DNA of 64,000 bases from Diplolepis rosae (taxonomy: Eukaryota > Arthropoda > Insecta > Hymenoptera > Diplolepididae), in NCBI GenBank assembly GCA_030998225.1, contig JAPYXD010000056.1:806001-870000 (forward strand). Reading direction: 5' to 3'. The notes beneath the pieces are model-generated. The model had not been told where the DNA came from and did not search any database. It worked only from the letters and a program-made list of their open reading frames with translations. A program made the position numbers and the translations under genes. Positions 1 through 64,000 of this stretch are shown here, in pieces. Each line of letters begins with the position of its first letter. Within the stretch, counting starts at the first letter, position 1.

Positions 1-1246
1 GAGCCAATTGCCGGACGGGTAAAGTGAATTGATCCAATAGCCGGACAGCGCTGCACCAATACTCGGACAAGAGAATATTATAATTTGATTGATATGGATT
101 TGATATTTTTTAAGCATAATAAACACTGGGAAATATTTACGGAAACATTTTTTAGGTCTGCGCTTATAAAAAAAAAGTATTGAAAAGATTTTACAAATAG
201 AATATATTATATTTAGAGCTTGCAGCACTAATTTTCAATCGTTTTTGCCTTATATCCTCAATCGCATTAATAATATCCGCTTTGGTATAAAGCTTTTTAA
301 TATTTTTTTCTGATACTTTTTCCATGATCTATAATAAAGACAGCAAATACATAAAACCCAGAAAATACATATGTTAAAATGAAAATACTTTCTCAAAATA
401 TCAGATTTTCAGAAAATCCATAATTCAAACATTATTTCTTTAAAAAATTATTCATTATCAATCATACTTTATCATTATTATTGAAAATTATCATTCAAAA
501 GGATCGAAAAGTGGGGAAATTTCACTCTGAAATCCATATTTTCATTGTTCTTAATGTAAAATCAACAAGAAAATAAACGTCAAATGTCAATTGAGGTTGG
601 ATTTCATATTTGACTAATTAAAATATGTTTAAAGTAATTTACCTAATATTTTATCAGATAGATATCTTCTATGAATTGAAAACAATCAAATACTTACCAC
701 ATTTCTCGAAAATATCAACAGCACTTTTTAAAATTCGCATTCGTTTTTGTAATAACCTTTTCGTCCGGTGACTAGAGCGAAAACAAAATAAGTGCAATGT
801 AACTCCGGACACGCGTGCGGTTATTAGGCAAAACGAATATTCATTGACCTAATAACCGGATTTAGAATATTGAATTAAAGTAAAATTTTTTTTAATTTTG
901 AAAAATATTATGATGTAGATAAAGCATTTGACTTCAGTGTAACACGTATTAAAATGAAAAATGAGGGTAAATGTAAATGTTATTTGCTTAACAAAGACAA
1001 CGTGTCAGTTAGTTTATAGAGCAGATTTCGCTACATTTCGACCAGCCTTGTGCTTCAGTAGAGAAATTTTTTTTTCTTGGCGAAGTTTTAATTTCGAATT
1101 TAACAAATTTTTCACTTTTTTAAAGTGTACGTTTCGAGGTTTGTATACGGTACACCAAAATAGCGATAGGTGATTCGTAAATCTCTAATTTTGAGAAAAA
1201 TTCATGGCTCTGTCCGGCTATTGGGTACCGTCCGGCTATTGGTGCT
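1..1246. mobile_element. Foldback-like repeat element, left end cut by window
   Basis: Both ends carry the 13-mer CCAATAGCCGGAC or close variants: at about 34-46 on the plus strand, and twice as its reverse complement at about 1209-1241. Related words (CCGGAC, AATAACCGG) recur near 50, 765, 803 and 850. Clustered subterminal words in opposite orientation at the two ends are typical of non-autonomous DNA transposons. I see no coding sequence inside; the 70-codon frame at 961 looks random. The superfamily is unknown and the true left end may lie before base 1. Confidence 0.45.
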
Positions 1247-2885
1247 TTTACCTTATCACTTATTACCGTGTGTCAAACCGATTCGTCGACGTGTGGTAAC
1301 ATTGGTTTACCTTATGCGCACAGCTACCCGGTCCATATGATAATTCACCATAGCAACACTTATTATATTTAAATAATTCCTTCCTCGCTCTCCTTGGTGT
1401 GTGGCGTGTTGCCCTTGCACAGGGGCAATGTAAAAATTTTAAAGTTACTGGGATGTAACAATAATAATTAATAATTATATAATTATATATATAACCGGAA
1501 AGGCCATCGATTTTACTCTCAAAATTATAATACCGGTAACACCATATCTAAAAAATGATCAATTATTTCATTAATTTCAAAAATTAGGACAATATTTTAA
1601 TGATTGAGACGGTCGATCTTCCCCCACGCATATATTCTAGTTTTATCTGATCACGAAATAACGAAAAAACAATGCATTCGACACCGCACGAGAAAGAAAC
1701 CAAGAGCTGGCTCCAAAAGCGTGGTGACATTATCAGACTGTCTATTTTGAGCTAGAAATACTAAAAAAAAAGGCGACCACACGGCCATGGCCACCAATGA
1801 AGGACAAAACAAGAGCAACAAAAAGGGCTTCTCAGAATTAATAAATCCTTAAATTTACCTGCGAAAAGACTGCAAACAAACAAATTTGCACGTTAGGTAC
1901 AAACTAATATTTGCATATGCATATTCATTTTAACGTGTTATAAATCAAACATAAGATGAATACGATATTATATTTAACTAACCAGACTCATCAGAGCATT
2001 ACAACGGGAATATCGAGTACTCAGCAGCGATTGGAAGATGCATAAATCGATTTCTCACCAGGCGAAACGTGTTTAGCGGAGAGCTGACATACTCTTGTGG
2101 TCAACAGGATTCTCTCCCTTCTCCTCACGCAAGGATTTCCATCGGTGCATTTATCAATCATAGAATGCATTTTTTGGTAATAAATATAATATATCAGCAA
2201 GCCTCAATGCATAAACAATCGATAGGTATCTTGAAATATAAAATAATAGTCTCCAAATGCTTTGAACTATCAACTCTTTAACGTCACGAAGACATGTTTT
2301 GCACGTACTCTTTTCTACCGGTTTATTCACCATGGAGATTTCAATAAAAAAATACGTAACATATCTTTTCCACCATTTTCGAGATTGCTCTTTCCGATCG
2401 TGCAATTTCAACTTCGCGAAAATCCCACTTTTTATTATATTGTTGCAAAATAAACTGAAAAAATAAAAATTTCCTGGATACATTTTTTTTCATTATATGA
2501 ATATAGATTCATTCCGTTTTTCCATGTAAAATTGTTTATTTGTATATTATATGTTTTTGGGGGCGGTGAAACCGAATCCAAATTCCATTTCAACCTATCC
2601 TGTCAGGTTTTTGACATAATATTAAAAAATCTTATAATCCAAATCCAATTAGCCCGTTATGCCTAATATATTGAGTCCCATAACCCCTTTAACCTATAGC
2701 TCAAGATCAGTCATTTCTTAGTGAGAGACAAGTATATCGAAATCTTTTGTATCATTTCAACAAAATGAATGATCTACTGCTATATATAACGAGGATATTT
2801 CGACACACGTTGTTTCATATGTTTCCGCATAGAGCTACCTCCACATCTACAGCAGGCGTCGTATTCATGCGACCGCAGCTCTACA
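1247..2885. other. AT-rich stretch, no gene recognised
   Basis: Only short random reading frames on either strand. The part at 1600-1830 is somewhat less AT-rich but gives no recognisable protein. No RNA gene or clear repeat seen. Confidence 0.5.
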
Positions 2886-3236
2886 TTGGTTCGTGACTTC
2901 GCTAATGTAGAGTTAAACATAACAAGAAAAAAGGGCGAAGTCATTTCGCAATCACATAACGTCTTTTGTTATATTTTCTCCGAATTGGAAATAAGCTCTA
3001 TTCCAACGATTTGGAAACGTCCTTGCTGTAAAGAATATTGTTTCTTTTGTTGCAATGAAATCAAGGGTTTCAACGTTAAAAATAGAAACAAAATTATTTA
3101 CATCAGTGTTTGCATCAGTAATAACCTCAATTTTTATCGCACAAAAGAATGGAAAAACAGGAGCTCATCAAAATTGGCCAGAACTGGAGGTCAAAATTTG
3201 AATTCAAGACAATTGTTATTTTATACACATAAATGA
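2886..3236 (+). pseudogene. Possible fragment of the repeat-protein family seen at 12.6-13.9 kb
   Basis: A 116-codon open frame whose middle part reads CCKEYCFFCCNEIKGFNVKN. This resembles the CYFC...KGFN segment near the start of the decayed arthropod repeat protein further along (CYFC near 12,830). The rest has no recognisable match. The resemblance covers only about 25 residues, so chance similarity is possible. Confidence 0.25.
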
Positions 3237-4375
3237 CTTCATTCCTGAATAATATCGTTTTAGTCTGTCCAAATAAGAAATTATATTATTTCTTAAATTA
3301 CGAATGGAAGAGAAGTTTATATTCAAATTTTTCTATTTTCCATCACTAAATATTTTTGCGTTTAAAAGTTCCATGAGGTTCCACGTCCCTTTCAATTTTT
3401 TAAGCAATCATACTACTCGTTAATTATTGTAGTTTCAAAAGTGATACTACTTGCTGCTACTCATGGTTTTGAGTGAAGTTATACTCATATATCGGAGCCA
3501 ATATTATTTGAGTGTATTTTACAGATTAGGATATTGAGACAAATGAATTGATAAAAAAATCCTAGCTCTCTTCCCGAGCTTTGCTCGGTGTCTATTTTGT
3601 TTTTATCTTTATTCATCTCTATTTTCAGTTTGTAATTTCTGAGAGCGAAATTGATTTTGCTATTTGGAGTTTTTTGTTGAAGTGGAAATATCTAGTTTCA
3701 CGAAACGCGAAATAAGTAAATCACTTTTTAGTCCGCCTGAACCCAAAGCTGAGCATGATGATATTGAAGTGACAGTTGCCTATATTTTACAAAACACACA
3801 AGTACATTTTACAAAGAATGTAATAATACGTGTTTTTTTATATCAGCCCCTTCTCATATTAAAGGGTAAGACTACCCCCTCCAGTTTTTTCGGAGAACAA
3901 AAATATTTCTAACTGGAACAATATTTTTTCATTCTATTTTGCTTTACAACCTTGCTATACATTAATTTCGAGTAAAAAATTGATGAACTGATAACTTCTA
4001 TGCCATCAACCACCCTTATTTATGTTATAAACTATCCTTGGTGAAAAAATAAGTGTCTAACAAATTAAAATATTCATTTGATTTTTAAAAAAAAATGAAT
4101 GAATATTACTTTGTGATGCCAGAATAGTGATTGAACAACTTATCACCACCACCAAGGGTAAACTACCCTTAATTAACTAGTCACATATGTCTTCCAATAC
4201 AAAATTCAGAAGAAGCATAATGCTTGGACAAACGCAATATTAATTATTTCAAAAATTGCCATTTACCTACAATAGGTTCAAATAGTTTTCTAGAATTAGG
4301 TATAATTTGGAAAAGATCAATCCGGATAAATATTTTTTTATATATAATTATGTATATACGTATTGTTGTGCATAT
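3237..4375. other. AT-rich stretch, no gene recognised
   Basis: No convincing coding sequence. A frame of 82 codons at 3664-3912 has no recognisable features. Confidence 0.5.
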
Positions 4376-5480
4376 TTAAGGTTCATATTCGTCACAAAAA
4401 TGGTATTCATGAAAAAAGTGCTTTAAGCACAATGCTTTACCACACCACGAGCATCTCACTATTGGCGTTTCGTCACAGAATGGACATTCTATTTGCATAT
4501 TTTTTTCAAATGCAAAATCTACAGGATTCTTGAAATCTCCTAATTTTGTATCTACATAGCCGCTTTTGTACCAAGCGTACTGGAACATATTTTTATACCT
4601 CAGAGAAGACAATTGGTTATGTATAAGGGATTGCAATTTGATAACATTATTTCGTAAATGAAGATTTACGTCGCAATTGTGAAGTAGTAAGTCATCAGAA
4701 AAACGTCTAACATAATTCTTCCATATCCTGAATCCATACACATCTAAAAATTGAATTCGTCCAGTGTTACCCTTCGGTATGATTTTTAACATATCTTTAC
4801 CCAGTGGCTTTGCATCCTGCACATCTTTTTCACAATGTTCGATCCACGAGTCTAATAAAAGTACACTTTCTTTATTGGTTTTCGGAAAAGAGACCTCTTC
4901 TAACCAGGTTTTGAAGTGAGCTGCAATTTTAAAACAGAATTATAATATGCGTATGCGAACCAAAGGATATATTTTTCCTAAAAAAATTATAAATCGAGAA
5001 ATTTTGACATATACAATACTAGACGTGAGTTTTCCAAATTTTAATGTTGTCACGTGTACATTTATCGGCCTAAGTAATGTTTTTTCTACTATTGGTCCAA
5101 ATTTTTTATTTGTTTCTTGTAACACCATAAAGAGGGGCGACAACAATTTCCTATCAGCAGTTATAGTGAGCTGTATTGTGTAACTACATGTAGTTGATGC
5201 TTCTGACTGTACAACACATTCTACTTTTTTTGTACCTTCGATTGTCAAAATACGTCCAGAGTAGCTTTAAATACGATGCTATTATCACCCAGCTCTTTAT
5301 ATGCCTTTAAAGCCCATTGCCGAAGGTTTTTTTCTTTATCGGTTCCCCCTACCTCCAATTGATTAGCTCATCTTCGTAATTGACGTTCAGAAGACGCAAG
5401 TTTAAAATTATATTGAACATTACCAAGTTTGCGCCTTTTCCCGTTGTTATTTCAAAATCCCACCGATCTTCTTTTATATT
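4376..5480 (-). pseudogene. Broken pogo-like (IS630/Tc1/mariner superfamily) DDE transposase
   Basis: The minus strand gives three consecutive blocks in changing frames. About 5480-5260 holds an N-terminal DNA-binding region with a WALKAYKELGDN segment and stops. 5248-4940 is a catalytic-core strand region. 4920-4376 holds LLLDSWIEHC (in the position of the second catalytic aspartate of pogo/Tigger DDE domains) followed by IIPKGNTGRIQFLDVYGF, the counterpart of the family's LPPNTTS...QPLD block. The C-terminus is cysteine/histidine-rich (CPFC, CSWCGKALCLKH), a probable zinc-binding tail. Frameshifts near 4,930 and 5,250 and stops upstream show the gene is dead. Family placement is from motif order only; no inverted repeats were located. 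Confidence 0.6.
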
Positions 5481-6646
5481 CCAGATCAACGTCTTTGTTT
5501 GAAAATTTTAGAGAAATTGAAAACTTCCTGACCTCCATCCTGTTTATGGAAGAATCGGACGCTTAGAAAAAAATTGTCGAAAAGTTGATTGTCTTTTTTG
5601 AGAATAAAATAAAAACATACAAAATCTCAAAATAATAGTTTATAAGTACTACTAGCCTCATAATAGGATTGAGGTGGAGATTATGATATCTAACAATAAT
5701 AACTTCTCAATTCATTACGCCTTCGCAACGTCTTTCACACGAGAACGCGGTTGATTAGAATATTGATACTAACAACTCAAAAAGTAATTGACGGCTCATT
5801 GAGAAATTTCCACACTGTCTTCTTCATATCATTAATATTTATGTATAAAAAAATTATAATTTTAAAGGGGCCAAAATCGAAAATATTTGATTTATTGATA
5901 AGATTTGTGAATAAAACTTGCATACAAACAAATAAACAATTTTGGATTGAAGACATGTAAAGTCAAAAGAGATAAGAAACATATACTCGGACGGCCATTC
6001 CTTATGTCAAACCGTTTTTGAATTAAGAGCAATTAAAAATAGATTGATTTTTTTTAATCCCAAATTTTTAAAAATCATAACTCGGGAATCTGCAATAGCC
6101 TATTAAAATCAGAAAATACTAGTGTTTCATTTTTCCGTCGAAAATATTTAAAAAAGTATTTTACTCGATTTTAATTCTTGATTGTAAAGAGTCTGGCGTG
6201 GTAAGCATTGTGAAATGGCCCCCATAGCCAATATTTAAAATAACCTACGTTGTGATATTTGTCCGCCATAAGAATACGATACATACAGTTTCTAGCCTCT
6301 AACCTTGAACTGTCCTTGAGATAATCGAGAAAGTACACGTAGATTCGGTTATTGTTTCAACTCATTTTTCTCAAAAACTAAAGGAGCTAGAAAAATAAAA
6401 CCAATGCCACTCGTTGGGGAATATTTCAAAGGATATTATATATTTTTTCCAGATTTTCACACAACTGTTAGTAGAGAAAAAAAAAATATATATATATTTT
6501 CTAACATTTCTTTTACCATAGTTCTAATTCATCTACACCAACCAAAAAAATTAAAAATATTGTTTATAGTATGCAATTTGACCACGGAAAGTTTCATTAA
6601 AATAAAAAAGGCGCTTTTTCTGCAAGAAATAAAACAGTGTCAGTAC
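5481..6646. other. AT-rich stretch, no gene recognised
   Basis: No convincing coding sequence or RNA gene. The text at 6,000-6,240 has the look of old repeat sequence but I could not match it elsewhere in the window. Confidence 0.45.
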
Positions 6647-6944
6647 TAACATTCACACATTAAACTTTTTATCGTTTCCTTTTTTTATATTTGGAGGGCT
6701 AAAAATAAAAAGGGCCTCGGACATTTTCGGTATTGTGCTTTTTGTATTTTTTTATTCTTTTATAAATTCTTCACATCGACTTGTTAACAAAAGGAGGGTC
6801 TTTTTAGCTTTTATATGGAAGATTTTACAAATTGACACTAGAGATATCCAATAATTACAAAATGCAAACCTTCATTAAATAATGTCATTTCCAAATCGGG
6901 ACATAAATTGACATTCAATAACACTGATCAACAAAAATGACCTA

Positions 6945-8239
6945 CACTACCGTCGGAAATTGTGCGCACGGTGCTTATCATCGCTATTAAAAATCACTGC
7001 TGACTTTGAACCACGATATCTCGGTAAAAAAAAGAGATAGGGCATTTTTAAAAATACAGTTGGAAAGCTTATGAAATTCCAAGTCTAGTGATGCTCAATA
7101 AATATTTTTTTGACTTTCTGAAAATAATACAGCACGCGAGGAGTTAAAAAAAAAAATTCAAGATTTTCTCAAATTCTCTACCTCAACTTCAACTTTTTGC
7201 ATGACCTAGGAAATTTTTTTTCAAAATCTGAAAATCACACGACATAAAGTCTAAAATCTTATCTTTAATTCAAGCCAAGAAAACTTGAAAAATATTCATG
7301 GGTACCCGAGATACGATTAAAAATGTTCAATCGTATCTGAGTTGAATTTTAATCGACAATCACGGTTCTCGGCCGGTTTGTTGCTCGCCTCCTTCGTTGA
7401 GGCAGGACCGAATAGGCCACGCACAAAGGCGGAGCTTAACTGGAGCTCTCTTATATGTTCTTTGATCCAAGAACGTGTTTCCTATATTTCATTTCCTTTC
7501 ATTCTTAGTTGATATTTACAATGACTATTAAAATTTTTTATTAATGTTCTAGTTTATAAGAACTTTAAGAAATAAAAAATGTTTACATATCATTGTTCTA
7601 TTAGTAAATATGGGGATAATATTGGATTTAAATAATTTTTAATAATCACAAATAACAATAAATATTTTTTAAAATTTAGAATAATTAGAAATAATAATTA
7701 CTAATGAACAGAATCAAAAATACATATAAGAGGGCTCCTCTTAAGCGCCACCTTTGTGCGTGGTCATTCGGACCTGCCTCAACTAAGGAGGCGAGCAACA
7801 AACCCGCCGGGAACCATGATCGTCGATTAAAATTCAACTCGGATACGATTGAACATTTTTAATCGTATCTCGGGTACCCATGAATATTTTTCAAGTTTTC
7901 TTGGCTTGAATTAAAGATAAGATTTTAGACTTTATGTCGTGTAATTTTCAGATTTTGAAAAAAAATTTCCTAGGTCATGCAAAAAGTTGAAGTTGAGGTA
8001 GAGAATTTGAAAAAATCTTGAATTTTTTTTAACTCCTCACGTGCTGTATTATTTTCAGAAAGTCAAAAAAATATTTATTGAGCATCACTAGACGTGGAAT
8101 TTCATGAGCTTTCCAACTGTATTTTTAAAAATGCCCTATCTCTTCTTTTTACCGAGACATCGTGGTTCAAAGTCAACAGTGATTTCTAATAGCGATGACA
8201 AGCACCGTGCGCAACTGCGCACAGTTTCCGACGGTAGTG
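6945..8239. mobile_element. Foldback DNA transposon with 515 bp arms and TA target duplication
   Basis: The first arm (6945-7459) and second arm (7722-8239) are near-perfect reverse complements, leaving a 262 bp AT-rich loop. The ends read CACTACCGTCGGAAA and its complement. They are flanked by TA at 6943-6944 and 8240-8241, as expected for Tc1/mariner-type insertion. Each arm also contains its own small hairpin (GATACGATT ... AATCGTATC). No coding capacity, so it would need a transposase in trans. Single-arm or deleted relatives lie at about 20,998-21,345 and 29,762-30,311, so this is a family. Confidence 0.85.
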
Positions 8240-8864
8240 TATGTCCTTGCTGAATGCAACATATCATTTCCGAAGTACTTTTCATTGCTGAACACGAATC
8301 TGGCTTCCGTTTGTTGCTATCACGTCTAGTTTAATAGATATTTGCAATTAAAACTGTTAATAAAAAATTGTTTAACAATTTTTTTTACTTCTGTTTTTCT
8401 TGTTCATGAAGAATAATTATCTGGAAAAAAGTTATAATTCGGATTTTCCGTTTGTGAAATATTTTGAAAAATGCGTACCCTTCTTTTCAATTTCCAAAAA
8501 CTTGTACTAAATGCTGTAAATTCATATTAAAATGTTTGACTTTTGCTTGAGATTTGTGAAAAATTTTTGAAACAAACGTTTGTTTGTTTCATCGGATCGT
8601 GATGTGAATAAAATGTGAGTGATAGTCTTATATTTTAGAATAGTTTGAAATTCACAATCAAGTAACATAAGGGGCAAAATTCGTCAAGTGTACCCGCCTT
8701 AAAAGTTTTTGCCTCCGATTTCCTTGAAAGTCCGCGAAATTATTGTCCTAGTGAATCTCTTTTAATTCCCCTAAGAGAACGTCTCTAGTACGACGGGTTG
8801 TCAGTATACTGGGGCTCGAATTTTCATCCTTTTACCGCGCACGCTGATACTCAATTATTAAATT

Positions 8865-9185
8865 AATTCTCATCGCGCGCTTCGCTCGCAAGTTTGAGCG
8901 CGCCTAGGGCGCGCGATTTGATCGTCGCGCTCCGTTCTTTCTGGACCTCGCGCTTCGCGCTCGGTCTTGTGCTCTTCGCATACATTTAAGTTTATTTCTT
9001 ATAATTTAATACTATAGCTCAAACCAATTTTATAATATTAAAGATGATGTAAATTACTCATTTTCTCAAATTCACTAAATTTGTTTTTCAGTTTAAGTGA
9101 AACAGGAAATTCAATTTACTTAAGGCTCTATCGGCCTCAAGGAACACATTCTCATCATGACACTTGCGCTTCGCGCTCGATTTTC
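8865..9185. repeat. GC-rich CGCGCTTCGCGCTCG clusters
   Basis: Between 8,870 and 8,970, and again at 9,160-9,180, the words CGCGCTTCGC and GCTTCGCGCTCG recur in an otherwise AT-rich background. The cluster is palindrome-rich and non-coding. It looks like part of a dispersed repeat. Confidence 0.5.
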
Positions 9186-9229
9186 TGTATAAATTTCAGT
9201 AACTTTTTAATAAATTACATGATTAAAAT

Positions 9230-9840
9230 AATTTATTTTCTTCCAAATATCTAAAAAAGGAAAAACAATCGTAGACTTTATTTGAGGAAACGATTTTTCA
9301 GAACAACGCTTATTTCGTATCTCACATATTTTGGTGAAAAAAATCGAATTTTTAAAATCAAAACATAAAATATACATCCTGTCCCAAAATGTCTTAATGA
9401 GAATTTGTAGACTTCATTTAGGCAAATAATTTTTCTTCTAAACGTTTTTTATGTATCTCATATATTTTGTCTAAAAAATGGAATTCTTGAATTTTAATCG
9501 TATTTTTTGGAATCGAAACAAAAAATATGTTTTTTCATAAACTGTGTGAGACAAAACTTGTACATGTTTTTGAAACGAACAACTTTGTATTCTTACGTTG
9601 TTTTCGTATTTCACATATTATTGTTAAAAAATTGAATTTTGGATTTTCAATATTTTTTTTTTAAATTAAAAAGAAAAATATGCATCTTATGAAAAAATGT
9701 TACATTTCAAATTTGTGGGTCCTTATGTAGAAAATAATATTGTATCTTAACGTTTTTTCGTATCTCGTATAATTTAACTGGAAAATGGAATTTTTATATT
9801 TACTTTTTTCAAGTTTTAATATGCTGTAACATTTCTAATT
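9230..9840 (+). repeat. Degenerate tandem repeat, unit about 135-155 bp, four units
   Basis: The phrase CGTATCTCACATATTTT or a variant recurs at about 9317, 9452, 9607 and 9760. Each time it is followed by an AAAAATGGAATTTTT-like stretch and preceded by a TTGTAGAC...TAGGAAA-like stretch. Units are strongly diverged, so the array is old. No coding sequence. Confidence 0.6.
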
Positions 9841-10090
9841 TTGATCAAATCAAAAAATTTTATTAGGATAATTTGTAGAGATTTATGAGCACTATCAAAA
9901 ACCAGTATTGAAATTTTTGATTTTTCCAAAAAGTTATTTTCAAAATCACAAAAGTAGTGCTCAGTCCCTCAATTTTGATTGGATGTGGTTGGTTAACGAA
10001 CTTGTCCTTGCTTTTTCGGCTCCGATAAAGTATGCCAAAGCTCAATTCAATCTGATGATTCTATCGAGAGTTATGCCGCACACGACCTAG

Positions 10091-10152
10091 TACAGACAGA
10101 CATACAGACAGACATACAGACAGACGGACGGACGGACAGACAGACAGACACT
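10091..10152 (+). repeat. CAGA/CGGA microsatellite
   Basis: Repeated CAGACAGACATA and CGGACGGA units run for about 60 bp. They are followed by CTGACTCAGGGGGTCTC, text that often ends dispersed arthropod repeats. Confidence 0.85.
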
Positions 10153-10740
10153 TTCGTAAAAACCGTTTTTTTCTGACTCAGGGGGTCTCAAAACGTAAAG
10201 ATTTGATAAAAATTTCAAAAGTCATTTTTCACATAAAACCAATACCTTCTCATCCATGATGAGAATGTAAAAAAGAAACGATAAAAAGTTTAATGTGTGA
10301 ATGTTAAAGTTTTTAAAAGTCGAAAAATTTCAGAAATAACCAAATTTTGTGAGTTTGAATGGTTTTAAGAAGAAATTTTGATTGTCAATTTAAATAATCG
10401 ACAGTTGTATTATTGTTACCATACAAAATTACACTTTGGTGTATAAATATAACATAGTAAGTCGAGTTTAAAAGAACGAAAAAAAACCAGTTTTAAATTT
10501 ATGATGCACACGATACTTTCGAAATGAATTATACTGATTTTAGACCTAATTTTGAAAGAAAACTGTTGCAAATAATTAAAATAAAATAATAAAATTATTT
10601 CAAATAAAAAGAAATCAAGCGATAAAAATGCGAAAATTAGAAACACTATTATTACAAACTTTAATAAAAATTTACTTACGAGGGTACTCCCAGAAGTACC
10701 CAACCTAACAAAGAAAACCTAACAAATTTAGAAAAAAATA

Positions 10741-10890
10741 CCTTTATTTGTCAACGAAGTCTCCTTTCAGCTCAATGCACTTTTCCTAGCAATATTCAAT
10801 AGCTTCGATACTCTATTTACAGTGAAAACAGTCAAGCTCCTCGAAATAGCCATTGACCGCAGTCTCCACCTCTTCATTGATGTCAAATAC
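10741..10890 (-). pseudogene. Mariner transposase C-terminal fragment
   Basis: On the minus strand, residues resembling the last 45 amino acids of mariner transposases can be read: an EEVETAVNGYFEELD segment, then a KCIELKGDFVDK ending and a stop. Two internal stop codons replace residues in between. Everything upstream of this tail (HTH region and DDD core) is absent, so this is a truncated relic. Confidence 0.6.
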
Positions 10891-11319
10891 CTGTCGTGAC
10901 TATACGATTTTGGTATTATAGCTAAACTGAATGTGTGACACACCAAAATGCGTATTCTGACGTTGTACTATTATAATATTGTTCATGCAACGATTGAAGT
11001 ACAGTTGTTAGACCAATACCGGTATAAACAGTGGTCGCATTTAAATTTTCCGAGTTGACCTTCAATTACCTTGAAGATCACGGTCAAGATCAATTTCAAG
11101 GTCTTCATCCGATGCCTTGCTTGATTTCCTACAACTGTTGTAGGGAAAGTTTTTCATGAAAACTCGTTCCTGCAAAGTTATCCAGGGGCTGCCATATTTA
11201 TTAGACACCCTGTATATATACAAGTGAAAAAATGAAGATATATAAATAAAAAAACGAACATATTTAAGCAATAAATTGCCTTATCAATTACACGTAACAA
11301 CTCTATCGCAAGCATTGTT
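10891..11319. other. Old repeat sequence, no gene
   Basis: Non-coding. The stretch at 11,050-11,222 ends in TTAGACACCCTGTATATA, wording that commonly marks the end of dispersed insect repeats. I could not find a second copy in the window. Confidence 0.35.
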
Positions 11320-11925
11320 ACAACAGGCATTAGTATATTACGTGCCTAGGCGCACAATGAGGGTTATTGCGTGACGAGCGACAATGCTCGCAGGAGATCG
11401 AAGCCAAGGCGTAATCGAGGCGTAGTCGAGACGTAGCTGAGGCAAAGCCGAGATGAAGCCAAGGCGTGATCAGTCCTGCGACCATTTTAAGCGAGTCTCG
11501 TAACTACCCGAATTGTGTGCATTGGCACGTATTCTATTTTATGTGACTTCGGTGCGTATACGAGTTATTATGCGTACACTCGAATCTAATCTAGTATTGT
11601 AGTTGTTTGCGGCGCTAGTCATTACACTTAATATGTCACGACTAGTCCCGGCCATTTTGATTTTATCGATCTTGTCTAGTAGTAATGGATTTCAATAGAC
11701 GCATGCGCAGTTCAAATGTACAAGGCTTTGCCAGTACGGTGCCAACGCTGTACGAAGAAGAAGAAGAATAAGAAGAAGATTGTACTTTGTTGCATGGCTA
11801 TAGGCGCATGCGCAGTTCAATTTTTACATTTCATTCCTCTGTAGCGCAATATACTACATTGCGCTACTGTTAACTGTAGCGAAAAAACGAGTTTGCGCGC
11901 CGGTGGCACATAAAATATTTTGCTT
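11320..11925 (+). repeat. Dispersed repeat with paired GCGCATGCGC palindromes, copy A
   Basis: Shares most of its length with 17452-17930: the opening (GTGCCTAGGCGCA), a middle block (TAAGCGAGTCTCGTAA), and a closing block with two (A/G)CGCATGCGC palindromes about 105 bp apart around GAAGAA-rich sequence. This copy has an extra insert at about 11,365-11,480 made of GGCGTAGTCGAG-like 12-mers. GCGCATGCGC is the half-symmetric core bound by NRF-1/EWG-type factors (known); binding here is not shown. Confidence 0.7.
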
Positions 11926-12639
11926 ACGATCGCTATATATCGTATTGTCGTGTCAACGAACTTGTATCCTTCGTGAAGCAATATGAAGTTTAGAAATACC
12001 AGTGTAGTTGCTACGCTTATACTGGTATAGTTCTCAGGATCATCTGTTTTTTTCGTGTAATAAGTTCGAATAATACTCGCCATTGATTGTTTTTCCTTTC
12101 TGAAGATAACATAGCCACACAAAAACAAAAACAAAGTCTGGCACTTTTGACGAGATACATGTATTCCTATGTATTTTGAGTCGCTGAATACATTTGTATC
12201 CATTGGATTCACTTAAATATACAGTGTCATTACCTGCTACTGCGCTAGGTACTGAAAGTGATCACAACTGCTCTGAAAAGATATGTGCAGAATGATTCAC
12301 CTTCCAGCCCAGTCGGTAACGAAGCCAGCGAAGGCGCGTTGACCTGCAGAGGGACGTTAGGGTGTGATATTGAAGGTGTAGTGTGTCTGACGATGAGTTG
12401 ACATTGTCCTCATCAAAGCCGTAAAACCCTTATACTTAGCCCTGTAGAGGTATGAGGGTTATCACCGCGAGGAAAGTGGACTCGCCTATGATCTGTCCAG
12501 GATTCATTACGTGCGGGGATTGAAATACCCATGACTTCCAAAACAAAAAACTTGAAAAACGCATAGTTGTGAAAACAATTAGAATCAATTTTGTTACATT
12601 TTTACGAAATATGAAATCCCAGAATATCATAAGAACATC
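11926..12639. other. No gene recognised
   Basis: Mixed-composition sequence without a convincing reading frame. The antisense frame at 11817-12212 overlaps the repeat end and has no recognisable domain. Confidence 0.4.
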
Positions 12640-13900
12640 ACTGGGAAAATTTGGCACATGTATGCAAAATACTTCAACATTAAGTTTCCAGAACGAGATG
12701 AAAGCTGGGCTCATAAAATATGCTTCTTTTCAAATTTAATGTTGTACAAATGCGAAGAAAGTGGAAACAATGCAAGCTTGAAGTTTATCGTACCAGAAAT
12801 TTAGGAAAAATCGCAAAATGAAAGAGATTGTTATTTCTGCATGAACGACGCGAAAAAATGGGAAATTTTCAACAAAAAATCAATAACTTATAACACAATT
12901 TCTTCGGTTATAGGACCACAAATAAGAAAACCTGCAGACATTCCAGTAAACGCTAGCACTTCTCATTCAAACATTAAAAAAAAGAAGGTAGTTCTGGGAC
13001 ATGAGACAGACTATTTTACAAGCAGTAGTGAAGATTCCAACATTGAATGTAAAACATCTGATGACGAGTACACTACATATGAGACAAAAACGAGACATTC
13101 AGAGAGATGGTCCAAAAAGGAATTGAATGATTTAATTCGAGATTACCTAAAGATAGCGCTTAACACCTTGCTTTAGCTTTGAAGGAAAAAGGAAATTTAG
13201 CAATAGAGACAAAGTCAATTTTTTATCGAAACAGAGAACAGAATTTTCGAAAATACTTTTATTTTGATCAATAACTGCTTTTGAGATAACAATCAGGAAA
13301 CACGAAGTATCCTTGTTTCTTGTGCCTATGGGTCAGATAAGATCGTGGTAATCATTATATGGACAAAATTTGGCTGAAAAGAATGTCACCGGAACGAGGA
13401 TGCAGAAACGCCATTAATGACCCAATAGTGGAGCCATCAAAAGTCCTTCTTTCACCTCCTTACATCAAGTTGGGTCTAATGAAACAATTTGTCAAAACGC
13501 TAAATAAAGGACAATGTTTTTACCATATAATGTCTCAGCTTCCCCAATTGTCCAATAATAAATTAAAAGAAGAAATATTTTATGGACCCCAAATTCAAAA
13601 ACTGTTGAAAGACGACGTTTTTGTTATTAAAATGACTTTGACTGAGAAAAAAGCATGATTTGATTACAAAAACGTCGTTGAACAATTTCTGGGAAACGTA
13701 AAAGGCTAGAATGGAAAAAACAGTTCTCGAGAATGGTTGAAAGATTCAAACAATTGTAATGTTTAATGAGTTTGAAGCTATATTTCATGGATTCTCATGT
13801 TGAATGCTTCCCTGGAAATCTTGGAGACTACAATGGAGAACAGGGTGAAAGGTTCAACCGAAATATCAAAGTGATGGAACAAAGATATCAAGCAAGCAAG
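12640..13900 (+). pseudogene. Decayed arthropod repeat protein of unknown function
   Basis: Pieces in shifting frames follow the order of a protein family found in many copies in arthropod genomes, probably carried by a transposon. ESWAHKICFF and LKFIVPE lie near 12,700-12,800. CYFCMND and PADIPVNAS lie in the open frame at 12841-13176. A LKEKGNLAIETKSIFYRNRE piece follows at about 13,180-13,245, then EPSKVLLSPPYIKLGLMKQF at 13359-13658. CFPGNLGDYNGEQGERFN with MEQRYQ comes at about 13,800-13,890. Stops and frameshifts separate every block. Recognition rests on motif order that I recall for this family; its biochemical role is not known to me. Confidence 0.6.
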
Positions 13901-14600
13901 CAAGCTTTTAAGCTCAGGCTTCATAAATTATTTATAGATTAGCACGTGACGATTTCACTATATTTTAATCTGTATCGGGCAGTGAGAAATCACGTAATAT
14001 TCACTTAAGGTTTTTGTCGAATCATGTCAACTGCTCTTTGAAAATAAACTCTCGTGGATTTTTTACGAACTAATTTACTTTTATGATAATAAAAAAAATT
14101 ATTTTTTTGATAATTTATACATAATCATAAAACTCATTGCAGTATTCATATGTTATAAGTATAAAGCGATCATAAAACAATAAATTATCACTTCCCATCA
14201 TTTTTTGAAAGTAACGTTCTCGAAAAAGTAGACAGTAATACAGCGTTAGTGGAAGTTGCGCTCAACGCCATCGATTGAATTTTCCACCCGCATCACTTCA
14301 CAAAAAAATTCATATTTCACGCAATTTTCAAGTGCGCACCTTAATTATATACCTAAAGCTTGCTTAATACTTGGGGCTATCACTATGAATTTTTCAGATT
14401 TTTCAAAAAATCAATTCGTTTAAAAAAGTTTTTTTTTGTTATTAAATTTGAAGTAAAAATTTTTCCGAAAAATGCTACTACATCGGCCATCGTTATTTAT
14501 GCTAGTCTATCAATCCTTAAAATTTCAGGGAGTACATTCATGCAAAATAAACGCGAACTTGACTTACGTACCGGATGCGATGCCTGAAAGTACACAAATC
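13901..14600. other. AT-rich stretch, no gene recognised
   Basis: No convincing coding sequence on either strand. Confidence 0.45.
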
Positions 14601-14738
14601 TAATTTTGTCCTGCAAAACACCGCTCAGACCATTTTGTTTAAGGTTATGTTCCAGATTTTGTAGTTATATTACCAGACATTTTTTTTTATTATATTTTGT
14701 ATTCAAATTTATTGAGGGTGTAGTGCAAGCATTACATT

Positions 14739-15812
14739 TTATGAATGAAATTCGATATCGGTCATATGACCACGACGAGCCCGTTTACAGTGGTCGATTC
14801 TTTGGACCCAATTTTCCACCACTCTGGCACACATTTCGATCGGAACGTTGGCAATTTCGCGTTGGATGTTGTCTTTGAGGTCGTCTAAAGTTGCTGGCTT
14901 GTTGGCATAGACCAGTGACTTGATATGGCCCCATAAAAAGAAATATAATGGCGTTAGATCGCATGAACGAGGCGGCCATTCGACCGGACCATTTCTCGAG
15001 ATAACACGTTCACCGAATTTGCCTTTCAATAAATCGATTGTGACGCGTCCTGTGTGGCTAGTGGCACCGTCTTGTTGAAACCACTTATCGTTGATGTCAA
15101 GTTCATCCAATTCTCGCCACAAATAATCTTCCAAGATAGCACGATAGCCTCTCCATTGACGGTCGTTTTCATCTACGAAAAAATACGGCCCAATCACACC
15201 TCCAGCATGAAAACCGCACCAAACAGTCACTTTTTGCGGATGCAACAGTGTTTCAAGAAGCACATTTGGGTTTGTTGCTGACCAATAACGCATATTTTGC
15301 TTATCAACAAAGCCATTGAGCCAGAAATGAGCTTCATCGCTGAAGATGATTTTTCGATGAAATTCTTCATTTTCTTCAAGCTTTGCTAGAGCCCAATTGG
15401 AGAAGTTTCGGCGTTTCAAATGATCAAGTGGCTTTAGTTCTTGAGTCAATTTAATCTTGAAAGCATGTAGGCCAAGATCTTTTCGCATAATATGCCACAG
15501 TGTCGTTTGAGCGATGCCCAATTCTTGAGAACGACGTGGAATCGACTGATTTGGCTCATTTTGAATCGATGTACTTACCGCTGCGATTATTTCTTCGCTT
15601 CGATCAATACGACGTCTTTTTGGCACCGGAACGTCCAATAGTGTGAATTTGATCTCGAATTTATCCACTATAGCACGCACAGCCTGTCGGGTGGGACGAT
15701 TATTACGGCCGAAAATTGGAGTAAGCGCTCTTAAAGTTGCGACCACCGACTCAGAATTTCGGTATTAATTTTTAATAATTTCCAAACGTTGCTGGTTCGG
15801 GAACTTTACCAT
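14739..15812 (-). pseudogene. Tc1/mariner-superfamily transposase, intact but for one stop codon
   Basis: About 357 codons read in one frame from ATG at 15812 to 14739, interrupted only by TAA at codon 16. From codon 24 onward 335 residues are open. An N-terminal helix-turn-helix region (about 1-130) is followed by the catalytic core. The first aspartate is in IFSDEAHFW, the second in WFQQDGATSH, and the third in RSCDLTPLYFFLWG. I count 36 residues between the second and third. The C-terminus (NWVQRIDHCKRARRGH) matches insect members of this group. No clear terminal inverted repeats were found, so element limits are unknown. One nonsense change in an otherwise clean gene suggests recent loss. 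Confidence 0.85.
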
Positions 15813-16151
15813 GATGAAAATATTGACTTCAACTAACGTTTTGACATTGACAGTTCATTAAAAACGTTTAAGGGTGCGTTCATATAAAGATACGAATTTG
15901 TTATGTCCCTATTGGAAAACCCTTTATTTAGTTGCTGCGTAGGTGATTTGAGGGGCAAGACGGGAGTCCAAAAATAAATATCAGTAACCACAGTTAATGA
16001 GAGGGCAGCACTATCATATAGCATAAAACGTGGTTAGCTATATATATCATTCCCCTATTTTAACGCCCCGCATCGCATCTGGGTTTATAATATCGTTTCT
16101 ATCGTAACGAAATCAGAACCTAGAGATACAACTATTGTGAAGCCAGCAATC

Positions 16152-16590
16152 CTAGCATTCGCCTAGTCCTGTTTTATGATTGTCCGAAGATTTACTAAAA
16201 GTAAACAATGCGGATATTTCGTCATCTGCATTAGGTAATTGCGGATTGCACCTTAAAATTGTGGTACAAAATGCGGAAGTGCGAAACATCTGGCAAATTT
16301 TATCGTTCTCTTTTAAAAATCTTCTCTCCTCATCGCCGAGAATCAGGATGTTGTCGCAGGTATTCACTCCACGTCTACGTCCTATGTCCCTGCAGTACTC
16401 CGTGGTCCAATTCCTTGCTCCACTTGAGGTGAAGCCCACCGAGGTAGCATAAGTGTAAACGTGATACATACGGCAACCTCAGTGTTAAGGTGGCCTTCAC
16501 ACCGTAGAGTCGAGTCACAATATCAACGAAATTTTCGCAATCCTCGGGCACTTCGCGACTTCCGATGCGTAAGGGGACGTAATGCGATAA
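16152..16590 (-). CDS. Unassigned reading frame, possible host exon
   Basis: An open frame of 105 codons on the minus strand (16469-16152) sits in a stretch with more balanced base composition than its surroundings and lacks recognisable transposon motifs. It contains five spaced cysteines (EYC, NTC, KIC, AFC, LRC) and a charged stretch RDIGRRRG. Upstream to about 16,590 another frame stays open with PEDCENF. I recognise no family. It could be an exon of a secreted cysteine-containing protein or a chance frame. Confidence 0.2.
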
Positions 16591-17451
16591 GTTATCGTAA
16601 TATATGACAAGATATAAAGAAAAAGAAAAAAAGAAACATGTGATTCTTGTGTTGGCCCAAAATGAGTTCTGAGGGACGAAATAAGCCTTCTAAATTTCGC
16701 TCAAAAATTATATTTGTAGTATTATTTTAAGCACTTATAGCCGACCGAACCGAATAAAACTTGGTAGTAATTATGAATACGTCAAAACACGTTTGACAGA
16801 TAATGCAACTATTTTTTTCGCCCTTATAGTAAGCAAAACCACCCTCAGTCGTATTTACTCCCCATCAAAAATGTAGCTCGAATTTGAGAATATGTCATGT
16901 GTAATGAAGAATTTAATTACTCTTATTGAAAAATACGGTAAAAAAATTTTTTGTAGCCACATGCTATAAAAACACCCTTATGGGGAATAAATAAATTAAA
17001 TGAATAAACTGTCAAATTAACACGTATTGAACTACAAATTTAGTACCGTAATGCATTACATTATTTTTGTGATTGTTACATTCACTGTTGAGTTTACATT
17101 ATTTACTAATGTCGCCTTAACTGTTAGCCATTTTCTGATCGAAAAGTAGGTGGCAAGATAAAAGAATTCAACAAATCCTCAATGTTGTCGTGCGTTTAAA
17201 AACTTTGTTGATAAGATTTCTACTTTTGTAAATCCCATTTGATGCAGGCTGTTCTGCAAAACTGTTGGCAATATCCGTCAGTACGTGCGAAAACGATTAT
17301 AAAACGTTCGAGTGTGTAGTTCAGTAAAAGATCAATATGATTATAAGTCCGTTTAATGTCATTAATCTTTTATTAGCAATATTTTAAACTATGTACTTGG
17401 CAAACAAGATCGTAATCACAGAAGAAGTAGAAGTAAAGAAAATAATTTAAT
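16591..17451. other. AT-rich stretch, no gene recognised
   Basis: No convincing coding sequence or RNA gene. Confidence 0.45.
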
Positions 17452-17930
17452 AGTGTATTATGTGCCTAGGCGCATAATGAGGGTTATTTTAATTATTTTA
17501 AGCGAGTCTCGTAATTACCCGAATTGTTTGCATTGGCGCATATTCTATTTTATGTGACTTCGGCGCATTTACGAGTTTTTCTGCGTACAATCGAATCCAA
17601 TCTGAAAAGGTCGGAATTGCCGTGATTATCGCCCATCTCACTTGACATTTCGCGAATACTTCCGGCCATTTTGATTTTCTCGATCTTGTGTAGTAGTAGC
17701 GTATTGTAATAGACGCATGCGCAGTTCAAATGTACAAGGCTTTGTCAGTGCGGTGCCAACGCTGTACGAAGAAGAAGAATAAGAAGATTATGCTCTGCTG
17801 AATCGTAATAGGCGCATGCGCAGTTTAATTTTTACATTTTGTCCTCTGTATCGTAATACACAACATTACGCTACTCTCAACTGTAGCATAAAACGCGTTA
17901 ATGCCCCGGAGGTACATAAAAAATATTATT
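17452..17930 (+). repeat. Dispersed GCGCATGCGC repeat, copy B
   Basis: Same order of blocks as 11320-11925 but without the 12-mer insert. Palindromes lie at 17713-17722 (ACGCATGCGC) and 17812-17821 (GCGCATGCGC), separated by GAAGAAGAAGAATAAGAAG text. Sequence identity is high but patchy, so both copies are old. Confidence 0.7.
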
Positions 17931-19060
17931 GCATTGCATTTTTAAATTTCATACAGCGAAAGCTTCGGGCATTCTTCGTTAGGTTTTGAGAAACCTTTTA
18001 ATGAGTATGAAGCTGAAGCAATAGATGATGATGATGGCAAATGGACAGAAGACAGTAGATGCTGGAAGGTTCTCGAAGGTAAGCTGTCCATATAGCTCAA
18101 AAGACGAATTTGTTTATATCGAAGTTTCTAGAAAGAACTCGTAGCTTGTTGAGACGTGTTTTCGTTGAAGGACGAATAAGTGAAAAATATTTCTTGGAAA
18201 TATAAAAGCTGGGTGTATAAATGATTTATAGTAATAAATAATGTTATCTTCGAATCTTGGTATCAAGTTACATTAAATAAAAAATTTCGAGATCTTTATT
18301 TGCTTCACATCAAAGTTGGTGCACTATTTATTCAATGCGTAAAAAATATCATTCCGAGTATACATGCACTTGTAATTATGATTTTTTTCTTAAAATATCT
18401 TTCCTCGCTCAGGATGTTTATTGAAATATATTATATATGAAAAATATTTCTCAGAATTGGAAAGTGAAGGTAGAAGAATGCAGTTAATATTCTTCAACAC
18501 TCAGGACTAAAAAATATTTTAGAAAAATGCAGCTACTTGTTGAGACTTGCTTTACCCCCATTTTTAACTTTTCTAGAAGCTCCTAGATTTATAAGATAAA
18601 GATGTGAATAAATATTAATCTTTCAAGAATGACAGAGATAGAAGAGTGGATCTTGGATAAAAAAAAGAGCGAGATCCTCAGTGACTTCTCAGTTACCTTC
18701 GACAAATCGTTATATGGAGAAAGCTGAAGAACAAAATCGTAAAATACAAGCTCGAGTAAACAGGTTCTTGAAAAACATTCAAGAAATAAAACATTTGAAC
18801 AAAATTAGATCTGCCATTCGAGTTCCTAGAGAACCAGCTGAACGCCAGGTTTACGCTGCAGCCTAGTGTAAACCTAGCGTAAACCTTGTGTAAAGTAGCA
18901 ATATAACTCATGAAAGTGACAAATAAATATTTAAGTTGTTTGTATTCTTATTCTACGTTGAAATCAACGTTAAAAGGTAATGGAGATATATAATAAATGT
19001 ATTTATTATCGCTAAAAATTATTAAGATATGTCTGTCCTTGAACTCTGCTGAAGGCGACT
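17931..19060. other. No gene recognised
   Basis: The short frame at 18681-18866 is rich in charged residues but has no recognisable domain. Confidence 0.4.
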
Positions 19061-19101
19061 TCAAGCGCAACGCCCAAGCATTTGGTTCGCGAAATTTGAA
19101 A

Positions 19102-19283
19102 TCCGCAAGGCTGAGCCACTAGGCGATATAAGGAGATCTTCCTGTGGAGAAGGAGATGTCGGACGCCTGTGTAGCTCAGTGGTTAGAGCAGTCGACCGGC
19201 AATCGAAAGACCTGGGCTCGAATCCCAGCGCAGTCGAAAGCGTCATTTTTTCCACAGAAAGATTTTCAAATTCTTTAAATATA
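19102..19283 (+). mobile_element. tRNA-derived SINE, fullest plus-strand copy
   Basis: Contains both internal RNA polymerase III promoter boxes: A box TAGCTCAGTGGTTAGAGCA at 19172-19190 and B box GGGCTCGAATCCC at 19214-19226. The acceptor-like start is GCCTGTG. The 3' part runs GAAAGCGTC, T-run, CCACAGAAAGATTTTC, AAATTCTTTAAATAT. The same head and tail recur in at least five other places in the window, in both orientations, which marks a SINE rather than a tRNA gene. The anticodon loop reads CCGGCAA, with C in place of the invariant U33. Confidence 0.85.
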
Positions 19284-20537
19284 TAATTAAGTATTGGAAA
19301 ATGCAAATTTGTCAAATAAATGTATTGAATAATAAAATTAATGACATTAAATATGCTAATGTCTCAAAGTTGCGGAAAATTAAAACAAACTTAAAATTTT
19401 ACCGCACTAGTGCGGGAAAATCAACTTTCCGCCCACAAAACGATACCGACAAGGCTAAATTTCGGTGTTCGGCGGGCAAAAAATATTTTACGTTATCGAC
19501 TGCAGTAACATATCATAAACATTGTTCACTAGCCGAATAGATAAAGTTAATTAAAATTATCTTTGACGAAGAAATGTTTTTAAAGTATAATTGACCCAAT
19601 AATTGAAGATAAGAAAGGGTAAGTTTGGACTGAAAAACAGTGTACAAATCATGCTTGACAATCAGAAATGCAAATCTAATATACGGCTGAATATGAATTC
19701 ATCCATTTTATTATCTTTACATAAGTCTGACAAATCTATTAACTTTTTGGCGAAAGATTTCTTTGAGACGGAAAAATCTGACAATTCACGAATCCATTTC
19801 TCAGAGAAGACATTGGAATCGAACCCGAAGAACCTTTTAAAAAAACCATTTTGCAAGAAGAAAATTTATTTTCAGTTGCAGATTGGTTTTTCTTTGTTAA
19901 ATGTTTGTGAGCAAAAAAAATTTTCGGTTGAGTGGCCGCGTCTTGCCCCAAGTGTTTTAAAAGCAGCAAAATCCCGAAAAAGTTGCGAAGCTTTGACACA
20001 ACTTGAAGAAAGTAAGTACCTTCTTTGATGTAAATGATAGACTAACACCTAACTCGTGCATAATTTCAATATTTCACTATATCATAGGTGAGACACCGTA
20101 AACTTTAGCTTTGCTAATCCTACCACAACTATTTGCTCCGTCACTAGAGCAAATGAAACCAAAAGTCTGGAAACCAACGACGAAAGAGATGTATAATGGT
20201 TTCATAGCATAATTTTCGGTAATAAACTTAATAATTAATTATTATAATAATCAATCACTCTCCATTTCTTCATTAGGAGATTCATTTTGGAATTTCTATA
20301 AGGAAATTAAAAAAGGAATTACAAAAAGAAAATATATAGATTTAAAAAAATGATAATTCAAACATTTTGTTAAGATGAATAAAAAATTGGAATGAGAATT
20401 ATATAAGAAATATTAAAACGATAACCAAGAACACAATATACGACGAAAATTATAATACTAAATGTAATTCTTCGAGTCGAGTGAAAAATAATATTTATAA
20501 AATCAAATATATTTCTGGATTTTAGACTGTAGCTCTC
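19284..20537. other. No gene recognised
   Basis: Two open frames, 19301-19540 and 19603-20028 (141 codons, plus strand), have no recognisable domain. The second overlaps equally long antisense frames, so I do not call it. Confidence 0.35.
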
Positions 20538-20712
20538 ATGGAACCAGCTTATGAAGAGAGACTAAGAATCCTTTAAGGATATGGAACGACCATGCAACAA
20601 CCGATCATCATTGCAGTGAGAACAGAGCCCAATTTTGACGCAATTTACGTAAGAGTGAACGACATACTGTTCGAAGCTACTGATCTGCCAACAGCCGTTG
20701 ACTTTCAGAGGT
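20538..20712 (+). pseudogene. Fragment of a transposon-associated protein of unknown function
   Basis: The plus strand reads ATMQQPIII-like text then VRVNDILFEATDLPTAVDF, with a stop near 20,575. The VRVNDILFEATDLPTAVDF stretch resembles a segment of repeat-encoded insect proteins that often precede zinc-finger regions. Short and broken. Confidence 0.35.
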
Positions 20713-20739
20713 GTATTTACTAATTCATAAAAAGCAATC

Positions 20740-20992
20740 ATGATTTGTGATATTTGCAACGAAAACGTTCCTCGACGGATTTTGGAAATTCACAAACGAA
20801 TCGTTCACAGTCTTTTTAAAAAAAATAGGCACAAGTCCACCGTGAATGATTGTAATCGCGAATTTTCGAACAAAAAAGTTTTTCAAAACCACTTAAGTAA
20901 TCATCACCTACTTAATAAATCAGAGCTCTCTATCGCAGATGATAAGATAGTTAGCAAAAGTGAACAGTTACTTGAGAATTTGAATGAATATA
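20740..20992 (+). pseudogene. C2H2 zinc-finger fragment, possibly Polinton polymerase N-terminus
   Basis: The protein begins MICDICNENVPRRILEIHKR and continues IVH, giving a C-x2-C...H-x4-H finger. A second finger follows with one cysteine altered (NDCNREF ... HLSNHH). Such N-terminal fingers precede DNA polymerase B in arthropod Polintons (recalled, not verified). Polinton capsid pieces follow within 1 kb, which supports this reading. The frame is cut off where the foldback-family arm begins at about 20,998. Confidence 0.4.
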
Positions 20993-20997
20993 TTTAT

Positions 20998-21345
20998 ATA
21001 TTTTTTAAGTTTTCTTGACTTAAATTAAAGATAAGATTTTAGACTTTATGTCTTAAAATTTTCAGATGTTGGAAAAAATTTTCCTAGGTCATGCACAAAG
21101 TTGAAGTTGAGGTAGAAAATTTGAGAAAATCTTGAATTTTTTTTTTTAACTCCTCACGTGCTGTATTATTTTCAGAAAGTCAAAAAAATATTTATTGAGC
21201 ATCACTAGACGTGGAATTTCATAAGCTTTTCAACTGGATTTTTAAAAATGCCCTATCTCTTTTTTTTCACCGAGATATCGTGGTTCAAAGTCAGCAGTGA
21301 TTTTCAATAGCGATCACGAGCACCGTGCGCACAATTTCCGACGGT
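20998..21345 (-). mobile_element. Single arm of the TA foldback transposon family
   Basis: Matches the second arm of the element at 6945-8239, from the TTAAAGATAAGATTTTAGAC block to the terminal CCGACGGTAGT. The partner arm and loop are missing. The terminus is followed by TATAGG. A truncated family member inserted beside or into Polinton debris. Confidence 0.75.
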
Positions 21346-21467
21346 AGTATAGGTTTATTAGTAACTCAACTATAAGTTTTCTTTATGAATCATGTATTAC
21401 TACAGTTAAATCAACAATAAATTTTTTTCAGTGAATAGATTACTTTCACTTTAGTTAAAAGTCAAGC

Positions 21468-22140
21468 ATGATCATGGTTGATTCGTTTACCTTAACCTTA
21501 TCAGGAAATTCATCTGTATTAAAAACACAATATTTTTTATCAATTGAACTGTCACCAAATAAAAATTACGTTCTCAGTCTCGTTGAATTTCTAATATTCA
21601 ATTCCAAACGTTGAAATTGGTCAAAATAAATTTTATATAGATAAGGAAGAAATTACTATACCAACAGGTAGCTATTAAATACAAGATATCCACCGATATT
21701 TGCATAATTTTTTGATGAAAAGGGGAATTGAAATCCACATTGTACCTAATAATAATACTTTACGCAATGACATTTTTTTCATCGTGAAATAAATTTTAAA
21801 AAGGTAGATACTACAGGTCTTTTATTAGGATTCAAACCTCAGATACTTAAAGCTAATTAACTTCATCAATCTGATTCATCAGTGTCGATAATCAGAGTAA
21901 ACTCACTAAGAATTGAGTGCAAGGTGCATACATCAATGATCGAAAGGTGCACACGATTCATGAATTTTTTCCAATCGTACCACCAGAATATAATATAGTT
22001 CAAGTGCTATAACATGCCATTTATTTGCCAGTTGCCGTCAAGACCATAGATCAAATTTAGTTAAGAATAATTGATCAAGATGGAAGTCTAGTAACTTTTC
22101 GAGGTGAAACCATAACACTTAGATTACATATAAAATCTCT
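21468..22140 (+). pseudogene. Polinton/Maverick minor capsid (penton) protein relic
   Basis: Starting at ATG 21468 the plus strand reads DSFTLTLSGNSS, then LVEFLI, EITIPTGSY and PNNNTL. These are followed by TTGLLLGFKPQIL and, after further shifts, DQDGSLVTFRGETITLRL. These match the order of conserved blocks in the single-jelly-roll minor capsid protein of arthropod Polintons. Several frameshifts and stops show decay. The next gene expected, the major capsid protein, begins just downstream at 22375, which supports the assignment. Confidence 0.7.
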
Positions 22141-22374
22141 ATAATTTTGGAAATTGTGTTTAATAGAAAACTCGGTCTTAGTTTTGATAGTAGAATGTCT
22201 TAAAAAGTCAGTCAAAAACCTGCATTCAAGCTCCTAAGACCACACAATATTCAACTCCTGAAGAACTTCGGTCTCAAGGTCATAACTCAAGGCAAAAAAG
22301 TAAAAAAATAAAAAGAATTAAAATCTTTTGTGTTTGTATTATTATTTTTATTTATCAACGTCTTAAAATCTGCA

Positions 22375-22497
22375 ATGGAAGAAGAAATACTAAATATTTC
22401 AATACCGATTGTCTATGGTGAATCTATAGCACATTTTGAAGTGCATGCGCATCTACCTTCTGCCTTATTTATTTTCAATAACATTAACGAAATTTGA
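22375..22497 (+). pseudogene. Polinton major capsid protein, N-terminal fragment
   Basis: A 40-codon frame opening MEEEILNISIPIVYGESIAH, with HAHLPSA shortly after, resembles the N-terminus of Polinton double-jelly-roll capsid proteins. It stops at a TGA (22495-22497) and the remaining 500 or so codons are missing. Position directly after the minor capsid relic follows the usual Polinton order. Confidence 0.6.
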
Positions 22498-22992
22498 ATT
22501 GCCGTTTTGGTCCTTATCAAGACTATAAAAGGAAATATACAATATGAATGTTTATAATATGAAAAATAAATTACAGATATTAGTTATAAATAAAATGTTT
22601 ATGCTGTAAAAATTTAATGATAAGTTTAAGAAAATAATAAGAAAAGAGAGAAAAACGTACCGTGGATAAATTTCTAAATTTACTTCCTTGCATCAGATTA
22701 GTTTGACAAGTATGAAAAATAATTGTGTTGTACTGAAAATGTTTTTAAAAATCCATGTTAAAATATAAACTTATCTTGTAAAAATCATTGAAATTCTTCA
22801 CAATAAAAAAATTAGTCATTTTGAGAATTCGTTAAAAGTTTAAAAATTCGGATTGCTAGTATGTCCATTTTTAGGTTACAATGACGCAAAGACACCTGTA
22901 ATATAAATGCACATAAAACGGAATGTATAACAAACTTTATAAAGAAATATTGAAAAATTTCGATTACTTGCAAGCAATTCCTTTCTTTTTTA
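22498..22992. other. AT-rich stretch, no gene recognised
   Basis: No continuation of the capsid gene was found and no other coding sequence is apparent. Confidence 0.45.
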
Positions 22993-24181
22993 AATAAGTA
23001 TTTACATTTTCCTTGGAAATTTTATATTAAAAGATTGGAAGTAAATTTATTCCCTTTATGTTTTTGGCTATGGTAGTGTTATTACTGTAAAGGTGCGTTC
23101 ATAGCACTATTAATGTGTAATGTGTGAAAGAGTAGTAAAAATTAATGGTATTTTACGAAACTTATGAAAATATGAAATTAAAAAGAAAAAGAAAGTAGAG
23201 AAGTCATTTTATGGATTTTATTATGTTATTATAAATGGAAATAAGAATTTCAAAGTTGTTTACAATTAATTGATGAATTTTCTTTTTGAATATAAATCAT
23301 TTCCAGAAATAATCGTTTTTTCAAATCATTCTCAATATCTAAAATTTTTGTATTTTCAAAATAAAAGGAATGTTTATAGGAAGTAGCGTGTTCTGCAAGT
23401 GCGGTTTTATTTTCTTTATTTTTAACTGATCTACCATGTTCAAGCAATCTGTTGTGTAGGAATCGGCAAGTTTGGCCAATATATTTTTTATTACATTCAA
23501 TGCAATTAATTTCGTAAATAACATTATATTAAAATTGTTTTGGGTTCTATCTTTAAGTGTAGGAAACATTTTTTTATGGAAAGTATTTTCTATAGTGAAA
23601 ATTATCTGAAGTTTAGTTTTTTTTAAAATTCTGCATAATTGTTCTTGGAAATTTTGAATACATGGAAGAGTTATGACTTTTCTACTTTCTCGGAAATCTA
23701 TTTCATAAATTTCACATACTTGATTTGTTTTATGTAGATTGGCAATTAATTTTTTGTAGTGTTCAAAAATTTTTTCATTTAAAAGTCCAAAAGGATAGCC
23801 ATTATTTAGTAATGTAGATAGCACACATTTAAATTATTTATATGAAATTCTTTATCTGATAAGAGTATTGCTCTATCAGTAAGAGAGTAAATTATACCAA
23901 TTTTGTATGATAAACAGTGGTTTAAAAAAAATTGATGTAACGACCGGACCAAATTGGTTTTCTGTACCAATTAGTTTTAATTTTATTATTAATAACTTGG
24001 ATATTTAAATCTAGGAAGTTGATATTATTGTTTATAGATTTCTCTAAAGTGAATTTAAGTTTTTTATCTATGGAATTAAATCTGCATAATATATCTACCA
24101 TAGCCAAAAACATAAATGGAATAAATTTACTTCCAATCCTTTAATATAAATTTTCCAAGGAAAATGTAAATACTTATTTTT
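22993..24181 (-). mobile_element. Penelope-like element bounded by about 80 bp inverted repeats
   Basis: The sequence at about 22993-23073 (AAGTATTTACATTTTCC ... GGCTATGGTAG) recurs inverted at about 24099-24181. The coding relic described at 23250-24115 lies between. On the minus strand the right-hand repeat is contiguous with the coding sequence, so the left-hand one looks like an inverted duplicate of the element's 5' portion. Flanking repeats in direct or inverted orientation are a known habit of Penelope-like elements. Confidence 0.7.
23250..24115 (-). pseudogene. Penelope-like reverse transcriptase/GIY-YIG endonuclease, 3' part
   Basis: Reading down the minus strand, 24113-23922 carries VDILCRFN then KFTLEKSINNNINFLDLNI, the end of the RT domain typical of Penelope-like elements. 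The linker at 23824-23530 is frameshifted. Near 23,520-23,430 the GIY-YIG-type endonuclease begins (CNKKYIGQTCRF), continuing with LLEHGRSVKN, ALAEHA and LFLEMIYIQKE to the stop at 23250. The RT palm and fingers upstream are missing. It would encode target-primed retrotransposition of the element; this copy is dead. Confidence 0.8.
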
Positions 24182-24184
24182 AGC

Positions 24185-24765
24185 AGCTCATAATAGAGCA
24201 CACCCTTCTGATCCCACCAAATACAGAGCATTACCTTCGCGCCATGGACATTCGGCTTTGCTGTTGAATTTGGCTGGTTGGCCGGGTTTCATATATGATT
24301 TTTTGCGCTTGGGGTTGTCGTAATGGATCCATTTTTCATCACCAGTAACAATCTGATGCAAAAATGACTTTTTTTTGTGGCGTTCCAGCAGCATTTCGGA
24401 CATGCAAAACCACCTTTCAACGTCTCTCGGCTTGAGTTCATGTGGAACCCAATTTCCTTGCTTCTGAATGTATCCGGCTGCTTTTAAACGTTTTGAAATG
24501 GCTGCTTGAGTGACTCCCAAAGATTCTGCGAGCTCTTCTTGTGTTTTGCAACAATCTTCATCGAGTAATGCTTCCAGTTCTTCATCTTCAAACTTTTTTG
24601 GCTACCCAGGACGTTCTTCGTCTTCCAAGCCAAAATCACCACTTTTAAATCGTGCAAACCACTTTTGGCACGTTCGCTCAGTTAGATCATGTTCACCATA
24701 AACTTCCACCAAAATACGATGACTTTCAGCATCCTCCGACATGGTTTTTCTTCCTGTAACATATA
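24185..24765 (-). pseudogene. Mariner transposase, N-terminal two-thirds fragment
   Basis: From about 24745 downward the minus strand reads AESHRILVEVYGEHDLTERT, then QKWFARFKSGDFGLEDEERP, a typical mariner N-terminal domain. It continues to LGVTQAAISKRLKAAGY (second helix-turn-helix) and the first catalytic aspartate in VTGDEKWIHYD. One TAG replaces an arginine after ERPG, and a frameshift follows the KPGQPAKF segment. The sequence ends at about 24,185, before the second and third catalytic aspartates, exactly where the Penelope-like element's inverted repeat ends. A 5' A-run at 24,780 precedes it. Confidence 0.85.
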
Positions 24766-24879
24766 TATAAAAGAGAGAAAAAAAAAAAAAAAATGAAACA
24801 AGAGGTGATATCAAGAGTTTCTGGCGTGGTCGGTGATCCAGTCTTCCACATTCTTCGTCTGACACCACCGCCATTTTAG

Positions 24880-25030
24880 GGTCCTATTCTACCTGCTGAA
24901 ATTAATATACATATTGTTGTGCTCTGTTTGTTTGATTGGAGTCAGTCTTATGTTGGATAATACAATTTTAACTGTTTAACTGTGTTTCAAAGTGGGAGTC
25001 AAATTGAGTTGTCTAGTCATGATCAAACCA
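24880..25030. other. Spacer between mariner and gypsy relics
   Basis: Nothing recognisable. Confidence 0.4.
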
Positions 25031-25042
25031 TCTATCCATTGC

Positions 25043-25480
25043 TTACTTTTCCCTATTGCTATTTGTAATTTCTAGTTTAAGATCGTTTATATTATATTCA
25101 CCTACGTTTTTTCCTCTGGGGTTTTTCAATTCATAGATTGTGGGGGAGATTTTTTTCTTAATTATATAGGGGCCTTCGTATTTATTGAAAAGTTTCCCTG
25201 CTTTATTTGCTATTTTTCCCTGGTTGTTCGTTTTCGTTCTCTGACAGGTTTTGCAGTTTTTTACATACCTAATTACCTCCGAATACAACTCTGGCCAGTA
25301 CTAGCACTCAGACATTTTTGCGTATGTTTTTTCGGATCCTTAATGTCCTGCCTGCACTCCGTCATGGTTTTCTTTCAGGACTTGTGATCTTGAACTCTTA
25401 GGTAAAACGAATTTCCGTGGGTTGATATCTGGTAAAAAGGAAGATTTAAGTAGGTCTGGTCTAAAAGAAACTACAGTTGA
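25043..25480 (-). pseudogene. Gypsy integrase with catalytic core deleted
   Basis: The minus strand first gives the HHCC zinc-binding region (KENHDGVQAGH, then YWPELYSEVIRYVKNCKTCQ), with a stop between the histidines and a frameshift near 25,290. Within the open frame 25288-25043 this runs directly into KLFNKYEGPYIIKKKI, the GPY/F-type C-terminal module. The roughly 200-residue D,D-35-E catalytic core is therefore missing, apparently by an in-frame deletion. Confidence 0.65.
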
Positions 25481-25628
25481 GAATCCCTAATTCTCCAATT
25501 CTCGTGATCTGCTGGTCCATGATTTATGAGTTTTCACTCCTAATCTCGGTCGTTGCGTTCGAAAAATAGGTTTTTCTGGAGTCCAGTCTTTTAATAAGGT
25601 TGTCTTTTAGTTTTCCGGTAATTTGCTG

Positions 25629-26830
25629 TTATGAAAAAAAAATGTTTGTCTTTACTGTTTCCCTATCTTTGCGGTTTTCGTAATCCAGGTCTCTAATTCT
25701 ATCGCTGCTTTGGCTAGCCTTTTCCGATTTATCGTTACTGTCCTCAGTTTGTAAGGTGGGGTTTTCCAGGATTTGGAATCTGTTGTGTGTGGGGATGCTG
25801 AACAAGCTTGGGATTTCATTATAAGGGTTCAGTGAGATTTGGGACGCTTTTTTTTTAATTTTTGCTTTTTGGGATGTGTTTAAGTCATGGTCTGTTTGGG
25901 TGAAATCTTTAGGGTTCCTTCCTATCACGGTATTAGCAGTTTTTCTTCCGCTTTTTCATTTCTTTTCTCTCGAATTTCGGTTTTAATTCCTTGTTATCAT
26001 TTTCTATACCTTCCGTTTCTGACTTGATCCGATTGTTTACGCTAATTAGAATTTTATTATTATTATTTATTTCATTTTCCATAATTCCGTTACTATACTC
26101 CTTACTTGTTTTTGTCGCCTTCTTTTTGTCTGATGCAACGCTTTCAATGATTGGTCTGGATAGGGAATGAGGCTTTGCCTCCGTTTGATAGCGAGTCGGT
26201 GGGCTACCTGGTAGCCACCGCGTCCCGTTATCATAATTTGGGGTCATTTTAAGGTTTTTAATCATGTCTGTCCCTAAAATGCTTGTGGATCTTAATTTAG
26301 GGACTAGTCGAAACGACATATGATTTATGTCCTTACCAATCATAATAGGAATGACTACTTGTCCTATAACTTCTACGGTTCCTCCGTTCGTTACTATTAG
26401 ACTTTGGGAGGTTGGTTTAGAAAACGGGTAATTTAAACTTAGATTTTTTTTCTAGTAATTCTTTGCCAATATATGAATGTGTGGCCCCTGTATCGACTTA
26501 TATTCTAAATAATAACTATCATCCGTTTGTTCTTTTGTATCTGTTTTGTATCGTTTCTGAATTTATTCGAATGAAACCTCTGCTGCGTCCTGCAGATTGG
26601 TCTATTATTTCAGGAATTGCTCCCCTATTGCTCTGAGTTACCGAATGTCCCATAGATACGCTACTAAAATTTATTCTGGGGTTTGGAAGCCCTCTTGCTT
26701 CCTCAAAATTAAAATGTTTCTGATCGGGTTCTGTTTCCTGGTCAGGTTCTACTGGTCTAATATTCGCCATTTTACTTTTTATTCGGCCTGATCTATGTAA
26801 CATTAATTTCAATAAATTTATTTTCAATCC
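25629..26830 (-). pseudogene. Gypsy gag-end/protease remnants
   Basis: Around 26,515-26,450 the minus strand carries a retropepsin-type DTGATHSYIGKEL motif in a shifted frame. 26343-25933 continues with IMIGKDINHMSFRLVPKL and STSILGTDMI, matching the flap-to-C-terminal part of gypsy proteases. 26827-26519 (RSGRIKSKMANIRPVEPDQ) and 25928-25629 are hydrophilic linker segments without a recognisable domain. Several frameshifts are present. Confidence 0.6.
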
Positions 26831-27999
26831 AATAATTTCGATTTCCTATTTTCTGTTATTATCTTCCTTTTCGTAACGTGTATAGTTGTTTGGAGTTCAC
26901 AACTAAACACATCACTTCATTACAACGCGTACGTGTAACATTTCCACCTTACTGTACTTAAAGCTTTTTCCTGAGTCGACTGTACTCAGAACTTTCCTGA
27001 GTCGACTGTACCTGGAATAAAATTTCCTCTGTGAAATATTTTAATTTATTCCACCTATAAATTCCTTGGGTATTTATATTTTCATGCAGTCTTATTTTCG
27101 ACGAGGGATCCTTGTTTATAAAATACCCGTTGACCTTGTAATTGTTGATCGGTGAGCGCGTACCGCTTGACCGCGCGCTTTTGACTTCTTTTCCAATTAC
27201 GCTTCGTTAATTTTCTTGTCCCTATTAATTTTTTATTCCCACTTCTAGGTTAGCTTCTTATTCTTCAAACTTTATTACCTTTTATTTGAGTTTTATTATT
27301 TTTGCTACCTATTTCATTTACCTTTTGTGATTTTATTTGTATCTTTTACGATCACTTAACTAAACTATCCTCCCGTTTCAATCTTCTTCCGATACGGTTC
27401 TCTAATCAAACTTATAACACTACATATATTCACTCTTATTAAATCTAATACAATTTTAATATTAATATCAAATATTTCCCTAACAGAAGCAAGCAAGAGA
27501 TAAATGGTTAAGAAAATTACAACTTACAGCCAACACAAGCGTCAAAGTTCCAGTTTCGTAGTACTCGTCAAAAATAATCCTTGCGGTTTTGTTCCTAACC
27601 TCGGCAGGTTTTCACTTTTTAGGAGGTTTTTTGGGTTTTTTTTTCGTTGGGCGCCAGGTATAACGAGGTTGTTATCCGGGAGGGGGGGGGGGGGGGAGAG
27701 TTAGACACAGGTTATCCTTCAGGCCAACACCCACGTGCTATAGCCTAGGGAACGCCTAATGTAAAAAAGGTTGTTAGCAAACGTGAGCCACGAGATGATT
27801 ACGGACCGATACTAAGCATTAATTCCTTGTTTCGAGAAAATATTAAGGGTTGAACCCCAGAATCCTTAATTATGATGAAGTTCCTAACAAATATAAATTT
27901 TACGATTCAAAACGTTGATAGTTTGGTGAATTGATGGACAATTCATGTATGTCAAACATCACTCCTGGTATAAGGTATGGAAAATTGAATATATGCTAG

Positions 28000-28745
28000 G
28001 CTCTATTATAGGCCTGGCACCATATAAATTAAACACCTTGGCACTAAGATAAATCTGAGAGAAATGTACCTGTGCTAAACTCTATTAAAGGCCTGGCACT
28101 GTACTGATATAAAATACGAAAAATTGGTAAAACCAGAAGAAAACATCAAATGTGTTAAGCTCTATTAAAGGCCTAACACCGCATAAAATGCAAAATTGGG
28201 TATAATTATAGAAAACTTGGATCGTGCTAAGCTCTATTAAAGGCCTGACACTGCACTAATATAAATTACGAGAAATTGGTCAAATCAGAAGAAAACATCA
28301 AATGTGTTAAGCTCTATTAGAGGCCTGACACTGCACTAATATAAAATACGAGAAATCGGTAAAATCAGAAGAAAGCATCAAATGTGTTAAGCTCTATTAG
28401 AGGCCTGACACCACATAAATATAAAATTCGAGAATTGATAAAGCCATGAAACTTAAACTGTAGTAAGCTATATTAAAGGCCTGACCACACAAAAATAAAT
28501 TCGAGAATTGCTAAAGTCATAAAATCATAAACTGTGGTAAGCTCTATTAAAGGCCTGACCACACAATTATAAATTTGAGAATTGGTAGAATCATAAAAAC
28601 ATAAACTGTGGTAAGTTCTATTAAAGGCCTAACCACACAAATATAAATTTGAGAATTTGGTAGTCATAAAAACATAAACTGTGGTAAGCTCTATTAAAGG
28701 CCTGACCACACAAATATAAATTTGAGAATTTGGAAAATTGTGAAA
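28000..28745 (-). repeat. Tandem array, about ten 70-80 bp units with CTATTAAAGGCCT
   Basis: Each unit carries AAGCTCTATTAAAGGCCT followed by GACCACACA or GACACTGCA and an AT-rich filler ending GAGAATTGGTA. Cores occur at about 28006, 28080, 28160, 28226, 28312, 28390, 28467, 28545, 28617 and 28690. The last four units form a distinct subfamily (GACCACACAAATATAAAT). The array lies inside the LTR-like region, downstream of its promoter, so it would be transcribed in the element's RNA leader. Confidence 0.8.
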
Positions 28746-28947
28746 AATAAACTTAGAAAATTGAGAGTTGGGAGAACAAATGGATTTCAATGTAAAAGAA
28801 ATAGAAATTGAAGAAAAACGTTATTTTCTTACTTGTAATTCATTAAAGTTGAAGTTGTACAAATTGAACTCGAACGCCCCACAGTTGAACTAGTGCTTAT
28901 TGTAGAAACTAGATGAGGTAAAAACCTCAGATCTAGATCTGATCGAA

Positions 28948-28983
28948 GACTGACACCCGTTAAAATTTGGGCTCGTATTTATA
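28948..28983 (-). promoter_or_regulatory. TATA plus initiator core promoter of the minus-strand LTR
   Basis: On the minus strand a TATAAAT box (28983-28977) is followed about 28 bases later by TCAGTC (28953-28948), a close match to the arthropod initiator. This spacing is standard for a TATA-Inr promoter. It would drive transcription towards lower coordinates, through the tandem array into the gypsy relic. Confidence 0.6.
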
Positions 28984-29396
28984 TGCCTTAACCCCCATAA
29001 GGGCTATGTGTAAGACAAGGAGAGCAAGAGTGTGGATAAGTATTATACCGAGTGTCCTCGGATTCTCCTTGCCTTTTACATGAATCTATTATTCAGATCT
29101 TGCATTTGTTATTTCCTCTATATTATAGTTTTTTTAAATAACTTACTCTGTTAAGGAAAATTGTTATTTACGTGCGAAAGCTTATATTTGTAAGCCTGGG
29201 TTGAAATGAAAAATATTTCTATTTAGAATATAAGAAGGTAAGATTTGTACATATTGAATTTATGGAAAGTCTATGTGAAATCTTAAATAATTATTATTTT
29301 TTAATATTTTTATCGAGTTTTTAGATGTACATATTTGATTGAACGCAATTGTTATTTGCACGCTTAGTATAGTATTACAATATATATGTCTATATA

Positions 29397-29398
29397 AT

Positions 29399-29432
<34 letters not shown>
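29397..29432. repeat. AT dinucleotide microsatellite
   Basis: Uninterrupted TA repeat of about 18 units. Confidence 0.9.
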
Positions 29433-29438
<6 letters not shown>

Positions 29439-29761
29439 CACTTGTTTGTTAAAACTATTTTATACGCATATCTATCTATAGTTACATATATATTTGTTCG
29501 AAGAAAAGGAAAATATAATAAAATTATATTGGAATAGTTTAAAAAGTGGGTTGATTCAATCAGTATATGCACCGGATATCGCACCTTGGACCGGCAGTTG
29601 CACTCTTATCTCAATTGCTCAGTCTGTTTGTTAAGGGACAAGGTCCATTTTATAGGGCGTTTTCCACATTTACCGGGTGATACAATTTCTTCTTATCTAA
29701 ATCTAACCGTTGTTACTAATCTGTTTAACTACACGTCCAATTCGATGGGACGTAACACATA

Positions 29762-30311
29762 CGACATAGAGTCTAAAATCTTATATTTAATTTAAGCCAA
29801 GAAAACTTAATAAATATTCATGGGTACTTTTGTGCGTGGCCATTTCGTTCCTGCCTCAACGTAGGAGGCGAGCAACAAACCGGCCGAGAACCGTGATCGT
29901 CAATTAAAATTCAACTCAGATACGATTGAACATTTTCAATCGTATCTCGGGTACCCATGAATATTTTTCAAGTTTTCTTGGCTTAAATTAAAGATGAGAT
30001 TTTAGACTCTATGTCGTATGATTTTCAGATTTTGGAAAAATTTTCCCTAGGTCATACTAAAAGTTAAAGTTGTGGTAGAGAATTTGAGAAAATCTTGAAT
30101 TTTTTTTTCACCTCCTCATGTGCTTTATTATTTTCAGAAGGTCAAAAAAATATTTGTTGAGCATCACTAGACGTGGAATTTCATAAGCTTTCCAAATGTA
30201 TTTATAAAAATGCCCTACTCTTTTTTTCACCGAGATATCGTGGTTCAAAGTCAGCAGTGATTTTGAATAGCGCTCACAAGCACCGTGCGCACAATTTCCG
30301 ACGGTATTGTA
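29762..30311. mobile_element. Deleted member of the TA foldback transposon family
   Basis: A stub of the left arm (29762-29827, ACGACATAGAGTC ... CATGGGTAC) jumps directly into most of the right arm (29828-30310), ending CCGACGGTATTG followed by TA. The outer left arm and the loop are gone. Internal hairpin GATACGATT/AATCGTATC is retained. Confidence 0.75.
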
Positions 30312-30785
30312 TATATTTTATTAATATTTATATATGATTTTTTTAATATATATATTATTACTCGTAGTATAATTATAAAAAACCAATCTTATTAATTCAC
30401 AAAAATAGTAGAGATTTCCGTTCATTCGACTCTACGCTTCAATCGAGAGTTGAGTAAACCGTGAATCGCAAGATAAGACTTATTCCACCAGCTATATCTA
30501 TTGACGCAGGAACGAATGAAAGTAATCTGCGCCTTGGGCACACAAAATATTTTTATATTGAAAAACGTGTTGAATTTTCAGCATGCTGACGTTCCAAGTT
30601 ATTATATCTGATATTAAAAATCAATTAAACACATACAAAATACAATTACAGTTTATTTTAGTACTCTCTTTATACAAAATAGCGGATTCCACTTATAAAC
30701 TAGTGATTTTAAAAATTCATCGTACTGCAGTCGTGTTTGATTGTGTTTTGTCTGTTCGTCACGAAGTTTTCCTGCATGCTCCGCA

Positions 30786-31150
30786 GTGTTAACCACTATA
30801 GTATATTGCGCTACAGAGGAATGAAATATAAAAATTGAACTGCGCATGCGCCTATAGCCATGCAACGGAGCACAATCTTCTTCTTCTTCGTACAGCGTTA
30901 GCACCTTACTGGCAAAGCCTTGTACATTTGAACTGCGCATGCTTCTATCAAAATCCATTACTACTACACAAGATCGACGAAGAGTGAGAAGAAGGAGAAT
31001 AAGAAAAAGATTGTGTTCCGCTGTAAGACTATATGCGCATGCGCAGTTCAATTTTTACATTGTATTCCTTTGTAACGGAATACACAATATTCCGCTACTC
31101 TCAGCTGTAACGGAAAAACGAGTTTCGTGCTTGAGGCACATAAAATTTGT
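30786..31150. repeat. Palindromic pair of the GCGCATGCGC repeat, copy C
   Basis: 30,800-30,955 is the reverse complement of the closing block of copies A and B, and 30,985-31,145 is the same block in direct orientation, so the two halves face each other. GCGCATGCGC occurs at 30842-30851 and 31035-31044, and a one-sided variant at about 30935-30942. Confidence 0.7.
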
Positions 31151-31949
31151 TCTTAATCAATTTATAATTACTTCTTTTTTTTTTCACTCAAGTTTTTTAA
31201 ATTAAATTCATTTCATGAAAATTCAAACAACAAAAGTCTTGATAAGTGTATTACATAAAATTTGAAAAATCTACACAGGATTTAGATTGCAAATAAATTT
31301 ATTAGGGACAATAATAATTTGGAAATCGCAATTGTAAAATCCATATTTTGAAAATATACAACACAGAAAATAAAAAAACTTTCTTTTAAATGTTTTTACA
31401 CAAGATTCTTTTTGATAATAATGCAATTTTTTAATGTACATTTCAAACTTTAGTTTCATCAAACTTCATAAGTAGTTATAATAAAAATGTATACTAAATC
31501 TTAATTAATAATTATACTATATATATCAACAATCATAATTATAATAATTTATTATTTAATTATATTAATTTTAAAAAATATTTTATAAATAATTTTTGAA
31601 AAATGTTGATTTATTTTTACTTCAGTAGGGCTCAAAAAATTTATTGACGACACTTACTCTCACAAGCTCTGAATAACTCTTGCAGTCACTATATAAGAAA
31701 GTTCCAAGTTTTATATCTCAGCATTGTAAGCGAGCGTGTGCGTGATTCGATGAAAGCGTATCGTACTGTATATAAGTGTGTGTAGTTATTAGGTTTATAT
31801 ATGTAAGGTTATATGTTTTAAGTGTATTTGTAAATGTGATTGGCTGCGTCTGGATGGTGTGAATGTATTTGTATGTTGTTTATGTATGTACCGGATGACT
31901 ATTGGTAGGTTCGAGGTAAGAATTTTTTTTATTCAAGAGAACGATACCA
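31151..31949. other. AT-rich stretch, no gene recognised
   Basis: No convincing coding sequence. Confidence 0.45.
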
Positions 31950-32265
31950 TTGCCAGTTCAAATAATACGCCCGATGCTCATTTTATCCAACTATGGTTTG
32001 AAGCACCTCAAGCGTCGGTGATATACTTATACATTTCATGTTAACCCACTGGCGCATGTTGATGCCCTGTCGTCGACAACGTTTTACTTAACTCCTTACT
32101 ATTCCCTATGTAACGCTTATTGTTATTCACTTTGGGTGAATTGGGTATTTATCGAATTCATTTTACCCGACTAGGATTTAATAGATGTTCAAATGTCCTT
32201 ATGTCCCAAGTTTAATAGACAGAGTTGAGGAAAATTACTTCAACTATTTTTCTCCGTGTAGAAAA
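31950..32265 (+). repeat. Dispersed repeat, second copy at 48295-48450 (inverted)
   Basis: 31950-32038 (ATACGCCCGATGCTCATTTT, GAAGCACCTCAAGCG) and 32190-32265 (TCCTTATGTCCCAAGTTTAA) are contiguous in the inverted copy at 48295-48450. Here they are separated by about 150 bp of other sequence. No coding content. Confidence 0.65.
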
Positions 32266-32374
32266 CTTTTTTTAATGGTAGAAAGGCCTTTAACTACATG
32301 GGTGGAAGTGTTCAAAATCGATTGATACACAGATCTCCATGCTGAAATACAAATTAAATCATATTAAATTTAAT

Positions 32375-32436
32375 ATTTAAAGAATTTGAAAATCTTTCTG
32401 TGGAAAAAAGACGCTTTCGACTGCGCTGGGATTTCA
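32375..32436 (-). mobile_element. SINE tail fragment
   Basis: Carries the AAAGAATTTGAAAATCTTTC tail, A-run, GACGCTTTC and start of the B-box region, then diverges. Confidence 0.6.
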
Positions 32437-32692
32437 AATATGAATGAGACATTGAGACTTCACAAGATTTAGACAAGAAAATAGTGACTGTTTGAAATAA
32501 TTGAATGTTATAGTTTCTAATATTGATCTCTTGATACCATTCGATTTTTTCCCATCTTTTTTATCACCCTATACTCTAAAGGAATATAATTTTGATCGCA
32601 AGCCCACAAAATCAGTCATAACTTTTCCACAATTTTCATCTTTCATTAATCCTAGTATTTTTTGTTTGCTAGAGGAAAGCCAGAAGTATTGT

Positions 32693-32709
32693 GGGGGGGG
32701 GGGGGGGGG
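32693..32709 (+). repeat. Poly-G run
   Basis: About 16 consecutive G in an AT-rich context. A similar interrupted run lies at about 27,680-27,696. Confidence 0.9.
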
Positions 32710-32972
32710 ATAGTCAGATGTGTAAAACTTATGTATATCATATTTTATACAGTTATACAAATTTGTAATAGTTATGTAATATATCAAACTATCTGTGTCA
32801 GCATAAAGTAATTTTAAATTTTCAAATTAATTAGTTGAGTTTGAAATTTTTGTTAGTGTCTACATTATCGGAGGATCACTAGTCTCGTATCAGATAGGAT
32901 ACGTTGTCGCCTTGTGACCTCGTAGACAATTTCAACATCTTATTTCGCAAATAATGCCAATGAATTCAAATA

Positions 32973-33089
32973 TTAAAGAATTTGAAAATCTTTCTGTAGA
33001 AAACAAGACGCTTTCGACTGCGCTGGGATTCGAGCCCAGGTCTTTCGATTGCCGGTCGACTGCTCTAACCACTAAGCAACACAGGCCTC
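32973..33089 (-). mobile_element. tRNA-derived SINE, minus strand
   Basis: Tail, A-run, B box (GGGATTCGAGCCC) and A box complement (CTCTAACCACTAAGCAAC) are present; ends at ACAGGCCTCGG. Confidence 0.75.
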
Positions 33090-33099
33090 GGAATTAATC

Positions 33100-33675
33100 G
33101 GATTAGGTCGGATTATAAGTGAATTTCCACCATATCGTAATTTCAAATGGGTAGGACATTTTTATCAATTTGATTTTATGAATATTTCGAATAGTCACTT
33201 CCTTGAAGTTGATCTGAAATATCCAGATGAGCTTCATGATTCACATAAATATTTGTCTCCATTCCCTGAGCACTTTGTACCCCCTGGTTCAAAATGTAAA
33301 ATCCCGAAATTAGTCACGAATCTTTTACCCAAAATAAAATACATTGTTCACTATAGAAATCTAAAACAGTGTCTGATGATGACAGTGTCTTGATGAGATT
33401 AAATAAAATTCGTAGAATTTTACAATTTGAATAAAAAGCATGGCTAAAAATTTATATTGACTTAAATACAGAACTTCGAAAAAATCAACAAACGATTTTA
33501 AAAAAAAATTTATAAACTAATGAATAATTCTATATTTGGGAAGACAATGGAGAATTTATGAGGATATGGTCATAATAGAACTGACTCAATTAAAAATTAA
33601 TTTTAATATAGTTTCTTCGATTCTCGACATTTCTAAAAGAATTATTTATGACTTTCACTGCAATTACATGAAAAT
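33100..33675 (+). pseudogene. Polinton/Maverick protein-primed DNA polymerase B fragment
   Basis: The plus strand gives EVDLKYPDELHDSHK, then IPKLVTNLLPKIKYIVHYRN in the open frame at 33178-33393. After frameshifts come AWLKIYIDLNTELRK and MNNSIFGKTMEN (reading across frames near 33,430-33,555), then IIYDFHCNYMK near 33,640-33,670. These are consecutive conserved blocks of the palm region of Polinton polymerase B. The polymerase would copy the element's linear DNA using a terminal-protein primer. The gene is interrupted at its 3' side by a minus-strand SINE at 33701, and the last block is duplicated in inverse at 34,310-34,439. Confidence 0.75.
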
Positions 33676-33700
33676 TTCTTTTTTTAAATAATGTAAAATT

Positions 33701-33884
33701 AAATATTAAAGAATTTGAAAATCTTTCTGTGGAAAAAAAGACGCTTTCGGCTGCGCTGGGATTCGAGCCCAGGTCTTTCGATTGCCGGTCGACTGCTCCA
33801 ACCACTAAGCTACACAGGCGTCCGACATCTCCTTCTCGACAGGAAGACCTCCTTATATCGCCTAGTGGCTCTTCCTTGCGGCTG
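33701..33884 (-). mobile_element. tRNA-derived SINE, minus strand, full length
   Basis: Same length and parts as the copy at 19102-19283, including the 5' extension CGACATCTCCTTCTC...CTAGTGGCT. It interrupts Polinton polymerase sequence. Confidence 0.8.
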
Positions 33885-34036
33885 TAAATGATTTTCAAAT
33901 TTGTTGAGTTGAAATTTTTGTCACTGTCTACATTATCGGAGGATCACTAGTCGCGTGTCAGATAGGATACGTTGTCGACAGGTGTCCTCGTAGACAATTT
34001 CAACATCTTATATCGCAAAGAATGCCAATGAATTCA

Positions 34037-34142
34037 AATATTAAAGAATTTGAAAATCTTTCTGTGGACAAACAGACGCTTTCGACTATGCTGGGATTCA
34101 AACCCAAGTCTTTTGATTGCCGGTCGACTGCTCTAACTTCTT
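34037..34142 (-). mobile_element. tRNA-derived SINE, minus strand, truncated
   Basis: Tail through the A-box start; truncated at CTCTAAC where a CTTCTTCTT run abuts the next SINE in opposite orientation. Confidence 0.75.
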
Positions 34143-34295
34143 CTTCTTCCTGTGGAGAAGAAGTTGTCGGACGCCTGTGTAGCTCAGTGTTTAGAGCAGT
34201 CGACCGGCAATCGAAAAACCTGGGCTCGAATCCCAGCGCAGTCGAAAGCGTCTTTTTTTCCACAGAAAGATTTTCAAATTCTTTAATATTTAATT
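34143..34295 (+). mobile_element. tRNA-derived SINE, plus strand
   Basis: Head, A box (TAGCTCAGTGTTTAGAGCA), B box and tail are all present; part of the right arm of the inverted duplication. Confidence 0.8.
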
Positions 34296-34439
34296 TTACA
34301 TTATTTAAAAAAAAAAATTTCATGTAATTGCAGTGAAAGTCATAAATAATTATTTTAAAAATGTCGAGAATCGAAGAAACTATATTAAAATTAATTTTTA
34401 ATTGAGTCAGTTCTATTATAACCATATCCTCATAAATTT

Positions 34440-35250
34440 AAAAATTGTAAAAGAAAAAAAGAGAGTCTACGATGGTGCTAAGAAATTGATATCAATTTTG
34501 ATTTGATGGTTTAATAAGGATGTTTACGTTGACTGTTTAATATTGATAATTTAGTTTGTAAAGAAATAATGTAACTGTCCAAAGCAGATCTAGGCCTGAA
34601 AGAGGAAGACGGTTGTCTCAACAGTGTGTTCAAAGCATATACCTTCCCAGAGGAACAATGATAGCTTGGACAGTCGGTGCACCAAAGTTGATCTAAACCT
34701 ACACCGCGGCCGGGTGTACGAACAGGTGAATGCGGGCTTGAACAAGGTGTCAAAGCTGGGCTAGACCTGCAGGTTGATGAGGACTTGGACATCAGGAAAG
34801 GTCATATGACAGTTCGATTGGGCGCACGGGGAGAACATGTGTTACTATGACAAAGTAAAGAGAAAGAAAAGCGAAGAGCAAGAAAAGGAATGAAAGAACA
34901 GAGAGAGAGAAGTGGGAAGGGATTAGTATGGTAAAATTATAAAACCAGGGCAGCGACAATAGACTAGGCTTTTTTCTCTCTGGCTCTCGATCAGTTAAGT
35001 AATTTTAATTACTCCCCGAAATTATCTGCCTTTTGTGAATCCTACGTCTCCAAAATTTTTAATTTCATAAAAACCATAGCTTTCACTAGAAATTCGTATT
35101 CCTTTTTTTCTAAAATTATTGTTTTGTCCATTTGAATATTAATTTTCTATTCTATTGTTTCTTTGTTATATTATAGCTTTACGACTTGGAGATTGCATTA
35201 AAATTCCAAATTTAAAACTTCGCATTTTGTCTAACTTAATTATTTATCCC
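34440..35250. other. No gene recognised
   Basis: The purine-rich stretch at 34,855-34,920 and the antisense frame at 34792-34511 have no recognisable function. They may belong to the 3' side of the gypsy relic that follows. Confidence 0.35.
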
Positions 35251-35254
35251 AGTT

Positions 35255-36505
35255 CTACATTTAAGACCATGGCTTATCTACATGGGTGGGATGCATCTTT
35301 CCGGCGACTGCTTGTTGCTGTGGTTTGTATTTTTGGTAGCTGGAGCAGGTGCTAACATATTTTGCGGCCATTCTCAGCATTCCTGGCCAGTAGTACTGAC
35401 AGGCCAGGCAGACTAGTGTTTTGGCCACCCCTAAATGACCTGCCGTTGGTACGTCGTACGCCTGCCTGCACACTTCCCCCTACTCAGCTCGAGGTATACA
35501 TAGCTTCCATTGATCGCCTGAGTCAGTATCGTTGAAATCCAGTGTATGGAGGATGTGACGGTATAATCTGCTGTTTCTGACGGTGTACTCTGGACGCGCT
35601 TCTGGGTCTTCTTCGACAACCCTCTTTCGGCAGTGGTACCAGTCTCTCAGATTTGAGATTTCACATGTCAGTATTAGTCGGCGAGTAGATTGTCGCTACC
35701 TCTTCGGTATTTTATCGTAAAGTCCCATTGGCTGAGCTCCATTGCCCATCGTACGAGGCGGCCGGACGGGTTGTCCATTTGCCCCAGTCCTGACAAACTA
35801 AAATTGGTGCGGTGACCAAGCTTTCCTTGAGCTTATCAAAGGCTTCTTGGTTACGTTCAGTCCATTCCCATTTTACCCTCTTCTTTAATAGTCGGTGCAG
35901 AGGAGTGGCTATGTGGGCGACATCCTTAATAAAACAGCGATACCACGATATGAGCCCCAGGAAACGGTGTGCCTCTTTGAGGTTTCATAGAGGGGCAGAG
36001 TTCTTGATGACTGCCATCTTTTCTGGATTTTTATGGTTTGGGATTTAATCTGGCGTCGTATAATTTCTGGAACCCGGTCTAAAAGTTTTTGAAATGTCGA
36101 TGGTGCGGAATGTAGGCCGAATGGCATAACATTAAATTCAAAAAGGCCTCTGCCCATAGACTATGAAGGCGGTGAGTGGATTGATTTCTTCTGTTAGCGG
36201 GACATGTCAATAGCCATTTTTGAGATCAATGGTAGAAAGATACCTAGCCCCTCGGAGTTTGTCTAGCGTAGCTTTGACTTGTGGTATCGGGAAGGCATCC
36301 CTTTTGGTTACGTTGTTAAGCCTTCAGAAGTCAGCGTAAAATCTGGGCTTACCGTCTTTTCGACGGGTTATGACGACAGGTGAACTCCTGGGGCTAGTGG
36401 ATGGCTGGACTACACCCTCGTCTAACATTTTGTCTAGCTCCTGAACGATTATTTCCTGCATGGCCGGGTTTCTTGGGCGGTAACCCTGTTTGGTTTGTAG
36501 TCACC
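35255..36505 (-). pseudogene. Ty3/gypsy pol relic (RT, RNase H, integrase start)
   Basis: From 36,500 downward the minus strand reads QEIIVQELDKMLDEGVVQPS, SPVVITRRKDGKPRFYADF, and ARYLSTIDLKNGY (RT motifs, the last with the catalytic aspartate). GLFEFNVMPFGLHSAPSTFQ follows at about 36,140. An internal deletion after FQKLLDRV removes the YxDD region. Pieces of the RT connection and RNase H are scattered at 35,910-35,500. The integrase zinc domain VPTAGHLGVAKT ... YYWPGMLR ... CSSYQKYKP ends the relic at 35473-35261. There are many stops and frameshifts. It is a different lineage from the elements at 25-29 and 48-64 kb. Confidence 0.8.
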
Positions 36506-36990
36506 GCAACTAAGTAATGTAGTTACAGACAGATTTGTGATTTCACAAAGTCAACTTTAAGGTTATATAAAATCAAATGCCCAACATCACTACGTGAAAC
36601 ATTGTCTTTTGACTACATTCTGTATGATATAAAAATAAATTCATCAACTTTTCATTAATCTTTCTTATAAAAGTATTACGTATGCTTTAATTTTTCAAGT
36701 CGATATAAATCTCTGTTTATTCGCAGTAACTGCGAAACAAAAGAAATTTTTGTTTAAAAAACACGTTCTAAGTTTCATTTATATAATAACGCACAATTAC
36801 TAACATATACCTTATTGAATATGTTTCGCGAAAATAATATGATTTTCCTTTTGCTTCTTTGAAATCAACCTATCAATCCTGTTCGATTCTCCTTTTAATT
36901 CAACTTTGTTTAGATCTATTTTGCTCTATTGCAAATGAAGTCAGAATTCTCATAAAATTCCAAAAATATTAATAGTGTGGAATCAACTTC
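36506..36990. other. AT-rich stretch, no gene recognised
   Basis: Boundary sequence between the gypsy relic and the transposon ORF. Confidence 0.4.
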
Positions 36991-37039
36991 ACAGACATGA
37001 GGGAATATCAAGAAGATCGTCAATCTTCAGAGTATACGC

Positions 37040-38191
37040 TTGAAATTCCTACTGAATTTTCAAATTAATACAAAAAATTCAATCAAAGATGATAGGACCA
37101 AAGATAATTTCAATGATACTTTTTATAAACTTTTTGAAATTAATTGGGCTGAAATCTTTATGAAATTAGAAGTCCAATTTTCATTTCTTGTATCTACAAT
37201 CCAATTCCTTGTAAATGAATTTAAGAATGTTGATTCATATCGATTGAATATCCTGAAAAATCTAAAAGAGCACTTGATATAAATCGACAAAAATCCTGAA
37301 GAGGTGTACAAAATTATTGCTGAAGTCTTCTACAAGGACCCTCTAAAGGCTTGCAACTCAAAATTAGGAACTGATTATAGAAGTAAAAAGTTTTATAAGG
37401 AAAAAGCACATTTTCATTATGTGCCAATTATTGAGACATTTAAAGCTATGTTCAAAAACAAATCTTTTGATGATATTAATTTAAAAGTTCCCAGAAATGA
37501 AGGGGGAGCCCTCAAATATTTCAGAGATGGATTCGTGTTCCAATCTAACTCTTTTTTTCTAGAAAATGTCGAAGCTCTTTCAATTACACTATATATGGAC
37601 AGTTTTGAAATAGTTAATCCTATTGGATCAGTACGTAAAAAATGTAAAATTCTTGCGATGTATTTAACTCTTGGGAACTTGCCTGATTATATTCGGTATC
37701 GTATAAATTTAATTCAACTTGTCCTGTTATGTAAAGAAAAAGATTTCTCCCTCCAAAAATTGTATGGGAGGCTTGTAAAAGACTTGTTGAAAGTGGACAA
37801 TCAGGGTAACGAAATTTATCTGAATAAGGTGGTGAAAGGTTCTGTGGTTCTTACATCTGACGATAATTTAGGAGCCCATTCATTGGAAGGATTCTTAGAA
37901 AAGTTCAGCACTTCAAATTCCTTCTGTAGATTCTGTCTAATTACCCGACCAACATTTTTAGGTACAAAGAACCTAAATTTGGAAACAATAGAAGAAGAAG
38001 ATTTGGAGAAGGATGATGATAAGGAGTTGGAGAAAGAGGAGGGAGGAGAAAAAGAAAATGATGATGATGAAGATGAAGATGAGGAAAAGGAGGAGGAAGG
38101 AAAACATGATGAAAATGATGAAGAAGAAGAAATGCAGTTAGGAGACAACGAAAACATAGATCAGAAAAACAAGACCAGAGAAGGACTTTAA
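37040..38191 (+). pseudogene. Large transposon-type ORF with one in-frame stop
   Basis: One frame runs from 37040 to 38191 with a single TAA at 37280-37282. It includes SSxFFLENVEALSITLYMDS-like text, then EIVNPIGSVRKKCKIL, LTLGNLPDYIRYRINLIQLV and SDDNLGAHSLEGFLEKFSTS followed by CRFC. This block order is shared by a multi-copy animal family resembling the Tnp2/CACTA-type transposase region (recalled; not verified). The last 90 codons are nearly all Glu/Asp/Lys from GAA/GAT repeats. Immediately after the stop another frame continues with SDECKKKVKHVLPGST, so the C-terminus is frameshifted. Upstream at 36996 a MREYQEDRQSSEYTLEIP piece in another frame is probably the N-terminus. Confidence 0.6.
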
Positions 38192-40770
38192 GTCTAAATT
38201 TTCTGATGAGTGCAAGAAAAAAGTGAAGCATGTTCTTCCTGGATCAACAATAGAGGAAGATGTGGAATACTCTAAATTTAAGTATCATAATGAAATGCTA
38301 TTCTTCATCCAGAGCAATAAACATCGACCGTAAGTTTGAAGTAATGTGTAGATTCAAGCATTTGCGCAATACATGTCTTTTAAATGTTCTCATTTTTTCT
38401 ATTTTTCAACAAAAGGCAAACATTTCGGCAACAAATGGGGGCCCTCTTCGGTGGTAACTAATTTTATGAACTTAATGTATATGCTGTAAACGGGCAAAAA
38501 TAATTTATTAATCGTAACATTAGATTTTTTGTATGTTTTTGTTTGTTTTCGATATTTTTATTTTTTTTGATAAATATAGTATTTTAAAAGAGAGCAGTAC
38601 CGTTTAAAAACTAGCGTAAAAAATAAAATATACATGTTGCAACAACATATCAAATAATGAATACATTCTACATTTATTCTGAGTTACAAAAATCTCTGTG
38701 ATTGTACTACGTGAGAGGTGCACGCGTATGTATTGAATGGAATAAGACGTAGCCTTCTTCATTGCTTCGGCACAATCTTGTAGAAGATCTGCTCAATCAC
38801 TATGCCTCTCTTCTTGCACAAAATGCAGAGTCATGGGGAGAAATTTCCTTGAACACTATTTATCTTAAAGAGAAAGGAGTACTCGAGAACCTGAAGAGCA
38901 GATACTACAGCAGCCAGTAAAAAGTGCAAATGAAGCAAGATCAATACACGGGCACGTGTCGTTGCCGAAAACTAGTCAAAATGTTTATGTTCTTGAACTA
39001 AAGAAAAAGTTTGCCACCATTCCTGATAATAAAAATTTTACCATTTTTGTTCAGTTGATGAAACCAATTCAAAAAGCAAAAATCAATGAATGAGATTGTC
39101 GTATGAGAAACTATGAAGAGCGATAAGATATACATTTGGTATGTACTATATACGCTAAATTTTATGTGTGTGTGAGTCCTTAAAAAAATTTATTTTTCAT
39201 TACAGTAAAATCTATCGTAGCTGACACTCTTCTATCGAATATCCCACTCTGACGCGTCACGTTATTGGTCGAGAAATTCGCGCAGTTAGGGCCGGCTTAA
39301 ACACCGTCTTAGGAGGTTCCTCATATTTTTGTGAAACATTTTGGAAGATAGATGAACATTGAAACTTCGACACAATCTTAAATTTACTTATTACTTAATA
39401 TTGTTTTTACTTTCACTCCAAATTTTCATAACCAATTATATTTGAGCTTATGAAGATCTTAAATATATATACACAATCGTGCAACATAACCTTATCTGTC
39501 ATCCATACATTTTCCACTAATAGCGCTGTGACGTCCTAAGTTTTAAATTAATATAAATATTTCCTACCCAATTACCCTATGTTCCTCTGTTTATTGTTAA
39601 AATTAACAATTAACCGGGTAGAGGACAAGCCAAATGAATCAAATTACAATTATTGTTAATAATAATTTATTATAAAAATACAAATTTATTTTAACCCAAG
39701 CGACTTTTTAGTTGTTGGTTGCAGCCTGTTTTCCTTTGGTTGGTCGAGTCTGATTGGTCCAACCTTAAAGAAAACACACCGTGAGTCTAAAGGGCTCAAA
39801 AGAAAAGAGAAAAGAGAATTTTATATAAAACAAAGTTATTTGACTTACCGGTTGTTTTTTTTTATGAGGTGGCCTCTTGAAAGCGATAATCCCTTAAGTT
39901 ATATTTATCCTCTGCTAATCGGGTACCTCCCCTAATTATCCTTGTTGATCAACAGTGGCAGGTCAATCCTTTGTAAAACAGGTATCCTTATTTTGATGTC
40001 TTGATTACAATGGCACTAAATCCAGTTTTATTTAAATTCACTCTGTTGTTATTATATTGGTTTTCCCGAACACGTGGAAATTACGGCCATTTAGATTTAT
40101 TGCGGTACGGCGACGAAAACCGGTTCTAGCGATGCTGCTTGATTGTACGCTCCCTTAGACTCGCTTCGACTCAGACTCCGACGCGCTTAGACTTGCTTAG
40201 ACTTAGACTTGTGTATATTGTCGTCTGTAGTCTCAACTCGTAGGTAGAAAGTATGGGAATTTGAGTTCCATGGTTTCAATAGCTTTTTCGAAGTCCATTA
40301 GAATCTTAGGTGTCAGTGTGGTGAGTTGAGACCATGGGCCAGTTTGCTGGTGTGCTGCGTTGGTGAGCTTAGGGACTCACACCGATTTTCCAAGTCCGTG
40401 TGGGTCATGCTTTCGTGGTGTGGGTGTACTCACATCTTCTCAAGGGCTGTGTAAACCCGTATCATCAGGTTTTTAGGTAAATTTAGTCGCAAGGGTCAAT
40501 GACATTGTTTGTATACATAGGTAAGTAATAGAGTAATTATAATACAATTGTTGTACATAAATGGTTATTATGATTTGTTTTAATTCTATTAATCTTTATA
40601 TTTAAACATTGTTTTTGTTTATAAAATAACATTAATAATAATAATAGTGATTTGAATAGTTCTTAAAAAGAACGTATTTTATAATTAATTGCTGATTGTT
40701 GATTAACATCAAATAAGAATATTAACAATAATGATAATTATTATAAACATTATTATTATAAAATTTGAAG
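38192..40770. other. No gene recognised; AT-rich with one GC-richer block
   Basis: 38,700-38,960 may contain further decayed transposon coding sequence. 40,130-40,210 has a short run of CTTAGACTCGCTTCGACT-like words. 40,240-40,470 is GC-richer but carries no recognisable frame. Confidence 0.4.
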
Positions 40771-41060
40771 TAACATTATTATAATATTTGTTGCAAATTT
40801 AATAACAATATGAAATAATTATAATGAAAGTGATTGATAATTATGCAAATCAAGAAATTGAAGTAACATTGTTATTATTTAATATTTGTTGCATTTTGAC
40901 AATTAATGTTAATAACAATATTAAATATTAATAATAATAGTGATTAATAATAATTTTAAATATAAAGGTTGAAATAATATTGTTGTTATATAACATTTGT
41001 TGCATTTCGTTAATTGTTATTATTAACAATAGTAATAATAATAGTTAATAATAATAAAAG
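40771..41060 (+). repeat. Degenerate AT-rich tandem repeat, three units of about 90-110 bp
   Basis: The phrase GAAGTAACATTxTTATxATxTAATATTTGTTGCA (not exact) recurs at about 40771, 40860 and 40969, each followed by AATAATAATAGTGATT-like filler. Confidence 0.55.
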
Positions 41061-42140
41061 GCAATATTTGTTTTAATTAGTATTTTATCAATGAAATCAA
41101 TTGTTTATTGATATTTTAGTTAATAGTAATAGTGAAATTATTTATAAAAACAATTACATGTATCTAGCAACAATATTTATAGCAACAATAAAACGTGTTA
41201 TATGATTTAATAGCATAATAGTTTTATATGATTATAATATATAATATAACTGTCATGGATACGTGACAGCGCTAAGTATTCCTTACATTTTTTAGCGACT
41301 GAATTTATCCATGAAAATATTAAATGATCAACAAAAATAACTGATTACTTTTCAAATTAACTTTTATTTACCTTTTTGCACAAAAGTAACTGCTGGTAGC
41401 TGCGTTTTCACACGCGCTTTACGTAAAGCGCAACCAAAAACGCGTCCATATAAAAACTCGGTAAGTAATCACCTAGTTGATAGTAGTGCGTTTAAACACA
41501 AATATTTAACCAATTTCGTACTTATAAACCATATCCAGCTGTTAACGTGCGCAACATTGCCACAGATAATGAGAGTAAACGAGTGCGATTAACCTGTATT
41601 AAAATTGATGCAAGTTACGATTTTTGTATGAGAAACACCCAGAAACTGTATATACTCCCGAGTGAATTTCTATGGCTGGTTTACTGACTAAGACAGCCAC
41701 TTGAATATAGATTCTGTTCTTAGATGCTTTAGCAACCGTAATAAATTGAAATAACTCCTAAATATATTGACAAATATTTGATATTCTAAAGGGATTAAGT
41801 GCCATTATATGTCATAGTTCTATACGTTTAGTTGAAGAAAGCAATACTGAAGATATTTTATGATTGTATTTAGCTACTTAGTTACAAAATATAATCGTAT
41901 TTAAAATTTTGTACTCTATTAAGGAAAAAACATATATCGGTTCTTCAAATGAAAGTAAACCTAACTATTTTTAAATTGAATTTAAAGGTAGAAATATTTT
42001 TTAAGGAATAATCATTGCAACTAGAATTATGAAATAAAAACTTATTACTATGTGTAAATGTAATGGAACGGGTCAACAAATGCGTCACACAGGGATCATA
42101 GTCTCTATTTTTTGTGAAATAGAGGAATAGAGGGATTTTT
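41061..42140. other. AT-rich stretch, no gene recognised
   Basis: No convincing coding sequence. Confidence 0.45.
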
Positions 42141-42147
42141 TTTCAAA

Positions 42148-42560
42148 AATAGAGTGTAAAAAATATAATACGTCGTAAAGGTCGTGCTTTTTCACGTTAA
42201 AAAGGACGTCTAAAGTTAGAATACTAAAGTACGTCCTTTTCGACGTGAAAAAGTTTCTGTCGTCCTTTAGTACGCTAATCATTTTTTCAAATGTTTACTT
42301 TCTAAGTGTAATTTATGAAAGCATTGTTAAATGAGATAAACATGCCACAAAAGATTGCATGATATGCTTAATTTTATTTTTTTTAAATACATGGAATATT
42401 AAAAAAAAATGATTAGCGTACTAAAGGATGCCAGGAAGGACGTACTTTTTCACGTCAAGAAGGATGTACAAAAGGACGTCCTTTACTGTCCCAATTTTGA
42501 ACGTCCTTTTCAACGTGAAAAAACACGACCTTTATGATGTATTTTTTACGCTCTTTTTGA
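42148..42560. mobile_element. Small foldback element rich in AAAGGACGTCCTTT-like words
   Basis: 42,148-42,225 (AGAGTGTAAAAAATAT, TAAAGGTCGTGCTTTTTCACGTT) recurs inverted at about 42,490-42,560. The inner parts 42,240-42,292 and 42,405-42,450 (ATGATTAGCGTACTAAAGGA) also pair. Between them is a 110 bp loop. Short words AAAGGACGT and ACGTGAAAAAG alternate in both orientations through the arms. No coding capacity. Confidence 0.7.
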
Positions 42561-43374
42561 CCTGAAAAAGTACGTATTTCTAGACGTAACATTGTTTAAT
42601 TAGTTAATAAAAAGATTACTACTGTTCAGATGAACAATTATATATTTTTTGAAGAAACTAGAACGAAGTCAGTGGAAAACAAGATGAACATTTACATTAC
42701 AAACTAATAAAGCTGTATGTGTGAAGTCAGTATAAAATAAGACCTCCCCTTGGACTGACACCTTGACGAAGTCCTTCTCTTGGCTTTGCCAAAAAAGGAC
42801 GGGTGGGGAGGCTTAGCAGACGACCCTTTGGTCATGGAGGTTGTAGTGTCCTGATGAATCGGTGAACGAATGCAGGGGGCTCTATAAACGGGCATCTTCC
42901 CATTGCGTGAAGGGTGCCCTATAAACGGGTCTATCCCAGGTTGAAAGCGGGGGACGCTATAGACACGTCTATCCCCATGCATGGAGAAGGATGTATGCCC
43001 CAGGCAGCAGCGCAGAGAATGAGTTTGCGAGTGCCTGTGAGGAATGAGTGAATTGAATGAATGTCAGCGCCGCATGACTGCGATACGTGTCCTTCGAATG
43101 TGTGAGAAGAACCTATAGACGGGCTCTCTCTTGAATGAGGCTCAGAAGGAACTGGAGTATGGAATCTCCTGAGGGAAACTGCAAAGCCTCCACAGTCTGC
43201 GACCAAGAACAGTCCAAACGATCGTTTCCGTATGGCATCCCACTGGGAGTGCTTCGTCGCCGAGTGGTGTCTTCCCCGGCCCACGAGGAGGCGAGGCTGC
43301 TGTGAGCATAACTCTGCCGAGGTGGTCTGTCATGCGGGATCAGGAGCCAGCCCTTTCGGGACCTTGATCAGGTA

Positions 43375-43707
43375 GTGCGTATTGAACACAGGTGTCGGAG
43401 CCTGTGTTGCTTCGAGCGAGCCTCAAAAATAGTCAATAAGAGATTGGTGACAAGAAGAAAGACCCCGAGCCTGGATAACCCCGATCCAGTCAAGTACATT
43501 GTTCGGAGCTTGTTTCGACAAGTAGAGCCGTTCCAAAGACAGTACCGAAGTTCCTGCGTGGTCCAGCGCGAAGAACTCTTCACTCTCGAAGAACTAAAGA
43601 GAGCGGGTGAAAGGCTAAAGGAAAATACTGCGCCATGTATCGACGGGGTGCCGAACGAGATCCTCAAAGAGGTGATCTGTCGCGCTGAGAATAGTTTCAG
43701 CATATAG
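43375..43707 (+). pseudogene. R1-type LINE ORF2, start of reverse transcriptase domain
   Basis: The frame reads KTPSLDNPDPVKYIVRSLF, SSCVVQREELFTLEELKRAG and NTAPCIDGVPNEILKEVI, the opening blocks of R1-clade reverse transcriptases (normally P-G-x-D-G, here P-C-I-D-G). It is cut at about 43,700; the palm with the YxDD motif is missing. Confidence 0.75.
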
Positions 43708-43726
43708 AACTGCCTCGACGAGTGCT

Positions 43727-44185
43727 GTGTTGATCCTGGCAAACGTTCCGCCAATGGACTTATTGGCGGAGAAAAGGCAGGAGACCTTTCAGATCCGCAA
43801 AGAGCTTACCTGTACCGACCTGCAGGAAGTCGCTCGCGCAAAGGAGGCCATCCGCAAGGATGAAAGGCGCAGACTCGTCGAGAAATGGCAGATAAGATGG
43901 CATGGTGAGCAGACCGGGAGATTGGTCTACCGCCTGATCCCGGAGCTCGCCACCTGGCTGAACAGAGAGCACGGGGAAGTGGCTTTTATTTTGAGCAAGT
44001 GCTCTCAGGCCATGGCTGTTTTAGAGCGTACCTGTGGCGCTTTAAGAAGAGAGACGAGGAGATGTGTTGCTACTGCGATTTCCCTGTGGATAATGCAGAG
44101 CACGCACTCTTTGTCTTCACACTTGTTATGAAGACGAGAGAGCTCGATGGGCGTCGAGGGCGTAACAACGGAGAGGGCCAGTAGA
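43727..44185 (+). pseudogene. R1-type LINE ORF2, C-terminal zinc-knuckle region
   Basis: Continues after the deletion with VPPMDLLAEKRQETFQIRK, RRLVEKWQIRWHGEQTGRL and VYRLIPELATWLNREHGEV. A frameshift near 44,000 leads to RFKKRDEEMCCYCDFPVDNA and EHALF, the C-x2-C...H knuckle with its final cysteine lost. It ends RELDGRRGRN. The whole RT core is absent. Confidence 0.75.
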
Positions 44186-44290
44186 AATCGCATCGGGGCC
44201 TGCACCTGCGGTCCTGCATCTCGGGCGGACTTGACTGTCCGCGTCGTTCGGGGGAGGATTCCTTTTATTCCTCCCCTGGCTGGTATGCAT

Positions 44291-45479
44291 TGAATTTGAA
44301 TGTTTTAGAGTTTACGATTTACAATAAACCCTATCATAAATAGCAAAGGATAGTCTTAAAGCCTTTCCTAAATTTTAAAACCGCAGTACGACTTCATGGT
44401 TTATCAAATTAATATCACATCGGATACTGTAAAAAATGTCGTTACTATAAATTACCAAGTAACGATTCATTCTTTTAATCAATGAAAAAATATTCTCCAG
44501 ATCAGAAGAAGGTATTTAATACCTACTTAAACTTTTTTTTTCTTTGCTATTGTTTGTAACATAGCATTTTAGTAGTTCTCTTTCTTATCATTTGTTGTAA
44601 CCTATCTACCTTTTGTCGTTTTTCGTTTTCTTTATCTCGAAGTTTTGGTAGACTGTGAATTAATTCTTTTACAGCTATATTTTTGGCGTTTCTCTTCACA
44701 ACTAAATTCATTTTATCTTGCACAGATTCAGCATTATGCGTGGCATTTTTGAAGTATGTGAAAAAGAGAGGTAATGTCGAGTATCGATTCAATCAAAGAC
44801 TTACAGACATCTGGCTACCAAGTATTTAGACATTTAATGCTCCCAAATTTCCAGTCAGCACGACTTCTCTATAACATTGGGGAAAAAATAAGAATTTCCA
44901 ATCAGTACGAATTCTTTTCGACAATATTGTCCTAAAGAAAAGTCCGGAATCATCAAAATTTCCCACCTAGGCATACAAAAATTGATGCGCAGATTTAATT
45001 ACGTTATATAGTGTTATAAATGGGCACTTTAAAGCAGTTTGAATAACATATACTTAATACATTTTATTGTATCTACATTTGTATAGGATTAAATTTCTTT
45101 AAACTGCTACACCCTATCTAAGATAGAAAACATTATTTTGTGAAAACAAACATTTTTTTTATGACAAGTCTGTATACTATTGTTTAGTGAATATTGCCAT
45201 GCTGTAGAGCAGTCGAAGTACAGAAAATGGCTTTGAAAATATTATGTGTTTTGTGTTATATACAGCTCATTGAATATAATTTAATGTTGAATCAAAGCAT
45301 GAGAATGGCTAATTTTGAATTATTTAGGTTTTTTGTGCACAAAATGAGCAATTTGTTTTTCATTCTGAGCCAGTAAAATTACAGCAGATACTTAATAAAA
45401 TATCACGATAATTTGTTCAAAGTTGGTCAAAACGTATCTTGACCTACGGCAACAATTATAAAAAGGCTCTTTCGGCATT
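44291..45479. other. AT-rich stretch, no gene recognised
   Basis: The 81-codon antisense frame at 44792-44547 is lysine/arginine-rich and unrecognised. Confidence 0.4.
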
Positions 45480-46245
45480 AAAAGAACCAATAAAGCATTT
45501 TCTCGACAGCCAATCGACATAACAGTAAAGCAAATTATAAACGCAGATGCTGCAAATAAATTAACTGGCATCGTTCACGCGTGTAATTCAATCTCTGCAC
45601 GTCAACGCTATTGTAAGAGCCATAAAGTCCGAGAAAACATTATTAGTTACGTTATGGGATAATCAGACTCATGGAAATTTCAGGATATTACATTAGACTT
45701 ACAAAAACACAAAATAGAGAACAGTGAAATGCAACTAAATACTTTTATTGAGAAAATGCGACACAACACAAAACCATTTGCAGCAGATCTTGATAAACAA
45801 TATTTATTTAATAGTTCTACCAGTCAAGCAGCTGAAGAAAAAGTAACTGATTTTCTACACGGAGAGAAATAACCAGTATAGCGCACTTCGGACAAATAAG
45901 TGTTCAACACTTCGACCCAATCAAGTGGTGAAATCATGAAGTTGAAATAAAAGAAGCTTGTGATATTCATGTTTGACACATACGATATTGTCCATGCACT
46001 AGATACATTGCGTTCACATGCGAATTATGTGAGCTTTAAGATTTAGCCACAACACTGATGAGTCAGCTTTCTTAAAATTACTAGAACCTCAAATAGTTAA
46101 AGATACGCCAACAACGAAGAACGTGATGACTTTTGATGGCTTCTTTGTATTACATTTAATAAAAGAGGTACCATTGACATTTGGAAATATTGCTAAACAA
46201 TATTTCAACTTTTTGTATCAGACAAAGTACGCATTATAATCATTA
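45480..46245 (+). pseudogene. Decayed multi-frame ORF of unknown family
   Basis: Several protein-like blocks can be read in shifting plus-strand frames: HACNSISARQRYCKSHK near 45,580, SWKFQDITLDLQKHKIENSE near 45,670, NTFIEKMRHNTKPFAADLDK near 45,740, and KNVMTFDGFFVLHLIKEVP near 46,120. I recall similar block order in repeat-encoded insect proteins but cannot name a function. Stops between blocks show it is dead. Confidence 0.4.
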
Positions 46246-46289
46246 CATTTGTTAGATATTTCACGCCATCTGTAAAAGATAATGAGCAA

Positions 46290-46565
46290 ATTCTCACGTT
46301 CCTCCTCTGGTTGGCGCGGCCATCCGGCCTGCCTAACGGGCGTGTGTCCGCGGAAGGGAGTCCCGGACGAACGGATGACGGAAGAGTCGTACGCGACTTT
46401 AAGCTGGGACCAACAGCCCGTGAAGTTTAAAGCCAAAAGGCGGTTCCACGGGCGGTGCATTGGTTCAATAGAGGGGGTTTTTTGGTTTTAACAGGTATGC
46501 CTGGACTCGTCCTAGGAGAGTCCTGTACAGCGTCTATAAAAGATTTCGCCATTTATCCTGCTCAC
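46290..46565 (+). mobile_element. GC-rich island, possible LINE 3' end
   Basis: An abrupt GC-rich block ends TTTTGGTTTTAACAGGTATG CCTGGACTCG and then runs into A-rich sequence, as LINE 3' ends do. An open 69-codon frame has no recognisable domain. Assignment is tentative. Confidence 0.3.
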
Positions 46566-46640
46566 CAAAAAAAAAAAAAAAGACGCTTTTGACTGCTCTG
46601 GGATTCGAACCCAGATCTTTCGACTATCGACCGTCAATCC
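46566..46640 (-). mobile_element. SINE fragment
   Basis: A-run, GACGCTTTTGACTGCTCTGG and B-box complement GGGATTCGAACCC, then divergence. Confidence 0.6.
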
Positions 46641-47450
46641 TGGAAAAAGTATAGTACTTTCTAAAAGTATTCAGTAGAAAGTCTGTGAAAATTATGAGTA
46701 CGCAAAATGTATAATTTCTATGAATCATTTGAGCAAATGAAGTTCAAAGATTGGTTATTTCTAAAACTTAATATGAAATTCTGAATATAGACAGATAGAG
46801 CTCGCACAGCACTCGTGCATGAAAACTTCAAAGCCAGTCAATGAAAATTTTATGGACTATCAAAGGCAATAAGAGAAAAAAATTATTTTCGCAAGCTGTC
46901 TTTTTTTCATATACTTTTTTATTGAATTTTATTACAAATTACACTATTATACACTATCACTACACATCGCTGAACATAATATATTACCGCTGGTAAAAAC
47001 CGCATGGCAACCGAAGTATTTGTGATATTTATCAAAAAAATTTGGGTACATTTTATCCTTAGAAAATGCAGGGTCGTATAAAAAATTGCTGCTCCTTGTT
47101 TCGCCAACAATTTTATATAATAAAGAATTTTAAAGAATTATTATGTTTCTACATTTTTAAATGATGAGATTCTGTATAAATTAATTACTGAATTCTAAAT
47201 TATCAAATATAAGAATTCCATCAATTCTGAAGTTTATGTCAATTTACAAAGTAATAAAAATTGTGCGTATCTAAAAAACTGACATTGACAACTGCGCAAC
47301 GTACCAGTAAAAATTCCACAAGACGTTTAAGCGCAGTCTAAGAATTTTTCTTCGACTTGTATAGCAGGTATTCATCTCTTTCTAATCAAATTATTCTATC
47401 CAAACCCTTTTAAAACCTGAAGTACTCTTTAGAAAAAGTATTTGCCTTTC
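46641..47450. other. AT-rich stretch, no gene recognised
   Basis: No convincing coding sequence. Confidence 0.45.
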
Positions 47451-47452
47451 TA

Positions 47453-47732
47453 TTGGGTTGGCAAGAAAGTCATTTCGCTTTTTTACTAGATGACTTGAAA
47501 TTTGTATGGAAAAACATTCGATTCAAATGAGTCTGTCAAAACTGAGTTGATTCAGTTTTTTGCCTCTAAGAACCAAACTTTCTACGAAAGCGGAATTATG
47601 AAGCTGACTGAAAGATGGCAAAAGGTCATCGAACAAAATGGTCAATACATAATTGATTAATGTTTGTTATTTGTATCAATAAACTTGCTTTGAAAATCAT
47701 GAAAAAAATGAAATGATTTTTTTTTAACCCAG
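47453..47732 (+). mobile_element. Miniature mariner (internal deletion) with TA flanks
   Basis: The left end TTGGGTTGGCAAGAAAGTCA is a typical mariner terminal repeat, with TA at 47451-47452. It is followed within 90 bp by the last 40 codons of a mariner transposase (LIQFFASKNQTFYESGIMKL then TERWQKVIEQNGQY). The right end is a degraded AAATGA...AACCCA repeat followed by TA. Nearly all of the coding region is deleted. Confidence 0.8.
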
Positions 47733-48294
47733 TATAATTTTTTCAAAAATTATACAATAAAATTTGAAAGAATTTCGTCCTTTGACTGTGTTTGAATTAA
47801 TCTAGAACATTCTTTCTTTTTTTCCATGAAGTTCTAAGCTTCTTCATAAAATTTGTTCTGTCCAAAAGTCGAGGACAGACAAGTAAATTTCCCAGTACTT
47901 ATTTGTTCCGTGCATCATTACGCATTTCTGGCCAAGCTTCTTATTTTATTGAAATAAAGTATTAATAAATTTTTAATACAATAACTTATTTAATTCGAGT
48001 AATTTTAATACATACGTAACTAGTTTATTATCAAACAACAAGAGGAATGGATCACGTTCGTGTAATCGTCCCGAGTTGCGCGTCTATGCATTCACTTCTT
48101 TGATTGGCTGACAGACCACATTTGGACCATTAAAAGTCTGCCAGACCAATTTTTTATCATTATATGTTAATAATTATTTATGAAAAAATTTCCTCGTAGA
48201 ATGATGTAGTAAAACTTTTGTTATTGACGCGTTCGATCATGTGCCAGACCCATTTTGAACTAGAGGTAAACTGCCAGACAAATTTTTTCATACA
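47733..48294. other. No gene; degenerate TGCCAGAC words
   Basis: TGCCAGAC or close variants occur about every 60-90 bp between 48,100 and 48,290. Otherwise nothing is recognisable. Confidence 0.4.
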
Positions 48295-48451
48295 CACAGA
48301 GAAAAATATTTAGGGTAATTTTACTGGACTCTGTCGGTTAAACTTGGGACATAAGGATATTAAATGTATAAGTATATCACCAACGCTTGAGGTGCTTCAA
48401 ACGATAGTTGAGTAAAATGAGCATCGGGCGTATTACTTCAACCAACAGTGG
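48295..48451 (-). repeat. Dispersed repeat that forms the 5' flank of the big LTR element
   Basis: Reverse complement of 31950-32038 joined to 32190-32265. The LTR at 48452 begins inside or at the edge of this repeat. Confidence 0.65.
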
Positions 48452-48599
48452 TGTCACGTCCCGCGACGCATTAAAATGTATTATAGGCATGGGCTAGGTC
48501 TAGAGAGAAATCTGGGGAAATTACTAAAAGAGAGAGAAAACCACCTATTGAAAAGAGAGGTATAACTACGTCACACGCAGCGGGAGACTGCGCAACGCG

Positions 48600-48627
48600 T
48601 GACGTCACCAAAAAATATAATATAAAA
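48600..48627 (+). promoter_or_regulatory. LTR core promoter: CRE palindrome and TATA box
   Basis: A perfect TGACGTCA (48600-48607) lies 13 bases upstream of TATAAAA (48621-48627). TGACGTCA is the palindromic site of CREB/ATF-type factors (known). A second near-site, ACGTCACAC, lies at about 48,568. This suggests host signalling may influence expression (inference). Confidence 0.65.
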
Positions 48628-48845
48628 AGGACACGCCGCCAAGGGAAAACTAGTCTTGTGAGCAGAATTTAAGTGCGGCATTTTCTAAAAAACTAAAAGG
48701 GATTCTCAGCGTGAGACAATTATACCGTGCAGTTTGACAGTGTAAAGACCCGAGAGTCATAAATTTACCGTGGTCCGTTTTCCAATCCTTGAAAGGATCT
48801 TAGACACAGTGCCAAAAAGAGTGAATAGTTGTTATGTCCTTGTTA

Positions 48846-48910
48846 CACCTGTGGATATTCACTCCTTCGCAGTCACACCTGTGGGAATCGCATCGCAGTC
48901 ATACCTGTGA
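48846..48910 (+). promoter_or_regulatory. Three CACCTGTG repeats in the LTR
   Basis: CACCTGTGG at 48846-48854 and 48876-48884, and ACCTGTGA at 48903-48910, within 26-30 bp quasi-repeats that also share TTCGCAGTCA. CACCTG is an E-box. They lie downstream of the TATA box and so may act in DNA or RNA. Confidence 0.5.
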
Positions 48911-49186
48911 GGAACATTTAAAGAAACAAAGGGAAATCATAAAGGTACCGAACTCTTCTCTCTCTCTCTATATATATATATATATGTTCTGTCTCTTTCC
49001 AACCAACCAGCCTGTGCCTCCAATTATAAATCAATTGTATCGACAATTTAATATTTTCAATTTATAATTATTTTAATAAATTCAATTTTTATTATTTGAT
49101 AATCATTGTGTCTTTTCATTGACTTATCCTCAGCCCTAAGCGAGGATCATTCGATCCTAACTTAAAACGAGGAATCTTCGATCAAA

Positions 49187-49192
49187 GTAAGT
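49187..49192 (+). promoter_or_regulatory. Candidate major splice donor in U5
   Basis: AAA then GTAAGT, a perfect consensus 5' splice site, 40 bases before the primer-binding site. Seven downstream ORFs each follow a splice-acceptor-like site, so this donor could feed all of them. Confidence 0.5.
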
Positions 49193-49229
49193 ATTTACGT
49201 ACTTGTGACGTAACATATTTCCTTTTTTC

Positions 49230-49247
49230 TGGTGCATCGGCCGGGAA
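49230..49247 (+). promoter_or_regulatory. Primer-binding site, tRNA-Gly
   Basis: TGGTGCATCGGCCGGGAA is complementary to the 3' end of animal tRNA-Gly(GCC) including its CCA. It lies 14 bases after the LTR end, longer than the few bases usual in retroviruses. It would prime minus-strand DNA synthesis. Confidence 0.8.
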
Positions 49248-49951
49248 ATACAAGTCAATTGAAATTTAACACATTGATTGTTAATATTGAATAAATAAAT
49301 GATTATGAAATATTATTTCAACTTGGAACTTGAAATTTCAATAAAATAGATTTGTTAGATCACGCAGGGATCTGACCTTGAGGCTGTCCTAAGTGATTAA
49401 GTAACTTATCTTATTTAAAAAGATATTCTAATTTGTTAACCAAGTTTTGATTTAAGTTAAAACAAACATAAAAAACAGAATATTTTTATTTGCAAAAAGA
49501 AAAAAAATTGTCCAAAGATTTTCACTTGTTAACTTTTCCAATATAATGAAAATAATTCATGAATATTTCGAATGATCATTGTTATAAACAAATTTGTTTA
49601 ATTGTCATAAACAATTTATAAATAAATAAAAAAATTTATTTTAATTTACATAAAAGGCACATGCAGTTGGTAAAGAAAAATATTTTATTATTTTAAGAAA
49701 TTTATTATTAAAAATTATAAATTTACAATCAATTGAGCGATTATTTATTTAATTAAAATATTGAAATAATTATATTTTCATATCATTATTTTAATTCCAA
49801 ATGAAGAAATACAAATTTCATTTCAAATTATATTGTTATTAAAAATAAATAAACAAATTAAAAATAAATTTTACTAATCTCATTTTATTTTTCTTAAAAA
49901 ACAAATTTTATATATAGTTTTTTTTATTATTATAAACAATTTATAATTTAA
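49248..49951 (+). other. AT-rich untranslated leader
   Basis: About 700 bases, very AT-rich, with stops in all frames until 49,951. No short gene recognised. Confidence 0.55.
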
Positions 49952-51849
49952 AATAACAATAAACAATCTAAGACAACGCTCAATATAAAATATTGTAAAT
50001 TTATCAAATTTATTTATTTATCAAAACCAAATATCCCTTTAGAGTCTACCCCGAAAGTTATAACCCGTAGTCAAGCTAAACAAGATAGTCAGCTTGCAAA
50101 AATAGTAGATTTGAACCAAAAGGGTAATTTAAAAATAAAACCAATTAGAAATAGAGAATATTTAACTGATAATAAATGCCAAAATATCCCTGATCCAATC
50201 CCTACAGAACAAGAATTAGATAACACTCTTAAGTTAGATGATTCAAGTTTAGACAAGACTCTAATTAATAATCAAAATATATCACGTGAAAATTCAGAAA
50301 AAACTAGCGGGTTTCATTCAAGTTTCTGTCCAGATTTAAGCATTGTAACAGGATCTAGTAATCAAGATCAAACTCTAACGAACGAATTATCTTATTTTGA
50401 CGAATTCAATTTGCTAAGCTCAACAGTAATAACAGTAGATAATAAAACTTTGAAAGAAAGATTGGCAACCTCATTGGCACGCGAATCTATAATTAGTAAC
50501 AACGATAGCGACGACGACAAAAGCGACACAGAAGTCATAAATCAGGATAATCCCGTAAGAGTAAATAACGAAGAGATGGCCGTGGTCATACCCAACAGCC
50601 AGCAGGTATCCTTACGCGACGCGCTAGAGGTGGTCGCATTGTTCGACGGAAGTAACCTCCCATTGTCACATTTTATTGACACCTGCAGCTCAAGAAAACC
50701 TCGCAAGGTTATTAAGAGGTAAATTAACTGGAGAAGCTAGAAAATGCATTTTTGGTTCTACTTATACAACAATAGAAGAATTGATAGAAAAATTGAAAAG
50801 AGTATATGCCCCTGCGAAAAGCGTGTACCAGTTACAGGGAGAATTAGGTAATACATTTATGTGGGAAAGAGAAAATGTACTTTCCTACGCTGCCAGGATA
50901 AAAGAAATTGCCGACAAAATCGAAGATGCTGACAGGCTCAATAATAATGGTCAGGTAGATAATAATTTTAAAGTAAACCTTAAAAAAGACGTAATTCAAT
51001 GTTTTATACGCGGTTTGCATCCTGAGTTAGAAATTCGTGTTGAAGAAAAGGATACTTTTAAAGAAGTTATTAGCGACAGTATTGATATAGAACGAAGATT
51101 AGCTGCAAATTCCGCATTACGAAGAAATAAAAACATGGATTATTCAAAAAGTGTTGAATCAAATAATAATAAAAATAATAAAACAAACCGATTTAACGTA
51201 GCACGTGAAAACAAAACTATTTGTTTAATTTGTAAAAAACCAGGTCACACAACTGAAAAATGTTTTCATTTAAGTAAAGCTCAAGATGCAGTTCTTAATG
51301 ATAAACAAAAAAATTTTTTGCGTCCTAACCAACAAGGATATAGTAATTTCAATGGTCAAAGAAGTAATAATAATAATAATTTTGCAAGAAACAATTACAA
51401 TAATTTTCCGAATAACAATTTTTTAAGAAATAAAAATTATAATTTTAATAATAATAACAATAATAATTTGCAAAATAGAAATAATAATTATAGAAGCAAT
51501 AATGATAATTTTTTACAACAAAGATAAAAACAATAATAATAATTTTCCTAGAAATTTTCACAATAATAACAATAGTGTTAATAATAATAATAGACAGTGG
51601 AATCCAGGACAGTATAAAAACCTTAACTCAGGACAGTTCCAAAATAGGAATAAATCAAATGAAAATAGATTTTTACAAAATAATAACACTCAACAAAATT
51701 TAAATTATACTGAAATAATTTGCAATTACTGTAAAAAACCCGGTCATTTAGTACGAGACTGCAAGATACGACCAAATAGCCAATCACAAACAGCTCATCA
51801 GGAAAACTCCAAAGCTCTCCCCAGCACGGGTTCACTGAGGAAAGCATAA
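49952..51849 (+). pseudogene. gag: gag (capsid/nucleocapsid polyprotein), two frameshifts
   Basis: Structural polyprotein that would form the particle and bind genomic RNA. The frame is open from 49952, but no ATG occurs before about 50,576 (MAVVIPNSQQ), so the start is uncertain. The capsid begins there with the insect-gypsy pattern SLRDALEVVALFDGSNLPLS. A frameshift near 50,690 moves to the frame 50676-51527 (ENLARLLRGKLTGEARKCIF). Two CCHC zinc knuckles, CLICKKPGHTTEKC near 51,225 and CNYCKKPGHLVRDC near 51,725, are separated by a long Asn-rich segment encoded by AAT/AAC runs. The second frameshift, at about 51,515, lies in those runs. The pol frame lies at -1 relative to the last gag frame. 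Confidence 0.85.
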
Positions 51850-51968
51850 ATCGAGAACCACTGGCATCCACTTCTAACGATCATACAACAACAACAATAA
51901 ATATTTCAAAGTCCACTTCAATTCCATCAATTATAATATCAACGGAAGGTTTAAAAAATCCAACACAC

Positions 51969-54457
51969 ATGACGATTGATACTGGTGCTGCTCGAAATTT
52001 AATTAAACAAAAGGTTCTCAACCCTGAAGTACCAATAAATAGCCATAACGTATTGAAACTTACAGGAATTAATGATTTACCACTTTACACGTTAGGACAG
52101 GTAAAAATAAACATTTTTGGTTATCCAACGATATTTAACATTATTCCGAATGAAGTCCCAGTAGAAGAAGATGGAGTATTAGGATCAGAATTTTTTCAAG
52201 ATAATAGTGTGAATATAAACTATACTTCAAAATGCTTAGAAATTGAGAACCACTGTTACCCTTTTAAATCTACCAATACATTTACTATTCCAGCTCGAAC
52301 AGTTACAACATTTTATATTAATATAAAAAATGAAGAAAAGAGTGAAGGGTATGTATGTACCTCGATTACATATCCAAGATGGCGTCTACGTAGGTGACGC
52401 AGTTGTAAAAAATCACAGAGGAAAAGCTTATTTAAAATTTGCAAACACAAGTGAAATCCCAATTACATTATCCGTCCCATTAGTTAATTTAGAAGACTTT
52501 GAAGAACAAGAATGCTATAAACAAATTGAAAATTTAATTAATTTCAAACAGACAAATAACGAAGATTTATCAAGTAAAATATTAAATAACTTTCTAAAAA
52601 CTGACAATTCTCTAATTAACTCATGCAAATTTTATAATGTAATAGACGAAGACAGAGTAGAATGTATTAAAAAACTTCTTCGATTAGACCATTTAAATCA
52701 AGATGAATATGAACATGTAGAAAAATTAATTAAAAATAATGCAGACAGATTTCAAATCCCAGGAGAACCACTTGAAGCTACTAATGTATTACAACATTCA
52801 ATTCCAACTGTAGATGACGCTTCAAATTTTTCAAGACAATATAGATTTCCCCCAGTTCACAAGGAAGAAATTACAAGACAAGTCGATGAATTATTAAAAA
52901 ATAAAATAATCACCATATAACACTCCAGTGTGGATAGTTCCTAAAAAACCTGATTCTCAAGGAAAAATAAAATGGAGAATGGTTCTTGATTTTCGTAAAT
53001 TAAATGAAAAAACAATTGGCGATTCGTATCCTTTACCTAATATAAACGATATACTTGATTCTCTAGGATCAGCAAAATATTTTTCAGTGTTCGATTTAGC
53101 TACCGGTTTTCACCATATAAAAATGGATCCAAAAGACTCGCATAAAACCGCGTTTTCTACACCTCACGGTCATTACGAATTCGATAGAATGCCTTTCGGT
53201 TTAAAAACTGCACCTGCCACATTTCAGAGATTAATGGATTTAACATTAACTGGATTAATCGGAACGGAACTTTTTCTATATCTCGATGACATAGTTATAT
53301 ATGCAAATACTCTAGAAGAGCACGAAATTAAATTTAACAATTTAGCAGAAAGACTTAGAAAAGCAAATCTTCATTTACAACCAGACAAATGCGAATTTTT
53401 ACGACCTGAAGTAGGATATTTAGGTCATATAATTGATAAAAATGGAGTACGTCCAGATCCAAAAAAGATAATAGCTGTAAAAAACTTTCCAGTCCCAAAA
53501 ACACAGAAAAATGTCAAACAATTTTTAGGCTTAGCAGGATATTATAGACGATTTATTGCTGGATTTTCAAAAATTTCAAGTCCTTTAAGTCAACTTCTAA
53601 AAAAAGATATACCTTTTAATTCGACAGAAAAACAACAAGCAGCTTTCGATATTTTAAAAGCAAAATTATGTGAAGAACCACTTTTACAACGACCTGATTT
53701 TTCTCAACCTTTTATACTCACAACAGATGCCTCAGGATTTGCAATAGGAGGTATTTTATCACAAGGTAAAATAGGTAAAGATAAGCCAATAGCATATGCT
53801 TCACGTAGTCTAAGTGATACTGAGAAAAAATATGATACATATGAGAAAGAAGCTCTTGCTATAATATTTTGTGTAACTCATTTTCGTCCTTATTTGTATG
53901 GAAGAAAATTTACTTTAGTGACTGATCACAAACCTCTAGTTTGGTTTCAAAATTCTAAAGACCCTTGTTCACGAGTTTCACGTTGGAGATTGAAACTCGC
54001 AGAATATGATTTTGATGTAATTTACAAAGCAGGAAAAATTAATGTAAATGCAGACGCTCTCTCAAGAAACCCTATTGATGATAACAAAGAGAAATCAAGA
54101 TATTTACAAGTTGGCGCCAATGATACTTTTATGACTTCTCAAGAAAAAATGTTCTCCAAGAAAACTTTTACCAGAAAAAAACAAGAAAACTCTAAAAATG
54201 AGGTAAGACCTTCAAAACGAAGAAACTTGAATCCAGAAATCGTACCAGACGACGTAGATCATTTTAGCGAAATTCCGGAAGCCCAAATATTAAATATTGA
54301 CTCAAAAATTCCAGAATATTTTCCGGAATTCCTTAGTGAAGAATCACTCAGTGAGATTGGTAAGAATATTTTAAAATACACAAATTTATTCAAAAATATG
54401 GCTTCAAGACTTATTTTTATGACAATATTTTTATTAAGTCCAGTGTTTTCCAAATAA
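51969..54457 (+). pseudogene. pol: pol part 1: protease, reverse transcriptase, RNase H
   Basis: The protease active site DTGA is at 51978-51989, and a VLGSEFF block near 52,175. Frames then change near 52,380 and 52,920. The RT carries WRMVLDFRKLN, FDLATGFHHIKM, the fingers/palm block MPFGLKTAPATFQ and the catalytic FLYLDD near 53,280. RNase H follows with TTDASGFAIGG, YEKEALAII, TDHKPL and NADALSR near 54,050. Open reading continues to 54,457. The motif wording is that of insect errantiviruses and related gypsy elements. Catalytic residues are all present, but the frame breaks make this copy non-functional as a single polyprotein. Confidence 0.9.
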
Positions 54458-55265
54458 TACGAAAATTTATCATGGAAAACTATTACTACGAGAGCTCAAA
54501 AGAGAATACAACAAGAAAAAGCAAAAAATTTGAATGGAAATGAAATTCCAGAAAAATTAGACGAAAATTTTTCTTCTAAACCTCTTGTGAAAAAACCACG
54601 AGGTAGACCAAGAAAAAATCTACTTACAAATTTGAAAAATATTCCCTCTCAAACAAAAAGAAAGAGAGGTAGATCAAGAAAACAAATATATGAAGATGAA
54701 TTACCAAAAATAAATATGCAAAAGGCAAGCCGAACAAAAGTAGAATCAGATTCCGACTCTGATCCTGATTATTTAGATTATTTGAAACGAACTCAAGCAA
54801 ACAAAAAAATAATAAGAATGCCAAGAAGCCAAAAAATATTAATGAATTTGAAAGTGAAGAAAGTGAGAATTATTTTTCAACCTCAGAAGATGAAATCAAC
54901 GACATTGAAACCTCACACGAAGGAAATGATGGAGAAAATTATGAAGAAAATTGGGAAGAGAATTTTGAAGATGATCTTGAAGACGATTTTGAAAAGAATT
55001 TCGAACAGAATTTTGAAGAAAATTTTGAGGAAAATTTTGAAGAGAAGTTTGAAGAAAACCAAGAAGAAAAATTGGAAGAAGAATTTGAAGAGCCTTATTT
55101 TGAAGAAAATTTGAGATTAAACCGAAGATCTCAAATAAATCCTGAAAAAATCGATAAAGATCAGATAATTATAATCGTCCACCCCCAGAACCTCCTCCTA
55201 AAAACTCTCAAAGAGAAAAAATTATAACAAAGGAAAATTTAGTTGAATGTGGCGATCAATTAACT
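54458..55265 (+). pseudogene. pol linker with AT-hooks and acidic repeats
   Basis: Between RNase H and integrase lies about 800 bp of hydrophilic coding sequence instead of the usual short tether. The frame at 54530 contains KKPRGRPRKNL (54,585-54,617), a canonical AT-hook with the GRP core, and KRKRGRSRKQ (about 54,655-54,685), a variant. After a frameshift near 54,800 the likely coding frame becomes a run of NFEENFEE-like acidic heptads up to about 55,120. The lysine-rich continuation of the first frame is the out-of-frame shadow of that run. The linker could tether the integration machinery to AT-rich DNA or chromatin (inference). Confidence 0.6.
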
Positions 55266-56710
55266 ATGCGAAAAGATAATTATGCATATTTTGTTACAAC
55301 AAATGGAACTCCTCGCGACAAAGGATCAAAAACTGTAGAAAAACGTGAAACTTTACCAAAATTTAAAAATTTACAAAAGGGAATAGCAAAAGAGATTAAA
55401 AAAGGAAACTACTACCATTTTGCACTTCCAATTGAAGAAGAAACTAAGGACAATTTATCAGAAACTTTAAATAATATAAAATTATCAATTCACTCATTAC
55501 ATGAATTATCTCAAAAATTTAAATTACGATCAATTAGTATTTCAAAAACTTCCCGAATTAATCATATACCTTGGGAAGAAGTGAAATCAATTTTCGATTC
55601 AATTTTTTCAAATTCAACTACAAAAATTATAGTTTGCAATGGAATAACGCAATATCCAACAAAGGAACAACGAACTCCTTTAATTGAAGAAGCTCATTCT
55701 TCAGCATTAGGAGGCCACAAAGGCGTCACAAAAACTTATAGCCGATTTCGCCAAAAATTTTTTTGGGAAAATATGAAAGTCGACATTCAAAAATATATTC
55801 AAGGCTGTTTACAATGTCAAGTGTAAAAATTGATCAGGGTCAAAACGAAAAATTTTATAGTAATCACAGACACACGCACTACTGCTTTTGAAAAAATATC
55901 AATGGACATTGTTGGTCCACTACCTGAAACAAAATCTGGTAACTTATATATTCTAACGATACAAGACAATTTTACCAAATATTCTTTAGCAATACCTCTT
56001 CCTAATCACCAAGCTAGTACGATAGCAGACGCTTTCGTGAAAAAATTTATTTGCATATTTGGATCACCGAAAGGAGTACTTACTGACCAAGGCAGAGATT
56101 TTTTAAGTTATTAAAAAGATTGGCAAAACGTTTTAGAATTAAACAATTTCGTACCACAGCTTTTCACCCTCAATCAAACGGGTCATTAGAGCGTTCACAT
56201 CATGTTTTAGGAGAATATCTCAAACAATTTGATGCAAAAAATTCAGAATGGGATGATTGGCTTGAACTAGCAATGTTCTCATATAATACTAGTGTACATG
56301 AAGGCACAAAATGCACACCCTATGAATTGGTTTTTGGTAAACTAGCTCGTGAACCTTCCAGTGAACCTTTATCACAACAAGAAAAATTACAAACATATGA
56401 CGATTATTTAATTAATTTCGTAACACAACTACATGAAATGCGAACACAAGCAAGAGAAAATCTTATTTCAGCAAAAGAAAAATCGAAATTATATTATGAC
56501 AAAAAAATAAATCCTTTAGAAGTAAAAATTGGAGATTACGTGTTTTTATTAAAAGGAGTTAAAATTAAAAAACTTGACAGCCATTATACAGGGCCTTATG
56601 AAATATTGGAAGTGTTAGGAAAAGGGAATGTCAAAATAAGCTATAAAGGCAAACCTACTGTTGTCCACATTAATAGACTAAAACGCTCACATGTGCAAGT
56701 ACAAAAGTAA
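55266..56710 (+). pseudogene. pol part 2: integrase
   Basis: The N-terminal zinc domain has HSSALGGHKGVTKTY and FWENMKVDIQKYIQGCLQCQ near 55,690-55,820. A TAA at 55824-55826 interrupts the frame. The catalytic core follows: first aspartate in MDIVGPL (about 55,900), second in LTDQGRDF (about 56,085), then TAA at 56112-56114 and a frame change, and the glutamate in GSLERSH (about 56,185). The C-terminus has the GPY module (LDSHYTGPYEILEV) and HINRLK before the stop at 56710. The order of motifs is complete (D,D,E all retained). It would insert the DNA copy into chromosomes. Confidence 0.9.
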
Positions 56711-56954
56711 ATAAATAAAAATAGAAACAAAATATCTGTACCTTAATTATAAAAAAAAAATATATATATATATATATTTATATGTATACATATACAACTT
56801 AAATAAGATATAGAAATTTTATTTTGTCGATAAATAGTAAAAATATAAAAAAAAAATTTTTTTTTATGAAAATATATGTTTTATATATAAAATAAAAAAT
56901 ATATAAAACAAAATAAAAATGAAATTTCAAATATAACACATTATTCCAGATATA
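56711..56954 (+). other. Post-pol AT-rich spacer with splice acceptor
   Basis: Contains a TA microsatellite (56,760-56,780) and ends TTATTCCAG at 56941-56949, a splice-acceptor-like site 5 bases before the next ATG. Confidence 0.55.
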
Positions 56955-57236
56955 ATGGAACAAATTCATCGCAAACGCATAGATGGTCTCATTGAAATAG
57001 TTCCCTGTTTTATCGACATGGTAGCTCTCTGGCCATATTTAATTCAAAATGGAATTTTTAACCAAGACGACTGTAATATTCCCACATGGAGCAGAAACCT
57101 AAATAATTCAGAAATAATAAAAGACATTTTTTCAACAATCAAAACAAGAGGACCGGACGCATACCAAAATTTAATTCTCAGTTTACGGTTATCAAATCAC
57201 ATTGTCATAGCCGACATGTTGGATATAATGAACTAG
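56955..57236 (+). CDS. CARD-like (death-fold) accessory protein
   Basis: A clean 93-codon frame starting at ATG 56955, five bases after a TTATTCCAG acceptor. The whole length fits the caspase-recruitment domain pattern. RKRIDGLIEIVPCFIDMV matches helix 1, LIQNGIFNQDD the helix 2-3 turn, and IIKDIFSTIKTRGPDAYQNL (residues 54-73) the most diagnostic helix 4-5 region, in which R-G-P-x-A is near invariant. IADMLD closes helix 6. CARDs pair with other CARDs in caspase and immune adaptors (known). A stand-alone viral-type CARD could act as a decoy (inference). It has no breaks, unlike pol. Other death-fold families are possible. Confidence 0.6.
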   Translation: MEQIHRKRIDGLIEIVPCFIDMVALWPYLIQNGIFNQDDCNIPTWSRNLNNSEIIKDIFSTIKTRGPDAYQNLILSLRLSNHIVIADMLDIMN

Positions 57237-57355
57237 GAACGCAAAATAGAAAAAGTAAATCAATAACTCCAAAAATATACATATGTAACGATAAAACATT
57301 TTTCTATTCTCATATTACAAAGCAAGCTGCTAATTGGAACCTCCTTTTTCCAGAG

Positions 57356-59257
57356 ATGGGATTACGAGGCTTCCTTTTGGCACTGCTCACTTGCAACTTC
57401 AACTATATAACAACAGTCTACGCCGTCATAGGATTCGATTGCGGTTCAAATCAATCAAATATTACGACATGATCTTTACTAGAGGTAGGAGAATGTGATC
57501 TACCTCGATCTCAAGTACATGTTGAAAGAACTTATATACAACTTTTACAATTAACTGGATTTTCAAATACAAAAGTAATACAATGCAAAATAGAAATTCG
57601 ACGCGCCATCTCTCATTGTGGTATGCATTCTCACAGTTCCATAGTAGCAAATGGCCACAGTGAATATATACATGATGTTACACGAGATCAATGTAATCAA
57701 ATGCACACAATAGGAACATTTTTAGTAACCCCTTCTCTTCAGATATCAAAGTTAAAAGTAAACGAAACTTCATTTCATAGCGTTACTTTAGCAGGTTCTG
57801 TAACACCTAACGGAGACTGTACTGGTACACAATTTTCTGACCCATATGGAACATGGAATAATGTGGTAGTCCAAGCAATATTCAAAATAACTTTACAAGA
57901 ACATTACGCGACTATTCATTTAAATTCAAATAAAATTCAATTAGGATCTGGAATAATATGCACACTTTCAGACACATTCTGTGCAGACGTAGAATATGGA
58001 CAAACATTCTGGGATACATTACCTAATGACGTATGTAATTTTAATAAATATGAAATTATTTATGAAGGACCAGCAAATAAAACATATGACAACACGAAAG
58101 ACAATTCTGAAACCTTTTATTCTTTAACAAACTGAAGATATAACTTTCGTACTAGCTGAAAAAACAAGAAAACCAATTTGCAGTTACGTTTTAATACAAA
58201 CCGAACATCCAAAATTATTAATTTTTGAAACCAGACCTGGAAATTCATTTTTAGAAAATAAACATTTAGAAGTTCAAAATATGGACATTTTTACATATGT
58301 TAACTCTAAATTTATATATGTGGAACGACATATACGCACTGAAGTAAATAGACTTTATCACGATGGTCTTACTCAACGATGCATACTTGAACAGCAAGTT
58401 TTTAGGAATACATTAACCTTAGCAACCCAATCACCAGACGAATTTGCATATCATTTAATGAAAGGCCCAGGATATATGTCAGTAATTGCAGGAGAAGTAG
58501 TACATATCGTAAAATGTATACCGGTTGAAGTAAAATATCGCAAAACTGAAGAATGTTATCTACAACTACCAATATTTAGAGGAAATCAATCAATTTAGAG
58601 GAAATAACAAAATCAGGTATCCAAACAAATTGCAATTCTTTCCTTCCACCAATGTACCTTTTTGGAGAAACCTGGTACAAATTACTTCCAAATCCTGTCG
58701 AATCCATAGCACCAACTATAGTTAAACCTCTCACAAAAGCAACCTGGAAATACACAAATCCTTCATCCTTAGCAACAAGTGGCATTTATTCTCAATCTGA
58801 TCTTGATAAACTGCGAGATCATATTATGTTTCCAGCAGAAAAACCAATGATTCTAAATTCATTAGCTAGAGAAATAACAGGACATCCAACTATTAATCAA
58901 GGAATATCATTAACGAATTTATTTAATGAAGATGTAATTGATAAAATTGCTGAATCCGCATGGGCTAGATTTTGGACAATTTTTACAAGTTTTGGAACTA
59001 CTAGTGCAGGCCTAATTGGATTAATAATAATAATTAGAGGGATTAAATTGATAGCTGATACCATTATTCATGGATATGCACTACACAGATTATTTGGATG
59101 GTCTCTCCATCTACTAGGCGCCTTCTGGGATTCGGTCACTAACCTCTTATTACACTTAGGTACCCATCGACCTTCTGGACCTCCTGCTGAGAGTCATCAA
59201 GAACTGCTAACAGCTTCAGCGCCACAAAGCTCGAAAGAGGCACCTAAAAGTCCATAG
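57356..59257 (+). pseudogene. Chuvirus-type envelope glycoprotein, three breaks
   Basis: Type I membrane glycoprotein for entry. ATG 57356 follows a CTCCTTTTTCCAG acceptor by two bases and opens a hydrophobic 20-residue leader ending VYA, then GFDCGSN. Blocks HCGMHSHSS, YIHDVTRDQC and TGTQFSDPYGTWNNVVVQ, plus a C-terminal membrane segment near 59,020 (LIGLIIII), follow glycoproteins of chuviruses and those captured by BEL/Pao elements of mosquitoes (recalled, not verified). Full span is about 630 codons, the usual size. Broken by TGA at 57470-57472, a frameshift near 58,130 and another near 58,595. The cytoplasmic tail is Pro/Ser-rich. Confidence 0.75.
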
Positions 59258-59381
59258 TATTACGCAAATACTGCTTCAGGTAAAGATCACAATAATACAA
59301 ACACAACTCTTTATCCTCACTCTGAACTAAAAGAAGAACTCAGTAGAACCCACTACTCTATCCAAATCTAACATCTTCAGA

Positions 59382-60119
59382 ATGTCGCATGTTCCTTTTA
59401 CAACCTTACTAAACAAAATTATTCAACAAAGAGGAGATCCACCCCTTATTTATGAGATACTCATAGAACAAACCTATAATAATGAATGTCTATTTCACGT
59501 TAATTTACAATATAAAAATTATATAATAATGAATAGTGGCAAAGATAAAGAAAATGTAAAGCAAAAGGTAGCACAAAATTTATATAATGCCTTAATTAAT
59601 GAATCAATGGAAACAAATCAAAACGTCCAACCAAACTCTATTAGGAAAAATTGCAAAAAATTAAACGAAATTTGCACTGAAAATAAATTCGAGTATCCAA
59701 AATATACAGTATTACGAATAAAAACCTCATCAAAAGACTCAACATACATAGCAATTTGTTTCATTAATAACATTAAACAAATAGGAATAGCAAACTCAAT
59801 AAAAACAGCTAAGGATTTTGCTGCCATAAAAGTTATTAATTCTCTTTCCCATAAAGACGAGAAATGTGAACTACGTTTGATAAACTCACTAGAACATTTG
59901 CATGTAACAATTCAAGAATCATCTATAAACGATCCAAAACCTTCAACGAGTAGCCAAATAACAAAACCTATTACTTCAAATAACAATCGTGATAAAAATA
60001 CAAATTCATATAAAATGAAAACAAATAATAATCATACTGCATCATCTTTCTCTACGAAAAGCTTTAAAAAATGTTTTAAATGCGGATATAAACCTCCCAA
60101 CCAGTACAATAAATTTTAA
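59382..60119 (+). CDS. Double dsRBD protein with partial zinc knuckle
   Basis: A clean 245-codon frame. ATG 59382 follows CATCTTCAG by one base. Residues about 4-75 and 90-157 each fit the alpha-beta-beta-beta-alpha double-stranded RNA-binding domain. In the second, ANSIKTAKDFAAIKVINSL has the lysines and Ala-Ala of the RNA-binding helix 2; the first (NVKQKVAQNLYNAL) is weaker. A Ser/Asn-rich region follows, and CFKCGYK near residue 229 starts a zinc knuckle that is not completed. dsRBD proteins can sequester dsRNA and block RNA interference (known for several insect viruses); that role here is inference. Its neighbour at 60157 is a probable paralogue. Confidence 0.75.
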   Translation: MSHVPFTTLLNKIIQQRGDPPLIYEILIEQTYNNECLFHVNLQYKNYIIMNSGKDKENVKQKVAQNLYNALINESMETNQNVQPNSIRKNCKKLNEICTENKFEYPKYTVLRIKTSSKDSTYIAICFINNIKQIGIANSIKTAKDFAAIKVINSLSHKDEKCELRLINSLEHLHVTIQESSINDPKPSTSSQITKPITSNNNRDKNTNSYKMKTNNNHTASSFSTKSFKKCFKCGYKPPNQYNKF

Positions 60120-60156
60120 TATAAACATTCCATACCGATTCAGGAAATCAACTGCA

Positions 60157-60666
60157 ATGGAGCATTACTACGACGAGCCTACACACGTACCAAGTTACCC
60201 AAAAAAGAAATACAGAACAGACTCCATGGGATTTTTAAATCATGTAGAAATTTTTAGAAACTTCACGATAAAATATGGACTGCCGTTACCGCAATATACA
60301 GTCTATCCTGACCCAAATTCGAAAACAAACTCATTTTTTCTTGCACAAATTAATATAAATGAACATTTTGTTATACAAGCTGGCCCTACTAGCGAATTAG
60401 CAGAAAATAGAGCAGCATTAAAATTATTGTTACTACTGATGAGATCATACGATCCCTGTGACGAAAAATTTTATAATAACGATGCTAAAAAAATGCAAAA
60501 AACCAAAGATCAAAGTATTCAAACTGATCCAAGACCAAAATTAATACCTTGGGAAAATTCCTGTAGATTTTGTAACACTCAAATGCATGCTACAAAAGAG
60601 TGCCGTAGACGAAATATTTTTAAAGTAGACAAATCAAACCAATTACCCCCTCCAGTTCCACCATGA
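60157..60666 (+). CDS. Single dsRBD protein with CCHC zinc knuckle
   Basis: A clean 169-codon frame; ATG 60157 lies 13 bases after CCGATTCAG. Residues about 28-97 fit a dsRBD (NHVEIFRNFTIKYGLPLPQY start; SELAENRAALKLLLLL in the helix 2 position). The usual lysine pair there is replaced by glutamate/asparagine, so RNA binding may be reduced. A complete C-x2-C-x4-H-x4-C knuckle lies at residues 136-149 (CRFCNTQMHATKEC), then a proline-rich end. The dsRBD-then-knuckle order is shared with the preceding ORF, suggesting duplication. It could bind element RNA or host dsRNA. Confidence 0.7.
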   Translation: MEHYYDEPTHVPSYPKKKYRTDSMGFLNHVEIFRNFTIKYGLPLPQYTVYPDPNSKTNSFFLAQININEHFVIQAGPTSELAENRAALKLLLLLMRSYDPCDEKFYNNDAKKMQKTKDQSIQTDPRPKLIPWENSCRFCNTQMHATKECRRRNIFKVDKSNQLPPPVPP

Positions 60667-60800
60667 AACTCCTCAACATTTAGTAGACTTTTTTCCCCTT
60701 TTCTCCAAAAAACTACTATACCTAAATCCAACCGCATGTAAACATCCTATTTTATCCAATATTAATCCTACTTTTCTTTTTCAGCCTTCCGAGAAGCCTA

Positions 60801-62581
60801 ATGAATTTACTTAATCAACTAGCATCCAGAGTGTATTTAATTTTAATTCCACTCCTTTTCTCCAAAGCAGAAAAATACTTCATAGACTCACAATTTTCTC
60901 ATTCTTCAGGGATTTATTTTGAACCAATTTCAAAAGTTCGTCTTTTTTCTGAAAAATATCATTTTGTATCTTATATCGATATCTTTCAGCCAGACGTACT
61001 TAAATACAAAATAATACATTTCTCACATAAATTATATGCATATTGCATACTTTTAAATATTGCCAATTATTGTAATTTATACGATCATCGAACAGAACTT
61101 GATTTCATAGAACAACGCATCAACTATTTTCTTGAAGAAATATCATTTATATCTAGACAAGCTCGTAATATCACGAATATTCCTAACACTAAAGATCCAT
61201 TCTTGCAACAGATACAAAAAGTACTTTTAGAATTAAGAATGAGACATGAAACCTCCCTTTACTGGCCCAAAGAAAATTTATTTCTACTTCCAAATCCATT
61301 TTTCCAAAAATTTACAAATCTTTCTTCAAAACTTGACAACATTATGACCTACAAAAAATGGCATAATTCTCAAAAAGATCCAAATATTCACCTATATCGA
61401 ATATTAGCAGCAAATTGGCTTAAAGACCTGCATGAAATTTCTCAATCTTTTCTTTTACTCCTTGACCAACTTACAGAAGCTATTACCCATGCCGCAACTA
61501 ATTTATGGCACCCTATGCTACTTCCTGATACCTTCTTAGACTTCAAATCCAACAAAGAAGACCCACACCTTTCAACATCCCTTTTTTCTATGGTCCTTCA
61601 TTTTCTAAAGTACAATACTTCTTATTCGATAAGTACTTGATTTTTCTTATGACTATACCAATCCCATCTGCTGAAGAATTTCAATTATTTAAACCACATC
61701 CAATTCCAATACATCTCGATTTTAATACTGACGTAATTTCCTCTATTTACATAAAACCTCAAAATTCTTATCTCGCTATTTCTTCAAATAACCAATCATA
61801 CTTTATAACAAATGAAAATTTCCTCAATGCATGTTATCAAAATGGATTTCAAACATTTTGTCACCCACCAAGATCTATATCTAATATCGATAACAATCCT
61901 ATTTGTGAAACATCAATGTTTCTAAATTCTCAACCATACACGTGTGAAATATTCATCAGTTTTAGTGAATATCCCTTTCTAACACCATTGCAATTTCATC
62001 ATGGATGGCTATACTCAACAATTTTCCCCCGACAAATTTTCTTATCATGTCGAAAAAACTCTAAAACCTTAATCACACTCCAAGGAATAGGAATTTTGCA
62101 AACAAAATCAGGTTGCAATCTAGATTCATCAACTCCATATTACCATCTTGAAAACCATTTGAATATAATGGATAATTCAATTCCAGTCAGCAAATCAACT
62201 ACTTCCCTTGCTATAATTTCACCATTTTTATATAATATTTCCATTCAAGAGCCTCACTTACTAAAAAAGGTATTACTTCTTCTTCAGCAAATTGAAGACA
62301 TGCCATTATCAATCTTCGAAAACCATGTCTTTATCCTTAAAAAATATGCTAACATTCAAAAGATTATTCCATCTATTTTTATTTCTAGTGCACATAAATT
62401 AACATTAGCACTAATCATTATCACTTTACTTATGATTACAATTTCAGGATTATTACTATTGAAAATTCAAAAAATATCTAAAAAAATAAACAAAACGCCA
62501 ACACGTATAGAACTTATACAAAAAACTCCTTTAAGCTCAGTGACAAAACCTTTACTGACCGACTTGACGTTTAACTTTTGA
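60801..62581 (+). pseudogene. env: Errantivirus/baculovirus-F-type Env, one frameshift
   Basis: Membrane fusion glycoprotein of the type used by gypsy-like errantiviruses. A strong acceptor (CTACTTTTCTTTTTCAG, ending 60784) lies 16 bases before ATG 60801. The N-terminus is hydrophobic, followed by GIYFEPISKVRLF...YIDI, a recognisable family opening. The second half (from 61637, different frame) has PIPSAEEFQLF, YLAISSNNQSYFI, a cysteine series, GWLYST and GIGILQTKSGC. It ends with a membrane segment near 62,400-62,460 and a basic tail. The frameshift lies near 61,635. I see no typical basic furin site followed by a fusion peptide. A second glycoprotein in the same element is unusual. Confidence 0.75.
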
Positions 62582-62914
62582 CCTTTCCTTTATTCCATCT
62601 TTCACCCTTTTCTTTAATAGACTTGAAGTCAATTCACAAAATTTTTAGATACAGGTACATTCCGTCCTTACCTTCCTCAAAACCACGTGCATGAACGTCC
62701 TATACCGTCAGAAGGACAGTTTTTGTACCCACGCCTTTAATGTTTCTAACAAAAGAAATAACAAACTGTAATATAAAAGTTGTTTTTCTGACGGAAAGTA
62801 AAATAGTTTTAGCAAAATCTTTACCTTGCATGATTAGAAAATGTATACAAAGTTATTATTCAACCTCCTTATCAGACCTTAATAAAATAAATCTATTCTA
62901 ACAATTTGTAGAAA
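62582..62914 (+). other. Non-coding spacer with splice acceptor
   Basis: No gene seen. It ends TCTAACAATTTGTAG (62,897-62,911), a branch-point-like CTAAC plus acceptor, 3 bases before the next ATG. Confidence 0.5.
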
Positions 62915-63322
62915 ATGATACCGACTCCAAGTGAACCTATTGTTAACCATCTTGGACCAGTAGACGGTGTATGTCCGCAAGACTATCCGATAGCATACGC
63001 GCACTTATTACAGAGTTATTGCTTCGAATTAGAACCCTCAACATTGTTTTTATATTATAATCAACAAACCACAAAAAGATATTGCCAATTCTGTTTCGAG
63101 AAATTAGATCAGGAAACTCAAAATAACTGTGAATTTTTTACTTCATGGCATTACATTTGTAAATTGGAATGCATATATATGAATTGTTACGGTTGTCGAG
63201 AACTATTAATTACTCCGCGAAAAAGAGCAGCTGATTGTAGAGAATGTATCGAACAATATTTAAATTATAAATTCGAAATTAGCCAAGGAAACGAAGTTCA
63301 AGTAGAAAATACCCCTGCATGA
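62915..63322 (+). CDS. Cysteine-rich protein 1, probable zinc binder
   Basis: A clean 135-codon frame with ATG 62915 directly after a TTTGTAG acceptor. The central part has paired cysteines: CQFCFEKLD, ICKLEC, CYGCRELL and RAADCRECIEQYL. Two or more zinc-binding CxxC pairs are likely. I do not recognise a named domain. The block CYGC...(R/K)xRAADCxxC reappears in the next ORF, so the two are probably paralogues. No hydrophobic leader, so a cytoplasmic or nuclear location is expected. Function unknown. Confidence 0.6.
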   Translation: MIPTPSEPIVNHLGPVDGVCPQDYPIAYAHLLQSYCFELEPSTLFLYYNQQTTKRYCQFCFEKLDQETQNNCEFFTSWHYICKLECIYMNCYGCRELLITPRKRAADCRECIEQYLNYKFEISQGNEVQVENTPA

Positions 63323-63461
63323 TTATACGTATCTACCTTCCACGCATGTAATCACGCATGAAAAATTTTGTTAAATTTAATAAAATCCTTAATACTAAAA
63401 AATTGTAAATTTTGCAAATATTTCAAATTCCTTAAATATTGTAAATTCCCCCAACAGAAAA

Positions 63462-63868
63462 ATGCTGCCCCAAGAAATCGAAACAATCGAAGCAGAAGAA
63501 GTTCGAGCAAGCGAGCAGGATGTTCAGCCGTATTTTGAAAATCAATTATGGTCAGAATACTGCTGCACAACCCTGGTCGAGAATTTTTACATGAATGTTC
63601 TCGAAAAAAAACTTGTTTGCGAGGATTGTTGGATGACAGAACTCAGCTTTTTCGAATAGATCATATAGTTACTAAAGACTTATATTGTACGTTAAAACTA
63701 TCTAGCCTCGACTGCTCCATTTGCAATTCACAAATTTTTTACATGCGGCAAAGAGCAGATTTATGTGTAACTTGTGACGAACGTGTAATTCATTTATACC
63801 AACAAGAAGCATTGTATAACGACGTCGATTCCGAAGCATCGATTATTATTTATAACAACGACGAATAA
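63462..63868 (+). pseudogene. Cysteine-rich protein 2, frameshifted paralogue
   Basis: ATG 63462 lies 4 bases after CCCCCAACAG. The first frame (63462-63659) has an acidic N-terminus, then SEYCC and CEDCWM. A frameshift between about 63,600 and 63,655 moves to the frame ending 63868, which has LDCSICNSQIF, RQRADLCVTCDERVIHLY and an acidic end. The CxxC spacing and the R-x-RAD-x-C-x2-C block match the preceding ORF. Without the break the protein would be about 135 residues, the same size. Confidence 0.6.
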
Positions 63869-64000
63869 AAATAATAAATCAAAACATATTTTTTATTATT
63901 CTTTTTTCTAAATATAAAAAATATCTATTAGTAACTTTTGTTAAAAAATTTTCCCTTTTAATTTTTTATTCGTTGTTTAAAATCATATTTCATATACACC
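63869..64000 (+). other. AT-rich tail; 3' LTR not reached
   Basis: No TGTCACGTC start, CRE or other LTR signature occurs here, so the element continues past the window. Confidence 0.6.

Follow-up and report, generated by a model that had tools for sequence, protein, structure and literature searches.

A probable Ty3/gypsy-type endogenous retrovirus of Diplolepis rosae with two glycoproteins and candidate RNAi and apoptosis antagonists

Errantiviruses, the textbook invertebrate retroviruses, carry gag, pol, and a single env as the third ORF, produce a 4-bp target site duplication (TSD), and are usually described as simple. Several small ORFs 3′ of pol are instead found in the complex vertebrate retroviruses (lentiviruses, deltaretroviruses, spumaviruses, and epsilonretroviruses). 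A dsRBD protein that suppresses RNAi is encoded by Drosophila C virus (protein 1A), and we know of no comparable set of dsRBD and CARD genes in insect retroelements.

In the errantiviruses and iERVs treated in PMC12992720, env is made from spliced RNA. Anakin, as described in PMC7642597, is a recently active mosquito BEL/Pao element that has captured a chuvirus glycoprotein within its LTRs. A 2023 paper (PMC10084718) reports no clear capture of such a glycoprotein by Gypsy or Copia, reads Gypsy-adjacent chuvirus glycoproteins in Hymenoptera and Coleoptera as association rather than capture, and places one chuvirus-type glycoprotein of Bemisia tabaci in a complete but unclassified transposon. 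Chary and Hayashi (eLife 2025) described gypsy elements whose fusion glycoproteins are of type III (class III), according to the partial account in PMC13172572. A literature search with most subscription journals outside its scope returned no gypsy element that has two glycoproteins or carries dsRBD or CARD genes.

We analyzed a stretch of 64,000 nucleotides (the window) from the 757.7-Mb assembly of Diplolepis rosae. It holds most of what is, very probably, a Ty3/gypsy endogenous retrovirus of ~17.4 kb with the architecture of a complex retrovirus, two glycoproteins, and candidate antagonists of RNAi and apoptosis that would be made from spliced RNAs.

Boundaries, core genes, and copies

The element measures 17,419 bp from LTR to LTR (Table 1). 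The first-pass annotation had given it the span 48452 to 64000 and proposed a search for a 3′ LTR matching 48452 to 49215; the start stands and the partner LTR was found, but it lies 1.1 kb past the end of the window at 64000, and the element actually reaches 65870. The two LTRs differ by 10 substitutions in 755 aligned bases. By sequence reading, the 5′ LTR contains TATAAAAAG at 48621 and AATAAA at 49075, which we take to be the TATA and poly(A) motifs. The candidate primer binding site is tRNA-Gly-like, and its partner would presumably be a tRNA-Gly.

Table 1. Features of the element and its flanks, in window coordinates
Feature	Position	Strand	Basis or remark
Target site duplication, GTGG, 4 bp	48448..48451	.	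Second copy 65871-65874, past window
5′ LTR, TGT...ACA	48452..49215	+	Partner-LTR comparison
Candidate splice donor GTAAGT in LTR (AAAGTAAGTATTT)	49187..49192	+	Putative donor function
Candidate primer binding site TGGTGCATCGGCCGGGAA	49230..49247	+	Matches tRNA-Gly 3′ end
gag, broken	50111..51849	+	Three overlapping open frames; CCHC-like motifs by eye
Protease and start of RT	51969..52920	+	Two open frames; DTGA motif by eye
Reverse transcriptase/RNase H	52928..54457	+	Pfam E 8.1e-36 to 5e-39
RNase H-integrase linker	54530..55114	+	Two AT-hook-like motifs (RGRP, RGRS)
Integrase	55266..56710	+	Three open pieces; Pfam H2C2, rve core, C-terminal domain
CARD-like ORF, 93 aa	56955..57236	+	Pfam CARD E 0.0012, below cut-off
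Chuvirus-type (Monjiviricetes) fusion glycoprotein gene	57356..59257	+	PF24664, three pieces
dsRBD ORF 1, tandem dsRBDs, 245 aa	59382..60119	+	Pfam E 2.8e-9, two stretches
dsRBD ORF 2, CX2CX4HX4C knuckle, 169 aa	60157..60666	+	dsRBD E 9.3e-4, below cut-off
F-type (Baculo_F) envelope gene, two frames	60801..62581	+	Baculo_F in 61637-62581, E 1.8e-18
Cysteine-rich ORF 1 (Cys1), 135 aa	62915..63322	+	CX2C pairs; ORF list
Cysteine-rich ORF 2 (Cys2) region, broken	63462..63868	+	CX2C pattern like Cys1, by eye
dsRBD ORF 3 with CCHC	64229-64756 (L009:330-857)	+	Past window
Polypurine tract	65105-65115	+	Past window, directly 5′ of 3′ LTR
3′ LTR	65116-65870 (G000:C31:871116-871870)	+	Past window; LTR pairing

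The order of genes is LTR, gag, protease-RT-RNase H-(AT-hook linker)-integrase, CARD, and chuvirus-type glycoprotein, followed by dsRBD1, dsRBD2, F-type Env, Cys1, Cys2, dsRBD3, and LTR. Among solved structures, the RT best matches Ty3 (E 8e-86), followed by an “Enzymatic polyprotein” (8r0s; 1.1e-52), presumably of a caulimovirus, and by Gag-Pol RTs from 1.5e-28; no RT relatives were found in scans of viral_contigs or genome_contigs. The integrase is recognized by its H2C2 (7.1e-20), rve (1.4e-11), and C-terminal (4.2e-6) domains. The linker has no Pfam match; an acidic tract, read in a different frame, comes after its AT-hook-like motifs. The element thus has the features of the Ty3/gypsy group (Metaviridae): protease, RT, RNase H, and integrase in that order by Pfam (the protease motif by eye), a Ty3-type RT, two LTRs, a primer binding site, a polypurine tract, and a fixed 4-bp duplication. 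It also has a Baculo_F envelope downstream of pol, as errantiviruses do, and it may be an errantivirus by descent as well.

Eight LTR pairs, 17.0 to 19.7 kb long, were recovered from the genome, all eight with matching 4-bp flanking duplications and with an LTR divergence of 0.1 to 1.3% (K2P 0.0013 to 0.0134). The primer binding site is present in 8/8, with identical 18 letters, and the purine tract in 7/8. The family is present in many copies and was recently active; preliminary counts of first-look candidates are 2309 for the LTR, 1797 for integrase, 698 for F-Env, and 421 for Cys2. The copy in the window is itself defective, with pol, the chuvirus-type glycoprotein, the F-type Env, and Cys2 all broken and the gag frames broken as well. 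Other copies carry open full-length frames, and long frames are open for most genes in some of them.

Two glycoproteins and candidate accessory genes

The LTRs enclose two glycoproteins of unrelated type plus six additional ORFs, in place of the single env of errantiviruses. As first annotated, the chuvirus-type glycoprotein and the F-type Env are on the same strand with no LTR between them, according to Pfam and LTR mapping. The pieces of the former from 57623 to 59257 match the Monjiviricetes glycoprotein with E values of 1.9e-54, 9.7e-47, and 6.7e-67, and its start at 57356 does so with an E value of 0.0038. The window copy has an in-frame stop plus further frame breaks, and 676 aa are open in two of the five other copies read; in that of locus L056, hydrophobic stretches around positions 5 and 546 answer to the signal peptide and C-terminal transmembrane segment expected of such a protein. 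Its C piece has no relatives in viral_contigs; the sole solved match of that piece, glutathione S-transferase kappa (E 0.0016), was taken as chance. The F-type Env matches a solved “fusion protein” (9w4c; E 7.2e-7), lacks a canonical furin site, has no relatives in viral_contigs, and is open over 555 to 596 aa in four of seven other copies. The chuvirus-type protein may be the membrane fusogen, with the F-type protein as a second surface protein.

Two dsRBD/zinc-knuckle ORFs had been annotated. Both indeed encode dsRBDs, but the CX2CX4HX4C knuckle is found in ORF 2 and not in ORF 1, which has CX2C only. The third dsRBD gene, with a CCHC motif, lies past the window and is an addition to the annotated set; it shares the knuckle of ORF 2, with a Pfam knuckle match below the cut-off. 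dsRBD1 is full-length in 7/8 copies, and dsRBD2 has 194 aa in 6/7 other copies versus 169 aa in the window. No relatives of dsRBD1 were found in viral_contigs and none of dsRBD2 in genome_contigs. Among solved structures, the dsRBDs come nearest to Loquacious, R2D2, TARBP2, and DCL1. As a single sequence, dsRBD1 matches Loquacious best (E 4.8e-4) and then R2D2 (0.011), whereas its family profile has no solved match at E 0.01, so the likeness is a lead only. A specific origin from Loquacious or R2D2 is unproven, because the per-domain E values are poor (0.5 to 3.4) and dsRBD1 is matched more strongly by the RNase III model (E 1.7e-7, still short of that model's cut-off). An NCBIfam model of a seadornavirus dsRNA-binding protein also matches below its cut-off (E 8.2e-5).

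The CARD-like ORF is on the plus strand as annotated, but the Pfam match of the window copy falls below the cut-off; across the family, 17 of 26 scanned members match Pfam CARD (best E value, 1.3e-5). The structural model is of low confidence (pLDDT 58.6) and has one weak Foldseek match, the chain of which was the only one aligned in a second structural comparison. By sequence, the sole solved match is a designed protein, and viral_contigs held no relatives. A full-length frame is open in 28 of 33 other loci. The two cysteine-rich ORFs are also present on the plus strand in the ORF list. Neither has a convincing Pfam match, and Cys1 has no solved relative; Cys1 is full-length in 6/8 copies, and the 143 aa of Cys2 are reached in only one of eight.

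The dsRBD proteins could suppress RNAi by binding dsRNA or by competing with Dicer-partner proteins, the CARD-only protein could interfere with CARD-driven apoptosome assembly, and the small cysteine-rich proteins may be regulatory. An alternative is that these genes serve the particle, where the dsRBD-knuckle proteins would chaperone or package RNA and the helical CARD-like protein would assist assembly. The nucleocapsid-type knuckles at the C termini of dsRBD2 and dsRBD3 (the latter below the Pfam cut-off) and the structural weakness of the CARD call fit such a role, whereas the presence of three separate dsRBD genes besides gag does not, nor does the kinship of the dsRBDs with RNAi proteins, although the latter is expected for any dsRBD. 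We consider a particle role unlikely.

Several signals bear on the expression of these ORFs. The context of the candidate donor is matched exactly in only 11 of 16 LTR stretches, which speaks against splicing. For each of five ORFs tested, the acceptor-like site ranks in the top 11% of ATGs (Fisher P = 1.3e-4 with 225 control ATGs or 3.5e-4 with 117), in a test that was devised after the sites had been spotted by eye and that used a hand-set weight matrix. Of the copies read, a single CARD copy lacks the acceptor AG. The acceptor signals suggest that spliced RNAs encode the additional ORFs, in the manner of complex retroviruses: Gag-Pol would come from full-length RNA, and subgenomic RNAs would form when the donor in the LTR/leader is joined to an acceptor just 5′ of each downstream ORF.

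Pooled over five ORFs, synonymous changes exceed the neutral expectation (40.5 versus 25.0; P = 0.0011) in a test that treats the copies as unrelated, ignoring their kinship. Taken alone, only dsRBD1 shows significant purifying selection (P = 0.013); CARD, dsRBD2, Cys1, and dsRBD3 do not. This gene-by-gene weakness, together with many broken frames, chiefly in Cys2 and the F-type Env (at least 555 aa in 4/8), would suit a unit that transposes with most accessory ORFs as decaying passive cargo and in which only gag-pol and one glycoprotein matter. We find that improbable given the pooled excess, the acceptor-like sites kept before each ORF, and the persistence of full-length CARD, dsRBD1, and Cys1 frames. 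Relatives of unchanged length for CARD (P0074; 70% identity) and Cys1 (P0094; 76%) also argue against it, although public predictions favor open frames.

Joint dispersal of integrase and the downstream genes

Integrase, CARD, and glycoprotein are contiguous in all 30 best-matching integrase loci, including that of the window, and none of these 30 has an LTR within 1.5 kb 3′ of integrase. The first-pass annotation had named gag-pol copies with an LTR right after integrase, or separate boundaries around the downstream block, as findings that would speak against a single element; the former number 0/30, and the junctions are common to 30/30. It had also suggested seeking the genes of 56711 to 63868 elsewhere, and their order 3′ of integrase is kept in 7/7 other LTR-paired copies. 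Genome searches scored about 40 best places per query; among the best 40, 40, and 41 places listed, coordinates link integrase with F-Env in at least 18 pairs, F-Env with Cys2 in at least 16, and integrase with Cys2 in at least 13, and no pair has the wrong strand or order. Chance arrangement is ruled out because the same order, at nearly the same spacing, recurs at numerous sites elsewhere in the genome. Public proteins link glycoprotein with dsRBD1, dsRBD1 with dsRBD2, and dsRBD1 with F-Env. The alignments comprised 17 of 36 homologs (A1), 25 of 49 (A2), and 12 of 29 (A3), each including the window's own sequence.

That the block from 56.7 to 65 kb is a separate insertion (another element or a cluster of endogenous viral sequence) next to or within one gag-pol copy might be suggested by the shift in GC skew along it and the mixed origins of its genes, but it is hardly credible and is ruled out by junctions common to independent sites with distinct target duplications, each of the seven other LTR-paired copies having its own TSD. 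An accident of assembly is rejected on the same observations. Equally far-fetched is an ordinary one-env errantivirus with a chance neighboring chuvirus fragment, for although PMC10084718 reports Gypsy fragments beside chuvirus-derived glycoproteins in Hymenoptera and Coleoptera, this is refuted for the Diplolepis rosae genome by the enclosure of the glycoprotein within TSD-flanked LTRs, its single open 676-aa frame in two of five other copies read, and the shared junctions, with its 5′ part following integrase and CARD in 30/30 loci.

The annotated complex-retrovirus architecture in a gypsy element is therefore supported by the 3′ LTR and by the conserved downstream order in other copies. A bolder reading falls somewhat short of probable: an independently evolved invertebrate Ty3/gypsy “complex retrovirus” with eight spliced downstream genes, two unrelated entry-type glycoproteins, and a counter-defense module (three dsRBD proteins against RNAi/piRNA silencing and a CARD-only protein against apoptosis) in part descended from Loquacious/R2D2-type RNAi factors of the host.

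Comparison with known systems

A young, multicopy family that combines two glycoproteins with six additional ORFs would show that retroviral complexity can arise outside Retroviridae. Its dsRBD and CARD genes are candidates, open to direct test, for suppressors with which a retroelement would counter RNAi, piRNA silencing, and apoptosis. Like Drosophila C virus 1A and the seadornavirus dsRNA-binding protein, the former would be viral dsRBD proteins facing an RNAi-capable host; unlike those suppressors, they form a set of three (one tandem and two with knuckles) in a retroelement.

The element resembles gypsy, ZAM, and Idefix in its Ty3-type RT, its LTRs, and an F-type Env 3′ of integrase. It differs from these errantiviruses in the second, unrelated glycoprotein and six ORFs, in its length of 17.4 kb, and in the missing canonical furin site of the F-type Env. 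With Anakin it shares recent activity and a chuvirus-type glycoprotein (PF24664; E value down to 6.7e-67) inside the LTRs, but the vehicle here is Ty3-like by RT, in a comparison with solved structures that held no BEL/Pao reference, and a second Env and accessory genes are present. The partial account in PMC13172572 of the elements of Chary and Hayashi likewise combines gypsy with a class III-type fusion protein and makes no mention of two glycoproteins or accessory genes. The question left open by PMC10084718 is answered for at least one genome: a chuvirus-type glycoprotein lies inside a bona fide Ty3/gypsy-type element.

With the complex vertebrate retroviruses the element shares several small ORFs 3′ of pol, here probably carried on spliced RNAs to judge by the sequence signals. 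Its RT is Ty3-like and no shared accessory gene was identified, and the natural reading is that its complexity had an origin independent of theirs.

Boundaries of the element and its paired copies

The window covers C31:806001-870000 of a 757.7-Mb, 428-contig assembly. A search of that assembly with the 5' LTR located a matching 3' LTR 1.1 kb past the end of the window, as the first-pass annotation had anticipated, and the element spans 17,419 bp. It starts with TGT, ends with ACA, and has GTGG on either side. An 18-letter candidate primer site, which we take to match the 3' end of tRNA-Gly, lies 14 bases after the 5' LTR, and AGGGGGGGAGG abuts the 3' LTR on its upstream side. Alignment of the two LTRs of this copy over 755 positions shows 10 substitutions, plus two gaps; at a few 1e-9 substitutions per site annually, as assumed for insects, it was presumably inserted about two million years ago, and most other paired copies more recently.

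Sixteen of the 40 scored LTR places form eight same-strand pairs, 17.0 to 19.7 kb apart, including the window pair. The remaining 24 have no partner at that distance among the matches listed, which says little, and the copy number is a lower bound. The 4-bp flanks match in all eight pairs (GTGG, GTAT, CATG, ATAT, GTGT, CAAG, TATT, and TTAT), the ATAT pair being uninformative by itself because it sits within an AT repeat. The primer site is identical in all eight pairs, and a purine tract with small variants is present in every pair except the C224 copy. LTR divergence ranges from 0.0013 to 0.0134 (K2P). At C277:1724882-1727282, the LTR is 98% like that of the window and the Cys2 region only 83% alike, at the usual spacing (1,641 bp), which suggests recombination between subfamilies.

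Joint dispersal and state of the reading frames

The integrase, the CARD ORF, and the start of the glycoprotein are contiguous in the best 30 of 40 scored integrase loci, the window's own included, and no LTR was found in the 1.5 kb 3' of integrase in any of these 30. In the 9 kb upstream of the 3' LTR, the order glycoprotein, dsRBD1, dsRBD2, F-type Env, Cys1, Cys2, dsRBD3 is found in all seven other paired copies; for L055 and L061 (19-kb copies with inserts), the fetched stretch opens within the glycoprotein, so that integrase and CARD are not covered. The end of dsRBD3 is absent from L058 (the C224 copy) and its start from L061, and in L059 the match to Cys2 covers just the first half of the gene. 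Linkage by coordinates was found for at least 18 integrase-F-Env pairs (16 at 5,497 to 5,555 bp; window, 5,521), at least 16 F-Env-Cys2 pairs (1,822 to 1,827 bp), and at least 13 integrase-Cys2 pairs (11 at 7,283 to 7,380 bp), with no wrong-strand or wrong-order pair among the 40, 40, and 41 places listed for these three genes. Furthermore, public proteins join glycoprotein to dsRBD1 (P0035), dsRBD1 to dsRBD2 (P0032 and P0036), and, after a deletion, dsRBD1 to F-Env (P0012). These shared junctions, gene order, linked coordinates, and joined proteins exclude, for the copies examined, both a separate insertion of the downstream genes and a gag-pol with an LTR straight after integrase. Thus, the earlier proposal of one giant Ty3/gypsy element with two glycoproteins and accessory genes holds for these copies.

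In the window copy, pol, glycoprotein, F-type Env, and Cys2 are broken and dsRBD2 is shorter. Frame counts in other copies cover the integrase loci and the genes downstream of them. Among 33 further loci, 28 keep the 93-aa CARD frame open; L042 and L058 are one copy. Pooled over five ORFs, synonymous variants number 40.5 against 25.0 expected (P = 0.0011), and the excess is singly significant for dsRBD1 only (P = 0.013); both values ignore copy relatedness and transition bias, and the input was limited to distinct full-length sequences, which leaves out nonsense changes.

Features of the element and of the rest of the window (window positions unless a contig or fetched stretch, L, is named; ORF lengths run from the homologous ATG of each uncorrected copy, the window copy included)
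Feature	Position	Frame in copies	Remarks
Element	C31:854452-871870		
5' LTR	48452-49215		
3' LTR	C31:871116-871870		
RNase H-integrase linker	54530-55114		within Pol
CARD	56955-57236	93 aa in 5/6 copies read	
Glycoprotein	57356-59257 (+)	676 aa in 2/6	
dsRBD1	59382-60119	245 aa in 7/8	
dsRBD2	60157-60666	194 aa in 6/8	
F-type Env	60801-62581 (+)	555-596 aa in 4/8	
Cys1	62915-63322	135 aa in 6/8	
Cys2	63462-63868	143 aa in 1/8	
dsRBD3	L009:330-857	149 aa in 4/7 copies read; 175 aa in window copy	between Cys2 and 3' LTR, beyond the window; dsrm E 7.9e-8; CX2CX4HX4C knuckle, with the zinc-knuckle model at E 2.9e-4 and short of the model cut-off
Tc5 transposase C-terminus	4376-4822 (-)		E 1.5e-14
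Tc1/mariner-type transposase (by eye)	14739-15746 (-)		335-aa frame; DUF4817 helix-turn-helix E 1.8e-5
tRNA-Ala(GGC)-like	19164-19237 (+)		
Mariner-like fragment (by eye)	24188-24520 (-)		no Pfam match
Head-to-tail repeat	28441-28746		four copies of ~74 bp
tRNA-Ala(GGC)-like	33747-33820 (-)		

Elsewhere in the window, the three minus-strand transposase-like stretches are DNA transposon remains. The two tRNA-Ala(GGC)-like sequences, surrounded by inverted and direct repeats, lie within a dispersed repeat, present several times and in either orientation, which is probably a tRNA-derived SINE.

Candidate splice sites and possible roles of the products

Acceptor-like sites before the accessory ORFs were first spotted by eye and tested afterwards. 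For each of five ORFs from a mechanical list, a pyrimidine tract followed by YAG lies no more than 25 bases before the ATG and scores among the top 11% when compared with control ATGs; the combined P is 1.3e-4 if the 225 controls are drawn from the element and 3.5e-4 if the 117 of the 3' block are used. For the glycoprotein and Cys2, whose starts were picked after looking, the sites fall in the top 6%, and that of dsRBD3 falls in the top 8 to 11%. The eight candidate acceptors sit near positions 56950, 57354, 59381, 60144, 60785, 62912, 63458, and 64220. The acceptor AG is retained in all copies read, bar one CARD copy. A candidate donor, GTAAGT, lies in the LTR at window position 49187, its exact context being kept in 11 of 16 LTR stretches, and env genes of known errantiviruses are described as spliced (PMC12992720). 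Together, these observations make it the best-supported model that the accessory genes would be expressed from spliced RNAs joining the LTR donor to the site before each ORF.

The glycoprotein is a Monjiviricetes_fusion member, and its 676-aa ORF in one copy has a hydrophobic stretch at the N-terminus and a second, TM-like one around residue 546, consistent with a fusogen. The F-type Env is akin to baculovirus F (E 1.8e-18) and to a solved "fusion protein" (E 7.2e-7). A search of it for an RX[KR]R site found only RQAR, and its single strongly hydrophobic segment is near the C-terminus; this protein may not be a conventional fusogen.

The dsRBD1 protein has tandem dsRBDs with best solved matches to Loquacious (E 4.8e-4) and R2D2 (0.011), full-sequence values for which the per-domain values are poor, but it scores better against a general RNase III model (E 1.7e-7, below the cut-off of that model). 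dsRBD2 and dsRBD3 resemble TARBP2 and DCL1 dsRBDs (best E 0.026 and 0.0015). Since any dsRBD would be expected to give matches of these types, a possible role in RNAi suppression is inferred from the domain type and by analogy with known viral dsRBD suppressors of RNAi. The CARD call is based on matches in 17 of 26 family members scanned (best, 1.3e-5), together with one weak match by structure. By eye, the CX2C pairs of Cys1 and Cys2 follow a common pattern, and a regulatory role for these proteins is a guess. The Pol linker is unusual in containing a long acidic tract rich in E and D along with a pair of AT-hook-like motifs, which read RGRP and RGRS in the window copy; RKRGRPRK occurs in each of the four other copies read (L026, L030, L040, and L050), from 30 loci scanned. 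Such a linker could hold the integration complex on AT-rich DNA.

Comparison with published elements

Among the papers listed in our literature search, none concerned a gypsy element that carries two glycoproteins, dsRBD genes, or CARD genes, which is not proof of absence. One study describes, for Hymenoptera and Coleoptera, fragments of Gypsy close to chuvirus-type glycoproteins, with "no clear evidence" in its account of Gypsy or Copia capture, and, in Bemisia tabaci, one such glycoprotein within an unclassified complete transposon (PMC10084718). Type III fusion glycoproteins are mentioned as possible in gypsy elements (PMC13172572, citing Chary and Hayashi 2025 and mentioning their set of 289 errantiviruses), and Anakin is described as a BEL/Pao capture of a chuvirus-type glycoprotein (PMC7642597).
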